This document shows, piece after piece, positions 1 to 64,000 of a DNA stretch of 64,000 nt. The stretch's first letter is position 1, and each line of letters begins with the position of its first letter. The notes under the pieces were generated by a model. It was not told the origin of the DNA and ran no database searches. It worked only from the letters and a program-made list of their open reading frames with translations. Source of the stretch: Pyronema omphalodes (lineage: Eukaryota; Ascomycota; Pezizomycetes; Pezizales; Pyronemataceae); NCBI GenBank assembly GCA_024516155.1, contig JAJJXM010000093.1:62001-126000 (forward strand), read 5' to 3'. Position numbers and translations under genes: made by a program.

Positions 1-362
1 TGCCATCAGGTGAGTACTCGATTTCCAGACCAAGGAAGCGAGAGGCACGGCCAAGGTCCGTCATTGTACTTAGAGCTGAGTGCGAGTTTGATCCTGTCTC
101 CTAAGCGATCCGGAGTAGTATTGAAGATAAGAATGTCATCTACATAGAGCAGCAGTAGCACCCCCGCAAATACGTAGAGGTTCGGGTCTGCAGAGGACTG
201 AACGAAACCGAGAGAGAGGAGATACTCATTGATTTCCTGCCACCACAGACGGGGGGCTTGTTTTAATCCATAAAGGGCTTGCTGTAAGCGCACAATAGAT
301 GACTTTTCCAAACGCGTATCCAACCAGTCGATGCCTTGGGGCATAGCCATATACGTGCAGTC
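1..362 (-). pseudogene. Ty1/copia reverse transcriptase fragment (duplicated)
   Basis: The reverse strand encodes the middle of a copia-type RT, with the family signature ALYGLKQAPRLWW and the catalytic LYVDDILI box. It is the duplicated counterpart of 14391-14752. It is broken at 349-362 (atatacgtgcagtc) by the insertion of the LINE that follows. The rest of the element lies left of the window. Confidence 0.93.
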
Positions 363-3029
363 TTATTTATTTATTTCTTTATTCATACACGCATCCAACT
401 GTAAGGTTATGGCGGAATCAACAAATTTAATACAATGTTGAGAACCTGGGGGCGATGCCAGGTCCCCACTGGGTAAGCCCCAGAGCTGTCTATGTGGGTG
501 GGAGTGTAGTCTCCCAAGTCTCGCCGTGCAGTTTTTCATCTAGCGTCGTCAGATGCAAGGAGCCCTGTGCGCTCGGAGGCCACCTCGCCGGGTCGATCCC
601 CCATTCCCTCCACCCTTCCCCTCCCATTTTTAACCATTTTTCCGCCTTTACTTCCTCCCCAAATCAAAACAGAGCAAAAGAAAAAGTAACTCCTCCGGGC
701 CACCGTCCCCGCGCCTCCCATCTCTCCCCGCTCTCCGTCCGCGTCGTCAACTCCTCTGCTCCCCCGCGCACCTCCTCCGCTGCTCCCTCCTGTCCGCGCC
801 TCTTCTCCTTCTCTACCTCCGCGCATCATCACCCCTCACTCGTCACCGTCTCCGATCTCCTCTCCCGCACGCCTTTTCATCTTCGCTTCCCCACCCATCT
901 CACGTTCCGCTTGACCTCCTCCAAAGAAACAAAAGAAAACAGGAAAAGTAACCCCTTGTCGTCCCCACGTTGCTCCTCCTGCCTCCTTTGCCTCGCTCCT
1001 CATCCCCTGCGTCTCCCCTCTCTCGCCTTCTCTGCGTCCTGTCCTCGTTCCTCTCCTTCCGACAGCGTCCTCGCTTCCACTCGACCCTCACTCGCCCTAC
1101 TCGTCGTCTATATACATATATATTATATTATTTTTATTTTTATTATTTTTTTTTTTTTTTTTTTTATTTTGATTTTTCATTAGTTATCGTGGGTTTCCGC
1201 GTGCTCGTCCGTCAGGTCCAGCAGCGTCCCGCAGCCCGTTGTCAGTGTATGAGGGGTGTCCTCTTCTGCGGGGTGAGTACTCAACTTCGCGTGTGCCAAT
1301 TCGTCGCCTTGGTGTCCGAGATCATGGTGGACAGAGCTTTCGTTCCGGCAGTCGTATACCAGATCGTGGGGAGAGTCAGTTGGCGTCGTCGGGGGATGTG
1401 CAGTGTGTGGCGTAGTTCAGTCCGCTGTGTGTTAAAGTTTGGGCATGAGAGAATCAGGTGCTTGGAGGTTTCTGGGGGGTGAAGTGGGCAATGGCAGGAG
1501 CGGGAGGGGTATTTGGCGGTGGGAGGGTGTGCTACGCAATCCAAAAAATACCCATCGCCTGTGCGGAGTCCCAGTATGACCGTCGATATCTTTCGCGGGA
1601 CGGTAGTGTATGCGCTATCGAGGCTTTTGCGGTGGGGGGCGTCGTACGTCTTGGGTTTTGGTGATGAAGAGTACCAGTCCACCCAGTCGGTAACATACTG
1701 CTCTCTTACCTGGCGTCTAATCCAGGAGAGGGAAATCGGGGGTGGCGCGGTGGGGTTAATGGAGGTAGCTGTTTTTGCCAGGAGATTGGCGGTGTTGTTC
1801 CCGGTGATGTCTGTGTGGCCGGGGACCCAATGTAGAGTTGCGGATGATCCGGAGCGGTGAAGGGCGGACGCCGTCGTGAGGATCGAGAGGGCGAGTTCCT
1901 GGCCCGGACCGTAGGAGGAGCGGGAGGCGCGGAGGATGGCTGCCTAATTGTCGGTGAATATGTGTATTTGGCGTTGGGTGTGTCTGTTGAGGGTGATGGT
2001 TCTTTGGCAGGTCGTGAGGCAGTCGTGTATCGCTCTAAGCTCAGCGTCAAATACTTCGGTTGTATCGCCCATCGGGATAAGTTCTTCCACTCGGAGAGGT
2101 AGGCCGTCGGTGATGCAATATCCCGCTCCGGTTCTTCCGTTTAGTTGCGAACCGTCAGTGTATGCGATAATGTTGCGGGGGTCTGCGCGGAGGGTCTGGA
2201 GCAGTGTGGTGTGTGCTGTATCTGCCTCTGGCTTCGGGAGGGAGGTGATGTTGATTTTGAGGCGGGGGCGTTCCCATGGGGCGGGATTGGGTTGCGATGT
2301 GTTTTCAATGGTATCGTCAGGTAGCACCCACTTGCTGACGGAGCGGAGCATAGTGACGAGACGAGAGGGGGCCGTGCCTGCTGACTGCCATTGATAGTCA
2401 TATTGGTATGGGCTGCAGATGGAGGAGTGGAAGTGATCGGGGATGGGGAAGGAGGTGGGGCAGCGTTTGACGACGGGGTGATTGGGGGGAAGAGAGAGGA
2501 GACGGAGGACGTATTTGCGAGTGCGGTGGTGTAGGCGGACTGAAACCGGGGGGATAGCTGCTTCGTTGTGTAGAGCTATGATTGGTGTCGAGGTGAAAGC
2601 GTTTAGAATTCGGCGGAGGGCAGAGTTGTGTTGTGTTTGTATTAAGTTGGCGAGGCTTTTTTGCCCCGTCCACCAGATCTCAGAACCAAAGTCGGACCTA
2701 GATATCACACACGCTATGTAAAGTGTTCTCGTCGCAGACAGGGACAAACCTGTTTCGTGACGTACGAGGCTGCGGAGGGCGTTGAGGGACCTAGCGGCGG
2801 CTGTCAGTCTTGTTTTTACATGATATGAGAAGGAGAGTTTTCTGTCAAGATATATTCCAATCCACCGAACTACGTCCGTCCGTCCTCCTTTCGTCACTGG
2901 GACAATGATGGTTCCATTTGGCAAGCGTACGTTTATGGCATCGGTGAGTGAGTCAGTGCGGGAGCGGTGAAAGTGCAGCAGCTCCGATTTCGAATCATCC
3001 AATGCTACAGCATTTGCTTGGGCCCAGTC
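363..3029 (-). mobile_element. LINE LA3, 3' half (family A, AAAT tail)
   Basis: Read on the reverse strand this is the 3' part of a Tad1-type LINE: end of RT, RNase H, a long 3' UTR (363-1179) and a tail of TTTA repeats on the + strand at 363-380. It is a near-perfect copy of 14753-17420. On its 5' side it is broken by TGE1, whose left border (cagtc then TGTCCC) is the same as at 17416-17421. The other half of the LINE is not present after TGE1, which agrees with a recombined junction. Confidence 0.9.
1180..3029 (-). pseudogene. LINE ORF2 C-terminal part: RT end and RNase H, broken
   Basis: The reverse strand shows the end of the RT domain and a type I RNase H with YTDGSQ and the DAELRAIHDC helix. 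An in-frame TAG directly follows FTDN (near 1944), exactly where related copies read a glutamine codon; CAG to TAG would do this. Downstream the frame resumes with the WVPGHTDIPGN-like region and the CxC-x3-H...H-x4-C motif typical of LINE ORF2 C termini, then is shifted again near 1300. The protein cannot be functional. Confidence 0.9.
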
Positions 3030-4149
3030 TGTCCCACCCTATATTGTGTGAGTATAGAATAGGTAACATGTATAACATTTAGAGAACATGGCAAACTCGA
3101 CAGGAGAATGAATAATAAGGTTAGTATTCCCGGGCCGGAACCCCCTGAGGAGCTCCAGCTAGCCACGTCACGTGATTCGTGACTTTCCGAAAGGACCTCA
3201 CGAGGATCCTGGCCCGAGGCGTCGCTACCTGTTCTTCACTATCAGTTTGGGAGGTTCACAGATGGATGGGAACGAGTATCAACTTACCTCATGGGTGTCG
3301 ACTTACCCATGAGAAAACTACAGACGACGCGGATGGAGAACAGAAGACGACGGCGAAGGGACACATCCTTATACTTGAGGATGTGTTCCACCAAGCACGG
3401 CTACCAGAGGGCTTGCAAGAGAAGGGAATTCTCAGGAGCATGCAAGGCAAGCGAATGGGATCATCCAAGGTCTGAGTTGGACGGATAGTCGGCCAAGGAA
3501 CAGGGCAGAGTCTAGTCAGCCAACAGGAGTGGAGCTCAGGACAAGGGTCAAGATTGCGTCAGCATGAGACGACGTTCTGCAGCAAGGAACACCACTCAGG
3601 GAAACTGTTGGATGGAACTGATATGACGCGACCTTAGGCCAATGACTACCAACTGCAAGATAAGACGGCGTTTGCGTACACATCAGGGTGTGGCTGCGCG
3701 CAAGTGCGCGCAGGTGGGGCAAATGACATCACACAGGAATGTGACGGGGCAGAGCGCTCCGGTAAGGCATAGTCTGCCTTATGATGTCAGATTCCTTCAC
3801 TCGCAATCGAGATTCTCTAGGGAGATCTATGATCAAGACGACTCATAAGATATATGACTCACATGTCATTATCAGAGGAGTCATTGCATTATGCGCTCAA
3901 GTGGAGTAACCCTTCACTAGGCGCTTAACCCCAATACCTGATTGAAAGGTGTGGTAGCACGGCGAGGAATGTCAAGGATTAATCTGACACGAAGGTCATC
4001 ATGCAAGTGAGCAATTAATATGATTGCGCATGCAGCATGACGCGAGTTATCAGCAGATTTGTCAAAGAATTGACTCACGTCTTATCTCCTAAGCTTAGTT
4101 TGGAAGTTTGTTCCCTTGGGAAGTCTGGGCGAACTTGTAGACGAACGTC
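3030..4149 (+). other. TGE1 leader with several perfect inverted repeats
   Basis: A 1.1-kb non-coding leader. Perfect 9-bp inverted repeats are visible at 3288-3296/3305-3313 (ctcatgggt), 3361-3369/3378-3386 (acacatcct) and 3694-3702/3705-3713 (ctgcgcgca). No long reading frame of recognisable function is present. By position this would be U3-like if the element is an LTR. Confidence 0.6.
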
Positions 4150-4156
4150 TATAAAA
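4150..4156 (+). promoter_or_regulatory. TATA box of TGE1
   Basis: The heptamer tataaaa stands about 215 bp before the ATG of the only ORF of the element. It is conserved in TGE2 in the same context (near 18541). Confidence 0.55.
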
Positions 4157-4367
4157 GACCCTAAGTCTTCCCACCGTCTCCTCCAGCATCAGCAACTTGA
4201 TCTCTTGTTACGACATATCTTATCTACACCATATACCTCGGGTGAGACCCTTAAGTTTATTCGGCCTGTGATCGATTAGTTTACTTTCGATCCAGTGCTC
4301 GCCCCCCTTTCTCCTCGTCTGTAGTTGCGCAGACTCCTCTCTTTATCTTGTTAAGAACATCTCTACC

Positions 4368-5765
4368 ATGTCTCAACGCAATCTCGACTCTTTCAGGTTC
4401 AGGAACACCATTAACGTCGGGTCCCCTCCTCCACCTTCCCCTGAAAGATCCACACCAACACCTAGTGGAGCGCGCAAACGCCCCACCATCCCACCTGCCG
4501 ATAATGAACCAAGACCGGCCACCGCCGGCGTTTCACTTGCCGAACCAGACCGCCAACTCCTCCTCCAGCTATCCCTACAAGTCGAGCGAATGGAGAAAGC
4601 CTTGCTTTCTTCCCAAGCCACCAGCACCAACCGCATACGCGAACTCGAGAAACAAGTCGCCTCGATCACGGCAGAGCTGAACCGTACGCGCCGACAACTC
4701 ACCGCCACCCCTGCACCCCACATGCCACCTGGCGACTCCACCGCAAGAGGAAGGTCCACCACTCGGGCCCCCACCCCAGCCGCCCCCAGACCACAGAAAC
4801 CAACCACCGGCAACCTTACCTGGGCTGAACGCGTCTCCGCATCAGTTGGAGGCAAGGATCAACAATTCACAACCGTGTCGCGCAAAAAGAAGAAGCCAAC
4901 ACCGGCCCCCATCATCCCGAAAGCCCTCCCCCGTATCGAAAGGGAGATTATCATCACACTGGACAACCCAACACTGACTAGGAGTCGAGAAAAAGAAGCC
5001 ACCAACGTGTTGATGTGCCTCAACAAAGACGTACTGATGGCCAACGATATCGCTCTTCCCACACTCACTCTTGCAAGGATCAATGACCACAACAAACTGG
5101 TATTGACGACCAACCCTACCACCCCGGCCTCTGCGTACGAACCATATATGCAGATGCTCCTCAACAGAATTCACTGGCTGAAACCAATATCCGGAACCAA
5201 CAATAGCCGCTGGACTAAATTCCTAGTCCACAACATCCCAACCGCAGCCAATGGTGTAGGCGTGCAAAAGCTTATCGAATCGACCTACCCCACCCTCAAA
5301 CTCATGCAAGAACCTCGCTGGCTAGTTCCAGATGAGCGCCGCCTCAACAAACAAGCCTCCACCATGGTGATCGCCCTTAGTGGTTTGGTCAACCTCAACC
5401 AAATCGGCACCAACACCCTCCTTCTCTGTAATCGTAAGTGCCGGATTACCGAATACTTCTCCTGGACACCAACCACCCAATGCCGCAACTGCCAGGTTTA
5501 CGGCCACCACACCTCCCTCTGCAAAGCGGAGAAACCCACCTGCGCCATCTGCGCCCAACCACACAGCAGCAAGGACCACCAATGCCCTGTCCCCTCCTGT
5601 CGCGCCGGAAAGTCCTGCACCCACCCACCTGTGAAATGCGCCCTTTGCAGTGCTGCTCACCCAGCAACCGACCCTCTTTGCCCCGTACGGATCAAACTTC
5701 TCCAGGCCGTGAAGGGCAAGGCCCCCGACGCTGATAATGATTTGTCTATGGAGCGCGAGCTCTAA
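4368..5765 (+). CDS. Gag-like zinc-knuckle protein of TGE1 (LINE ORF1 homologue)
   Basis: The 465-residue ORF starts at ATG 4368 (context taccATGtct), the start shared with TGE2. A Pro/Ser-rich head is followed by a predicted coiled coil (about 67-110, with RIRELEKQVASITAEL). A TWAERV motif (near 151) is also seen in fungal LINE ORF1 proteins. The C-terminal zinc array spans about 372-455: CRNCQVYGHHTSLC is a perfect C-x2-C-x4-H-x4-C, followed by CAICAQPH...HQC and CALCSAAH...C. The LINE ORF1 proteins of this window carry the same three-part array after a similar TEYF/TEFF motif, so I infer a nucleic-acid-binding protein derived from LINE ORF1. No RT, protease or integrase accompanies it. The frame is intact. 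Confidence 0.85.
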   Translation: MSQRNLDSFRFRNTINVGSPPPPSPERSTPTPSGARKRPTIPPADNEPRPATAGVSLAEPDRQLLLQLSLQVERMEKALLSSQATSTNRIRELEKQVASITAELNRTRRQLTATPAPHMPPGDSTARGRSTTRAPTPAAPRPQKPTTGNLTWAERVSASVGGKDQQFTTVSRKKKKPTPAPIIPKALPRIEREIIITLDNPTLTRSREKEATNVLMCLNKDVLMANDIALPTLTLARINDHNKLVLTTNPTTPASAYEPYMQMLLNRIHWLKPISGTNNSRWTKFLVHNIPTAANGVGVQKLIESTYPTLKLMQEPRWLVPDERRLNKQASTMVIALSGLVNLNQIGTNTLLLCNRKCRITEYFSWTPTTQCRNCQVYGHHTSLCKAEKPTCAICAQPHSSKDHQCPVPSCRAGKSCTHPPVKCALCSAAHPATDPLCPVRIKLLQAVKGKAPDADNDLSMEREL

Positions 5766-6189
5766 TGACTGCACAAATATCTTTCCACACTTGACAAACT
5801 CCCCACTTGACCCGCGTAATTCGTAGCTTTTCCTTTGTTTGTCTTTGTTTTTGAAAGGGCTAGTTTAGGTTTCCTTTGTAGGGTTTATGTGTTTTGTTTT
5901 TGTTTCTGTTTTTGTTTGTAATACCCTGGGCATAGCCGGACCTCCTGTACATAGTATTATAGGTCGCGCGGGTGGTTGTATCCCAGAGCAACTGCGGTGT
6001 TGCAGGGTATGGGCATGAAGTAGGTGGAGCGCAATAGCCATAGTAGCTCTAGTCGCAATAAAAGAAGATCAGATTAGTTTTACTCCCTAGCTTCTTGGGA
6101 ACTCTATTAGTTGATTATCTATCTCGCGAACGAAGCATTGACTGATCGAACAAACCTCTGTATTGAAAGCCTCAATACCCAGGTTCACA
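5766..6189 (+). terminator. 3' region of TGE1 with poly(A) signal
   Basis: Non-coding tail, T-rich at first. An AATAAA lies at 6057-6062, about 290 bp after the stop codon. The region ends in GGTTCACA. The same 3' region returns at 21,8xx-22266 and 31277-31584 in TGE2. Confidence 0.6.
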
Positions 6190-6405
6190 CTACCCCTACC
6201 AAGGAACTTACCACACGGCAACGGCGACCCCCCCCCCTGCATTCTCAACAACGAGCACCGAAACCCCCGGTTTTCTCATCGGATTCGGATTCGCAGCACT
6301 CTGTTACGTTATTCTCTGAACTTTCAGGGAATTCTACGTTGTTTTTGTTGACTTTTGTCGCAAAATCAGAGTTTTCACGAGTTTTGGCTTACCCCACCTC
6401 ACGAA

Positions 6406-8163
6406 ATGTCGCCAAAACAACGACAGAACAACGCCCGACCATCGAAACGGTCCGAAAACGCGTACAATGTTCTAGCCGACCTTCCTCATGATGGATCTAA
6501 TCCTACATTTGATGAAAGAGATGGAAAAGTTGATGAAGTTGATGGAAACCTCGCTGGAAAGCCCTTCCAGAGCGTGGTCTTGGCAGGATCACCAGTTCCT
6601 TCGGCTTCAACACACCAGCAGCAAGCGACACCTGAGCACAACCGATTCAGAGAATTTCGCCGCGATCTGGTTATTGCTATGCGAGACGCTATCGAAAAAG
6701 ACGACAACGACAGCAGCTTGAGCGCCCTGTTCTGTGAACATGAACCGCTTTTCACAGGAGCAAGCTTCCTGGGGATTCAACAGATCCACCGGGACACACA
6801 GCGACGCTTCAATACCCTCGATGACACCATACGCAACAACAGCGATGAGATGCGCCACAGATTCGACGTCATGATGACGAACTTCGACATTCTGACCGGC
6901 GAAAACACGAAGCTGCGCGCAGCATACGACTCTACACAGGCAGAAACAGCAGCTCTCAAGGCTGCTGTGGACGCCCTGACGAAGAAAATCGACGAACAGC
7001 AACAAGTCATTTCGGCGCCCCCCTCACCGAACCTCACGGCCTCTTCCTCAGCGATGGAAGAGATGACTATGCAACTGTCCGTCGTCCAACATGACATTCA
7101 GGATGTCCTGGACGCTGTTCGCAACCCTCCTGGCAAGAGAAAGCGAAGGGGAAGCGACCAGAACACCGAACCCACCTCATCGACAAACAGAAGACCGGTG
7201 CACCACAAACCGAGAGCGGCATCACCGGTGCGAAGCCTGATGCACTCGAAACATGCGACTACCGCCACCCAGGACAAGCTTGATGCCCTCAAGCCTATGT
7301 CCCCCCTACCTCTCCTCGCGATCACGTCGACCGAAGCGACACCGGAACCTCACCCTGCCAGTCCATCTGCTCAGGACACACCTCTACCCGACGCCCCAAG
7401 CACTGCCCCTGCTGCTACCGCCTCACGAATCAACTGGCAAAAAACGGATTGGGACACTTCTACCAGGGAGCTACAAACCCTCGCCGAGGCCAGTCACCCG
7501 TACTGGACACACCTCCGCGCAAACCCATCCGCAAGTAACCTAGACGAATGGGCCGCCCTCATTCGTGACTCCATTCACGCGGCTGCCCAAAAGGCGACAC
7601 CCACCCTCACACCAACTCCCCGCTCGAAGAGGTGGTGGACGGAGGAACTAAGCACGACTCGACGGAACATGCAGAGCGCAAGAAAGAGGTGGAAATCAAC
7701 TCGCCTCCCGGCCCATCATGCAGAGTACAAGCGCCTCCGAAACACCCATTACCGCAGAGTACGACACGCAAAGGACTCATTGTGGAAAGAATACCTGGCC
7801 GCCGCAGAAGGCCCCGATGTCTGGGCCGCCTTCAGATACACAAACCCCCGGCGCGCCCAACTGACCCCCCCAATAAAAACCCAGGTAGGTGGGATAGACA
7901 AGGTACACGTTGATTTCGAAGGCCAAATAAACGCCTTTCAGGCTCTTTTCCCACCCCCCCCCCACTGCCCCTCCGACTCAAATCCCCCCTACACACCCCA
8001 TCATCCCCTGGCACACAATCACCCCCGAAGAAATACGCCACGCTACTTACTCCTCCTCCCCCAAGAAAGCCCCCGGTCCCGACATGATAACGTTCGCATG
8101 CCTGAGGAGAGCCTACGATGCAATCCCCAAGGTGTTCGATGCGCTGTATGCAAGGCTAGGTGA
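6406..8163 (+). pseudogene. In-frame fusion of N-type ORF1 to LINE ORF2
   Basis: The first eukaryotic start is ATG 6406; upstream in-frame sequence lacks an ATG. Residues 1-~343 match the coiled-coil ORF1 of elements N2-N5: coiled coil about 130-200 and basic GKRKRRGSDQN near 243. After the motif DAPSTAPA the frame passes directly into ORF2 at RINWQKTDWD, the linker that normally follows the endonuclease. Zinc knuckles and the whole endonuclease are missing. The frame ends at a TGA after the start of the RT domain (GPDMITFACL is out of frame or altered around 8040-8163), where related copies carry about 60 more bases. The fusion may reflect a deletion in the RNA or DNA parent. Confidence 0.85.
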
Positions 8164-8171
8164 CAAATGAT

Positions 8172-10565
8172 ACCACCCAAGCTACAGCGCAGTTAAGGCC
8201 TATCGACCCATCGCGTTGCTGAACTGCATGGGAAAACTCTTGGAAAAACTTATGGCAACCCGGCTCAGCCTTATGGCGGAGTCACACAACATACTGCATG
8301 CAGACCAGATAGGCGGGCGCCTCAAACGCTCGGCTATCGACGCTGCAATGGCCCTAACGCACGAGGTCGAAGCGAATGCGGGGCGCCGCATGGTGACCTC
8401 CGCGCTATTTTTAGATGTGCGAGGAGCCTTCGACAATGTCTCTTCCGCGCGCCTCCTCACGACCATGCGTACACTGGGCTGCCCAACCGCAGTTGTCTCC
8501 TGGTGTGCAACTTTCCTAAACGACAGGACAACAGCCCTATCATTCGACGGACGAACAGACACACAGCGACCTATTAGGACGGGCATCCCCCAAGGTTCCC
8601 CGGCGTCCCCCATTCTCTTCCTCATCTACCTGCGCCCTCTATTTGAGAAATTACAAACGACTCACCCCACGTTATGGACCCCGAGCTACATGGACGACGT
8701 AGCTCTCGTTGCACACGGGCGTACCAGAGAAGAAAATGCCCGCGAACTGGAAGTCGCGGCTCGCACCGCCTTCGAATGGGCCCGAACAAATGCTGTAGCA
8801 TTCGACGATTCGAAATCGGAGCTGCTACACTTTCACCGCTCCCGCACAGAAACACTCACCGACGCCATAAACGTACGCTTGCCAAACGGAACCATCATTG
8901 CCCCAGGGACGAAAGGAGGACGGACGGACGTGGTTCGGTGGATCGGGATATATTTTCACAGAAAACTCTCCTTCTCATATCATGGAAAAACGAGACTGAC
9001 GGCCGCCGTTAGGTCCCTCAACGCCCTCCGAAGCCTTGTCCGTCACGGAACAGGTTTGTCCCCGTCTGCGACGAGAACACTTTACATAGCGTTTGTGCTG
9101 TCTAGGTCCGACTTTGGTTCCGAGACCTGGTGGACAGGGCAAAAAAGCCTCGCCAATTCACTACAAACGCAACGAAACTCTGCCCTCCGCCGAATTCTGA
9201 ACGCTTTCGCCTCGATGCCAATCTTAGCCCTACACAACGAAGCAGCTATCCCCCCGGTTTCAGTCCGCCTACACCACCGCACTCGCAAATACGTCCTCCG
9301 CCTCCTCCCTCTCCCCCCCAATCACCCTGTCGTCAGACGCTGCCCCTCCTCCTTCCCCATTCCCGATCACTTCCACTCCTCCATCTGCAGCCCATACGAG
9401 TATGACTATCAATGGCAGTCACCAGGCACGGCCCCCTCCCGTCTCGTCACTATGCTCCGCTCCGTCAGCAAGTGGGTGCTACCTGACTACATCATCGAAA
9501 ACACATCGCAACCCAATCCTGCCCCATGGGAGCGCCCCCGCCTCAAAATCAACATCACCTCCCTCCCGAAGCCAGAGGCGGCTACAGCACACACAACACT
9601 TCTCCAGACCCTCCGCGCAGACCCCCGCAACATTATCGCATACACTGACGGTACACAACTAAATGGAAGAACCGGAGCGGGATATTGCATCACCGACGGT
9701 CTACCTCGCCGAGTGGAAGAACTCATCCCAATGGGCGATACAACCGAAGTATTTGACGCTGAGCTTAGAGCGATACACGACTGCCTTACGACCTGCCAAA
9801 AAACTATCACCCTCAACAGGCACACCCGCCGCAAAATACACATTTTCACAGACAATCAAGCAGCCATCCTCCGCGCCTCCCTCTCCTCCTACGGTCCCGG
9901 CCAAGAACTGGCCCTCTCGATCCTCACGACGGTGTCCGCTCTTCGCCGATCCGGATCCTCCGTAACTCTACATTGGGTCCCTGGCCACACAGACATCCCC
10001 GGGAACGACACAGCCGATCTCCTGGCAAAAACAGCTACCTCCCTTAATCCCACCGCGCCTCCCCCGATTTCCCTCTCCTGGGTTAGACGCCAGGGACGAG
10101 AACAATATGTCACCGACTGGGTAAACTGGTACTCTTCATGACCAAAGCCCAAGACGTACGACGCCCCCCACCGCAAAAGACTCGACAACGCATACACTAC
10201 CGTCCCGCGAAAGATATCGACGGCCATACTGGGACTCCGCACAGGCCATGGCTATTTTGTGGACTGACTAGCACACCCCCCCACCGCCAAATACCCCTCC
10301 CGCTCCTGTCATTGCCCACTACATCCCCCACAAACCCCCAAACACCTAATCCTCTCCTGCCCGAACTTTAACACACAGCGGACTGAACTACGCCACACAC
10401 TGCACATCCCCCGACGACGCCAACTGACTCTCCCCACGATCTTGAATACGACCGCCGGCACGAAAGCTCTGTCCACCATGATCTCGGACACCAAGGTGGC
10501 GACCGCCGAATGGGCACACGCGAAGTTGAGTACTCACCCCGCAGACGAGGACACCCCTCGTACAC
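8172..10565 (+). pseudogene. LINE ORF2: RT and RNase H, with nonsense mutations
   Basis: Continuation of ORF2 after a short deletion near 8163-8190. The RT shows ALFLDVRGAFDNVSS, GIPQGSPASPILF and SYMDDVALVA (catalytic aspartates). RNase H shows YTDGTQ, DAELRAIHDC, FTDNQAAI and GNDTADLLAK, so all four acidic positions are present. A TGA follows WYSS at 10138-10140, and a second TGA stands in GYFVD*LAH near 10266, where other copies have cysteine. The final residues are cut by the gypsy junction at about 10565. Confidence 0.88.
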
Positions 10566-10907
10566 AATCGTCTATTCAATTTTCGCACCCTCCGGATCAG
10601 ACACGAACCGCAATACTACCGTGATCACCCCATCGGAAACCCCCGAAACAACGAGTCTTCGCTTTCGGACCCCACTCCCATGGAACCCGATGCTACTAGA
10701 AAACCAAGAATCACAGATAAATTAGAAGAAGAAAAAAGGAGAAAACAAAACGAGTGTTACAACTGCGGCAAACCCAGAGACTACTCCGCCCGCTGCCCCC
10801 AACGCAGTCCGTACTACGACCGAAGGGCATACCGAGCAGTCGAGGCTACGATGAGAGAAGATCCTGAAGAAGAAGGAATGTCGGGAAAAGAAGGTCCCTC
10901 GGAGTAA
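10566..10907 (+). pseudogene. Gypsy gag C terminus with zinc knuckle
   Basis: The end of a gag protein: a Glu/Lys-rich stretch, then CYNCGKPRDYSARC near 10754-10796. Compared with the usual C-x2-C-x4-H-x4-C, the histidine position reads aspartate, so zinc binding is probably weakened. The frame stops at TAA 10905-10907 and has no start of its own. Confidence 0.75.
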
Positions 10908-10956
10908 AAACACCACAGGCGCTGCTGGGGAAGAAAGCCATAAAAAAACCCCCCGA

Positions 10957-11283
10957 CCCTCCGTATATCATATCCAGTATAGGACAATATCAGCGCGATG
11001 AAAAGGTAATATTACAAGTCACTATACGAGGAAGCAACCATGAAGAACTCCGGACTACCGCCATGGTAGATTGCGGAGCAACCGAGAATTTCGTCGATAC
11101 AAAATACGTGGAAGAAATGAATATTCCCCTAAAAAAGAAAAAGAATCCTAGAAAAGTCCTTACTGTAGACGGAAGAGAGATTGCAAGCGGACCAGTAACG
11201 CACGATGCTACGGTCGAATCAATTATCAACAATCACCAAGAAACGATCAAACTCCACTGTAAAACCATTGGGAATTCCCCTAG
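10957..11283 (+). pseudogene. Gypsy retropepsin (aspartic protease), 5' part
   Basis: Open frame with MVDCGATENFVD, the active-site loop of a gypsy protease; the residue after the catalytic aspartate is Cys rather than Ser or Thr. KVLTVDGREI follows. The domain is cut at 11283 by the copia LTR, and the last 140 bp (11143-11282) are repeated on the other side of the copia element. Confidence 0.8.
11143..11282 (+). repeat. 140-bp direct repeat flanking COP1, left copy
   Basis: From gaatcctag to ttccccta this matches 55655-55794 without gaps, with about ten substitutions. Its position is exactly that of a target duplication (left copy ends at the LTR, apart from one extra G; right copy begins at the LTR), but it is far longer than the 5 bp usual for copia integrases. 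Confidence 0.85.
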
Positions 11284-11441
11284 TGTCGGAAGGACGAGCA
11301 GGCACAAGGAGAGAACGGTGGAAGTGGAGAACGAGAAACAGATAATGTAATGTGTGAACAACCATTTCCACCGGAAGCACAGTAAGCTAATATAGCACCT
11401 AGTGACCCTAGCCTACACCGGCCTTAGGCGTCACTTCAACA
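11284..11441 (-). repeat. COP1 3' LTR (158 bp)
   Basis: Bounded by TG and CA (TGTCGGAAGG to CTTCAACA on the + strand), same length as the other LTR at 55497-55654. Next to it inside the element the + strand reads caccctctcgcc, i.e. a purine-rich ggcgagagggtg on the element strand, the expected plus-strand primer. Confidence 0.93.
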
Positions 11442-11780
11442 CACCCTCTCGCCAAAGGCAAGGTGTGAAACATAATAAAATCCAGCAAATACATAGAAGA
11501 AATACCCGAAAATATAGCCATCATAACCAATCAATCCATCCAGAATACGACCCAGTAACCCATAGCAATAACCCGTAACACCAGTGACCCAACCAGAAAG
11601 AACAAAACATCCATATACCATAAGTCAGAAAAAAAAAAAAATTTCCCTGCAAGCCAAACCCAATTCCAAACCAAACACCATAACCATAAATCCAGCACAC
11701 CCCCTCTTTCCATATTCCATATCCGACAAAACCATATGCATCCAGACACACGTCATCAAGAACTTAGCGCAGGCACCGAC
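11442..11780 (-). other. COP1 3' untranslated region
   Basis: A-rich on the + strand with poly(A) at 11629-11640. No meaningful frame. It lies between the pol stop codon and the 3' LTR. Confidence 0.6.
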
Positions 11781-12414
11781 CTTCGGTCGATCACTCCCTT
11801 TTGTCGGATATCTTAAGGTGAAGTTTTCATTCCGAGAAGTCGAATTGCGTTCGAGTGATTGGGGCCGTTGAGCGGTTTTGTAAGTACGTCGGCCACGTTT
11901 TCCTTAGAGGCGATGTATGTGAAACTCACGGATCCTCATTTGACTTCGTCGAGAACCTGATGAAATTTGACCGCAATATGTTTTCTCTTTGCTTTGATGT
12001 CACCTGATTTTCGCAGCGTCAGGGCACCTTGGGTGTCACAAAACACCCCGGTTGCATTTTCATTTGTCGAGATTTTGGTATCAGTCATAAGTTGTCATAG
12101 CCACAATGCTTCCCTGGTGGCTTCACTGCAGGCGATGTATTTGGCCTCCAAGGTTGATAGGGCTACCACTGACTGCTTCTTGGCCGACCAATTGATTAGA
12201 CCTGTCGCGCCGGGTGCGAGAACTGCACATCCATCAATGCTCTTTCTGTCTTTAGAGTTTCCTGCCCAGTCGCTGTCGCTGTAGATACGGACTTGGTCTG
12301 ATCGAAGGTCGTCGTCGCGGCGATAGATGATGGATAAGTTAATGGATGCTTTCAAGTAACGGAGCACACGACGGGCAGCAGTGAGATGCATGTTCAACGG
12401 AGATTGATTGTATC
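11781..12414 (-). pseudogene. Copia RNase H / pol C terminus
   Basis: The reverse strand gives the copia RNase H: RRVLRYLKAS, IYSDSDWAGN, SIDGCAVL, INWSAKKQSVVALSTLEAKYIA, and towards the end ENVADVLTKPL, the usual closing motif of copia pol. The part between EAKYIA and the end carries frame damage. Its 5' side continues at 14154 after the TR1 insertion (TSD gtatc). Confidence 0.88.
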
Positions 12415-12630
12415 TGTGAATCGTGGGAGGGAAAGATCAGGTGGAGGTGGAGGTTATGGTTTATTGATTGCGGTGAAGATCTAAGGCTACGCATTCTACG
12501 GAGGGGAATATGACCATGTACAACCTCCACCTCCACGATACAGTCACATCAACCCTAACTGTGGCAACGGGTCAGTGACCTCAGCCCTGATCATGGCTGA
12601 GACACCACAGCCCTAGGCGGCTTTTCAACA
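12415..12630 (-). repeat. TR1 LTR, 3' copy (216 bp)
   Basis: Starts TGTGAATCG, ends CTTTTCAACA. Contains a perfect 15-bp inverted repeat, gtggaggtggaggtt at 12441-12455 and its complement at 12522-12536. Only a few substitutions separate it from 13933-14148. Confidence 0.95.
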
Positions 12631-12922
12631 CACCCCCTCGCCTAAGGCGGGGTGTCGAAATCATACCATATCAGCCAGTCAATATCCATCACCCCCTGAT
12701 CCAGGGTAGAAAAAACAATAGTAAAAAATATCCAATCACCCCCTCATACAGGGTACAGAAAAAAAACATCAACAATTTATATCAAGTTCGTAACAAATCT
12801 CAGTAAAGATATCCAATCACCCCCTCATACAGGATACCGTAAAAAGAATATCAGCAATCCATAGCCAGTCCGTAGCAAGTAGTACACAAAGCTAAAAATC
12901 ATTCTTCATTTCTCCCTTTTCT

Positions 12923-12954
<32 letters not shown>

Positions 12955-12974
12955 TTTTTTTCTTTTCCTTTTTG

Positions 12975-13527
12975 CCCAGAGCCTTAGGGACTTTTTTCTT
13001 TTTGCCCAGAACCTTAGGGACTTTTTTCTTTTTGCCCAAAACCTTAGGGACTTTTTTCTTTTTGCCCAGAACCTTAGGGACTTTTTTCTTTTTGCCCAGA
13101 ACCTTAGGGACTTTTTTCTTTTTGCCCAGAACCTTTGGGACTTTTTTCTTTTTGCCCAGAACCTTAGGGACTTTTTTCTTTTTGCCCAGAACCTTAGGGA
13201 CTTTTTTCTTTTTGCCCAAAACGTTAGGGACTTTTTTCTTTCTGCCCAGAACCTTAGGGACTTTTTTCTTTTTGCCCAAAACCTTAGGGACTTTTTTCTT
13301 TCTGCCCAGAACCTCAGGGACTTTTTTCTTTTTGCCCAGAACCTTAGGGACTTTTTTCTTTCTGCCCAGAACCTTAGGGACTTTTTTCTTTTTGCCCAAA
13401 ACCTTAGGGACTTTTTTCTTTCTGCCCAGAACCTTAGGGACTTTTTTCTTTTTGCCCAGAACCTTAGGGACTTTTTTCTTTTTGCCCAGAACCTTAGGGA
13501 CTTTTTTTCTTTTTGCCCAGAACCTTT

Positions 13528-13580
<53 letters not shown>
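12975..13580. repeat. 30-bp minisatellite, about 20 copies
   Basis: The unit is gcccagaaccttagggac followed by a T-rich 12-mer (TTTTTTCTTTTT). About 20 units run in perfect 30-bp register with scattered single changes (ttt to tct, aga to aaa). The last two units are separated by T runs of about 45 and more bases that reach 13645. Because 30 is a multiple of three, every frame stays open; the Lys-rich repeat KKKKVPKVLG on the reverse strand is a by-product unless shown otherwise. Confidence 0.95.
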
Positions 13581-13581
<1 letters not shown>

Positions 13582-13592
13582 CCAGAACCTTT

Positions 13593-13646
<54 letters not shown>

Positions 13647-13932
13647 TGGAAGGGTAGATGGGAGGGAAATAATGACGAAGGAGTATACTAGTGGAAGAGA
13701 AAAGAAAATTAACGTACCATCAGTTGAGGCGAATGCTTGTGCTGCAATCAGAGCGAGGTTGGTTGTCAGAGAAGGTTTGGAAAGAAATGAGAAGAATTGT
13801 GGAAGAGAGAGGAAGATCCGTTGTGCTGAACGAGCGGTAAAGTTGTATTTAGCGAACAGATGGAGGAAAAGTGTTTTGTGAAGTGTTGTCGATAATTATG
13901 ATCACGCAGTTGAAGTGCGAGGGCTCATAACC

Positions 13933-14148
13933 TGTGAATCGTGGGAGGGAAAGATCAGGTGGAGGTGGAGGTTATGGTTTATTGATTCCGGTGAAGATCT
14001 AAGGCTACGCATTCTACGGAGGGGAATATGACCATGTACAACCTCCACCTCCACCATACAGTCACATCAACCCTAACTGTGGCAACGGGTCAGTGACCTC
14101 AGCCCTGATCGTGGCTGAGACACCACAGCCCTAGGCGGCTTTTCAACA
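13933..14148 (-). repeat. TR1 LTR, 5' copy (216 bp)
   Basis: Partner of 12415-12630; near-identical, so TR1 inserted more recently than COP1. The primer site abuts it at 13921-13932. Confidence 0.95.
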
Positions 14149-14153
14149 GTATC

Positions 14154-14752
14154 GTGATGGGGCAGTGACCAAGTAGGCAATGTCGGGTCTTGTTCCAATA
14201 GCCGCATACATTAGAGAGCCAACCATTGAGAGGCAATGCAAGCGGTCCGACAGAGAGGCTTTGGAGTAACTGAAGCTGACATTTTCCAAGTCGACATTTG
14301 GGTCCATCGGGCTGAACACAGGTGTGCAAGCCATCAAGGAGAATCTTTGGAGGACAGTTTCGATGTAACCTTTTTCACTCAGAGCGATACTGCCATCAGG
14401 TGAGTACTCGATTTCCAGACCAAGGAAGCGAGAGGCACGGCCAAGGTCCGTCATTGTACTTAGAGCTGAGTGCGAGTTTGATCCTGTCTCCTAAGCGATC
14501 CGGAGTAGTATTGAAGATAAGAATGTCATCTACATAGAGCAGCAGTAGCACCCCCGCAAATACGTAGAGGTTCGGGTCTGCAGAGGACTGAACGAAACCG
14601 AGAGAGAGGAGATACTCATTGATTTCCTGCCACCACAGACGGGGGGCTTGTTTTAATCCATAAAGGGCTTGCTGTAAGCGCACAATAGATGACTTTTCCA
14701 AACGCGTATCCAACCAGTCGATGCCTTGGGGCATAGCCATATACGTGCAGTC
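14154..14752 (-). pseudogene. Copia RT, 3' two thirds
   Basis: Reverse strand: MPQGIDWLDTRL, ALYGLKQAPRLWW, LYVDDILIF (catalytic YVDD), FLGLEIEYSPDGS, DVENVSFSYS-like spacer and GSLMYAAIGTRPDIAY. There is a frame change near 14440. The frame continues upstream at 51818 once LA1 is removed: DNDCTY there joins AMPQGIDW here, sharing the 14-bp TSD atatacgtgcagtc. Confidence 0.92.
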
Positions 14753-15570
14753 TTATTTATTTATTTCTTTATTCATACACGCATCCAACTGTAAGGTTAT
14801 GGCGGAATCAACAAATTAAATACAATGTTGAGAACCTGGGGGCGATGCCAGGTCCCCACTGGGTAAGCCCCAGAGCTGTCTATGTGGGTGGGAGTGTAGT
14901 CTCCCAAGTCTCGCCGTGCAGTTTTTCATCTAGCGTCGTCAGATGCAAGGAGCCCTGTGCGCTCGGAGGCCACCTCGCCGGGTCGATCCCCCATTCCCTC
15001 CACCCTTCCCCTCCCATTTTTAACCATTTTTCCGCCTTTACTTCCTCCCCAAATCAAAACAGAGCAAAAGAAAAAGTAACTCCTCCGGGCCACCGTCCCC
15101 GCGCCTCCCATCTCTCCCCGCTCTCCGTCCGCGTCGTCAACTCCTCTGCTCCCCCGCGCACCTCCTCCGCTGCTCCCTCCTGTCCGCGCCTCTTCTCCTT
15201 CTCTACCTCCGCGCATCATCACCCCTCACTCGTCACCGTCTCCGATCTCCTCTCCCGCACGCCTTTTCATCTTCGCTTCCCCACCCATCTCACGTTCCGC
15301 TTGACCTCCTCCAAAGAAACAAAAGAAAACAGGAAAAGTAACCCCTTGTCGTCCCCACGTTGCTCCTCCTGCCTCCTTTGCCTCGCTCCTCATCCCCTGC
15401 GTCTCCCCTCTCTCGCCTTCTCTGCGTCCTGTCCTCGTTCCTCTCCTTCCGACAGCGTCCTCGCTTCCACTCGACCCTCACTCGCCCTACTCGTCGTCTA
15501 TATACATATATATTATATTATTTTTATTTTTATTATTTTTTTTTTTTTTTTTTTTTATTTTGATTTTTCA
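14753..15570 (-). other. LA1 3' UTR and tail
   Basis: Non-coding; pyrimidine-rich on the + strand, with a 22-base T run at 15536-15557. The terminal hairpin sequence here is aactgtaaggtt (14788-14799), one base off the aaccgtaaggtt of other family A copies, followed on the element strand by ATGCGTGTATGAAT and AAAT repeats. Long Ser/Pro-rich frames on the + strand are compositional artefacts. Confidence 0.8.
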
Positions 15571-17420
15571 TTAGTTATCGTGGGTTTCCGCGTGCTCGTC
15601 CGTCAGGTCCAGCAGCGTCCCGCAGCCCGTTGTCAGTGTATGAGGGGTGTCCTCTTCTGCGGGGTGAGTACTCAACTTCGCGTGTGCCAATTCGGCGCCT
15701 TGGTGTCCGAGATCATGGTGGACAGAGCTTTCGTTCCGGCAGTCGTATACCAGATCGTGGGGAGAGTCAGTTGGCGTCGTCGGGGGATGTGCAGTGTGTG
15801 GCGTAGTTCAGTCCGCTGTGTGTTAAAGTTTGGGCATGAGAGAATCAGGTGCTTGGAGGTTTCTGGGGGGTGAAGTGGGCAATGGCAGGAGCGGGAGGGG
15901 TATTTGGCGGTGGGAGGGTGTGCTACGCAATCCAAAAAATACCCATCGCCTGTGCGGAGTCCCAGTATGACCGTCGATATCTTTCGCGGGACGGTAGTGT
16001 ATGCGCTATCGAGGCTTTTGCGGTGGGGGGCGTCGTATGTCTTGGGTTTTGGTGATGAAGAGTACCAGTCCACCCAGTCGGTAACATACTGCTCTCTTAC
16101 CTGGCGTCTAATCCAGGAGAGGGAAATCGGGGGTGGCGCGGTGGGGTTAATGGAGGTAGCTGTTTTTGCCAGGAGATCGGCGGTGTTGTTCCCGGTGATG
16201 TCTGTGTGGCCGGGGACCCAATGTAGAGTTGCGGATGATCCGGAGCGGTGAAGGGCGGACGCCGTCGTGAGGATTGAGAGGGCGAGTTCCTGGCCCGGAC
16301 CGTAGGAGGAGCGGGAGGCGCGGAGGATGGCTGCCTAATTGTCGGTGAATATGTGTATTTGGCGTTGGGTGTGTCTGTTGAGGGTGATGGTTCTTTGGCA
16401 GGTCGTGAGGCAGTCGTGTATCGCTCTAAGCTCAGCGTCAAATACTTCGGTTGTATCGCCCATCGGGATAAGTTCTTCCACTCGGAGAGGTAGGCCGTCG
16501 GTGATGCAATATCCCGCTCCGGTTCTTCCGTTTAGTTGCGAACCGTCAGTGTATGCGATAATGTTGCGGGGGTCTGCGCGGAGGGTCTGGAGCAGTGTGG
16601 TGTGTGCTGTATCTGCCTCTGGCTTCGGGAGGGAGGTGATGTTGATTTTGAGGCGGGGGCGTTCCCATGGGGCGGGATTGGGTTGCGATGTGTTTTCAAT
16701 GGTATCGTCAGGTAGCACCCACTTGCTGACGGAGCGGAGCATAGTGACGAGACGAGAGGGGGCCGTGCCTGCTGACTGCCATTGATAGTCATATTGGTAT
16801 GGGCTGCAGATGGAGGAGTGGAAGTGATCGGGGATGGGGAAGGAGGTGGGGCAGCGTTTGACGACGGGGTGATTGGGGGGAAGAGAGAGGAGACGGAGGA
16901 CGTATTTGCGAGTGCGGTGGTGTAGGCGGACTGAAACCGGGGGGATAGCTGCTTCGTTGTGTAGAGCTATGATTGGTGTCGAGGTGAAAGCGTTTAGAAT
17001 TCGGCGGAGGGCAGAGCTGTGTTGTGTTTGTATTAAGTTGGCGAGGCTTTTTTGCCCCGTCCACCAGATCTCAGAACCAAAGTCGGACCTAGATATCACA
17101 CACGCTATGTAAAGTGTTCTCGTCGCAGACAGGGACAAACCTGTTTCGTGACGTACGAGGCTGCGGAGGGCGTTGAGGGACCTAGCGGCGGCTGTCAGTC
17201 TTGTTTTTACATGATATGAGAAGGAGAGTTTTCTGTCAAGATATATTCCAATCCACCGAACTACGTCCGTCCGTCCTCCTTTCGTCACTGGGACAATGAT
17301 GGTTCCATTTGGCAAGCGTACGTTTATGGCATCGGTGAGTGAGTCAGTGCGGGAGCGGTGAAAGTGCAGCAGCTCCGATTTCGAATCATCCAATGCTACA
17401 GCATTTGCTTGGGCCCAGTC
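15571..17420 (-). pseudogene. LA1 ORF2, C-terminal third (RT end, RNase H)
   Basis: Same content as the duplicated copy at 1180-3029, including the TAG after FTDN (near 16335) and a frame loss near 15690. The stop codon of the family (…HDN*) is at 15571-15573. Upstream the frame breaks at cagtc (17416-17420) where TGE2 is inserted and resumes at 31590. Confidence 0.92.
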
Positions 17421-19850
17421 TGTCCCACCCTATATTGTGTGAGTATAGAATAGGTAACATGTATAACATTTAGAGAACATGGCAAACTCGACAGGAGAAT
17501 GAATAATAAGGTTAGTATTCCCGGGCCGGAACCCCCTGAGGAGCTCCAGCTAGCCACGTCACGTGATTCGTGACTTTCCGAAAGGACCTCATGAGGATCC
17601 TGGCCCGAGGCGTCGCTACCTGTTCTTCACTATCAGTTTGGGAGGTTCACAGATGGATGGGAACGAGTATCAACTTACCTCATGGGTGTCGACTTACCCA
17701 TGAGAAAACTACAGACGACGCGGATGGAGAACAGAAGACGACGGCGAAGGGACACATCCTTATACTTGAGGATGTGTTCCACCAAGCACGGCTACCAGAG
17801 GGCTTGCAAGAGAAGGGAATTCTCAGGAGCATGCAAGGCAAGCGAATGGGATCATCCAAGGTCTGAGTTGGACGGATAGTCGGCCAAGGAACAGGGCAGA
17901 GTCTAGTCAGCCAACAGGAGTGGAGCTCAGGACAAGGGTCAAGATTGCGTCAGCATGAGACGACGTTCTGCAGCAAGGAACACCACTCAGGGAAACGGTT
18001 GGATGGAACTGATATGACGCGACCTTAGGCCAATGACTACCAACTGCAAGATAAGACGGCGTTTGCGTACACATCAGGGTGTGGCTGCGCGCAAGTGCGC
18101 GCAGGTGGGGCAAATGACATCACACAGGAATGTGACGGGGCAGAGCGCTCCGGTAAGGCATAGTCTGCCTTATGATGTCAGATTCCTTCACTCGCAATCG
18201 AGATTCTCTAGGGAGATCTATGATCAAGACGACTCATAAGATATATGACTCACATGTCATTATCAGAGGAGTCATTGCATTATGCGCTCAAGTGGAGTAA
18301 CCCTTCACTAGGCGCTTAACCCCAATACCTGATTGAAAGGTGTGGTAGCACGGCGAGGAATGTCAAGGATTAATCTGACACGAAGGTCATCATGCAAGTG
18401 AGCAATTAATATGATTGCGCATGCAGCATGACGCGAGTTATCAGCAGATTTGTCAAAGAATTGACTCACGTCTTATCTCCTAAGCTTAGTTTGGAAGTTG
18501 GTTCCCTTGGGAAGTCTGGGCGAACTTGTAGACGAAAGTCTATAAAAGACCCTAAGTCTTCCCACCGTCTCCTCCAGCATCAGCAACTTGATCTCTTGTT
18601 ACGACATATCCTATCTACACCATATACCTCGAGAGAGACCCTTAAGTTTATTCGGCCTGTGATCGATTAGTTTACTTTCGATCCAGTGCTTGCCCCCCTT
18701 TTTCCTCGTCTGTAGTTGCGCAGACTCCTCTCTTTATCTTGTTGAGAACATCTCTACCATGTCTCAACGCAGTCTCGACACTTTCAGGTTCAGGAACACC
18801 GTTAACGTCGGGTCCCCTCCTCCACCGTCCCCCAAAAGATCCACACCGACACCTAGTGGAGCGCGTAAACGCCCCACTATCCCACCTGCCGATAACGAAC
18901 CCAGACCAGCCACCGCCGGAGTATCACTCGCCGAACCCGATCGCCAACTCCTCCTCCAGCTTTCCCTACAAGTCGAGCGAATGGAGAAAGCCCTGCTTTC
19001 CTCACAAGCCACCAGCACCAACCGCATACGCGAACTCGAAAAACAAGTCGCCTCCATTACGGCAGAGCTGAACCGTACGCGCCGACAACTCACCGCTACC
19101 CCTGAACCTCACATGCAACCCGGCAACCCGACTGAAAGGGGAAGGTCCACCGCCCGGACCCCCACCCCAGCCGCCCCCAAACCACAGAGACCAACCACCG
19201 GCAACCTTACCTGGGCTGAACGCGTCAGCGCATCAGTCGACGGCAAGAACCAACCATGTACCACCGTGTCCAAGAAGAAGAAGAAACAGACACCGGCCCC
19301 CATCATCCCGAAAGCCCTTCCCCGCATCGAACGGGAACTTATCATCACACTAGACAACACAAAGACCACCACTAGTCGAGACAAGGTAGCCACTATTATG
19401 CTATCCCATATCAACGACACCCTCATCAAATCCAAGGCCATTCCTCTCCCACCCTTCATTCTAGCCAGGTTCAATGATCACCATAAATTTGTGTTGACAA
19501 CCAATCCTTCCACCCCCGCCTCTGCATACGCGCCATACATGCAGATACTCCTCACCGAAATCCATTACATGAATCCCATCTCCGGAACCACCAATAGCCG
19601 CTGGACAAAATTCCTTGTCCACAACATTCCAACCGACACCACAGGTACAGCCATGAAACAGCTTATTGAAGCGATCTACCCCACCCTACAACTTATGCAA
19701 GAGCCACGCTGGCTAGTTCCAGCTGACCGCCGTCTCAACAAACAAGCCTCAACAATGGTGATTGCCCTTAACGGTGTAGTCAACCTTAACCAGATCGGCA
19801 CCAACACCCTCCTTCTCTATAATCGCAAATGCCGTATTACAGAATACTTC

Positions 19851-21831
19851 AGGATTTCACACGGCAACGGCGACCCCCCCCCCTGCGTTTGCAACAACCA
19901 GCACCGAAACCATCGATTTTTCCATCGGATTCGGATTCGCAGCACTCATTTACGTACCTCTGTGAATTTCCAGAGAGTTCTACGTTGATTTCGTTGATTT
20001 TCGCCGCGAAATCAGAGTTTTCACGCGTTTTGGCTTACCCCACCACGCGAAATGCCACCAAAACCTCGCCAACTCCGCGCCCCACGGCCCAAGCAGTCTG
20101 GGAACGCGTTCCAAGCCCTTGTGGACCTTCCGGAAGATAGATCCGATTCTACTTTTGATGGAAGAGACGGAAAAGTGGATGAAAGTGATGGATTCAGCGC
20201 CGGAAACACGCTCCAGCGCGCGCCTTCTGTAGCCTCAGAAGCACACCACCACCACCCCCACGATACGCCAACGATTATGGCGATTCACCAGTTCGCAAAT
20301 GGCGCAAGGAGCTGGTGCACGAAGCTGTCAGCGCATATGTCTTCGGGGCGGAAATCGACAGCAGTGCTGAAAACATCCTTCAGTACTGCGCAGCCAACGC
20401 GACAGTAGGAGCCCACCTTGACTGGCTCATCGAACAGCGCACAGGCGCAATCGGCGACGAGATGGAAAGCGCCTTCCAAACTGTCTTCGATGAACTCGAC
20501 ACAATGACAAGAAAGATGGACAAGATGGCCGTGGAAGAGGTGGCTCTACGCAAGGCCTACCACAAGTCCATCGCCGAAACAGCAGCCCTCAAAGCTGCCG
20601 TTGACACCCTCACAAAACAGCTCGAGGAACGCATTGTTCCACCGGCCCTCCCTCTTCCAGGCCCGCCGACCTCCCCCTCCGCTATGGAGGAGATGACGAT
20701 GCAACTCTCCCATGTCCAGCACGATATTCAGGACGTTCTGCACGCTGTACGCAATCCTCCCGGGAAAAGAAAGCGACGAGGGAGCGATCAGAACACCGGA
20801 CCAACCACGCCGACAAACCAACGACCGGCAATCAACAAGAAACGAGATGCATCACCGGAGCACAGCCTGATGCACTCACAGCACGCGACCTCCGCCGCCC
20901 AGGATGCGCTTGATGGTCTGATGCTCAAGTATCCCCCGCGCCCTCTCGCGATAACCTCGACCGAAGCAACCACCAACCCCGCCCCTGACAGCGATGCTGC
21001 TCAGGACACAACTCTACCCGATGCTCCCACCACCACTGCCCTGGCGGACAAGGATGGATGGAAGACTGTGGAGGGGAAGGAAGCGCAGAAGAAGAGGAGG
21101 AACGACAAGGCCGACAAGAAACGCGCGACGGAGAACGGCAACAAACCCCCGACGACAAAGACTGGTGGACGGGGAATGACTACCCACCAACCGAAACCGA
21201 AAACGAATACCCCCTCCACGAAGAAGACTTGGGCAGAAGTCGTGAAGAGCGGAGGTATCAATGTCCAGATTGTGCTGGGGAATGGCAATCTTGGACTGAC
21301 AACACCACCGACAAGAAGGGGAGAGAGGCGAGGGGGGGCAGCGAGAAGACTGAGGAAGAAGGAAGGAGAAGGGGAGAGAGGGGAGGAGAAGCGGGGCAGG
21401 GCGGGCCCGGGTGTCTCAAAGGGCAAAGAGTCAGGAGACACTGGCGGAGGAGTTGAGAGAGGGGAGGAGAGTGGGGGCGTAGGTGGCCCGGCGGCTGGTT
21501 AACTTTGCTTTGGTTTCGTTTTTGCTTTGTGGAGGAAATAAAGGCGGCAAAATGGTTAAAAATGGGAGGGGAAGGGTGCAGGAAATGGGGGAACGACCCG
21601 GCGAGGTGGCCTCCGAGCGTACAGGGCTCCTGGAACAGACGACGCTTGACGAACAGAAGCACAACGAGACTTGGGGGTCTACAACCCCACACCCTAACGA
21701 CAAGCTCTGGGGCATACCCAGTGAGAGCCTGGCCTGACACCCGGGTTTCTTAATTTTGTATTTACTGTAGATTCCGCCATAACCTTACGGTTGGATGCGT
21801 GTATGAGTTAATAAATAAATAAATAAATAAA
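19851..21831 (+). mobile_element. N1: ORF1-only LINE derivative, AAAT tail (1981 bp)
   Basis: TSD tacagaatacttc at 19838-19850 and 21832-21844. The 5' end has the CACACGGCAACGGCGACC plus poly(C) signature; the 3' end has the family A hairpin (aaccttacggtt, 21781-21792) and AAAT repeats. No endonuclease or RT. It sits in the TGE2 gene just before the zinc knuckles. Confidence 0.93.
20052..21502 (+). pseudogene. N1 coiled-coil ORF1-like gene, one frameshift
   Basis: Start ATG 20052 (MPPKPRQLR). The frame changes around 20250-20310 and then runs open to TAA at 21500-21502. Coiled-coil segment with ETAALKAAVDTLTKQLEER, basic GKRKRRGSDQN, KTWAEVVKSGGINVQIV and a Gly/Arg/Glu-rich end, as in N2-N5, but clearly more diverged than those are from each other. 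Confidence 0.8.
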
Positions 21832-22678
21832 TACAGAATACTTCTCATGGACGCCAGTCACACAATGCCGCAACTGCCAAGCTTATGGCCACCACACTGC
21901 TCTCTGCAAAGCAGAGAAACCCACTTGCGCTATCTGCGCCCAACCACACCACACCAAGGAGCACCAATGCCCTGTCCCCTCTTGTCCCGCCGGAAAATCC
22001 TGCATCCACCCACCTATGAAATGCGCTCTGTGCAGTGCTGCTCACACAGCAACCGACCCACTTTGCCCCGTACGCATCAAACACCTCCCGGCCGGGAAAG
22101 GCAAGGCCCCCGACACCGATAATGATTTGTCCATGGAGCGCGAGATTTAATGACAACACAAATGTCTTACAACACCTATCAAACTCCCTACTTGACCCGC
22201 GTAAATCGTAGCTCTTCTTTGTTTCTTTTTGTTTGTGAAAGGGCTAGTTTAGGTTTCCTTTGTAGGTTTGTTTGTTTGTTCTCTCATTACTTGTTTGCAA
22301 CCCGAAGGTTATGACAAGGGACAGATAAATACAAAAGAGAAGAAGAAAGAAATGTAAAAGCAAAAACCCAGTCTCGAAGTACCCGTGACTCGCACCCAGC
22401 AAAGAGCGACCCCCCCCCTGCCTTTTCAACAACCACGCCGAAATCGCAAGATTTTATCGCGGATTATTGTTCGGCAGCCCCGAATTACCTATTCGCAGCA
22501 TTCCCAGATCAGGCCCTCTCTTTTTCGTTGAGTTTTCATCGAAAAAGAGTTTTTGGGCCCCTGAGAAAAGCCCCGCGAACCGGTTCCATCAACACCACTC
22601 TCCACCCACATCAACAACCATCATTTCAATCGCGGATTCCTTGTCGCTACCGCAGAAACAACTTGTTCCGAACTTCCG

Positions 22679-24589
22679 ATGCCCACCCGATCCTCCACTG
22701 TTGAGAAACAGCCCCTCCCCCCCGACAAAGCGCCCCCTCGAGCGCTCGCGAAAGAAAAACGCGCTAACGCAGAGCCGCACGAGTCCGACGCGTCCGGCGT
22801 TGAGATGCACGTAGACACGTGCTCTGACGTCAGCGAGGATTCCAGCGACGACGACGCGTCTCCCCGAGACAGCTCCCCAACGCCAACTTCTCGCAACACC
22901 ACCAACGCCCCACCCAAAACACCCCACAACAAAAAACCCCTCCCTGAAAACTCCGACACCCCCGATCAACTGAGCAACAATGACCCCAAATACTCCATCC
23001 AACAAACCACCGGAAAACAGAAAAAACGCCCCGCCGCCTCCACTGCCCATACTATCACCCATATCGCCGAAGACTCCACCCCCGTTCCTGCACTCGTCAA
23101 ACGACTCCACCCCGACATCGCTCCGATTAACGCCACACCTCCCAGCAACGCCGACCTCGCTCAATCCATCGACGTCCTCCACCACAATCTTGCCACCACC
23201 GCGGACATGTTTCGTCACGCCGACCAGACAACGAATGACAGAATCAACAAAGCGTTCAAGACAATCAACAAGAACCAGTCCCTCCTCCAATCCATCTACG
23301 ATGCCGTCCAACTCCTCGCCCCGTCCCTCCTACCGAAAGGAACAGCTACCGCCGTGTCCCCCACCCCCGTCTCCGCATCCCCCACCCCCCTCGAGACCAC
23401 GAGCCCCGATACCCAGCCCGTTAACGCCCCTCTCGACTTACCCTCCAAACATGCCCCCCGCCTCAGCGAAGCCGAGTACTGGAAGCAGAGGTGCTTGAAC
23501 GCCGAAGCTGAACTCCGGAAGGACGAGCTCCCTCCTCCCCCTCACCTACCCCCTCCCCCACCCCAGGCGAACGAACCGTGGCAAGGACCAATACCCTCGT
23601 CCGTCAAGCTGTTCAAAGAGAAAGCCGCTGCCCCATCAACGACCCCCCCTAAGACCACCAAACCCAACCCCCAACGCAAGAACTCCCCCCGCGTCCAAGA
23701 CATTGTGATCCCCTGCCCTGACCCCCGTGCCCTGCCCGATAGCTCTAAGATCGCCATTGGATTAGCTGTGAACGAAGCCCTACACAAGGGGAAGGTGGAA
23801 GGAAACATCATGATGGTTAGGAAAAATATCAACGGAAGCCTCATGCTTACCCCCTCCCCGAACACATCCATTACCGATCTCACCCCCCACCTGTCTGTTA
23901 TCCACGCCGCTGCCTGCACAGTCCACCCGAACCTCTTGCCCCCCCGACTTAACGAAAAATGGTATAAGCTGGCAGTCCACGGAATCCCCACGGACTACTA
24001 CGAGGACACCGCCGAGGGTATGCAAAAATTGCAGCAAGAAATCGAGACGAACCACAAAGTACGCCTGACACAACCCCCAAGGTACATCTCTCACCCGGAC
24101 AAGCGTGTTGGTAAGACCGCCTCCAGTGTGATGATCGCACTGAAGTCCAGCGAGGAATACAACCTCCTTGAGAGAACAAAGGTGACAGTATTATTCGAAC
24201 AACGCAAGGTGACAGAATTCTTCATCGCCCGTTCCATTGACCAATGCCGCAGGTGCCAGAAATTTGGACATCATCATGCAATCTTCCCAGCTGACAATGG
24301 CCCCGCTTGCGCGATATGCGCCGCCCCTCACCCCACCGAATATCACCAATGCGGCCAGTGTCCCACAATCCAGGGCCGCAAATGTCAACACACCCTCTAC
24401 AAGTGTGCCAAGTGTGTCGCCGCTGGCTTCACAGACGTCCACCACGCCGCATACAGCACCCGCTGCCCCGTCAAAGTGAACGTCGTCAGGGAAGCCTGGC
24501 AGAAGACTCGCCCGGAGACAACACCCCTAGACGCCATCCCCTCCGAAATAAACCCCAACGCCGACACCACCATGACCGCTGATGAATAG
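22679..24589 (+). CDS. LA2 ORF1 protein (gag-like, zinc knuckles)
   Basis: 636 residues from ATG 22679 (cttccgATG). An acidic, Pro-rich N-terminal half is followed by a helical stretch (MFRHADQTTNDRINKAF) and a conserved core with WYKLAVHGIPTDYY and PPRYISHPDKRVGKTASS near 420-490. The C-terminal zinc array starts near 522: CRRCQKFGHHHAIF has Phe in place of the last Cys of the first knuckle (LA1 has Cys), then CAICAAPHPTEYHQC and CAKC...H. In LINEs ORF1 binds the element RNA in a cytoplasmic particle. The last codon region overlaps ORF2 by 8 nt in the sequence ATGAATAG. Confidence 0.9.
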   Translation: MPTRSSTVEKQPLPPDKAPPRALAKEKRANAEPHESDASGVEMHVDTCSDVSEDSSDDDASPRDSSPTPTSRNTTNAPPKTPHNKKPLPENSDTPDQLSNNDPKYSIQQTTGKQKKRPAASTAHTITHIAEDSTPVPALVKRLHPDIAPINATPPSNADLAQSIDVLHHNLATTADMFRHADQTTNDRINKAFKTINKNQSLLQSIYDAVQLLAPSLLPKGTATAVSPTPVSASPTPLETTSPDTQPVNAPLDLPSKHAPRLSEAEYWKQRCLNAEAELRKDELPPPPHLPPPPPQANEPWQGPIPSSVKLFKEKAAAPSTTPPKTTKPNPQRKNSPRVQDIVIPCPDPRALPDSSKIAIGLAVNEALHKGKVEGNIMMVRKNINGSLMLTPSPNTSITDLTPHLSVIHAAACTVHPNLLPPRLNEKWYKLAVHGIPTDYYEDTAEGMQKLQQEIETNHKVRLTQPPRYISHPDKRVGKTASSVMIALKSSEEYNLLERTKVTVLFEQRKVTEFFIARSIDQCRRCQKFGHHHAIFPADNGPACAICAAPHPTEYHQCGQCPTIQGRKCQHTLYKCAKCVAAGFTDVHHAAYSTRCPVKVNVVREAWQKTRPETTPLDAIPSEINPNADTTMTADE

Positions 24590-27500
24590 ATACGACTCAT
24601 CAGCGGCGACCCTTCGCATCGTGTCACATAACACGAATCGCAGCGCCACCGCACTAACAACACTGCTGAACTCAGCAGGATCCAAAATAGACATATTGCT
24701 GGTACAAGAGATTAACGTTAAAGATCCCCGGTACGCAATCACACATCCAGATTTCCTTTTGTTACTTCCCCCTCGCAGCCACCACAAAGTCAATCGCACT
24801 GCTGCATATATCTCTCGCCTTAACCCACATGTTCGAGTCACACCAAGACCGGACGTCAGCGGAGATCCTGACCTCCAGGTACTCGAGGTTAGCACCACAC
24901 TCATTCCCTCCTTTTACCTCCTAAATATCTATAATGAAAAAGACCCCCAAACAAAATTATATACCGTCCCCCGCTCCCTTACCCCCCTCACTCTCCCCCA
25001 CCGTTGCGTGATCACAGGGGACCTCAATGCCCATCACCCTCTGTGGAACTCCCACGCACGCAGACCAGCGAGAGCAGACGTGCTGGTGGAACTGATGGAA
25101 GACCATCACTGGCAACTGATAAACGTCCCGGACGTTCCTACTTACCACTATCGAGACGGATCGGGCTCTTCGGTCCTCGACCTGACCCTGGCAGCCCCGG
25201 CGATGGCAAGGGAAATTTCTTCTTGGGCCATTGACGACGGCATTGCCACGGGATCGGACCACGAGGTGATCCGTTTCCAAATCGACTCCTTACACACCCA
25301 GACCACCACAACACCGCCGGCGACACTACACGACTAAACTGGCGCAAGACGGACTGGGAGACCTTCACCGAAGAATTACAACGCCTCACCGAAGCCTCCT
25401 ACCCCCGGTGGTCCCACCTCCGAGCCAACCCCTCCGCCGAGAATCTCGACGAATGGGCTGCCCTCCTTCGCGACTCTATCCAAACCGCCGCCACGATATC
25501 AACACCTACCCTCACCCCAACCCCGCGGTCGAAGAGATGGTGGACGGAGGAGGTACGCCTGACACGTAAAGACATGACCCGGGCCAGGAGGAGATGGAAA
25601 CAGACCCGCCTTCCCCAACACCTCGCCGAATACAAACAGTCTCGAAACGCCCACTACAGGAAAGTCCGACATGCAAAGGACTCCATGTGGAAGGAATACT
25701 TAGCCGCGGTGGAAGGACCAGACATATGGGCGGCCTTCCGATATACAAACCCGCGCCGCGCTCAATTGACACCACCGATCAAGACACAGGTAGGAGGAAT
25801 GGAGAAGGTATGCGTCGACTTCGACAGTAAGGTAGAGGCCTTTCAAGCGTTATTCCCTCCCCCCCCAGCTGCCCCCCCCACACGCACCTCACGACCCAAC
25901 CCCCAACTCCCCTGGAAAACATTCACCCCCGAAGAAATTCGTACCGCTATCACAACATCCTCCCCCAAGAAAGCCCCCGGCCCGGACTCCATCACGTTCG
26001 CGTGCCTTAGGAAGGCGTACGATGCAGTCCCCAAAGTTTTCAACGCCCTGTACTCAACCTTAGGAACGAAAGGATATCATCCGCGGAGCTGGCGAGAGGC
26101 CACGACGGTGGTGATACCTAAACCAAACAAACCGGACTATAGCGCCATAAAGGCATACCGCCCGATCGCCTTACTCAACTGCTTGGGCAAGGTGTTAGAA
26201 AAACTCATGGCGACCCGGCTCAGCCTTATGGCGGAGTCGCACGACATCCTGCATAAGGACCAGATTGGCGGGCGCCCAAAACGCTCGGCAATTGACGCCG
26301 CGATGGCACTGACGCATGAGGTAGAAGTTAACGCCGGAAATCGCTTCGTGACGTCTGCCCTGTTTTTAGATGTACGAGGAGCTTTCGATAACGTCTCCTC
26401 CGGCAGATTACTGGCAACTATGCACTCACTCGGCTGCCCACAGGCGGTAATATCGTGGTGTTCCTCATTCTTAAGTGACCGTACAACCGCCCTATCATTT
26501 GACGGCAGAACAGATTCACAGCGTCCAATTCAAACCGGCATTCCCCAGGGATCCCCCGCGTCGCCAATACTCTTCCTCATATACCTTCGCCCCCTCTTTG
26601 ACGCCTTACAATCCGAACACCCGACCCTGTGGACCCCTAGCTATATAGACGACGTTGCCTTGGTGGCCCATGGACGAACGAGAGAACAAAATGCGCGCGC
26701 CCTGGAAGCAGCCGCTCGCACCGCATTCGACTGGGCGCAGACAAACGCGGTAGCATTCGACGATTCCAAATCGGAGATGCTGCACTTCCATAAGTCGCGA
26801 CTCGACGAACACAGCGAAGCAACAAACGTGCGCTTACCTAACGGCACCATAGTCACCCCTGGGACCCAAGGAGGCAGCAAGGACGTGGTCCGGTGGATTG
26901 GCATACATTTTGATCGCAAACTTTCCTTCTCCCAACATGTAAAAATAAGACTGACGGCCGCCGCTAGGTCCCTCAACGCCCTCCGAAGTTTGGTACGTCA
27001 CGAAACAGGTCTGTCCCCCTCAGCGACCCGTACACTTTATCAAGCGTGTGTAACCTCCAGGTCCGGATTTTGGCTCTGAGATCTGGTGGAATGGACAAAA
27101 AGGACTGGCCAGCACACTACAAACGCAACAAAACTCCGCCCTACGCCGCATACTAAACGCATTCACATCGACCCCCATAGTGGCCCTACACAACGAAGCC
27201 GCCATACCCCCCGTCGCAGTTCGCCTTCAACGCCGCAGCCGCAAATACGTTCTCCGCCTCCTCTCCCTCCCCCCTTCCCACCCCGTAGTTAGACGCTGCC
27301 CTTCCTCCTTCCCCGTGCCCAACCACTTCCCCACCTCCATATGCGACCCGTCCGAATATGACTACCCCTGGAACACCACCCAGAAAGCCCCCTCGCGCCT
27401 CGTTCGCATGCTCCGCTCCGTCGGTCAGTGGATATTACCAGACGACGTAATCGAGGACACGGCACACCCAAATCCCACCCCGTGGATAAGCTCACCCCTA

Positions 27501-28619
27501 CGAATAAAGATATCCTCCCTCCCCAAACCCGAAGCCGCCGTCGAACACCTCTCGCTGATCCGCGACCTGAGTGACGACAAAACCAACATTATCGCCTATA
27601 CAGACGGCTCCCAACTCGAAGGAAAAACAGGCGCCGGATACTGCATCACCTCAGGTTTCCCCCGTCAAGTCAACGAATCCATCCCCATGGGCACGACCAC
27701 GGAAGTGTTCGACGCCGAGCTACGAGCAATTCACGACTGCCTCGAGATGTGCCACAAAATCATCTCCCACAACCACCTCCGACGCCGCCGGATACACGTC
27801 TTTACAGACAACCAGGCGGCCATCCTCCGCGCCTCCCGCACAACATATGGTCCGGGCCAAGAGCTCGCCCGCGCTATACACGACATCGCCTCCTCCCTCC
27901 GTTCCAGAGACACATCCGTCACCTTACATTGGGTCCCAGGACATACCGATATACCCGGGAACGACCAAGCCGACCTCCTCGCCAAAACTGCAACCACCCT
28001 AACTCCCCCCTCTTCGCTACCGGTCTCCCTGTCCTGGATACGCCGACAGATTCACGATCAATACATCCAAGACTGGACGACCTGGTACTCCTCCGCGCCG
28101 AAACTTAAAACATACGACGCCCCACACCGTCGACGCCTCGACCATGCCTACACGGCCCTACCACGCAAACTATCAACCGCAATCTTGGGATTGCGAACCG
28201 GACACGGTTATTTTTTGGACTGCCTTGCTCATCCCCCCACCGCCCAATACCCCTCCCGCTCGTGCTCATGCCCCCTTCACCCTCCGCAATCCCCCAAACA
28301 TCTCATTCTCTCGTGCCCCTACTTCACTTCCCAACGGACCGAACTACGACGTACACTGAAAATCCCTCGACGACGACACCTCACACTACCGACAATCTTA
28401 CATACCACCGCCGGAACCAAAGCACTGTCCGCTATGATCTCAGAGACCAAGATAGCGACTGCGGAGTGGGCTCACGCAAGGTTAAGTAAACTCCCCGCTG
28501 AGGAGAAAACATCTGCTACGCTGACAACAGACTGGGGGACGCTGCTGGACCTGACGGACGAGCACGCGGTTACCTCTAATAATCAAAAAAAAAAAAAAAA
28601 TAATAATAAAAAGAAGTAG
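24582..28619 (+). pseudogene. LA2 ORF2: endonuclease-RT-RNase H with two frameshifts
   Basis: About 1346 codons starting at ATG 24582 inside the ORF1 stop. APE-type endonuclease (24582-25330): LLVQEINV, GDLNAHHPLWN, SVLDLTLA, GSDHEVIRF hold the catalytic Glu, Asp/Asn and Asp/His. One frameshift at about 25325. RT (about 25950-27060): LFLDVRGAFDNVSS, GIPQGSPASPILF, SYIDDVALVA. A second frameshift, one extra T, at about 27070 (FWL in place of FGSEIWW). RNase H (27590-28000): YTDGSQLEG, DAELRAIHDC, FTDNQAAILR, GNDQADLLAK. C-terminal C-x-C-x3-H...H-x4-C near 28262-28320. The tail of the frame runs into an A-rich stretch. Confidence 0.92.
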
Positions 28620-29371
28620 GAGGAGGACGGAGGGAGGGAGAAGCGGGAGGCGAGAGCGGAGAGAGAGACGAGGGAGAGGGGAGATGGAGGAAGCGGACGA
28701 TGACGAGGAGAGAGTGGAGACGGGAGACTGGGAGAGCGGAGGCGTGGTTGTTGTGGAGAATGGAGTATTGTGTTTTTTCTTTTTTTGAAACGGGAATGAA
28801 AGTGAGGCGAGGAGTCGAGGGAGAGGAGAGACGCGGTGGAGACGGACGGGAGGAGCACGAATGAGGCGAGTACGAGATGGTGACGTGGAGAGAAGTGGAC
28901 GGAGTGGGACGATGGATGGCTGGCGAGCCGAGAGGGAGGAGCGTGGTGAAGGGCGAGGGGAGGGACGTCGAGTAGGGTAGTGGCACAGGGGAGAGAGGTG
29001 CGATGGGGGGGCGTTGACCCGGGGGAGTTATATCTTCTTTTCTTTTCTTTTGCTTGTTTGTTTTTGCTTTGTGGAGGAAATAAAGGTGGAAAAACGGTTA
29101 AAAAAGGGAGGGGGAGGGTGGAGGAAATGGGGGAACGACCCGGCGAGGTGGCCTCCGAGCGTACAGGGCTCCTGGAACAGACAACGCTTGACGAACAAAA
29201 GCACAACGAGACTTGGGGGTCTACAACCCCACACCCTAACGACAAGCTCTGGGGCATACCCAGTGAGAGCTTGGCCTAACACCCGGGTTTCTCAATTTTG
29301 TATTTACTGTAGATTCCGCCATAACCTTACGGTTGGATGCGTGTATGAGTTAATAAATAAATAAATAAATA
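28620..29371 (+). other. LA2 3' UTR, hairpin and AAAT tail
   Basis: Purine-rich non-coding sequence. The last ~330 bp (from tgctttgtggaggaaataaa) are nearly the same as the 3' end of N1, so this part is the shared 3' module. The terminal hairpin aaccttacggtt precedes TAAATAAAT repeats. Confidence 0.85.
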
Positions 29372-29607
29372 AAAAACCCAGTCTCCACCTCTACCAGTCT
29401 CCTCCTCTTGATCGTTGTGGTTGTGGGGTCTGTCCCCACTGTTACTACGGGGGTTTCTTGTCCAAGCGCGTCTGATGTTCCAAGTGCCCTGCTTGCACAG
29501 AGGCCGCCTCGCCGGGCTCCTCCCTTTCCTCCTCCCTTCCCCTCCCATTTTTAACCATTTTTCCTCCTTTATTTCCTCCACAAAGCAAAAACAAAACCAA
29601 AGCAAAG

Positions 29608-31062
29608 TTAAACAGCCGCCGGGCCACCCGTGCCCCCACTCTCCTCTCCTCTCTCCCCTCCTCCGCCGGTGTCTCCTGACTCTTTGCCCTTTGAGACACC
29701 CAGGCCCGCCCTGCCCCTCTTCTCCTCCCCTCTTTCCCCTTCTCCTTCCTTCTTCCTCAGCCTCCTCGCTGCTCCCCCTCGCCTCTCTCCCCTTCTTGTC
29801 GGTGGTGTTGTGAGTCCAAGATTGCCATTCCCAAGCACAATCTGGACGTTGATGCCTCCGCTCTTGAGGACTTCTGCCCAAGTCTTCTTTGCAGAGGAGG
29901 TTGTCGTTCTGGGTTGGTGGGTATTCTTTCCCCGTCCACCATTCTTTGTTGTAGGGGTCTTGCTGGGTTGCGCTGCCGTAGGTGTCGTCTCCTTCGCTTT
30001 CTGCGTCTTCCTCTGTGTAGCCTTCGCCTCCACAGTCTTCCATCTGTTCGTCTCAGCAGGGGCGGTGCTTGGGGCGTCGGGTAGAGGTGTGTCCTGAGCA
30101 GATGGACTGTCAGGGAGAGGTTCCGGTGTCGCATCGGTTGACGTGATCGCGAGGAGAGGTAGGGGGGACATAGGCTTGAGGGCATCAAGCTTGTCCTGGG
30201 TGGCGGTAGTCGCATGTTTTGAGTGCATCAGGCTTCGCACCGGTGATGCCGCTCTCGGTTTGTGGTTCACCGGTCTTCTGTTTGTCGGTGAGGTGGGTTC
30301 GGTGTTCTGGTCGCTTCCCCTTCGCTTTCTCTTGCCAGGAGGGTTGCGAACAGCGTCCAGGACATCCTGAATGTCATGTTGGACGACGGACAGTTGCATA
30401 GTCATCTCTTCCATCGCTGAGGAAGAGGCCGTGAGGTTCGGTGAGGGGGGCGCCGAAATGACTTGTTGCTGTTCGTCGATTTTCCTCGTCAGGGCGTCCA
30501 CAGCAGCCTTGAGAGCTGCTGTTTCTGCCTGTGTAGAGTCGTAGGCTGCGCGCAGCTTCGTGTTTTCGCCGATCAGAATGTTGAATTTCGTCATCATGAC
30601 GTCGAATCTGAGGCGCATCTCATCGCTGTTGTTGCGTATGGTGTCATCGAGGGTATTGAAGCGACGCTGTGTGTCCTGGTGGATCTGTTGTATCCCCAGG
30701 AAGCTGGCTCCAGTGAATTCGGCGTAGTTGTCTTCAAACAGTTGATCTAGGGTGGCATAGTTGTCGTCAACTGCGACTGCCTTATTAATTGCAGATACCA
30801 TCATGCGACGGTAGTCACTAAACCGGCTGTGTTCAGTTGTCGCCTGTTGCTGCGATGTTGAAGCCGAAGGAGCTGGTGATCGTGCCAAGACCACGCTCTG
30901 GAAGGGCTTTCCAGTGAAGTTTCCATCAACTTCATCAACTTTTCCATCTCTTCCATTCAGAGTAGGAGTAGATCCATCATGACGAAGGTCGGCTAGAACA
31001 TTGTACGCGTTTTCGGACCGTTTCGGTCGTCGGGCGTTGTTCTGTCGTTGTTTTGGCGACAT
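29608..31062 (-). CDS. N2 coiled-coil ORF1-like protein (484 aa)
   Basis: Start taken at the first ATG (reverse strand 31062, MSPKQRQNN); the open frame extends 17 codons further but only with non-ATG codons. Long coiled coil about residues 110-200 (IDEQQQ end), proline-rich linker, basic GKRKRRGSDQN near 243, KTWAEVLKSGGINVQIV near 392 and a Gly/Arg/Glu-rich C terminus ending GGPAAV. No zinc knuckle, endonuclease or RT. The same 484-codon length is found in N5 and in N4 after removing its insert, so the frame is conserved. Likely role by analogy: RNA-binding, multimerising ORF1-type protein; function not shown. Confidence 0.8.
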   Translation of the reverse strand: MSPKQRQNNARRPKRSENAYNVLADLRHDGSTPTLNGRDGKVDEVDGNFTGKPFQSVVLARSPAPSASTSQQQATTEHSRFSDYRRMMVSAINKAVAVDDNYATLDQLFEDNYAEFTGASFLGIQQIHQDTQRRFNTLDDTIRNNSDEMRLRFDVMMTKFNILIGENTKLRAAYDSTQAETAALKAAVDALTRKIDEQQQVISAPPSPNLTASSSAMEEMTMQLSVVQHDIQDVLDAVRNPPGKRKRRGSDQNTEPTSPTNRRPVNHKPRAASPVRSLMHSKHATTATQDKLDALKPMSPLPLLAITSTDATPEPLPDSPSAQDTPLPDAPSTAPAETNRWKTVEAKATQRKTQKAKETTPTAAQPSKTPTTKNGGRGKNTHQPRTTTSSAKKTWAEVLKSGGINVQIVLGNGNLGLTTPPTRRGERRGGAARRLRKKEGEGERGEEKRGRAGLGVSKGKESGDTGGGGERGEESGGTGGPAAV

Positions 31063-31589
31063 TTCGTGAGGTGGGGTAAGCCAAAACTCGTGAAAACTCT
31101 GATTTTGCGACAAAAGTCAACAAAAACAACGTAGAATTCCCTGAAAATTCAGAGAATAACGTAACAGAGTGCTGCGAATCCGAATCCGATGAGAAAACCG
31201 GGGGTTTCAGTGCTCGTTGTTGAGAATGCGATGGAAGAGATGGAAAAGTTGATGAAGTTGATGTTTCCTTTGTAGGGTTTATGTGTTTTGTTTCTGTTTC
31301 TGTTTTTGTTTGGAATACCCTGGACATAGCCGGATCTCCTGTACATAGTATTATAGGTCGCGCGGGTGGTTGTATCCCAGAGCAACTGCGGTGTTGCAGG
31401 GTATGGGCATGAAGTAGGTGGAGCGCAATAGCCATAGTAGCTCTAGTTGCAATAAAACCAAGGTCAGATTAGTTTTACTTCCTAGCTTCTTGGGAACTCT
31501 ATTAGTTGATTATCTATCTCGCGAACGAAGCATTGACTGATCGAACAAACCTCTGTATTGAAAGCCTCAATACCCAGGTTCACACAGTC

Positions 31590-32556
31590 GAAGGCGGTGC
31601 GAGCCGCGGCTTCCAGTTCGCGGGCATTCTCTTCTCTGGTACGCCCGTGTGCGATGAGAGCTACGTCATCCATGTAGCTCGGGGTCCATAACGTGGGGTG
31701 GGTCGTTTGTAGTTTGTTGAATAGAGGGCGTAGGTAGGTGAGGAATAGAATGGGCGACGCCGGGGATCCTTGGGGGATGCCCGTCATAATAGGTCGCTGT
31801 ATATCTGTTCGTCCGTCGAATGATAGGGCTGTTGTCCTTTCGCTTAGGAAAGTCGAACACCAGGAGACAACTGCAGTTGGGCAGCCCAGTGTGCGCATCG
31901 TCGTGAGGAGGCGCGCGGAGGAGACATTGTCGAAGGCCCCTCGCACGTCTACAAATAGCGCGGAGGTTACCATGCGGCGCCCCGCATTCGCTTCGACCTC
32001 GTGCGTTAGGGCCATTGCAACGTCGATAGCCGAGCGTTTAGGGTGCCCGCCTATCTGGTCCGCATGCAATATGTTGTGTGACTCCGCCATAAGGCTGAGC
32101 CGGGTCGCCATAAGTTTTTCTAAGATTTTTGCCATGCAGTTCAGCAACCCGATGGGTCGATAGGCCTTAACTGCGCTATAGTCGGGATTATTCGGTTTCG
32201 GGATAACCACCATCGTTGCTTCGCGCCAGCATCTGGGGTGGTATCCTTTGCCACCTAACCTTGCATACAGCACATCGAACACCTTGGGGATGGCATCGTA
32301 GGCTCTCCTTAGGCATGCGAACGTTATCATGTCGGGACCTGGGGCTTTCTTGCGGGAGGAGGAGCAGATCGCGTGGCGTATTTCTTCGGGGGTGAAGGTG
32401 TGCCAGGGGAGAATGGGGTGTTTGGGGGGGAGTTGAGTCGGAGGGGCAGCGGGGGGGGGGGGGGGTGGGAAAAGCGCCTGAAAGGCGTTTACTTTGCTTT
32501 CGAAATCAACGTGTACCTTATCCACCCCACCTACCTGGGTTGTAATTGGGGGGGTC
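31590..32556 (-). pseudogene. LA1 ORF2, central part (RT fingers and palm)
   Basis: Reverse strand: KKAPGPDMITFACLRRAYD, YRPIGLLN, LEKLMATRL, ALFVDVRGAFDNVSS, GIPQGSPASPILF, SYMDDVALIA. The frame is open throughout this piece. It joins the 15571-17420 piece across TGE2 and the 48415-49597 piece across LB1 (TSD taattgggggggtc, 32543-32556 and 48401-48414). Confidence 0.92.
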
Positions 32557-32610
32557 TGTTTGTTTGTTTGTTTGTTTGTTTATTCATTACTTGTTTGCAA
32601 CCTTAAGGTT

Positions 32611-33369
32611 ATGACAAGGGACAGATAAGTACAAAAGAGAAGAAGAAAGAAACGCAAAAGCAAAAACCCAGTCTCCGCTTCTACCATCCTCCTCCTCTTG
32701 ATCGTTGTGGTTGTGGGGTCTGTCCCCACTGTTACTGCTGGGGTGTGTTGTCCGTATCGCGACTTTTGTTCCAGTGCCCTGCTTGCACAGAGGCCACCTC
32801 GCCGGGTTCCTCCCTTTCCTCCTCCCTTCCCCTTCCCATCTTTAGTTTTCTTTTCCCGCCTTTGTTTCCTCCGCTACAAATGAAATGATTACTCCCACCG
32901 GCCCCTGCTGGCCCTTCGCCGCGCTCCTCACTCTCCTGGTCTACTCTCCACCCCTTCCCCCCGTTGAAACAAAAGAAATCCTCCTCGGGTACAAAGAAAA
33001 CACACAGATAAAAAGAAAATTCAGCTCCCCCCGCTGCCCTCCTTCTCGCCGTCCCGCTACCTCCCACCCGTCTCTCCCGCCGTTCCCCTCTCTACATGTC
33101 ATCCCCTTACATCTCCCTTCATCGTTCTTCCCGCTCCCTTCGATCCTGTTCTCCCCGGAAATGCAAAGTACTCAAACAAACGCGATAAGGAAATAAAACA
33201 TAAAGGAAACGTAAAGAAACCAAGACGAGAATTAGAAACCTGAATAAGCACCAACGTAAAATGAAAAGAAAATCTAGATGAAAAGGAAAGTGTTGCAAGC
33301 TGAGGCTTGAGCGCGCGAGAGGTGTTTATCACTGTGGCAAGCTTAGTCAACGAAAGAGGGGGTCTGCTC
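32611..33369 (-). other. LB1 3' UTR
   Basis: Non-coding family B 3' region. The 209 bp next to the tail match the 3' ends of N2, N4, N5 and LB2; further in, only LB2 shares it (cctttgtttcctccg...). No gene is seen. Confidence 0.7.
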
Positions 33370-34452
33370 CCTTCTGCGAGCGTTGTTTAACCGGGTATGG
33401 GCCCAGACCGAGGTAGCGACCTTGGTCACGGAGATGAAATCACAGAGAGCCTGCGTGCCGGGTTTGGTGTTCAGGATGGATTCCATGTTGAGTCGAGCGT
33501 AGCGGGTGAGTTTGGGGTCCTGTCGGAGGGTTGCACGAGCGTCCTAGAACTCGGGGCAACTTAGGAGGAGGTGTCGAGGTGTCTGAGGAGGGTGGATGGG
33601 GCAGTTGCATGAGCGTGCCGGGTATGCGTTGGACGGGGGCTGGGCGAGGCAGCTTAGGAAGTACCCATGTCCTGTCCGGAGTCCGAGGATGGCTGTGGAC
33701 ATCCACGGGGGTGGTTGGTGTAGGCGGTGTCCATGCGCCTCCGGTGTTGGGCTGCGTACGTCTTAGGCCTGGGAGAGGAGTTGTACCACTCCTGCCATTC
33801 GCTTGTGTGGCGTTCACGGGTGCGTTGTCGTAGCCATGTTATGGTGATGGGAGGTAGTCGGCGAGGTTGTATCGTTGTGGCTTGACGGGCCAGGTCGTCG
33901 GCGATTTCGTTACCGGGGACGCTGGCGTGTCCGGGGATCCAGTGGACGGTGATGGAGATCCGTATTCGCTGAGGTTGCGAGCGACTGCGTGAATGTTCCG
34001 AGCGACTTCTTGTCCAGGACCGCTGCGTAGGTGGGAGGTTCTGTGAGCGGCAGCCTGGCTGTCCGTGAAGACGTGGATAGTTCTATCGGATAGGGAGTGT
34101 TGTGGGGTGTATTTTAGACATGTGCGAAGGCCCTCGAGCATGGCGGTGACCTCTGCATCGAAGACTTCGGTGATGTCTCCCATGGGGACGATGGATCTCA
34201 CTGGTCGGGGCAGGCCGTGAGGTATGGTGTACCCTGCTCCCGTCGTGCCGTTGATCTTGGAGCCATCCGTGTAGAGTAGGATGCTGTCTTTGCGGCGGCG
34301 GAGGGTGTGTAGCAGGAGGAGGTGTTCGTCGACCACGTCGTCCTTCGGGGAGGTGGGGATGTCGGTGGTAATTGAGGTGGCGGACTCATTGTCGGGGACG
34401 TTCTGTGAGGTGTCCTCGATTACGCCGTTTGGCGCGATCCATGGCGAGAGGG
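33370..34452 (-). pseudogene. LB1 ORF2 C terminus (RNase H), broken
   Basis: Reverse strand shows DEHLLLLHTLRRRKDSILLYTDGSKINGTTGAGY, MGDITEVFDAEVTAMLEGL, IHVFTDSQAAAHR, then loses frame near 33900-33960; the WVPGH-like part and the CxC...C region are in other frames. It parallels LB2 ORF2 but is clearly older. It is cut at 34452 by N3. Confidence 0.85.
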
Positions 34453-36424
34453 TTATTTATTTATTTATTTATTTATTCATACACGCATCCAACCGTAAGG
34501 TTATGGCGGAATCTACAAATTAAATACAATGTTGAGAACCTGGGGGCGATGCCAGGTCCCCACTGGGTAAGCCCCAGAGCTGTCTATGTGGGTGGGAGTG
34601 TAGTCTCCCAAGTCTCGCCGTGCAGTTTTTCATCTAGCGTCGTCAGATCCAAGGAGCCCTGTGCGCTCGGAGGCCGCCTCGCCGGGCTCCTCCCTTTCCT
34701 CCACCCTTCCCCTCCCATTTTTAACCATTTTTCCGCCTTTATTTCCTCCACAAAGCAAAAACAAAACCAAAGCAAAGTTAAACGGCCGCCGGGCCACCCG
34801 TGCCCCCATTCTCCTCTCCTCTCTCCCCTCCCCCGCCGGTGTCTCCTGACTCTTTGCCCTTTGAGACGCCCGGGCCCGCCCTGCCCCTCTTCTCCTTCCC
34901 TCTCTCCCCTTCTCCTTCCTTCTTCCTCAGCCTTCACGCTGCTCCCCCTCGCCTCTCTCCCCTTCTCGTCGGTGGTGTCGTAAGTCCAAGATTGCCATTC
35001 CCAGGCACAATCTGGACGTTGATGCCTCCGCTCTTGACGACTTCTGCCCAAGTCTTCTTTGCAGAGGAGGTTGTCGTTCTGGGTTGGTTGGTAGTCTTTC
35101 CCCGGCCACCATTCTTTGTTGTAGGGGTCTTGCTGGGTGGCGCTGCCGTAGGTGTCGTCTCGTTCGCTTTCTGCTTCTTCCTCTGTGTAGCCTTCGCCTC
35201 CACAGTCTTCCATCCGTTCGACTCAGCAGGGGCAGTGCTTGGGGCGTCGGGTAGAGGTGTGTCCTGAACAGATGAACTGTCAGGGTGAGGTTCCGGTGTC
35301 GCTTTGGTCGACGTGATCGCGAGGAGAGGTAGGGGGGACATAGGCTTGAGGGCATCAAGCTCGTCCTGGGCGGCGGTAGTCGCATGTTTCGAGTGCATCA
35401 GGCTTCGCACCGGTGATGCCACTCTCGGTTTGTTGTTCACCGGTCTTCTGTTTGTCGGTGAGGTGGGTTCGGTGTTCTGGTCGCTACCCCTTCCCTTTCT
35501 CTTGCCAGGAGGGTTGCGAACAGCGTCCAGGACATCCTGAATGTCATGTTGGACGACGGACAGTTGCATAGTCATCTCTTCCATCGCTGAGGAAGAGGCC
35601 GTGAGGTTCGGTGAGGGGGGCGCCGAAATGACTTGTTGCTGTTCGTCGATTTTCTTCGTCAGGGCGTCCACAGCAGCCTTGAGAGCTGCTGTTTCTGCCT
35701 GTGTAGAGTCGTATGCTGCGCGCAGCTTCGTGTTTTCGCCGGTCAGAATGGCGAAGTTCGTCATCATGACGTCGAATCTGTGGCGCATCTCATCGCTGTT
35801 GTTGCGTATGGTGTCATCGAGGGTATTGAAGCGTCGCTGTGTGTCCTGGTGGATCTGTTGTATCCCCAGGAAGCTGGCTCCAGTGAATTCGGCGTAGTTG
35901 TCTATAAACAGTTGATCTAGGGTGGCATAGTTGTCGTCAACTGCGACTGCCTCTTTAATTGCAGATACCATTATGCGACGGTAGTTACTGAACCGGCTGT
36001 GCTCAGTTGTCGCCTGTTGCTGCTTTGTTGAAGCCGAAGGAACTGGTGATCTCGCCAAGACCATGCTCTGGAAGAGCTTTCCAGCGATGTTTCCAACAAC
36101 TTCATCAACTTTTCCATCTCTTTCATCAAATGTAGGATTAGATCCATCATGAGGAAGGTCGGCTGGAACATTGTACGCGTTTTCGGACCTCTTCGATCGT
36201 TGGGCGTTGTTCTGTCGTTGTTTTGGCGACATTTCGTGAGGTGGGGTAAGCCAAAACTCGTGAAAACTCTGATTTTGCGACAAAAGTCAACAAAAACAAC
36301 GTAGAATTCCCTGAAAATTCAGAGAAGAACGTAATAGAGTGCTGCGAATCCGAATCCGATGAGAAAATCGGGGGTTTCGGTGCTCGTTGTTGAGAATGCA
36401 GGGGGGGGTCGCCGTTGCCGTGTG
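34453..36424 (-). mobile_element. N3: ORF1-only LINE derivative, AAAT tail (1972 bp)
   Basis: 3' end at 34453 with TTTA repeats on the + strand and hairpin aaccgtaaggtt; 5' end at 36424 with the complement of CACACGGCAACGGCGACC and poly(C). No TSD: its 5' end touches the AAAC tail of the next copy directly, as if all three (34453-47494) were made in one chain of template jumps. Confidence 0.88.
34934..36232 (-). pseudogene. N3 coiled-coil ORF1-like gene, stop at codon 433
   Basis: Open from ATG at 36232 to a TGA at 34934-34936; N2, N4 and N5 read AGA there and continue 52 more codons. Otherwise the protein is nearly identical to the others (coiled coil, GKRKGRGSDQN, KTWAEVVKSGGINVQIV). The loss removes the Gly/Glu-rich end only. 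Confidence 0.82.
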
Positions 36425-36631
36425 TTTGTTTGTTTGTTCTCTCATTACTTGTTTGCAACCCGAAGGTTATGACAAGGGACAGATAAATACAAAAGAGAAG
36501 AAGAAAGAAATGTAAAAGCAAAAACCCAGTCTCCACCTCTACCAGTCTCCTCCTCTTGATCGTTGTGGTTGTGGGGTCTGTCCCCACTGTTACTACGGGG
36601 GTTTCTTGTCCAAGCGCGTCTGCTGTTCCAG
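36425..36631 (-). repeat. Tandem copy of the family B 3' end (207 bp)
   Basis: Repeats 36632-36842 head to tail with a few substitutions: AAAC tail, hairpin aacccgaaggtt (36457-36468), up to ctgctgttccag. It is a 5'-truncated copy placed between N3 and N4. Confidence 0.88.
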
Positions 36632-36965
36632 TTTGTTTGTTTGTTTGTTCTCTCAGTACTTGTTTGCAACCCGAAGGTTATGACAAGGGACAGATAAATA
36701 CAAAAGAGAAGAAGAAAGAAATGTAAAAGCAAAAACCCAGTCTCCACCTCTACCAGTCTCCTCCTCTTGATCGTTGTGGTTGTGGGGTCTGTCTTCACTG
36801 TTACTACGGGGGTTTCTTGTCCAAGCGCGTCTGCTGTTCCAGTGCCCTGCTTGCACAGAGGCCGCCTCACCGGGCTCCTCCCTTTCCTCCACCCTTCCCC
36901 TCCCATTTTTAACCATTTTTCCGCCTTTATTTCCTCCACAAAGCAAAAACAAAACCAAAGCAAAG

Positions 36966-37431
36966 TTAAACGGCCGCCGGGCCACCCGTGCCCCCATTCT
37001 CCTCTCCTCTCTCCCCTCCTGCGCCGGTGTCTCCTGACTCTTTGCCCTTTGAGACACCCGGGCCCGCCCTGCCCCTCTTCTCCTCCCCTCTCTCCCCTTC
37101 TCCTTCCTTCTTCCTCAGCCTTCTCGCTGCTCCCCCTCGCCTCTCTCCCCTTCTTGTCGGTGGTGTCGTAAGTCCAAGATTGCCATTCCCAGGCACAATC
37201 TGGACGTCGATGCCTCCGCTCTTGACGACTTCTGCCCAAGTCTTCTTTGCAGAGGAGGTTGTCGTTCTGGGTTGGTGGGTAGTCTTTCCCCGGCCACCAT
37301 TCTTTGTTGTAGGGGTCTTGCTGGGTGGCGCTGCCGTAGGTGTCGTCTCGTTCGCTTTCTGCTTCTTCCTCTGTGTAGCCTTCGCCTCCACAGTCTTCCA
37401 TCCGTTCGACTCAGCAGGGGCAGTGCTTGGG
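36966..37431 (-). pseudogene. N4 ORF1-like gene, C-terminal part
   Basis: Continues the gene from PSTAPAESNGWKTVEAKATQR through KTWAEVVKSGGIDVQIV to GGPAAV and a TAA. The 11 bases 37421-37431 duplicate 46300-46310 (TSD of N5). Confidence 0.88.
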
Positions 37432-37629
37432 CCGACCACACGGCAACGGCGACCCTCCCCCTGCATTCTCAACAACGAGCACCGAAACCCCCGGTTTTCT
37501 CATCGGATTCGGATTCGCAGCACTCTGTTACGTTATTCTCTGAATTTTCAGGGAATTCTACGTTGTTTTTGTTGACTTTTGTCGCAAAATCAGAGTTTTC
37601 ACGAGTTTTGGCTTACCCCACCTCACGAA

Positions 37630-39084
37630 ATGTCGCCAAAACAACGACAGAACAACGCCAGACGACCGAAACGGTCCGAAAACGCGTACAATGTTCTAGC
37701 CGACCTTCCTCATGATGGATCTAATCCTACATTTGATGAAAGAGATGGAAAAGTTGATGAAGTTGTTGGAAACCTCGCTGGAAAGCTCTTCCAGAGCGTG
37801 GTCTTGGCAGGATCACCAGTCCCTTCGGCTTCAACACAGCAGCAACAGGCGACAACTGAACACAGCCGGTTCAGAACCTACCGTCGCTTCTTCGTATCTG
37901 CAATTAACGAGGCAGTCGCAGTTGATGACGACTATGACACCCTAGATCAACTGTTTGAAAACAATCACGCCGGACTCACTGGAGCCAACTTCCTGGGGAT
38001 ACAACAGATCCACCGGGATGCACAGCGACGCTTCAATACCCTCGATGACACCATACGCAACAACAGCGATGAGATGCGCCACAGATTCGGCGTCATGATG
38101 ACGAAATTCAACGTTCTGCTCGGCGAAAACACGAAGCTGCGCGCAGCATACAACTCTACACAGAAAGAAACAGCAGCTCTCAAGGCTGCTGTGGACGCCC
38201 TGACGACGAAAATCGACGAACAGCACCAAGTCATTTCGGCGCCCCCCTCACCGAACCTCACGGCCTCTTCCTCAGCGATGGAAGAGATGACTATGCAACT
38301 GTCCGTCGTCCAACATGACATTCAGGATGTCCTGGACGCTGTTCGCAACCCTCCTGGCAAGAGAAAGCGAAGGGGAAGCGACCAGAACACCGAACCCACC
38401 TCACCGACAAACAGAAGACCGGTGAACAACAAACCGCGAGTGGCATCACCGGTGCGAAGCCTGATGCACTCGAAACATGCGACTACCGCCGCCCAGGACG
38501 AGCTTGATGCCCTCAAGCCTATGTCCCCCCTACCGCTCCTCGCGATCACGTCGACCGAAGCGACACCGGAACCTCACCCTGACAGTCCATCTGCTCAGGA
38601 CACACCTCTACCCGACGCCCCAAGCACTGCCCCTGCTGAGACCGACGGATGGAAGACTGTGGAGGCAAAGGCTACACAGAGGAAGAAGCGGAAAGCGATG
38701 GAGACGACACCTACGGCAGCGACACCCAGCAAGACCCCTACAACAAAGAATGGTGGCCGGGGAAAGAATACCCACCAACCCAGAACGACAACCTCCTCTG
38801 CAAAGAAGACTTGGGCAGAAGTCGTCAAGAGCGGAGGCATCAACGTCCAGATTGTGCTTGGGAATGGCAATCTTGGACTGACAACACCACCGACAAGAAG
38901 GGGAGAGAGGCGAGGGGGAGCAGCGAGAAGGCTGAGGAAGAAGGACGGAGAAGGGGAGAGAGGGGAGGAGAAGAGGGGCAGGGCGGGCCCGGGTGTCTCG
39001 AAGGGAAAAGAGTCAGGAGACACCGGCGGAGGAGGGGAGAGAGGAGAGGAGAGTGGGGGCACGGGTGGCCCGGCGGCTGTTTAA
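37630..39084 (+). CDS. N5 coiled-coil ORF1-like protein (484 aa)
   Basis: Start at ATG 37630 (gaaATGtcg), the first ATG of the open frame. Same architecture and length as in N2 and N4: coiled coil about 120-200, basic GKRKRRGSDQN near 243, KTWAEVVKSGGINVQIV near 392 and a Gly/Arg/Glu-rich tail to GGPAAV. The region between residues about 80 and 115 differs strongly from N2-N4, while the flanking parts are near-identical. The gene ends where the LINE 3' module begins. Fully open. Confidence 0.82.
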   Translation: MSPKQRQNNARRPKRSENAYNVLADLPHDGSNPTFDERDGKVDEVVGNLAGKLFQSVVLAGSPVPSASTQQQQATTEHSRFRTYRRFFVSAINEAVAVDDDYDTLDQLFENNHAGLTGANFLGIQQIHRDAQRRFNTLDDTIRNNSDEMRHRFGVMMTKFNVLLGENTKLRAAYNSTQKETAALKAAVDALTTKIDEQHQVISAPPSPNLTASSSAMEEMTMQLSVVQHDIQDVLDAVRNPPGKRKRRGSDQNTEPTSPTNRRPVNNKPRVASPVRSLMHSKHATTAAQDELDALKPMSPLPLLAITSTEATPEPHPDSPSAQDTPLPDAPSTAPAETDGWKTVEAKATQRKKRKAMETTPTAATPSKTPTTKNGGRGKNTHQPRTTTSSAKKTWAEVVKSGGINVQIVLGNGNLGLTTPPTRRGERRGGAARRLRKKDGEGERGEEKRGRAGPGVSKGKESGDTGGGGERGEESGGTGGPAAV

Positions 39085-39297
39085 CTTTGCTTTGGTTTTG
39101 TTTTTGCTTTGTGGAGGAAATAAAGGCGGAAAAATGGTTAAAAATGGGTGGGGAAGGGAGGAGGAAAGGGAGGAGCCCGGCGAGGCGGCCTCTGTGCAAG
39201 CAGGGAACTTGGAACATCAGACGCGCTTGGACAAGAAACCCCCGTAGTAACAGTGGGGACAGACCCCACAACCACAACGATCAAGAGGAGGAGACTG

Positions 39298-40124
39298 TTT
39301 GTTTGTTTGTTCGCTCATTACTTGTTTGCAACCCGAAGGTTATGACAAGGGACAGATAAATACAAAAGAGAAGAAGAAAGAAATGTAAAAGCAAAAACCC
39401 AGTCTCCACCTCTACCAGTCTCCTCCTCTTGATCGTTGTTGTGGTTGTGGGGTCTGTCCCCACTGCTACTACGGGGGTTTCTTGTCCAAGCGCGTCTGAT
39501 GTTCCAAGTGCCCTGCTTGCACAGAGGCCGCCTCGCCGGGCTCCTCCCTTTCCTCCTCCCTTCCCCTTCCCATGTTTAGCCATTTTACCGCCTTTGTTTC
39601 CTCCGCGTACAAAAGAAAAAGGTAACTCCGGTCGTCCTCCTCTGCCCCTTCCCCGTGCCCCTCTCTCTCCTTTCGCAACGCCTCGCACTCCTCCCGCCCT
39701 CCGAACATAAGAAAAACATTGTCGCACCCAAACAAAGGAAAGTACAAAGGAAACTCGTCTGCCCTCTCTCGCCTGCCGTCCCCGTCATCTCCCTTCCTGT
39801 GCACCATTCCACCATCCGTTCCCTTCTCACCCGCCGTACCATAAAACAACTCCAACCCGTAAGACAAACAATTGAAAGACAAAGAAAAGAAAACTCAAAA
39901 CACCCGAACCCCAAGCAGACCCAAGCAACGACCCCAGCCCGATCCCGTCACCGCGTGCCTGTTCCCTTTCTGTCCGCCTATCCCTCTTCTACCTTCCCCT
40001 TTTGCTTGTCCCTTTTTTTTTTTTTTTTTTTACAAAACAGAAATCCTAAGTAAGAAAGCACTGCAGAATCAGCGCGCGCGAAAGTTCCTAAGGTACTGCG
40101 GTCAGTGTAGTCAGCGGTAGGGGT
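39298..40124 (-). other. LB2 3' UTR, hairpin and AAAC tail
   Basis: Non-coding. Hairpin aacccgaaggtt precedes the tail (39330-39341). A T run stands at 40011-40030. The first ~330 bp are shared with the 3' end of N2, N4 and N5. Confidence 0.8.
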
Positions 40125-43100
40125 CTATCCCCTTCTGCGAGGCTTCTCTAGCCGGGAGTGTGCCCAGGTCGATGTAGCAACCTTGGTTGCAGAGATAAAG
40201 GTGGAAAGAGCCTTGGTGACGGAGGGGGTGTCCAGAATGGTGTTTAGGTTGATCCGGGAGTGTTGTCTGAGTTTGAGGTCCTTCCTGAGTGTGGAGCGAG
40301 CGGCCTGGAAGTCGGGGCAGCTCAGGAGGAGGTGTCGAGGCGTCTGCGGTGGATGGATTGGGCAGCTGCAGCTGCGGGAGGGGTATGCGTCGGATGGAGG
40401 GTGGGCCAAGCAGTTGAGGAAGTACCCGTGGCCGGTGCGAAGACCCAGGATTGCAGTTGATATCCAGCGGGGGTTTTCGGTGTACGCAGTGTCCATTTTG
40501 CGGTGGTGTGTGGCGGCGTACGTGCGCGGTCGGGGGAAAGAGGTGAACCAGGTAGCCCAGTCTTCGGTGTACCTCTCTCGAGCGCGGCGGCGCAGCCAAG
40601 TGAGGGATATCGGTATTTGTCGGCGTGGCGGTACCGTTGTCGCCTGTCGGGCCAGTTCGTCGGCGGCTTCGTTTCCGGGGACGCTAGTGTGTCCTGGGAC
40701 CCAGTGAATGGTAATTGAGGTACCGTAAGCGTGAAGGTGGTGAGCGGTGTTGTGGATGGCCCAGGCGAGCTCCTGGCCGGGGCCTCGACGGAGGTGAGAG
40801 GCTCGACGTATCGCGGCTTGGTTGTCGGTAAAAACGTGGATGTGTTTGTCGTATAGGTCGTTGCGTCGAATATGTGTCAGGCATGTCCGGAGTCCTTCGT
40901 GGATGGCCATAACTTCCGCGTCGAAGACTTCTGTTCTGTCGCCCATGGGCACTATGGAGTCGACAGGACGTGGCAGCCCGTGGGGGATGGTGTATCCTGC
41001 GCCTGTTATGCCGTCAAGTTGAGAGCCGTCCGTGTACAGTAGGATAGTATCCGATCGTTGGCGAAGGGCGTGGAGGAGGAGGAGGTGGTCGTCGGCAGCT
41101 TCAGCCTTCGGGGAGGAGGAGATGTCGATCGTTAATGTAGGGGCGAGGTCGTCGTCGGGGATGTTTTGGGAGGTGTCCTCGATTTCGGCGTTTAGTTGGA
41201 CCCACGGGGAGAGGGTGCTGATGACGTGCAGGAGGCGGGACGGGGCTTGTCCTGGGACGTGCCACGGGTGGTCGTACTCGGTGTCCGGGTTGATGGAGGC
41301 ATCCTCGATACTCGGGGCGGGAAACGAGACGGGGCAGCGTGTGATGATAGGGTGCGAGGCGGGTAAAGTGAGGGTGCGCAGGGCGTATTTCCGCTGGCGG
41401 TTGTCAAGACGTATTGTGACGGGGGGGAGTGCGGATTCATTCTGGAGGGCCAGGATCGGAGTAGAGGTGAAAGCGTTGAGAATCCTGCGGAGGGCGGTGT
41501 TCTGTTGATTCTGGAGGGTGCGGGCAAGGTCTTTTTGTTGGTTCCACCATATCTCTGCGCCGTAGTCTGCTCTCGACTGGACACACGCCTGGTAGATTAG
41601 TCTTGTAGCAGCGGGGGACAGACCTGTTTCGTACCGTGCTAACCTACACAGTGCGTTCAGAGTTCTTTGCGCGGCGGTTACTCGTCTAGCTACATGTTTT
41701 CTAAAGTTAAATTTCCTATCTAAATACAGGCCTATCCACCTCACAACATCCTTCTCTCCTCCTTGTGTTCCCGGTGTGATAACTGTACCGTTTGGTAACT
41801 TAACTTTTTCCTCCTCAGTGATGCTGTCGGTGCGTGCCCAGTGGAAATGCAGGAGCTCTGACTTGGCATCGTCAAATGCAACGGCGTTTGCGTCGGCCCA
41901 CCGAAAGGCTGTTGTCGTAATGTTCTCAAGTGCGCGGGCGTTCGCTTTTCTGGTGCGTCCCTGGACGACGATCGTTACGTCGTCAATATAGCTAGGTGTC
42001 CAGGCGTACGGGTGTACCTGCGCTAGTTCGTCGAATAATGGGCGGAGGTATAATAAGAAAAGTATGGGGGATGCAGGGGAACCTTGTGGGATGCCTGTTT
42101 GCACTGGGCGTTGCGTGTCAGTTCGCCCATCGAACGCTAGAGCAGTCGTGCGATCTGCGAGGAAAGACTGGCCCCACGATACTACTGGTCGCGGGCACCC
42201 AAGCTGTCGTAATGTTTGTTGGAGGCGGTCAGCAGAGACGTTGTCGAACGCCCCACGAACATCGAGGAAGAGGGCAGAGGTTAGCATTCCGTGAGATTTC
42301 CCAATCTCGACGTCGTGCACCAGCGCCATCGCCGCGTCAATTGCTGATCTCTGCGAGCGTCCACCTATTTGGTCCCTATGTAGTAAGTCGTGAGAGTCTG
42401 CCATCGTGCCTAGGCGAGTGGCCATTAGTTTTTCGAGGGTCTTCCCAAGGCAGTTTAGGAGCGCAATCGGACGGTATGCCTTTGGATTGCTGTAATCCGG
42501 CTTGTTAAGTTTGGCGATAATGACTGTGGTGGCCTGGCGCCAGCATCGCGGATGGTAGCCTACCGTCCCTAATGTGGCGTAGAGGTTGTTCATGTGTTCG
42601 GGGATGGCAAGGTATGCTTGGCGTAGGCAGGCGAATGTGAGCCCATCGGGTCCGGGCGCCTTCTTCGGCGAGGAGGAGAATATCGCTGTTTCTACCTCTG
42701 TCGGTGTAAAGGTTGTCCACTGCAACTCGCGGCGCGGGGGGAGGACGGACGGAGGCGGTGGTGGCGGCGGCGGGGGAAACAACTTTTGGAAGGCCTCTAC
42801 CTTTGCGTCGAAGGAGCTGCAGATTGTTTCTTGGCCGTTTATCATTGCGCGGAGGTTTGGTGTTAGCTGAGCACACCGAGGGTTGGTGTACCTAAACGCC
42901 TGCCACACATCGGGTCCTTCGGCTTGGGAAAGATATTCCTTCCACTTTGCATCTTTCGCCGTTCGAATGGTCCTGTGGTATTCGTTCCGGTGTTGTTTGT
43001 AGTTTAGGTGGGATGTATCGTCACGTTTGCGTTTCCACTTACGTCTTGCTTTGGTCATCTTTTTCCTTGCCTCGGTGACTTCTGCGGTCCACCATCTTTT

Positions 43101-44045
43101 CGATTGTGGGGTCACTTGTAGTACGGGGGTGGACGTAGTCGCGGCATTAAGGATGGCATCACGTATTGACTCCGCCCACGCATCGAGGTTGTCTGTGGTA
43201 GGGTGGTTGCGGTATTGTGTCCATGAAGGTGTGAGGGCTAAGCACGAGGCACTGAGGGTTTCGGCGAAGAGCTCCCAATCCGTCTTTTTCCAGTTCAGTC
43301 GGTTTGTTGGGGGGGTTGTTTCAGCGTCTGGGTGGGTTGTGTGCACTTCGAATCTTATGACTTCATGGTCGGATCCCGTAGCGTTGTCGTCGTCAATTGC
43401 CCAGTTGATTGTTTCCTCTGCCATGTGGGGCGATGCTAGGGTCAGGTCGAGGACGGAAGAACTGCGGCCTTGGTTGTAGTAGTAGGTGGGAATGTCAGGG
43501 ACGGACACGAGGGTCCAGTCTCGTTGTTCGATGAGGTCAACTATTTCGGTGGCGCGGGTGGGGGAACGTGTGGAGGAGTTCCACAGGGCATGGTGAGGGT
43601 TGAGGTCACCTGTGATGATGCACCTGCGGGGGAGGGGGAGGGGGGTGAGGGCTCTCAGGATGGTATAAATATTGCTTTCGGGGTGTTTTTCGTTGTACAT
43701 ATTAAGAAGAAAGAAAGAAGGAATTAAGTCGGTGCCTACCTCAAGGACCTGGAGGTCAGGATCCGCGCATATATCGGTGCGCTGAGAAACCCTGAGGTAC
43801 GGGTTTGTCCTGGTCACATAGGCGGCTGTTCTGTTGGTGGTTCTATCCCCACGCAGTGGCAAGACCAGAGTGAACGATGGGTGTGTGGTGGCGTATGTTA
43901 TGTCGGTAATGTGAATTTCTTGTATTAGGATTATGTCGGCTGTGTTGTGTGCGCTATTCAGCAGCGCATCGAGTGCTGTTCGTTGTCGGTTCACGTTGTG
44001 GGAGACGATCCGTATGGTTGCTGCCAGTCTGTTGTAGCTAGACAT
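40125..44045 (-). CDS. LB2 ORF2: endonuclease-RT-RNase H, 1306 aa, intact
   Basis: Start ATG at 44045 overlapping the ORF1 stop (ATGTCTAG). Endonuclease about 1-235: LIQEIHIT (Glu near 43), GDLNPHHALWN (Asp near 147), SVLDLTLA, GSDHEVIRF (near 225). RT about 480-780: KKAPGPDGLTFACL, LFLDVRGAFDNVS, GIPQGSPASPILF, SYIDDVTIV with the catalytic pair near 687. RNase H from about 1003: YTDGSQLDG, DAEVMAIHEGL, FTDNQAAIRR, GNEAADELAR. C-terminal C-x-C-x3-H...H-x4-C near 1224-1245. The domain order is that of Tad1-type fungal LINEs. It nicks target DNA and copies the element RNA in place. All catalytic positions I can check are present, so it may be active and may serve the AAAC-tailed N elements. Confidence 0.95.
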   Translation of the reverse strand: MSSYNRLAATIRIVSHNVNRQRTALDALLNSAHNTADIILIQEIHITDITYATTHPSFTLVLPLRGDRTTNRTAAYVTRTNPYLRVSQRTDICADPDLQVLEVGTDLIPSFFLLNMYNEKHPESNIYTILRALTPLPLPRRCIITGDLNPHHALWNSSTRSPTRATEIVDLIEQRDWTLVSVPDIPTYYYNQGRSSSVLDLTLASPHMAEETINWAIDDDNATGSDHEVIRFEVHTTHPDAETTPPTNRLNWKKTDWELFAETLSASCLALTPSWTQYRNHPTTDNLDAWAESIRDAILNAATTSTPVLQVTPQSKRWWTAEVTEARKKMTKARRKWKRKRDDTSHLNYKQHRNEYHRTIRTAKDAKWKEYLSQAEGPDVWQAFRYTNPRCAQLTPNLRAMINGQETICSSFDAKVEAFQKLFPPPPPPPPPSVLPPRRELQWTTFTPTEVETAIFSSSPKKAPGPDGLTFACLRQAYLAIPEHMNNLYATLGTVGYHPRCWRQATTVIIAKLNKPDYSNPKAYRPIALLNCLGKTLEKLMATRLGTMADSHDLLHRDQIGGRSQRSAIDAAMALVHDVEIGKSHGMLTSALFLDVRGAFDNVSADRLQQTLRQLGCPRPVVSWGQSFLADRTTALAFDGRTDTQRPVQTGIPQGSPASPILFLLYLRPLFDELAQVHPYAWTPSYIDDVTIVVQGRTRKANARALENITTTAFRWADANAVAFDDAKSELLHFHWARTDSITEEEKVKLPNGTVITPGTQGGEKDVVRWIGLYLDRKFNFRKHVARRVTAAQRTLNALCRLARYETGLSPAATRLIYQACVQSRADYGAEIWWNQQKDLARTLQNQQNTALRRILNAFTSTPILALQNESALPPVTIRLDNRQRKYALRTLTLPASHPIITRCPVSFPAPSIEDASINPDTEYDHPWHVPGQAPSRLLHVISTLSPWVQLNAEIEDTSQNIPDDDLAPTLTIDISSSPKAEAADDHLLLLHALRQRSDTILLYTDGSQLDGITGAGYTIPHGLPRPVDSIVPMGDRTEVFDAEVMAIHEGLRTCLTHIRRNDLYDKHIHVFTDNQAAIRRASHLRRGPGQELAWAIHNTAHHLHAYGTSITIHWVPGHTSVPGNEAADELARQATTVPPRRQIPISLTWLRRRARERYTEDWATWFTSFPRPRTYAATHHRKMDTAYTENPRWISTAILGLRTGHGYFLNCLAHPPSDAYPSRSCSCPIHPPQTPRHLLLSCPDFQAARSTLRKDLKLRQHSRINLNTILDTPSVTKALSTFISATKVATSTWAHSRLEKPRRRG

Positions 44046-45729
44046 GGGCGTTCATCTCAGTGTCTCTGTCGGCTGGGTTGGGTGGGGCGGCGGCGGGGTT
44101 TTGTGACGCTGTCCAGGCTTCTTTGAATATGCGGATGCGTACGGGGCATTGCTTGCTGAAGCCTGGGTGGTCGAGGTCGGGGAGGTTGGCGTCCGCGCAG
44201 TTGTTGCAATGGTATCTAGTGTGCTCACAACTCTTACCTTTGCTTTGGGGGCAGTCGTTGCAGGCGTGGTCGTCCGTGGGGTGGTTCTGGCCGCAGATGC
44301 CGCAGGTAGGGCCTTGCAGTGCAGTGCAGTTGGTGTAGTGGTGGCCAAAGAGCAAGCAGCGCCGACACTGGTCGGTCCGTCGGGCAGAGTGGTACTCGGT
44401 GACTCTTCGGGGCTTGAAGAGTACCATGACTCGTTTGCGCTTCAGGAGTGCGAGCTCTTCGGCGGTACGTACCGCAATAACCACACTGGACGCTTCCTTG
44501 CCCACACGTTTCTCCGCGGTCGTCATATATCGGGGGGGTTGCGCCAGGGTGACAGGTCCGTTGCTGCGTTCGATCTCCTCCTGGAGGAAGCGCATTCCGT
44601 CGGGGGAGTCGGGGTATTGGCTCGTGGGGATTCCATGAACTGCAAGCTTATACCACCGCTAGTTCAGGCGGGGTGCGGCGATGGAGGTGTTGACCTGTCG
44701 CGTCGCTGTGTGTATGGTCTCTAGGTTCTCGGTCAGCTCGGATTCAGTGGTGCTGTCTGTCATGGTCACGATGAGGTTTCCTGATGTGGCTTGTCTGATC
44801 GTGGCGACAGCCATGTGAGGCGGCGCCTGTGTCTGGGTGAGTGCAGCGTTGATCGCCCTTCCCAGTTGGGCTTTGGTATTGACGTCGATTTCCGCAGGGT
44901 TGGGGCAGGGCAGGATGATTTCCTGGGGGCGGGTTCGGGACTGTCGTTTGACAACGGGGCGAGTAGTGGCGGGTGTGGGGTTGGTGAGGGGGTTGGCTTT
45001 GAGGAGAGTTTTGGTCTTGGAGGGGTCCGCCCACGGCGCCGAGGGTGGGTTGGAGGGGCGGGTTGTAGTCCGGGGTGCGTCGAGGGGGATGGCGATGTTG
45101 TTGCTGCGCAAGATTCCTTCGAGCATGTGGCATCTCGCCATCCAATGGTGTATGTCGTTGGCGGTGGGCGTGGTGGCGGGTGCGGTGTCGGGGGCGGTCG
45201 GGGGGTTGTCGGCGAGGTGGTCGGTTCGGGGCTGGGTGTTGGTTCGGTGTAGTTTGTCGATGCGTTTGGTAACTGTTTCGAGGCGTTGGTTCATCGGGCG
45301 GAGGAGATCCATGATGGTCGTCTTGATCAGTTCGGATAAGGTCGCGAGGTTGACGTCGGAAGTAATTATTGCATGCTGGCTGTCGTTGAGGTTCAGGTCA
45401 GAGTCGGATTCGGAGTCGGTGTCGGGGCAGCTGTCAGTGTCCATGGCGGTCGGCGTTGTTTCGGCGGGGGTCCCATCGAGGTTCACGGGAGTGTTTGTTT
45501 CCGGGCAAGTGGCAGTTTTGCGGAGGAGGTCGAGGCCAAGTCTAGAGTCGGATTTTCTGGTGGGGCGTTTGGTCACTCTTCCGGAGACGTTCGTTGATTT
45601 CTTAGAGGTCGCGATGGCGGAGGAGCCAGCGTGCGGGGCGTTGATTCGGGAAAGCTCGTCGGGGCTAGAAATATTCTCGGGTACCTGCATACGCGAGGCC
45701 GTGGCGGGGATGGGTGCGTTAGCGTCCAT
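44038..45729 (-). pseudogene. LB2 ORF1 (gag-like), one in-frame TAG
   Basis: 563 codons from ATG at 45729 to the TAG in ATGTCTAG. A single TAG at 44659-44661 follows APRLN, just before RWYKLAVHGIPTS; family A has a charged residue there. A C-to-T change of CAG would explain it. Downstream are PPRYMTTAEKRVGKEASS and the zinc array CRRCLLFGHHYTNC, CGICGQNHPTDDHAC, CNNC. N-terminal half Asp/Ser/Thr-rich. Apart from this one codon the frame is perfect, so read-through or very recent inactivation are both possible. Confidence 0.9.
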
Positions 45730-46168
45730 CGCTTAACCGGTGGTGAGGTAAGCGATGGCGAAGAGTCACGTGAGGAGGCTCTTGCTAAGCGAGCACGAAA
45801 ATTTCTCGCGAGGAAAGGGGTCCGGAGGGGGGGAAATTTGGGGGATCACCACAACCAGTGCTGCTGGTGGGGGGGGGAATTTGGGGGGGGGGGGGGATTT
45901 GGGTATGCCGAAACCGAAAATAAGGTCGGTTTGATGATTGGGGGGCGGGTGGTGGAGCGGCGTTGATGAAAGTGCCCGGAATCCGGCCCGGAGGTCCCAG
46001 AATCGCGTTTTTCCCCTGAATCTCAACGGTAAACGGTAGCTGGGTTCCGAAAATCGAGATTCGGGGTAATTCCGAGGTAAGAAGTCGATTGCCGATTCGA
46101 AAATCGGGGAAATTGTTGTTGTTGTCGCAAATGCAGGGGGGGGTCAGCGGTTGCTGTGTGGTGTTCTC
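45730..46168 (-). promoter_or_regulatory. LB2 5' UTR
   Basis: About 440 bp between the element start and ORF1. It contains two long G runs on the + strand (around 45870-45895) and the poly(C)-TGC start signature. LINE promoters are internal and lie in this region by family knowledge; no single promoter motif can be pointed out. Confidence 0.55.
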
Positions 46169-46299
46169 GAGGAGGAGACTGGTAGAGGTGGAGACTGGGT
46201 TTTTGCTTTTACATTTCTTTCTTTTTCTCTTTTGTATTTATCTGTCCCTTGTCATAACCTTCGGGTTGCAAACAAGTAATGAGAGAACAAACAAACAAA

Positions 46300-47299
46300 C
46301 AGTGCTTGGGGCGTCGGGTAGAGGTGTGTCCTGAACAGATGAACTGTCAGGGTGAGGTTCCGGTGTCGCTTTGGTCGACGTGATCGCGAGGAGAGGTAGG
46401 GGGAACATAGGCTTGAGGGCATCAAGCTCGTCCTGGGCGGCGGTAGTTGCATGTTTCGAGTGCATCAGGCTTCGCACCGGTGATGCCACTCTCGGTTTGT
46501 TGTTCACCGGTCTTCTGTTTGTCGGTGAGGTGGGTTCGGTGTTCTGGTCGCTACCCCTTCGCTTTCTCTTGCCAGGAGGGTTGCGAACAGCGTCCAGGAC
46601 ATCCTGAATGTCATGTTGGACAACGGACAGTTGCATAGTCATCTCTTCCATCGCTGAGGAAGAGGCCGTGAGGTTCGGTGAGGGGGGCGCCGAAATGACT
46701 TGTTGCTGTTCGTCGATTTTCTTCGTCAGGGCGTCCACAGCAGCCTTGAGAGCTGCTGTTTCTGCCTGTGTAGAGTCGTATGCTGCGCGCAGCTTCGTGT
46801 TTTCGCCGGTCAGAATGGCGAAGTTCGTCATCATGACGTCGAATCTGTGGCGCATCTCATCGCTGTTGTTGCGTATGGTGTCATCGAGGGTATTGAAGCG
46901 TCGCTGTGTGCCCTGGTGGATCTGTTGTATCCCCAGGAAGCTGGCTCCAGTGAATTCGGCGTAGTTGTCTATAAACAGTTGATCTAGGGTGGCATAGTTG
47001 TCGTCAACTGCGACTGCCTCTTTAATTGCAGATACCATTATGCAACGGTAGTTACTGAACCGGCTGTGCTTAGTTGTCGCCTGTTGCTGTTTTGTTGAAG
47101 CCGAAGGAACTGGTGATCTTGCCAAGACCACGCTCTGGAAGAGCTTTTCAGCGATGTTTCCAACAACTTCATCAACCTTTCCATCTCTTTCATCAAATGT
47201 AGGATTAGATCCATCATGAGGAAGGTCGGCTAGAACATTGTACGCGTTTTGGGACCGTTTCGATCGTTGGGCGTTGTTCTGTCGTTGTTTTGGCGACAT
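46300..47299 (-). pseudogene. N4 ORF1-like gene, N-terminal part
   Basis: ATG at 47299 (reverse strand). Encodes the coiled-coil half up to LPDAPST. Joining 46300-47299 with 36966-37420 restores 485 codons including stop, exactly the N2/N5 length, with no internal stop; thus the gene was intact when N5 landed in it. Confidence 0.88.
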
Positions 47300-47526
47300 T
47301 TCCCGAGGTGGGGTAAGCCAAAACTCGTGAAAACTCTGATTTTGCGACAAAAGTCAACAAAAACAACGTAGAATTCCCTGAAAACTCAGAGAATAACGTA
47401 ACAGAGTGCTGCGAATCCGAATCCGATGAGAAAACCGGGGGTTTCGGTGCTCGTTGTTGAGAATGCAGGGGGGGGGGTCGCCGTTGCCGTGTGGTTGGTG
47501 TCTTGAAAGCGGATGACCTCATGGTC

Positions 47527-47751
47527 TGAAAGCCGGGAAACGGAGATGAAGGCGAGAACGCAACCAGGATCGAGATGACGAAGGAATTTATTTAATAGAT
47601 AAACAAATATCTGAGTGAGGAAAGAAAAGGAAAACAAAACAGAACGCAGGGAGGATAAGTCCTCTTATATACATCTTTCCTCCTCTTAGATACCAAGAAA
47701 CTAAATGCGTGTGACTGCTTTTACTAAACTCACTCGGTCGCTGTTCGCACA
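47527..47751 (-). repeat. Candidate solo LTR (225 bp)
   Basis: Bounded by TG...CA. On the reverse strand a TATA-like tatataag is followed by AATAAA near the end, the expected LTR order. The flanks (tggtc and attgc) do not match and belong to different parts of LB1 (ORF2 and ORF1), so it may be the product of recombination between two LTRs. Its family is not recognised. Confidence 0.5.
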
Positions 47752-48001
47752 ATTGCCGGCGCTCGGGTAAGCTCTGCGGAGGGCCGAGTTATAGTTCGTG
47801 ACGCGGGGCCGGGGGGAAGGCGCTGAGTGATGGCGTGTGAGGCGAGCCGTGACAGAGGGGGTCGGTGGACATTGCAGAGATCGGGTCGATGGCTATGATT
47901 TGGTGTCTCGGGGTTGTCGGAATTTGGGTGGCAGGGCTGCAGGTGTCAACTGGTACCTGCATAAGCGAGGGGGTCGGCGGGAGGGGCAAATTAGCGTTCA
48001 T
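47752..48001 (-). pseudogene. LB1 ORF1, N-terminal remnant
   Basis: ATG at 48001 with MNANLPLPPTPSLMQVPVDT, clearly homologous to the start of LB2 ORF1 (MDANAPIPATASRMQVPENI). A stop follows after about 70 codons, and the gene is cut at the candidate LTR. Confidence 0.8.
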
Positions 48002-48400
48002 CGCTAAATCGGGATCTCCGTAAGCGAAGGCTACGGGTCACGTGAGAGGCTCTGCTTAAGCGAGAGAAAATTTTCGCGAAGAGAGGGGGTCCGAAAGGGG
48101 GGAAATTTTGGGGTCCACCAGAACCAGTGCTGCTGGCGAAAGGGGAATTTGAGGAGGGGGGGAATTCGGTATGCCGAAACCGAATATGTGGTTTGCATGA
48201 TGATCAGAGGGCGGGTGGTGGGGCGGCGTCGATGGAAAGGCCCGTTGGCCGGTCCGGAGGTCCCAGAATCGCGTTTTTCCGCTGAAACTCAACGGTAAAC
48301 GGGAATTCGGGCCTGGAAATCGGGATTCGGGGTAAACTGAGTGCGATAATGCGATTTCTGTCGGCAGAGCCGGGAAATTTGAGGTTGTTGTCGAAAATGC
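48002..48400 (-). other. LB1 5' UTR
   Basis: Corresponds to the LB2 5' UTR (aatcgcgtttttcc, ctcaacggtaaacgg shared). The extreme 5' poly(C) run is missing: the copy begins at gcattttcgacaacaacc. Confidence 0.7.
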
Positions 48401-48414
48401 TAATTGGGGGGGTC

Positions 48415-49597
48415 AGTTGGGCGCGTCGGGGGTTTGTGTATCTGAAGGCGGCCCAAACATCGGGGCCTTCTGCGGCGGCCAGGTATTCTTTCTATAATGA
48501 GTCCTTTGCATGTCGTACTCTGCGGTAATGGGTGTTTCGGAGGCGTTTGTACTGTGCATGATGGACCAGGAGGCGAGTTAATTTCCACCTCTTTCTTGCG
48601 CTCTGCATGTTCCGGCGTGTCGTGTGTAGTTCCTCCGTCCACAACCTCTTCGAGCAAGGAGTTGGTGTGAAGGTGGGCGTCGCCTTTTGGGCGGCCCTCT
48701 GAATGGAGTCACGAAGGAGGGCGGCCCATTCGTCCAGGTTACTCGCGGAAGGGTTTGCGCGGAGGTGTGTCCAGTATGGGCGACTGGCCTCGGCGAGGGT
48801 TCGTAGCTCCCTGGAAAAGGTGTCCCAGTCCGTTTTTTGCCAGTTGAGTCGCGGGGTGGTGGGGGTAGCGGTGGTATGGTCTGGGTGGAGAGACGTCAGT
48901 TGGAAGCGGATGACCTCGTGATCTGAACCCGTAGCCAGGTCGTCATCGACTGCCCAGTTTGTGAGTTCCCTTGTCATCGCGGGGGATGTTAAGGTTAGGT
49001 CCAGGACCCACGAGCCAGAGACGTCCTTGTACTGGTGGGTCGGGACGTGGGGACATTCACCAGACTCCAGTGGTGGGTTTCGATTAGTTCCACGAGCTCG
49101 TCAGCTCGGGCTCTCCTGCGAGTCTTGGAATCCCACAACGGATGGTGCGCGTTGAGGTCTCCCGTGATGACACATTGGCGAGGGAGGACGAGGGGGGTGA
49201 GGGCTCGGGGCAGGGTGTAGAGTTTGGAGATCGGGTAACGTTTGGTATATATGTTAAGTAAGTAAAAGGGGGGTATAAGGGGTGTGCGGACCTCGAGGAC
49301 TTGTAGGTCCGGGTCTTCCGTAACATCTGGTCGAGGGGTGACGCTGATGTGGGGGTTCAAACGAGAGACGTAAGCGGCGGTCCGGTTGGCTTTGTGGTAG
49401 CCGCGGGGGGGAAGCAAAAGAATGAAATTGGTGTGAGTTATAGCAAATTTGGGGTCCTTGACGTTTACCTCTTGGACAAGAATGATATCAGTGGAAGCGC
49501 TTGCTGTGTTCAGCAGCGTCGTGAGGGCGGTGGTGCTACGATTCGTGTTGTGGGACACCATGTGGAGGGTCGCCGCTGATGAATGTTGTCTATTCAT
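48415..49597 (-). pseudogene. LA1 ORF2, N-terminal part (endonuclease)
   Basis: Start ATG at 49597 within ATGAATAG. Endonuclease motifs IILVQEVNV, GDLNAHHPLWD, then a frame change near 49010; GSDHEVIRFQ and LNWQKTDWD follow in another frame, with a TAG (KDSL*) near 48492. The piece ends at the LB1 insertion. Confidence 0.9.
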
Positions 49598-51510
49598 CGG
49601 CGGTCATGGTGGTATCAGCGATGGGGTTTGTTCGGCGTGAATGTTGTCGTAGGTGGTGTCCGGGCGGGTTTTCTGCCATGCCTCTCTCACTATTCCTACC
49701 TTGATTGGGCATTTCGTGCTGTACGCTGCGTGTTGGGTGTCAGCATGTCCGGCGGCTACGCAGTTCGAGCATCTGTAAACGGTGTGGATGCATTTCCTGC
49801 CCTTCTGTTTGGGGCATTCTCCACAGAAGTGGTATTCCGTTGGGTGTACGGCGGCGCATATACCGCAGGTAGGGCCGTTATCGGCCGCGCACGTTGCGTG
49901 GTGGTGGCCAAACTTTTGGCACCTACGGCACTGGTCGATGGGCCTGGCGGACAAGAACTCGGTGACCTTCCGTGGTTCGAATAGGACGACGACTTTCGTG
50001 CGCTTCAGTGTGTTGTAGTCGTTGATGGAGCTGAGGGCGATCATGACGCTCGACACCGACTTACCGGCCCGTTTTTCGGGGTGAGATATGTATCGCGGTG
50101 GTTGGGTTAATCGGACGGAGTGGTTACGTTCCATTTCAGCTTGCAGGTTTTGCATGCCTTCTTCGGAGTCTGGGTAGAAATCAGTTGGTACTCCGTGGAC
50201 TGCCAGTTTGTACCATTTCTCATTTATGCGGGGGGGCAGCAAAGCAGGGTGCACTTTGCAGGCGGCTTCGAGTATGAGGGGCAGATGGGGGGTGATATCA
50301 GTGGGTGTAGTCTGGGGGGGGGGGGGGGGGGGTCAAAATAAGATTTCTTTCACGTTCTTCTTCACCATTGAGATAGAAACGCTCTCAGGAGCATTTGCTT
50401 TGCGCAAGGCGGCATTGACGGCGACTCCGATTGCTATTTTGGAGCTCTCTGGGAAGGAACGGGGGTCTGGGCATGGGATAATAATGTCGTTGGGGGGGGG
50501 GGATTCTTTCTTTTGGGCTTTGGCAGGCTTAGGGGTCTGTTTAGAAGGCGTGGGGACAGCAGCGGGGAATAATCTTTTCATTGCGGGTCCTTCTTCTTGC
50601 CATGGGGTGGAGAGGTTCGGATCGGGGCGGGGGGCGTGGATGGGGAGGGGGATCTTGTGTTTCATGAGCTCGTTTTCGGCTTCAAGACAGCGTTTTTTCC
50701 AGTAGGCAAGTTCCTTGGTGGAGGGGGCAGCGGGGGAGGGTGCATGAATAGAGGGGAGGTCGTTGGATTCGGGGGGGGGTTAAGCAGGGATAGTTGAGTT
50801 CTCGGGGGTGGAGGATTCGACGGGGGAAAGAAGGGCTGAGATGTCTTCGTTGGGGAGTATGACGGGGGGTGATGCGGGACAGAAGATCGTGAACGGCACG
50901 GATTGTGGACTGGTATTTGTGGATAGATAGGAACGCCTGAGAGACTCTGTCGTTCGTGGCTCTGTCTGCGCGTCGGAACATGTCCGTGGCGGTGTTGAGA
51001 TTGTCGTTAAGTTGATCGATGGATGTCGCGAGACTCTCGGTGGTGAGGGGGGCAGATGGGGAGTTGTCGATGTCAGGGCGGAGGCGTTGGACTCCAGCTG
51101 GGACTGGGGTGGATTCGGCGGCAATGTGGGTGATAGTGTGGGCGGTGCAGGTCGCGGGGCGTTTTTTTCGATTTTTCGGTGTTGCGTTGAACGGTGTACT
51201 TGGGGTCGGGGTTGGTCAATACGTCGGGGGTTTCGTTGTTATCAGGGAGGGTTTTCTTATTGTGGGGGGTCGTGGGGGGAGCGTTGCTGGTGTTGCGCGC
51301 GACGGGGGTGGGGGAGCTCTCGCGGGAAGACGCGTCTTCGCCGCTAGAGTCGTCGCTGACGTCAGAGCACGTGTCTTCGTGCATTTCCGTGTCGGACGCG
51401 TCGGACCCTTGCGGCTCCGCGTTAGCGCGTTTTTCTGTCTCGAGCGCTCGAGGGGGTGCTTTGTCGGGGGGGAGGGGCTGTTTCCCAACAGCGGAGGATC
51501 GGGTAGGCAT
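49590..51510 (-). pseudogene. LA1 ORF1, broken by frameshifts
   Basis: ATG at 51510 (MPTRSSAVGKQPLPPDKAPP, same start as LA2). Several frame changes, e.g. near 51080, 50770 and in the G run at 50315-50332, plus one near the end (about 49610-49625). Core motifs KWYKLAVHGVPTDFY, PPRYISHPEKRAGKSVSS and a complete zinc array CRRCQKFGHHHATC, CGICAAVHPTEYHFC, CSNC are readable. It ends at the ORF2-overlapping TAG. Confidence 0.88.
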
Positions 51511-51803
51511 CGGAAGCTCAGAATAAGTTGTTTTTGCGGTAGCGACAAGGAATCCGCGATTAAAGTGATGGTTTTTGATGTGGGTGGGGGGCGGTGTCGA
51601 TGGAACCGGTTCGCGGGGCTTTTCTCACGGGCCCGACAACTCTTTTTTGATGAAAACTCAACGAAAAAGAGAGAGCCTGGTCTGGAAAGGCTGCAAATAG
51701 GTAATTCGGGGCTGCCGAACAATAATCCGCGATAAAATCTTTCGATTTCGGCGTGGTTGTTGAAAAGGCAGGGGGGGGGATCGCTTTGTGCTGGGTGGTG
51801 TGT
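51511..51803 (-). other. LA1 5' UTR
   Basis: About 290 bp, near-identical to the LA2 5' UTR (22,405-22678) apart from small changes; poly(C) run (as G on the + strand) at 51771-51779. First bases acacaccacccagcac on the element strand. Confidence 0.8.
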
Positions 51804-51817
51804 ATATACGTGCAGTC

Positions 51818-52440
51818 ATTGTCGATGGCAGGGTTAAGAAACGCCGTGACAACATCCATCTGGTCTATTGTCCAGTTATGTGATGCTGCTGAGCTCAGGA
51901 GATATCGCAAGGTTGCCATCTTGGACACCGGTGCATATGTCTCGTCATAGTCGACACCAGGAACTTGTTCGTAGCCTTTGATAACTAGGCGGGCCTTGTA
52001 TTTTGTCGAACCATCCGCATTCTGTTTCGTCTTGTAGATCCACGTGCATTTAAGTGACTTGCATCCGAACGGGAGAGATAAAGGGGTATCTGTTTATGGA
52101 GAGCTAGACGAAGCAGGTGAAAGGGTTGAACCGGCAAAGGCTTGGAAGGTTTGATTTTCGAGAAGAGCATCCCATTCCTGTTGCATCGCAGCATTCCAAT
52201 GCTCACTATCCGGACTGTTAATGGCAGCATTGTATGTGAGAGGGTCACAGTCAGCATAAGCGGAGCATTCGGGGTCATCGACATCAGTGTCTTCAATGGT
52301 CATTGATTTGACGAAGTTTGATCGAAACAGTGAGGCTTGTTGTTCTGAAGAAACGACCTCGGTGTAGAATTTTGTGTTTTCAGTGTTCTCTCTTTTGGCA
52401 CCAGGAGCGGAGGTGACCACCTACACGACTGGGCAATCAC
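51818..52440 (-). pseudogene. Copia RT, N-terminal part
   Basis: Reverse strand: HWNAAMQQEWDALLENQTF, then after a frame change WIYKTKQNADGSTKYKARLVIKGYEQVPGVDY (split over frames), YAPVSKMATLRYLLSSA and WTIDQMDVVTAFLN, the palm start with its first catalytic Asp. It ends at the 14-bp TSD where LA1 sits. An in-frame TAG lies near 52405, where the neighbouring codons suggest a former CAG. Confidence 0.88.
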
Positions 52441-52843
52441 CTAAATGGCAAGATTAGAAACAGTGTCAAAAGTAAAAAGCGGAACAAGAAACTTAGGCTC
52501 CAAAAAGTCACGGAAAGAAACAGAAGCAAAACTTTTAATCACACAAGCTGAGCACCTCTTCTCTCATAGAGGGGAAGTTCTTGAAGAAAGACTTTTGAGA
52601 AACAGAAAGAAGCGGAAAAACGGAACGGAATGATGAGAGATGTTGCTCTAAGAGCCTGCGTCCTCCAAGCACACAGATTTTATTACTCAACTGAATTGAG
52701 CACCGAACCATTCGGGGAGTGGTAGGTCAGACACGGGAGCGAGGGGTGGACAGAGGACGGAGGAAAAGAAAGAACGAAAGAGCGGAAAAGAGAACATAAA
52801 GAGAAACGGAAAAGGGGGAAAAGGAAAACATGCGGAAACATAC
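52441..52843 (-). other. Candidate intron (403 bp) in copia pol
   Basis: On the element strand the integrase frame reads STEa, then GTATGT (52838-52843), a canonical fungal 5' splice site. The stretch ends with CTAAT (52453-52457) and TTTAG (to 52441). The sequence between is purine-rich non-coding. Splicing would keep frame into the RT part. An unrelated insertion cannot be excluded. Confidence 0.45.
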
Positions 52844-53939
52844 TTTCTGTGGACTGCCCTGAGTCTGCCATCAAAATGTCCTCTGCCTCATCTTTGGCCG
52901 GATCCGGTAAGAGATCCAAAGCAGCTTGAATTTCACAGTGTTCCTGTGACGAAACCAGGGTGGAAGAGTCAAACGCATTGACGTCTTCAACAAAGACAAC
53001 ACTTGAAGCAAGGCAAATACGCTTGGTTGAGAAGTCGTAGATGCGCCAGGTCTTCGTTGTGTTGGGTGCATATCCAACCATTGCACATGGCAGCGAACGG
53101 GGGCCCCAGTTTTTGTCATTGCGCCGAGCCGGAGGGATGTGTTTATAGACAAGACAACCGAAGCGGCGAAGGTGGTCGATTTGGGGAGAGGAACCGCGAG
53201 GAGTGTTGAGGAGAGATGGTAGATTCGGTAGAGATGGAGAGGGAGCAATCGAGTGTAGATGTGCTGCGGTATTGATGGCCTCGGCACAGAGAAAATGCGG
53301 TAGGTGTGAATCGAGAAGCATACAGCGCGCCTTGGTGTTAAGAGTCTGGATCATGCGCTCCGCGGTACCATTTGTATGCTGCGTGTAAGGAGGAGCGGGT
53401 TCAAACGAGATGCCTGCTAGATCCAGGAGATCACGGAGTTGTTGGTTGTTAAACTCACCAGTGCCGTTGTCACAACGTAGATGTTTGACAGTGTATCCTT
53501 GCTTATTTACTCAAGCCAGAAACTTCCGGAAGACAGGCAGTATACAGTCGGTAGATTTTGAGTTCAGGAAATAGACCTTAACCCACCAAGTGAAATCATC
53601 GATATACACAATGTAGTAGCGAGATTTCCCTAGGGTGGTGGTCGACATAGGACCACAGACATCCGAGTGAACTAAGTCGAAAGGAATCGTCGAGCGAGTG
53701 GTTGGAGATCGTATCGCAGACTGGAGTTGTTTGGCATGGACACATGGTTCGCAGTGGTCAGGCATGTCGCGCTCCGAGATGTTTTTGTTTCCCAGGAGGT
53801 GTTTCAGGGATTCGAAATGTAGATGTCCGAGTCGCCGATGCCACGTGAGGGCAGAATTCGAGGACTGGGATTGGTGAAACTGACGATTTAAAACTCGAAG
53901 GGTCTGTTTATCAGGTCGAGGTCGTTCTAGGGGAAGCAT
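52844..53939 (-). pseudogene. Copia integrase
   Basis: Reverse strand: zinc-binding WHRRLGHLHFESL...CEPCVHAKQ (H-H-C-C), first catalytic Asp in HSDVCGPM, then a TGA near 53511 breaks the frame. The second Asp lies in CDNGTGEFNNQQL (other frame), and the glutamate in GTAERMIQTLN. Further on LRRFGCLVYKHIPP and VGYAPNTTKTWRIYD, typical of the copia integrase C-terminal part. Confidence 0.9.
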
Positions 53940-54022
53940 TTCAGAGAGCAGTGCCGGAGTAGGTACTGGGGTTTGTGGTTCTGTTGCAGGTGTAGACGTA
54001 ACACGACCCGAGCGTGTGGTAA

Positions 54023-54421
54023 CTAAAACGGTGGGATCATCTTGAGACCACCGGTAAAAAGGATAACAGTTGTGTCCGTAGTATCAGAGACAACGCAGCA
54101 ATTGTTAGACATTTTTGTGGACCAGCCACATTTGTCAAATAAGGGAATAGAAAATAAAGAAAAACGGAAAACAGGGACAAGTAGGGCTGTAACGGAATGG
54201 GAGTTTGACAGACAAATCGTGCCTTTTGAAGAGGCGCTAACTGTGGAATTGTCACCCAGTCTCATGGAAATGGGAGGACAAGAAGCAAGCGAGGAAGGAA
54301 CAAACAAAGAGGAGTTGTTGCAGAAGTGGTGAGTGGCTCCGGAATCAAGAATCCAAATGGAGTCAGCTGAAAAGGCAGAATGGGCGGAGAGCAGAACATC
54401 TGCCGTGAGCATAGTAGACAC
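54023..54421 (-). pseudogene. Copia aspartic protease
   Basis: WILDSGATHHFCNNSSLF is the copia protease active site; LGDNSTVSASSKGTI follows, as in the family. The upstream frame is closed by a TGA just before, and the downstream end is frame-broken at 54023. Confidence 0.9.
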
Positions 54422-55369
54422 GGGGAGTCAAAGGGAAAGGTCATTATCACCTTGAGTGGCAACGTTTGCACCTGCCCTGTTCCTAGAAGTCATTTCTTTC
54501 GCACGCTGGCCATTTTTCCGGATGGCACAATCAAGAGCAACATGTCCTCTTTCACCAAAATGATGACACATTAGATTGGTCTTGTTGTTCGAGGGACCTG
54601 AGTTGTCGTTGTCAGATTGTTTGCGCTTGTTTCCATTGTTATTATTGTTGTAGTTATTGTTGTCGTTAGGTTTCTTGAAACATTCCTGGGTATTGTGGTT
54701 GTTCTTTCAGCAGTGTGTACACCATCGTCTACCATTTCTAATGGCGGCGCTGAAAGCTTCACCCACAGAACCAACGCCGTGGGATTTGTTGATTCCTAGC
54801 GTGGTGTTGCATGCAAAGATCCGGTGAGTAAGCGCATCCAGGGTGAGGACCTGGTTCTCAAGTTGTAGGCGCAAGAGTGAGTATTGGGCAGGCATGTTGG
54901 TAATGACGTGATGAACAAGGGCTTCTTCGGTAATGGCGCTCGCTGTGTTGGCAAGTTGTAGTCGTATTACCTGTAACCGAGCAATGCAGGAGACCATTGT
55001 CTCATTAGCGGTGGGTATGCACCGATCGAACTGGGTGCGAAGGTTCCGTTGACCACCGAGGTCTTGAGAGTTGTTGCACTTGAGTTCGAGGGCACGCCAG
55101 ATCTCAGGAGCTGTTTTCGTCGAGTCAATGTGTTCTTGAATCCACTCGCTTGTGGACTCGATAATCATTAGGCGTGCTTCCTTGGCCTTGTTGTTCCAAG
55201 CTTTTCTGCTGCCCGCATGATCTGGAAAGGGTTCAGTACCAAGCACAATATTGAGAGCCTCGATGGAGTCAATAAGGGGTAGAATCCTCTTCCTCCACGT
55301 GGAGTAATTTCCCGAGGTGAGCTTCGCGAAGCTCGCCCCTTTCCTAGAATTAACATAGATCTCACTCAT
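54422..55369 (-). pseudogene. Copia gag with two zinc knuckles
   Basis: ATG at 55369. Gag core: FAKLTSGNYSTWRKRILPLI, EIWRALELKCN, VHHVITNMPAQYSLLRLQL. A TGA at about 54707 falls inside the first knuckle CTHC-*-KNN-H-NTQE-C, replacing one of the four spacer residues. After an Asn-rich stretch a second knuckle reads CHHFGERGHVALDC with Phe in place of the second Cys. The protein would be truncated. Confidence 0.88.
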
Positions 55370-55484
55370 ATTAACAGGAAGGGCTGACGTTTAGGAAGGT
55401 TCAAGAAAGAATTGAAGATTAAGAATCAGTAATGAATAAGGAGAGGAGTAGAATAAAGACGTTGAGCGAAACGAAAACGCAGAA

Positions 55485-55496
55485 GGGCTCATAACC
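55485..55496 (-). promoter_or_regulatory. COP1 primer-binding site for half tRNA-iMet
   Basis: Directly beside the 5' LTR the + strand reads gggctcataacc, which is the anticodon arm of initiator tRNA-Met (anticodon CAU). Drosophila copia is known to prime from a 5' half-molecule of this tRNA; this site implies the same mode. The identical 12-mer stands at 13921-13932 in TR1. Confidence 0.8.
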
Positions 55497-55654
55497 TGTC
55501 GGAAGGACGAGCAGGCACGAGGAGAGAACGGTGGAAGTGGAGAACGAGAAACAGTTAATGTATTGAGTGAAGAACCATTTCCACCGGAAGCACAGCAAGC
55601 TAATATAGCACCTAGTAACCCTAGCCCACACCAGCCTTAGGCGTCACTTCAACA
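55497..55654 (-). repeat. COP1 5' LTR (158 bp)
   Basis: Same ends and length as 11284-11441 with about nine substitutions. Gag starts 128 bp inside it (ATG at 55369 on the reverse strand). Confidence 0.93.
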
Positions 55655-55794
55655 GAATCCTAGAAAAGTCCTTACTGTAGACGGAAGAGAGATTGCAAGC
55701 GGACCAGTAATGCATGACGCTACCGTCGAATTAATCATCAACAATCACAAAGCAACGATTAAACTCCACTGTATAACCATTGGGAATTCCCCTA
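55655..55794 (+). repeat. 140-bp direct repeat flanking COP1, right copy
   Basis: Right partner of 11143-11282. Divergence (about 10 of 140) is close to that between the two COP1 LTRs (about 9 of 158), so both pairs could date from the same event. Confidence 0.85.
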
Positions 55795-56787
55795 TCATCT
55801 TGGGGCTACCGCGGTTGAAAAAACATAACCCTCAGATGAATTGGAGAGATGGAAAGGTCTTGTTCGACTCCGAGAAATGCACAAGGGAATGCCTCGAAAC
55901 ATCACCACACGCGGAAGTGGTCTCCGAAAAACAGGCAATAAAAGAATACCAAATGGACGTTAACAATCCTACCAACGACGAAGATTCCGAAACAGAGGAA
56001 CACCTTTGGCAACTATACGAATCAACTCGAGACACAACCCTGGAACTCTTCGACTACGAACCAACCCTGACCACAGAAAACGACGAAGACAAAGAAGACT
56101 TAACCGTAGTCGTTTCAAAAGAATATCATGATCACCTCCCAGTATTGAAAAAGAAAGAAACAAACAAACCCCCACCCCATCGCCACCACGACCACCGAAT
56201 TCCACTAATCGACAACAAAATACCGCCTTTTGAACCTCTTCGCGCCCTCGATGAAGGAAGATTTAAAGCCGTGAAAGAATACCTTGACACCAGCGTAAAA
56301 AAGGGTGGATCAGGAGCTGAACCTCCCCGGCCGGAGCCCCGATACACTTCGTAAAGAAAAAGGATGGGGGATTACGACTATGCGTGGACTATAGAGGATT
56401 AAACACTATTACTATCAAAGATAGAACCCCTCTCCCCCTAATTGGAGAAGCATTGGATCGCCTATCAAAAGCAAAAATCTACACCAAATTGGACGCGAAA
56501 GATGCGTATCACAACTTACGCATTGCCGAGGGCGACGAATGGAAAACCACCTTCCGAACAAAATCCGGGTTATACGAATACATTGTAATGCCGTTAGGGC
56601 TTACGAACGCCCCAGCATCTTTCCAGCGGTGGATGAACGAAGTCCTAAGCGACTATCTGGACATCTGTTGTATTGCATATCTCGATGATGTGTTAATTTA
56701 CTCGGACGACCTGCGACAGCATCAACAACACGTTACGAAAATATTAAAAAGAATGCAGGAAGTAGGTGTCATACCCTACCCCGATAA
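55795..56787 (+). pseudogene. Gypsy protease end and RT, first part
   Basis: Continues GYP1 after COP1: IILGLPRLKKHNPQMNW (end of protease), an acidic linker, FEPLRALDEGRFKAVKEYLD, a frame break near 56300-56340, then [56 protein letters not shown] and [12 protein letters not shown] (catalytic YLDD). It stops after VIPYPDK at the unidentified insert. Confidence 0.92.
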
Positions 56788-58403
56788 GACATTTAAAAAG
56801 AATGGGGATTCTTACCGAAGTAAGAACTCAAGCCAAAGGCGAGAGCTATTACTAACCACCCTTCATCCACTTCCCGCAGGAAGTAGGATAATTGGGGGCC
56901 CAGGGAAAAAGTCAGCGTCATCTAGGGCGGGGAAACCTGGGGCAGCCCCCGAGGTGGGTCTGTTTCCGATCAATGACTGCGGTTTCTAATGCGCAGCCAT
57001 ACCTCGAGGAACATACCGCTGCCGCTGATAAAAACCTGGAATACTTATAACCTTAGGGCGTCACTCAAAGACTTACCAAAGCCTTTGAGCGAACGCACCT
57101 CTTCCGTCGTATACGAGAAAACCGTCCAGAAAGGGTCTGGAACTAAGAGACCCGGCGGGGCCAGATATACCTACGAATAGAAAGGAGAATGTGACGCAAG
57201 TAGGACACCGCAGGAAAACAGATATCGAGGTTTATGAGGATAGAAGGTTAGGGAGGGAAAGAACTGTATTTAAGTTTGATGGGATAATGTATTCACGAAA
57301 CACTTTGCCGTAAAACAAGAAAACATAGTCATATGTGACCGAGGCAGTACGCCTGACCGACGGAGGAAACCGGATAAGCCGAATAGCATCATACGACAGT
57401 GGAGTCTAGTCGGCCGAAGGAGATAAGGAGTTAACTGCCTCTTTGGTTAGTTATCACCGGAAACCTTATCTTCGCAAATGCCCCTTTGAACTGCCGATAT
57501 GACGAGACGACCGTACGACGAACGGAACATCGGACCACCTCCTATGCGGGACCCCCGGAAGGCCCACAGTCTATTGCCGACCATGACGACATTATCAGAT
57601 CATACAAACGACTTCACCGGATGCGACGGAATCGCCAGCCGGATATCGAAGTCCGAAGTTAGTTGCAGGAACGCGTCAGCCGGTCCTGCAATGCACATTC
57701 CTCGAAATGTATTCCGATGCCTTATTATTACTAATGACATCAGTGCAGACGACGAAAAGAACGAGTCTAGGCGTTAGCAAACGACTAAGGCATCATCCGG
57801 ATAACGGCCCGGAGGATGTCTTAAAGTATATTCGCGATATTGGCGTTTTTACCAAAAGTTGCATTTTGTATGGTGGAAAAATCACGTTTACGTGTAGCCA
57901 ACCAACGTCTTAGGGTACTTCCACTTCCGCCCACCGCATAGTGCTTGCAGGGTATATGGAGTGGGGAGCTCAAGATAGAAAAATATAAATACTGCCAAAA
58001 GCCCCCACCCGAAGAAGGCATCATCCAGCACGCAATCAATACTGTCCCGAATACAACAACACTTCCCACGAAGGGTTATTGTCATCTTTTGAGTCAATAC
58101 CCGACGTTCTCAAATATATACCTTATCTTCAATCAATACAATACCTCCGGTTGTCCCTCTGAAAGAAAACGACCACCAAACGAAACCGATACTCTCGAAA
58201 CGCTCCCTGAGAACCCAGGAGAGGTTTAAACTTATAACTATTATCAACTCCACTTTCCGTTAGAAGAATCCCCTTGAGAAGTAATAATTTCCCTTCTTGG
58301 AATTATTACTTCTCTCTTTTTCTTTCGAGAATTTGAGAGTTATCCGGCCGTCCGTGACCCTAGGACCCCCGGTTTACAGTAGGACTCACTGCTGAAAGCC
58401 TCT
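56788..58403 (+). other. Unidentified 1.6-kb insert in gypsy RT
   Basis: Separates PYPDK from KFHTTKTEYLGYII, which are adjacent in related RTs. No recognisable protein, LTR or LINE end; no terminal inverted repeat. A possible 3-bp duplication taa (56785-56787 region and 58403-58405) is too short to prove anything. It contains a strong hairpin at 58276-58314. Confidence 0.6.
58276..58314. repeat. Perfect 14-bp inverted repeat with 11-base loop
   Basis: gagaagtaataatt at 58276-58289 and its exact complement at 58301-58314, loop tcccttcttgg, followed by a T-rich run ttctctctttttctttc. It could be a terminator-like or structural element of the insert. Confidence 0.7.
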
Positions 58404-60103
58404 AAATGCTGAAATTCCATACAACAAAAACAGAATACCTCGGATATATTATCTCCCCCGACGGTATTTCTATGGACCCCGAAAAAATCAAAACAGTCCA
58501 AGAATGGAAGGAACCTACCAACGTCAAAGGAATTCAAAGCTTCCTTGGCTTTGCGAACTTCTATAGGAGATTCGTACGAGACTTCAGCAAAATCACAACC
58601 CCCCTCACCAAATTAACAAGAAAAGACATCCCCTTTAAATGGACTGACGACGCCCAAAGTGCTTTCGACGAATTAAAACAAGCATTAATCTCCCAACCCA
58701 TCCTACGACATTTTGACCCCACCAGACCAATCACCCTTGAGACCGATGCATCCGATCACGCCATAGGAGCCGTCTCTTCGCAACCAGATGACCTCGGAAT
58801 CCTCCATCCCCTCGGGTACTTCTTAAGAAAACTAAAAGATGCCGAAAGAAATTACGATATCCACGACAAGGAACTCCTTGCAATAGTGGACAGCCTCCGA
58901 AAATGGTCAGCATATTGTAAAAACAGCCAAAATAAAATCACTATATTAACGGATCATAAAAATCTAGAATACTGGCAAACGAAAAAAAACTTGAACTTAA
59001 GGCAAGCAAGATGGGGAGAGCAACTCGCAAACTATGATTTCTTAATATCATACAGACCGGGAAAATTCGCAGGAAAACCGGACATCCTGTCTCGCGAGTC
59101 AGGAGACTCGCCCTGGGAGGGGGACGCAAAACACAGACAGAATCAAGGACGAATTCTGCTACCAAACGAAAGCTTCCAAATAAACTCCACGGAGTTGATT
59201 GCACTGGAAGCAGACAAAGATCTACTCAAAGAAATCCAAGAAAAAACGAAAGAAGATAAGGAGATACAAAGCATAATTCCGAAACTGAGAACAAAAGAAA
59301 AATACGACCCCCATGTGGCGCTAGGATTATGTGAAGAAAGAGACGGAATACTAACTTACGAGGGACTTATATGGATACCAGCGAACGATGAACTCCGCCT
59401 CAAAAGAATGTACGATCACCATGACGCTCCCATAGCAGGACACCCGGGTAGGGCGAGAACACTCGAACTGTTGGTACGGAGGTATTACTGGCCACAACAA
59501 CGGCAATACGTTCACCGATGCGAAGACAATTGTGATACGTGCAAAAGAACGAAACCCATCCGACACGCCCCATTCGGCCTCCTAAAACCACTACAACTCC
59601 CGACGAGCCCATGGGACTCGGTCTCTATGGACTTCATCACAGGGTTACCGGAGGTGGAGAATTGTAACGCATTATGGGTCATTGTGGACAGGCTCACAAA
59701 GATGGCACACTTCGTGGCATGCAAGGATACGATGGGACCCGGGGATTTAGCGGAAGGATTTATAAACCACATCGTGAGGCCGCACGGACTGCCCAACAGT
59801 ATTATCTCCGACAGAGGGTCACTGTTCACGTCAAAATTTTGGAAACGAATTATGGAAACTATGGGAATGACAACGAATCTCAGCACTGCCTTCCACCCGG
59901 AAACCGACGGACAAACCGAACGAACAAACGCCACCCTCGAGCAATATCTACGGGCATACTGTAACTACCAGCAAACGAACTGGAAAAAACTCCTGCCTAT
60001 AGCGGAGTTTTGCTACAACAATGTGAAATCAGAGTCCACCGGAGTCACCCCCTTCTACGCAAATTTCGGATACCACCCCCGCTTCCACCAGACCTGGCCA
60101 TAG
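58404..60103 (+). pseudogene. Gypsy RT end, RNase H and integrase
   Basis: Open for 565 codons but not starting at a true initiator. RT connection: EYLGYIISPDGISMD, IQSFLGFANFYRRF. RNase H: LETDASDHAIGAV, DKELLAIV, ILTDHKNLEYW. Integrase: zinc finger HHDAPIAGHPG...CDTCKRTK, catalytic Asp in MDFITGLP, Asp in IISDRGSLFTS, Glu in DGQTERTNATLEQYLR. The frame is lost near 60080-60103 and goes on in the next piece. Confidence 0.93.
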
Positions 60104-60690
60104 TTGCAGCCCCCACACCGGAAGCATCCAAGTACATATCCACCCTAACTACCCTGCAGAAAGAACTCCGAGCAGAAATACTATGGGCCCAAAATGGGCA
60201 AGCAGAAGAGGCCAACAAGAAGAGGAGACCGGATCCGGTACTAGAACGAGGAGATAAGGTATGGCTGCGCCGGAAGTTCGTAAAAACCACCCGCCCCTCA
60301 AATAAGCTGGACTACAAGCTTATCGGCCCATACACCATCCTCAACAAAATAGGCTCCAGAGCCTATAAATTGGACCTTCGCCCCAGTGTGAAAATCCACC
60401 CAGTCTTCCACGTCTCTCTACTGGAACCCACGTCCCACAAAAATCTTCCCATCCCCGGGCACCTTCAACCTCCGCCTCCACCTATAATCATCAACGACGA
60501 AGAAGAGTGGGAAGTCGAAGAAATCACTGATTCTCGCCATCACCGAGGAACACTCCAGTACCGAGTAAAGTGGAAGGGATTTCACGACGAAGACAAAACG
60601 TGGTACCCAGCAAAGAATTTCGACAACTCACGGGAAACTACCCAGCGATTCCACCGCCAGTATCCCCAGAAACCAGCACCACTGAATTAA
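60104..60690 (+). pseudogene. Gypsy integrase C terminus and chromodomain
   Basis: GDKVWLRRKFVKTTRPSNKLDYKLIGPY is the GPY/F module; IHPVFHVSLLEP follows. The end EWEVEEITDSRHH...YRVKWKGFHDEDKTWYPA is a chromodomain (about 50 residues), which in chromoviruses directs integration to modified chromatin. It belongs to the same pol as the previous entry, after one frameshift. Confidence 0.92.
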
Positions 60691-60701
60691 AAAGAAAAAT
60701 C

Positions 60702-61454
60702 ATGAACTCCGGAGAAGCGCAGGACGACCCCTCCCACGAGACAAACATGGTCCGAGACCAATCTCTACCTTCACCACCGTTCGATTATACCCCCCACCAC
60801 GAGCTACACTGGACGTTTTGCCAGGAAAGCCCTTGTAATATTCACGAAAACGCAAAAACGAAAAAACAATACTTTCCCCCCGGAGAAAACGGATACCCCC
60901 ACGATGATTGTTACTGCGGAAACCCTCACCACCCAGACCTCGACGAAATCATCCGAGTAAGACGTCTGAACCCTAGAAAAGCTTGTCGAAGATGGCAACA
61001 AGGAAGAAGAGTATGCCAACGCTGCAGATTCCTCGTCAACCTCGAAGGACACGAATCCAGATGCTCTCCATCCGCCCCACTTAACCCCAGCAACAACGAA
61101 ACCAACGAACATCCCAATTCCCCCGCGATGTCTCCAACAGAGAATACGAAAATCCCACTACCCTCTGAGAGCGATCAAGCAACCCCAACTCCCCTCATCA
61201 TCGCACCCTGCTTCGTCGTCGATAAAAGATCCCGAACCTGTCACCGCCAAGGGATCCACAAAACATCGCGCAGGAATCGGCAACACTGTCCTTCCCAGTC
61301 TCGCCTGGACGGAGTCTCGGCCATGAGAGGGGGGCTGTTGTCACGAACCGACAAGCACCTGCTCTGTGGTGTTGTTATTGGAGCGGCAGGAATGTGGGCG
61401 GCTGGGGTAACCACCTTGTTACTCCACTTGTTGGATAAACAATGGAAACAGTAG
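60702..61454 (+). CDS. Extra Cys-rich ORF after gypsy pol (250 aa)
   Basis: ATG 60702, 12 nt after the pol stop. The middle part has a Cys/His-rich block: WTFCQESPC, DCYCGNPHHPDLDE, LNPRKACRRWQQGRRVCQRCRFLV (C-x-C and C-x2-C pairs, likely zinc-binding). The C terminus is hydrophobic (LLCGVVIGAAGMWAAGVTTLLLHLL) and lies inside the 3' LTR, so the reading into the LTR may be fortuitous or may make a membrane tail. I do not recognise a named domain. No stop codon interrupts it, in contrast to pol. Confidence 0.6.
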   Translation: MNSGEAQDDPSHETNMVRDQSLPSPPFDYTPHHELHWTFCQESPCNIHENAKTKKQYFPPGENGYPHDDCYCGNPHHPDLDEIIRVRRLNPRKACRRWQQGRRVCQRCRFLVNLEGHESRCSPSAPLNPSNNETNEHPNSPAMSPTENTKIPLPSESDQATPTPLIIAPCFVVDKRSRTCHRQGIHKTSRRNRQHCPSQSRLDGVSAMRGGLLSRTDKHLLCGVVIGAAGMWAAGVTTLLLHLLDKQWKQ

Positions 61455-62021
61455 GTGGGAATACTGGGTGGAGCTCCGGTAAAGATACCGGAGCACCCCG
61501 GTACACATGGGATAAGCGAAGGGGGACGGAGCCGACCGCAGCGCGGGGTTGCCGCCGGTGGGGACGTTGCATTAAGCGAGGTGTTCGCTTAGTTCGGAGT
61601 GACCGAACTCAACTAAGCGAGGACCCGCTTAACACGGTGAGAATAAAAACTAGAGAAATTAGGAAACTGAGGAAACATGACGCGCGGCTTTTGATATTTT
61701 TGGATTTTGTAGTTAGTTGTTTTGCGCTTTGTTCTTTCCTTTTTGTGATGTTTAATTTGTTTTCTGTATTTTGTAAAGGAGAATAGGAGGAGATTGCGCG
61801 GGGGATTGAGCACGGATATCACGCGACGAAAAGATGGAACAAAAAGTATAAAGAGGTGGAACATCTTGTATATTATCCTCCACGCAATCTACTATCTAAT
61901 TATCTACACATACTCCCTTGATTTCGTCCGTCCACCTCAAGTGAACGTTACTTCCCCCTACTAAAATTCCCAGACCCCGTTCCACCCAATACCTATACCC
62001 CTAACCCTACCTTCCACAACA
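61336..62021 (+). repeat. GYP1 3' LTR (686 bp)
   Basis: Starts TGTTGTCACG after a purine tract gagaggggggc and ends TTCCACAACA. It has a TATA-like tataaag near 61847 and AAGCGAG/GCTTA motifs repeated around 61573-61632. The 5' partner is not in the window, so the borders rest on end motifs and the purine tract. Confidence 0.72.
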
Positions 62022-62092
62022 AGACTCAGATCTTATTTATTTATTTATTTATTTATTCATACACGCATCTAACCGTAAGGTTATGGCGGAAT

Positions 62093-62875
62093 CTACAAAT
62101 TAAGTACAATGTTGAGAACCTGGGGGTGATGCCAGGTCCCCACTGGGTAAGCCCCTGAGCTGTCTATGTGGGTGGGAGTGTAGTCTCCCAAGTCTCTCCG
62201 TGCAGTTTTTCATCTAGCGTCGTCAGATCCAAGGAGCCCTGTGCGCTCGGAGGCCACCTCGCCGGGTCGATCCCCCATTTCCTCCACCCTTCCCCTCCCA
62301 TTTTTAACCATTTTCCCGCCTTTATTTCCTCCACAAAGCAAAAACAGAACAAAAGAATAAGTTACTCCTCCGGGCCACCGCCCCCGCGCCTCCCCTCTCT
62401 CCCCTCTCTCCGTCCGCGTCCTCAACTCCTCTGCTCTCCCCCTCTCATCCCTCTCCGATGCTCCCTCCCGTCCGCGCCTCTTCTCCTTCTCTACCTCCGC
62501 GCATCATCACCTCTCACTCGTCACCGTCTCCGATCTCCTTTCCCGCCCGCCTTACATCTTCGCCTCCCCGCCCATCTCACGTTCCCCTTCACCTCCCCCC
62601 AAAGAAACAAAAGAAAACAGGAAAAGTAACCCCTCCTCGTCCCCCCGGTGCTCCTCCTGCCCCCCTCTGCCTCGTTTCTCATGCCCTGTGTCTCCTCCCT
62701 CTCGCCTTCTCTTCCTCCCGTCCTCGTTCCTCTCCTTCCGACAGCGTCCCCGCTTCCACGCGACCCCCATTCGCCCTACTCGTCGTCTATATACATATAT
62801 ATTATTTTTATTTTTATTATTTTTATTATTTTTATTATTATATTTTTTTTTTTTTTTCTTTATCGTCCTTTTCCA
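62093..62875 (-). other. LA5 3' UTR
   Basis: Non-coding, pyrimidine-rich on the + strand, with a T-rich stretch at 62797-62862. Homologous to the LA1 and LA3 3' UTR. Long Ser/Pro- and Arg-rich frames are by-products. Confidence 0.75.
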
Positions 62876-64000
62876 TTAGTTGTCGTGGGTGTCCGCGTGC
62901 TCGTCCGTTAGGTCCAGCAGCGTCCCCCAGCCTGTCGTCAGTGTACGAGGGGTGTCCTCCTCTGCGGGGTGAGTACTCAACTTCGCGTGTGCCCATTCGG
63001 CGGTCGCCACCTTGGTGTCCGAGATCATGGTGGACAGAGCTTTTGTGCCGGCGGTCGTATACAACATCGTGGGGAGAGTCAGTTGGCGTCGTCGGGGGAT
63101 GTGTAGTGTACGGCGTAGTTCAGTCCGCTGTGTGTTAAAGTTCGGGCATGAGAGGATTAGGTGCTTGGGGGTTTGTGGGGGATGTAATGGGCAGTGACAG
63201 GAGCGGCAGGGGTATTTGGCGGTGGGGGGGTGTGCTAGGCAGTCCAAAAAATATCCATGGCCTGTGGGAAGTCCCAGTATGGCCGTCGATATCTTACGCG
63301 GGACGGTAGTGTATGCGTTGTCGAGTCTTTTGCGGTGGGGGGCGTCGTACGTCTTGGGTTTTTGTGATGAAGAGTACCAGTCCACCCAGTCGGTAACATA
63401 CTGCTCTCGTACCTGGCGTCTAATCCAGGAGAGGGAAATTGGGGGTGGCGCGGTGGGGTTACGGGAGGTAGCTGTTTTTGCCAGGAGATCGGCTGTGTCG
63501 TTCCCGGGGATGTCTGTGTGGCCGGGGACCCAATGTAGAGTTACGAACGATCCGGAGCGGCGAAGAGCGGACACTGTCGTGAGGATCGAGAGGGCCAGTT
63601 CTTGGCCGGGACCGTAGGAGGAGCGGGAGGCGCGGAGGATGGCTGCTTGATTGTCTGTAAATATGTGTATTTTGCGGCGGGTGTGTCTGTTGAGGGTGAT
63701 AGTTTTTTGGCAGGTCGTAAGGCAGTCGTGTATTGCTCTAAGCTCAGCGTCAAATACTTCGGTTGTTTTGCCCATTGGGATGAGTTCTTCCACTCGGCGA
63801 GGTAAGCCGTCGGTGATGCAGTATCCCGCTCCGGTTCTTCCGTTTAGTTGTGAACCGTCGGTGTATGCGATAATGTTGTGGGGGTCTGCGCGGAGGGTCT
63901 GGAGCAATGTTGTGTGTGCTGTAGCCGCCTCTGGCTTCGGGAGGGAGGTGATGTTGATCTTGAGGCGGGGGCGCTCCCATGGGGCGGGATCGGGTTGCGA
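62876..64000 (-). CDS. LA5 ORF2, RNase H and C terminus (partial)
   Basis: Open from the window edge to a TAA at 62876-62878, more than 370 codons, with no lesion. YTDGSQLNGRTGAGY, DAELRAIHDC, IFTDNQAAILRAS (with Gln where LA1 and LA3 have a stop) and GNDTADLLAK give a complete RNase H active site. CRSCHCPLHPPQTPKHLILSCP is the C-terminal zinc-type motif. The endonuclease and RT would lie to the right. This is the cleanest family A C terminus in the window. Confidence 0.92.
   Translation of the reverse strand, partial: SQPDPAPWERPRLKINITSLPKPEAATAHTTLLQTLRADPHNIIAYTDGSQLNGRTGAGYCITDGLPRRVEELIPMGKTTEVFDAELRAIHDCLTTCQKTITLNRHTRRKIHIFTDNQAAILRASRSSYGPGQELALSILTTVSALRRSGSFVTLHWVPGHTDIPGNDTADLLAKTATSRNPTAPPPISLSWIRRQVREQYVTDWVDWYSSSQKPKTYDAPHRKRLDNAYTTVPRKISTAILGLPTGHGYFLDCLAHPPTAKYPCRSCHCPLHPPQTPKHLILSCPNFNTQRTELRRTLHIPRRRQLTLPTMLYTTAGTKALSTMISDTKVATAEWAHAKLSTHPAEEDTPRTLTTGWGTLLDLTDEHADTHDN

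Follow-up and report, generated by a model that had tools for sequence, protein, structure and literature searches.

The 3160-bp sequence studied here occupies positions 3030-6189 of the window, i.e., of the whole stretch of 64,000 nucleotides of Pyronema omphalodes DNA that was analyzed. When the letters were re-read, the sequence was found to start with TGTCCCACCC, to end with GGTTCACA and to contain one open reading frame of 465 codons at positions 4368-5765, in agreement with an earlier note on this DNA. The Cys/His residues of the protein encoded by this copy (copy 1) form a putative zinc-knuckle array. Judged from its parts, the 3160-bp piece consists of two nested elements, namely the LTR of a Gypsy retrotransposon and a gene-bearing LINE-type insert (the unit) seated at one exact site of this LTR. 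The following features were assigned to the two window copies:

3030 to 4285, forward strand: Gypsy LTR 5' part, comprising U3 and the start of the transcribed part and including the left target-site sequence; assigned from unit-free copies
4150 to 4157, forward strand: putative LTR TATA box TATAAAAG; read from the sequence, other LTRs having it unchanged or with single-base differences
4188 to 4285, forward strand: presumed LTR transcript leader with a presumed start at 4188 (within 2 bp); from the second leader in L043
4274 to 4285, forward strand: left target-site repeat GATTAGTTTACT; from junction reading
4286 to 6071, forward strand: the insert, an ORF1-only LINE-type unit of 1786 bp; from a 5' end motif with 43 occurrences in the genome and from 3' ends and tails
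4368 to 5765, forward strand: 465-aa ORF for a LINE ORF1-type zinc-knuckle protein without Pfam match; from translation and 43% amino acid identity to the ORF1 of the partner LINE (L012)
6006 to 6071, forward strand: 3' end common to unit and partner LINE, with AATAAA and AGATC; from three unit and four LINE 3' ends aligned
6072 to 6084, forward strand: right target-site repeat, here GATTAGTTTTACT; from junction reading
6085 to 6189, forward strand: Gypsy LTR 3' remainder, ending GGTTCACA; it adjoins the 5' part in unit-free LTRs
17416 to 17420, forward strand: CAGTC on the left side of copy 2, the LTR target-site duplication; from flank reading
17421 to 18676, forward strand: copy 2, LTR 5' part, lying within a segmental duplication and 99.4% identical to its counterpart in copy 1; from alignment
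18677 to 31457, forward strand: copy 2, ORF1-only unit, interrupted by other insertions; from alignment, its 5' end at C226:80677 corresponding to window position 18677
31477 to 31584, forward strand: copy 2, LTR 3' remainder; from alignment
31585 to 31589, forward strand: CAGTC on the right side of copy 2, the LTR target-site duplication; from flank reading

The genome searched comprises 60.8 Mb in 232 contigs, the window included. With the 3160-bp piece as query, at least 73 matching pieces were obtained from the best 40 of 624 candidates scored, showing three patterns: matches over the whole length or nearly so, matches in which query positions 1-1257 directly adjoin positions 3038-3160 and which are paired ~7.53 kb apart, and matches to about 1241-3051 alone. 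This search, proposed in the earlier note as a check, did bring up LTR pairs around an internal region, but the ORF is absent there. A constant size of 3160 bp could not be upheld: in the unit-free LTR pairs read at C28 and C204, all four LTRs run from TG to CA over 1356-1358 bp, and LTRs with insert arrays are longer. In both pairs CTATAAACTTAAGG follows the 5' LTR and a purine tract precedes the 3' LTR. A gag ORF lies behind the LTR in C184, and in L012 a similar gag is followed by protease and reverse transcriptase (RT). TG...CA ends with a 5-bp duplication and direct pairs around a gag/pol interior, the two marks of a Gypsy/Ty3 LTR, were both found. Because of the paired LTRs, the constant borders, gag, and the protease and RT behind it, we conclude that the outer sequence of the 3160-bp piece is a Gypsy/Ty3 LTR, on evidence pieced together from several loci rather than from one whole element read through. 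The intact LTR target was found at 342 places genome-wide (at most three mismatches; reversed control 0). Among the matches listed, many of these targets lie one provirus length apart.

Within the window, the second TG...CA copy reported before is indeed present at positions 17421-31584, but it is interrupted by other insertions. CAGTC flanks copy 2 on both sides, as had been noted, and this copy has the appearance of a solo LTR; copy 1 has CAGTC on the left only and a different right flank. An LTR-less version of the site, which reads CATTC, is provided by a related LINE copy on the reverse strand of the window (~8774-8778). The 5-bp LTR target duplication is demonstrated for one insertion event, that of copy 2. 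The left flanks of the two copies are 99.8% identical across 3029 bp, so that the copies stem from a single LTR insertion that was later duplicated and not from two independent ones. The unit of copy 2 consists of three pieces (18677-19850, 21832-22277 and 31256-31457). Comparison of copy 2 with copy 1 gave identities of 99.4% and 99.1% for the LTR parts, and of 84.7%, 87.3% and, for the last 202 bp, 96.5% for the ORF-bearing part. Being less alike than the LTR parts, the ORF-bearing part has a history of its own, which suits separate insertions into two LTRs, or conversion.

The 3' end of the unit mostly consists of AATAAA, a few A or C residues and one to three AGATC-like units, and the tails differ between copies. 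An identical insertion point in the LTR was seen at all 27 junctions read, which come from loci preselected for a match to both LTR and unit, and the independent test of site use lies in pattern counts. Counting full-length 5' ends only, with 5'-truncated units and LINEs set aside, the genome holds 43 unit 5' ends (reversed control 0): 32 at the LTR site, 10 behind another insert or LINE on a regenerated site, and 1 elsewhere. The LTR-unit junction pattern matched 29 of the 43, one of which (C112:547912) lies behind a leader piece within an array. The other 14, read singly, comprise three gapped LTRs (C112:551555, C12 and C31), seven unit-unit junctions, three LINE-unit junctions (C112:1690968 and two in C185) and the one off-target unit, which sits in C211 at GGATCAGA within antisense gag. 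In C167 (two loci), C184, C112, C9 and C172, two or three units form an array in which every unit is preceded by a target-repeat copy, some of these units being only partly read. Two 5'-truncated cases, C35 and C188, both have non-LTR sequence on the 5' side, and the 3' side of C188 is LTR. Unit fragments such as C12:42930 and C9:74596 lie outside the examined set.

A LINE with an ORF1 of its own (492 aa in C7) and an ORF2 lies behind units in C7, C184, C213 and C112. Its ORF2 gives Pfam matches to Exo_endo_phos_2, RVT_1 and RNase_H (in pieces of L012 and L024), and open frames of 1265-1270 aa are present in seven copies. Of this partner LINE, 29 full-length 5' ends were counted genome-wide, every one behind the LTR leader, a unit or a LINE: 17 at an LTR-LINE junction, with rearranged upstream sequence in four of them (L072, L076, L082 and L083), 8 behind a unit (7 read and 1, C185:141817, placed by coordinates), 2 behind a LINE and 2 behind a degenerate LTR. 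The partner LINE therefore combines the endonuclease, RT and RNase H of a site-specific non-LTR element with insertion at one sequence. In the endonuclease region its copies form two groups, 87-100% and 74-81% identical to the query, and by coordinates both groups have members that start at LTR-LINE junctions. Its anatomy is compatible with the Tad1 clade. A LINE at window positions 40125-44045 has an ORF2 26-33% identical to that of the partner LINE. The last ~65 nt are common to unit and partner LINE in the aligned 3' ends. The unit thus has two properties of a HAL1-like element, ORF1 without RT, as its lone 465-aa ORF fills this role in 1786 bp, and a 3' end in common with an autonomous LINE.

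The ORF of the unit is open at 465 aa in 18 of the 26 units examined. Among these 18 intact ORFs the median dN/dS is 0.24, with a range of 0.16-0.39 (121 of 153 pairs, those with dS > 0.05). Intact ORFs and low dN/dS argue that the unit encodes a maintained protein, and by this measure the 465-aa ORF is kept by purifying selection. A profile search gave no Pfam match for it. In a protein search with 7990 candidates scored, 112 relatives were obtained, of which 106 are JGI proteins with 45-66% identity and 6 are proteins of Maublancomyces gigas with 31-43%. The latter are the sole named relatives. Since the ORF1s of unit and partner LINE (L012) are only 43% identical over 441 aligned positions, the unit seems to be of old descent and not a recent deletion product of the partner LINE.

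Identities between units and identities between the LTRs that hold them are uncorrelated (rho 0.11, p 0.23; 120 pairs from 16 loci, window copy 2, L015, L026, L027 and L028 left out), the p value serving as a guide only since the pairs are not independent. In the proviruses of C42, C167 and C213, a unit is present in one LTR and the intact target in its mate, with LTR 5' parts 95.9%, 97.8% and 99.4% identical, respectively. In the C185 provirus, one LTR contains a unit and its mate a LINE (LTR 5' parts 96.7% identical). With the exception of C213, these mates were picked because an empty target or a LINE was already known to lie at the expected distance, and they speak for the existence of such pairs, not for their frequency. 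C203 was considered as a further pair and dropped, its supposed mate having the target and the LTR 3' part without a match to the LTR 5' part. In C162, one provirus by spacing, units reside in both LTRs; the LTR parts are 99.2% and the units 97.3% identical, and the tails differ. Together, the empty mates, the lack of correlation and the contrast within C162 show that units can insert after Gypsy integration.

The locus is therefore very probably a Gypsy LTR into which an ORF1-only LINE derivative has inserted site-specifically. That recombination or gene conversion between LTRs, instead of retrotransposition at the site, was the main way in which units spread is very unlikely. Such exchange would profit from LTRs that are numerous and alike, and it would fit the rearranged LTRs L037, L072 and L083 as well as the window copies, which have LTR parts in common but not units; however, tails vary among copies as they would after new reverse-transcription events, the unit in C211 lies outside an LTR, and the LINE, with another 5' end, begins at exactly the same point. 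Moreover, young units 98-99% alike sit in LTRs with 5' parts only 94-96% alike.

Highly improbable, too, is a gene-bearing giant LTR variant whose gene was copied along by Gypsy retrotransposition. The earlier note had considered a giant solo LTR with a gene, and the ends and the 5-bp duplication are indeed those of an LTR, as is the solo-like appearance of copy 2; the gene, however, came as a separate insertion, with a target-site repeat and a 3' tail of its own and a history distinct from that of the LTR. As the main route, copying along is largely refuted by the mates with intact target or LINE (mostly picked and hence non-random), by the C162 units, which are less alike than their LTR parts and differ in their tails, by the uncorrelated identities and by tandem units within single LTRs. 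These observations outweigh the facts that unit-bearing LTRs have proper ends and are found as 5', 3' and solo LTRs, and that the C162 provirus seemingly has units in both LTRs. The earlier alternative of an independent element with a captured LINE ORF1, moved in trans by an LTR-type integrase, can practically be dismissed in spite of the TG...CA ends and 5-bp duplication of copy 2: it is refuted by unit-free LTRs, whose pairs have the same TG...CA ends as the 3160-bp piece, and conflicts with the LINE-type ends of the unit itself (a repeat tail and a target repeat of around 12 bp), the empty mates, the uncorrelated identities and the tandem inserts.

The insertion point in the LTR lies at 4285/4286, downstream of the putative TATA box at 4150. 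In L043, the LTR extends up to GATCGAT, where a second leader takes over. The start of this leader corresponds to 4188, 38 bp past the first T of the TATA box; its sequence differs from that of the first leader, and it leads into a unit. In L028, two units are separated by a leader piece that immediately follows a target repeat. These junctions, the two clean leader-carrying ones found, are as expected if the template RNA starts at the LTR start. Left and right target repeats are identical at 6 of 20 sites compared, and where the right repeat is other than GATTAGTTTACT the left one equals it at 1 of 15 sites (window copy 2 and sites with a LINE or unit as right neighbor being left out of both comparisons). 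That the two repeats are so seldom equal suggests that the left repeat owes its last bases to the incoming element, as it would with a leader-carrying RNA, and the true target duplication may be only ~8 bp.

Three of the rearranged junctions, L072, L076 and L083, were considered as off-target insertions with an LTR leader and rejected, as their 3' sides are ordinary LTR and deletions are as likely. At L082, the leader adjoins an (AATA)n tail of another element, and the stretch examined there contained no LINE 3' end. The combination of a GGACGAG leader with a TTGAACT target was seen beside units; since it is common away from units as well, it says nothing on whether the leader beside units was replaced from the template.

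Because unit and LINE use the same site and have the same tail, we infer that the unit is an ORF1-only half-LINE mobilized by an LTR-specific LINE. Both elements land ~100 bp behind the putative LTR start, and we infer from this position that they are transcribed from the LTR. In the proposed mechanism, the ORF2 endonuclease of the LINE would nick the LTR at GATC/GATTAG, and the unit RNA, with GATC in its tail, would be copied at the nick by target-primed reverse transcription. From its place behind the putative start, the insert would be transcribed by the LTR promoter without needing one of its own. Its RNA would carry the LTR leader, which would match the leader of the next LTR and in this way yield precise 5' junctions. 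A tentative reading, plausible yet somewhat short of probable, is an arrangement in three tiers: Gypsy itself; a LINE that inserts only at the transcribed start of the LTR and depends on the promoter there; and a satellite with ORF1 alone, the protein of which is selected as helper or captor of the LINE machinery. If this is true, exact targeting of a foreign promoter stands in for a promoter of the element's own.

A site just behind the transcription start would, if confirmed as such, offer a LINE hundreds of targets that are dispensable, come with a promoter already in place and multiply with Gypsy. The system makes promoter capture by targeting, and the retention of ORF1 in ORF1-only elements, directly testable. 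It also holds a warning, as proper TG...CA ends with a 5-bp duplication are no proof that all the sequence between them is one element. The surprise at this locus shifts from the ends of the 3160-bp piece to its insert.

Target-specific LINEs are listed in an excerpt of PMC4640811 with rRNA, U2 snRNA, tRNA and spliced-leader genes, telomeres, microsatellites and some transposons as targets. Among the titles and abstract openings listed in a search of the open-access literature, with subscription papers mostly outside its range, no description of an LTR-specific LINE was found. Within these limits, site-specific LINEs and ORF1-only LINEs are already known, and an LTR-specific LINE with an ORF1-only satellite appears to be new.

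R1 and R2 are site-specific non-LTR retrotransposons of rDNA, with an exact target, tandem insertion and a borrowed promoter. The Pyronema omphalodes elements resemble them in the use of a single precise site within a repeat that is abundant and transcribed, in tandem insertion on a regenerated site and, presumably, in the use of the promoter of the host repeat. The target of R1 and R2 is the rRNA gene, whereas here it is the LTR of another retrotransposon, and an ORF1-only satellite is added. Tx1L, a LINE of the Tx1 group, targets the DNA transposon Tx1D and is thus likewise a LINE with a mobile element as its specific target; there the target is a DNA transposon, here it is an LTR, entered behind its promoter. 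The Tx group is described in part of PMC3747384 as target-specific LINEs.

Among fungi, FoTeR, MoTeR1 and Cnl1 are named in a passage of PMC12857005 as telomere-specific LINEs. Like the elements described here, they are fungal non-LTR elements that are site-specific or telomere-associated, but they combine a restriction-like endonuclease with telomeres, in contrast to an Exo_endo_phos-type endonuclease and an LTR in our case. HAL1 elements are not known to be site-specific, whereas the unit is, and its ORF1 is only 43% identical to that of its partner. HAL1 (half-L1) is presented in a section of PMC5753468 as a non-autonomous LINE relative that encodes ORF1 only, and the unit of Pyronema omphalodes likewise encodes ORF1 alone.

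A single provirus on contig C185 of the same genome (C185:158000-168657; L025, L095) carries an ORF1-only unit in its 5' LTR and the start of a full-length LINE in its 3' LTR. Only one of 43 units was found off target (L047, C211:105940-106240), residing in an antisense Gypsy gag at GGATCAGA, a site similar to the unit's own GATCAGATTAG junction. Among the 5'-truncated units are these two:

C35:5300-5610 (L048), 5'-truncated unit
C188:404600-405800 (L055/L056), 5'-truncated unit

Both have the same non-LTR sequence as left neighbour, and the right side of the C188 unit is ordinary LTR. Nesting also occurs in reverse, with the unit ORF interrupted by LTRs of the same Gypsy family:

C226:143000-144000 (L053/L054), LTR inside unit ORF
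C211:103800-104160 (L060), LTR inside unit ORF

Sequence comparison within the window revealed a segmental duplication:

1-4285, first arm
14391-18676, second arm

Over the 3029 bp that precede the LTR the arms are 99.8% identical; they differ at their right ends. An array of short-period direct repeats is present at 12963-13644. At the right flank of copy 1, the unit-bearing LTR at 3030-6189, the expected CAGTC duplication is absent from 6190-6209. These 20 bp separate the copy from the 5' end of another LINE. A further LINE family has its ORF1 (MSPKQRQNNA...) in several stretches of the window, ~1.2-1.8 kb long and about 92-98% alike:

6210-7420, ORF1 stretch
29395-31229, ORF1 stretch
34648-36424, ORF1 stretch
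37437-39297, ORF1 stretch
46300-47495, ORF1 stretch

In the copy at 6210, ORF1 is followed by ORF2; the other stretches may represent a second ORF1-only derivative.
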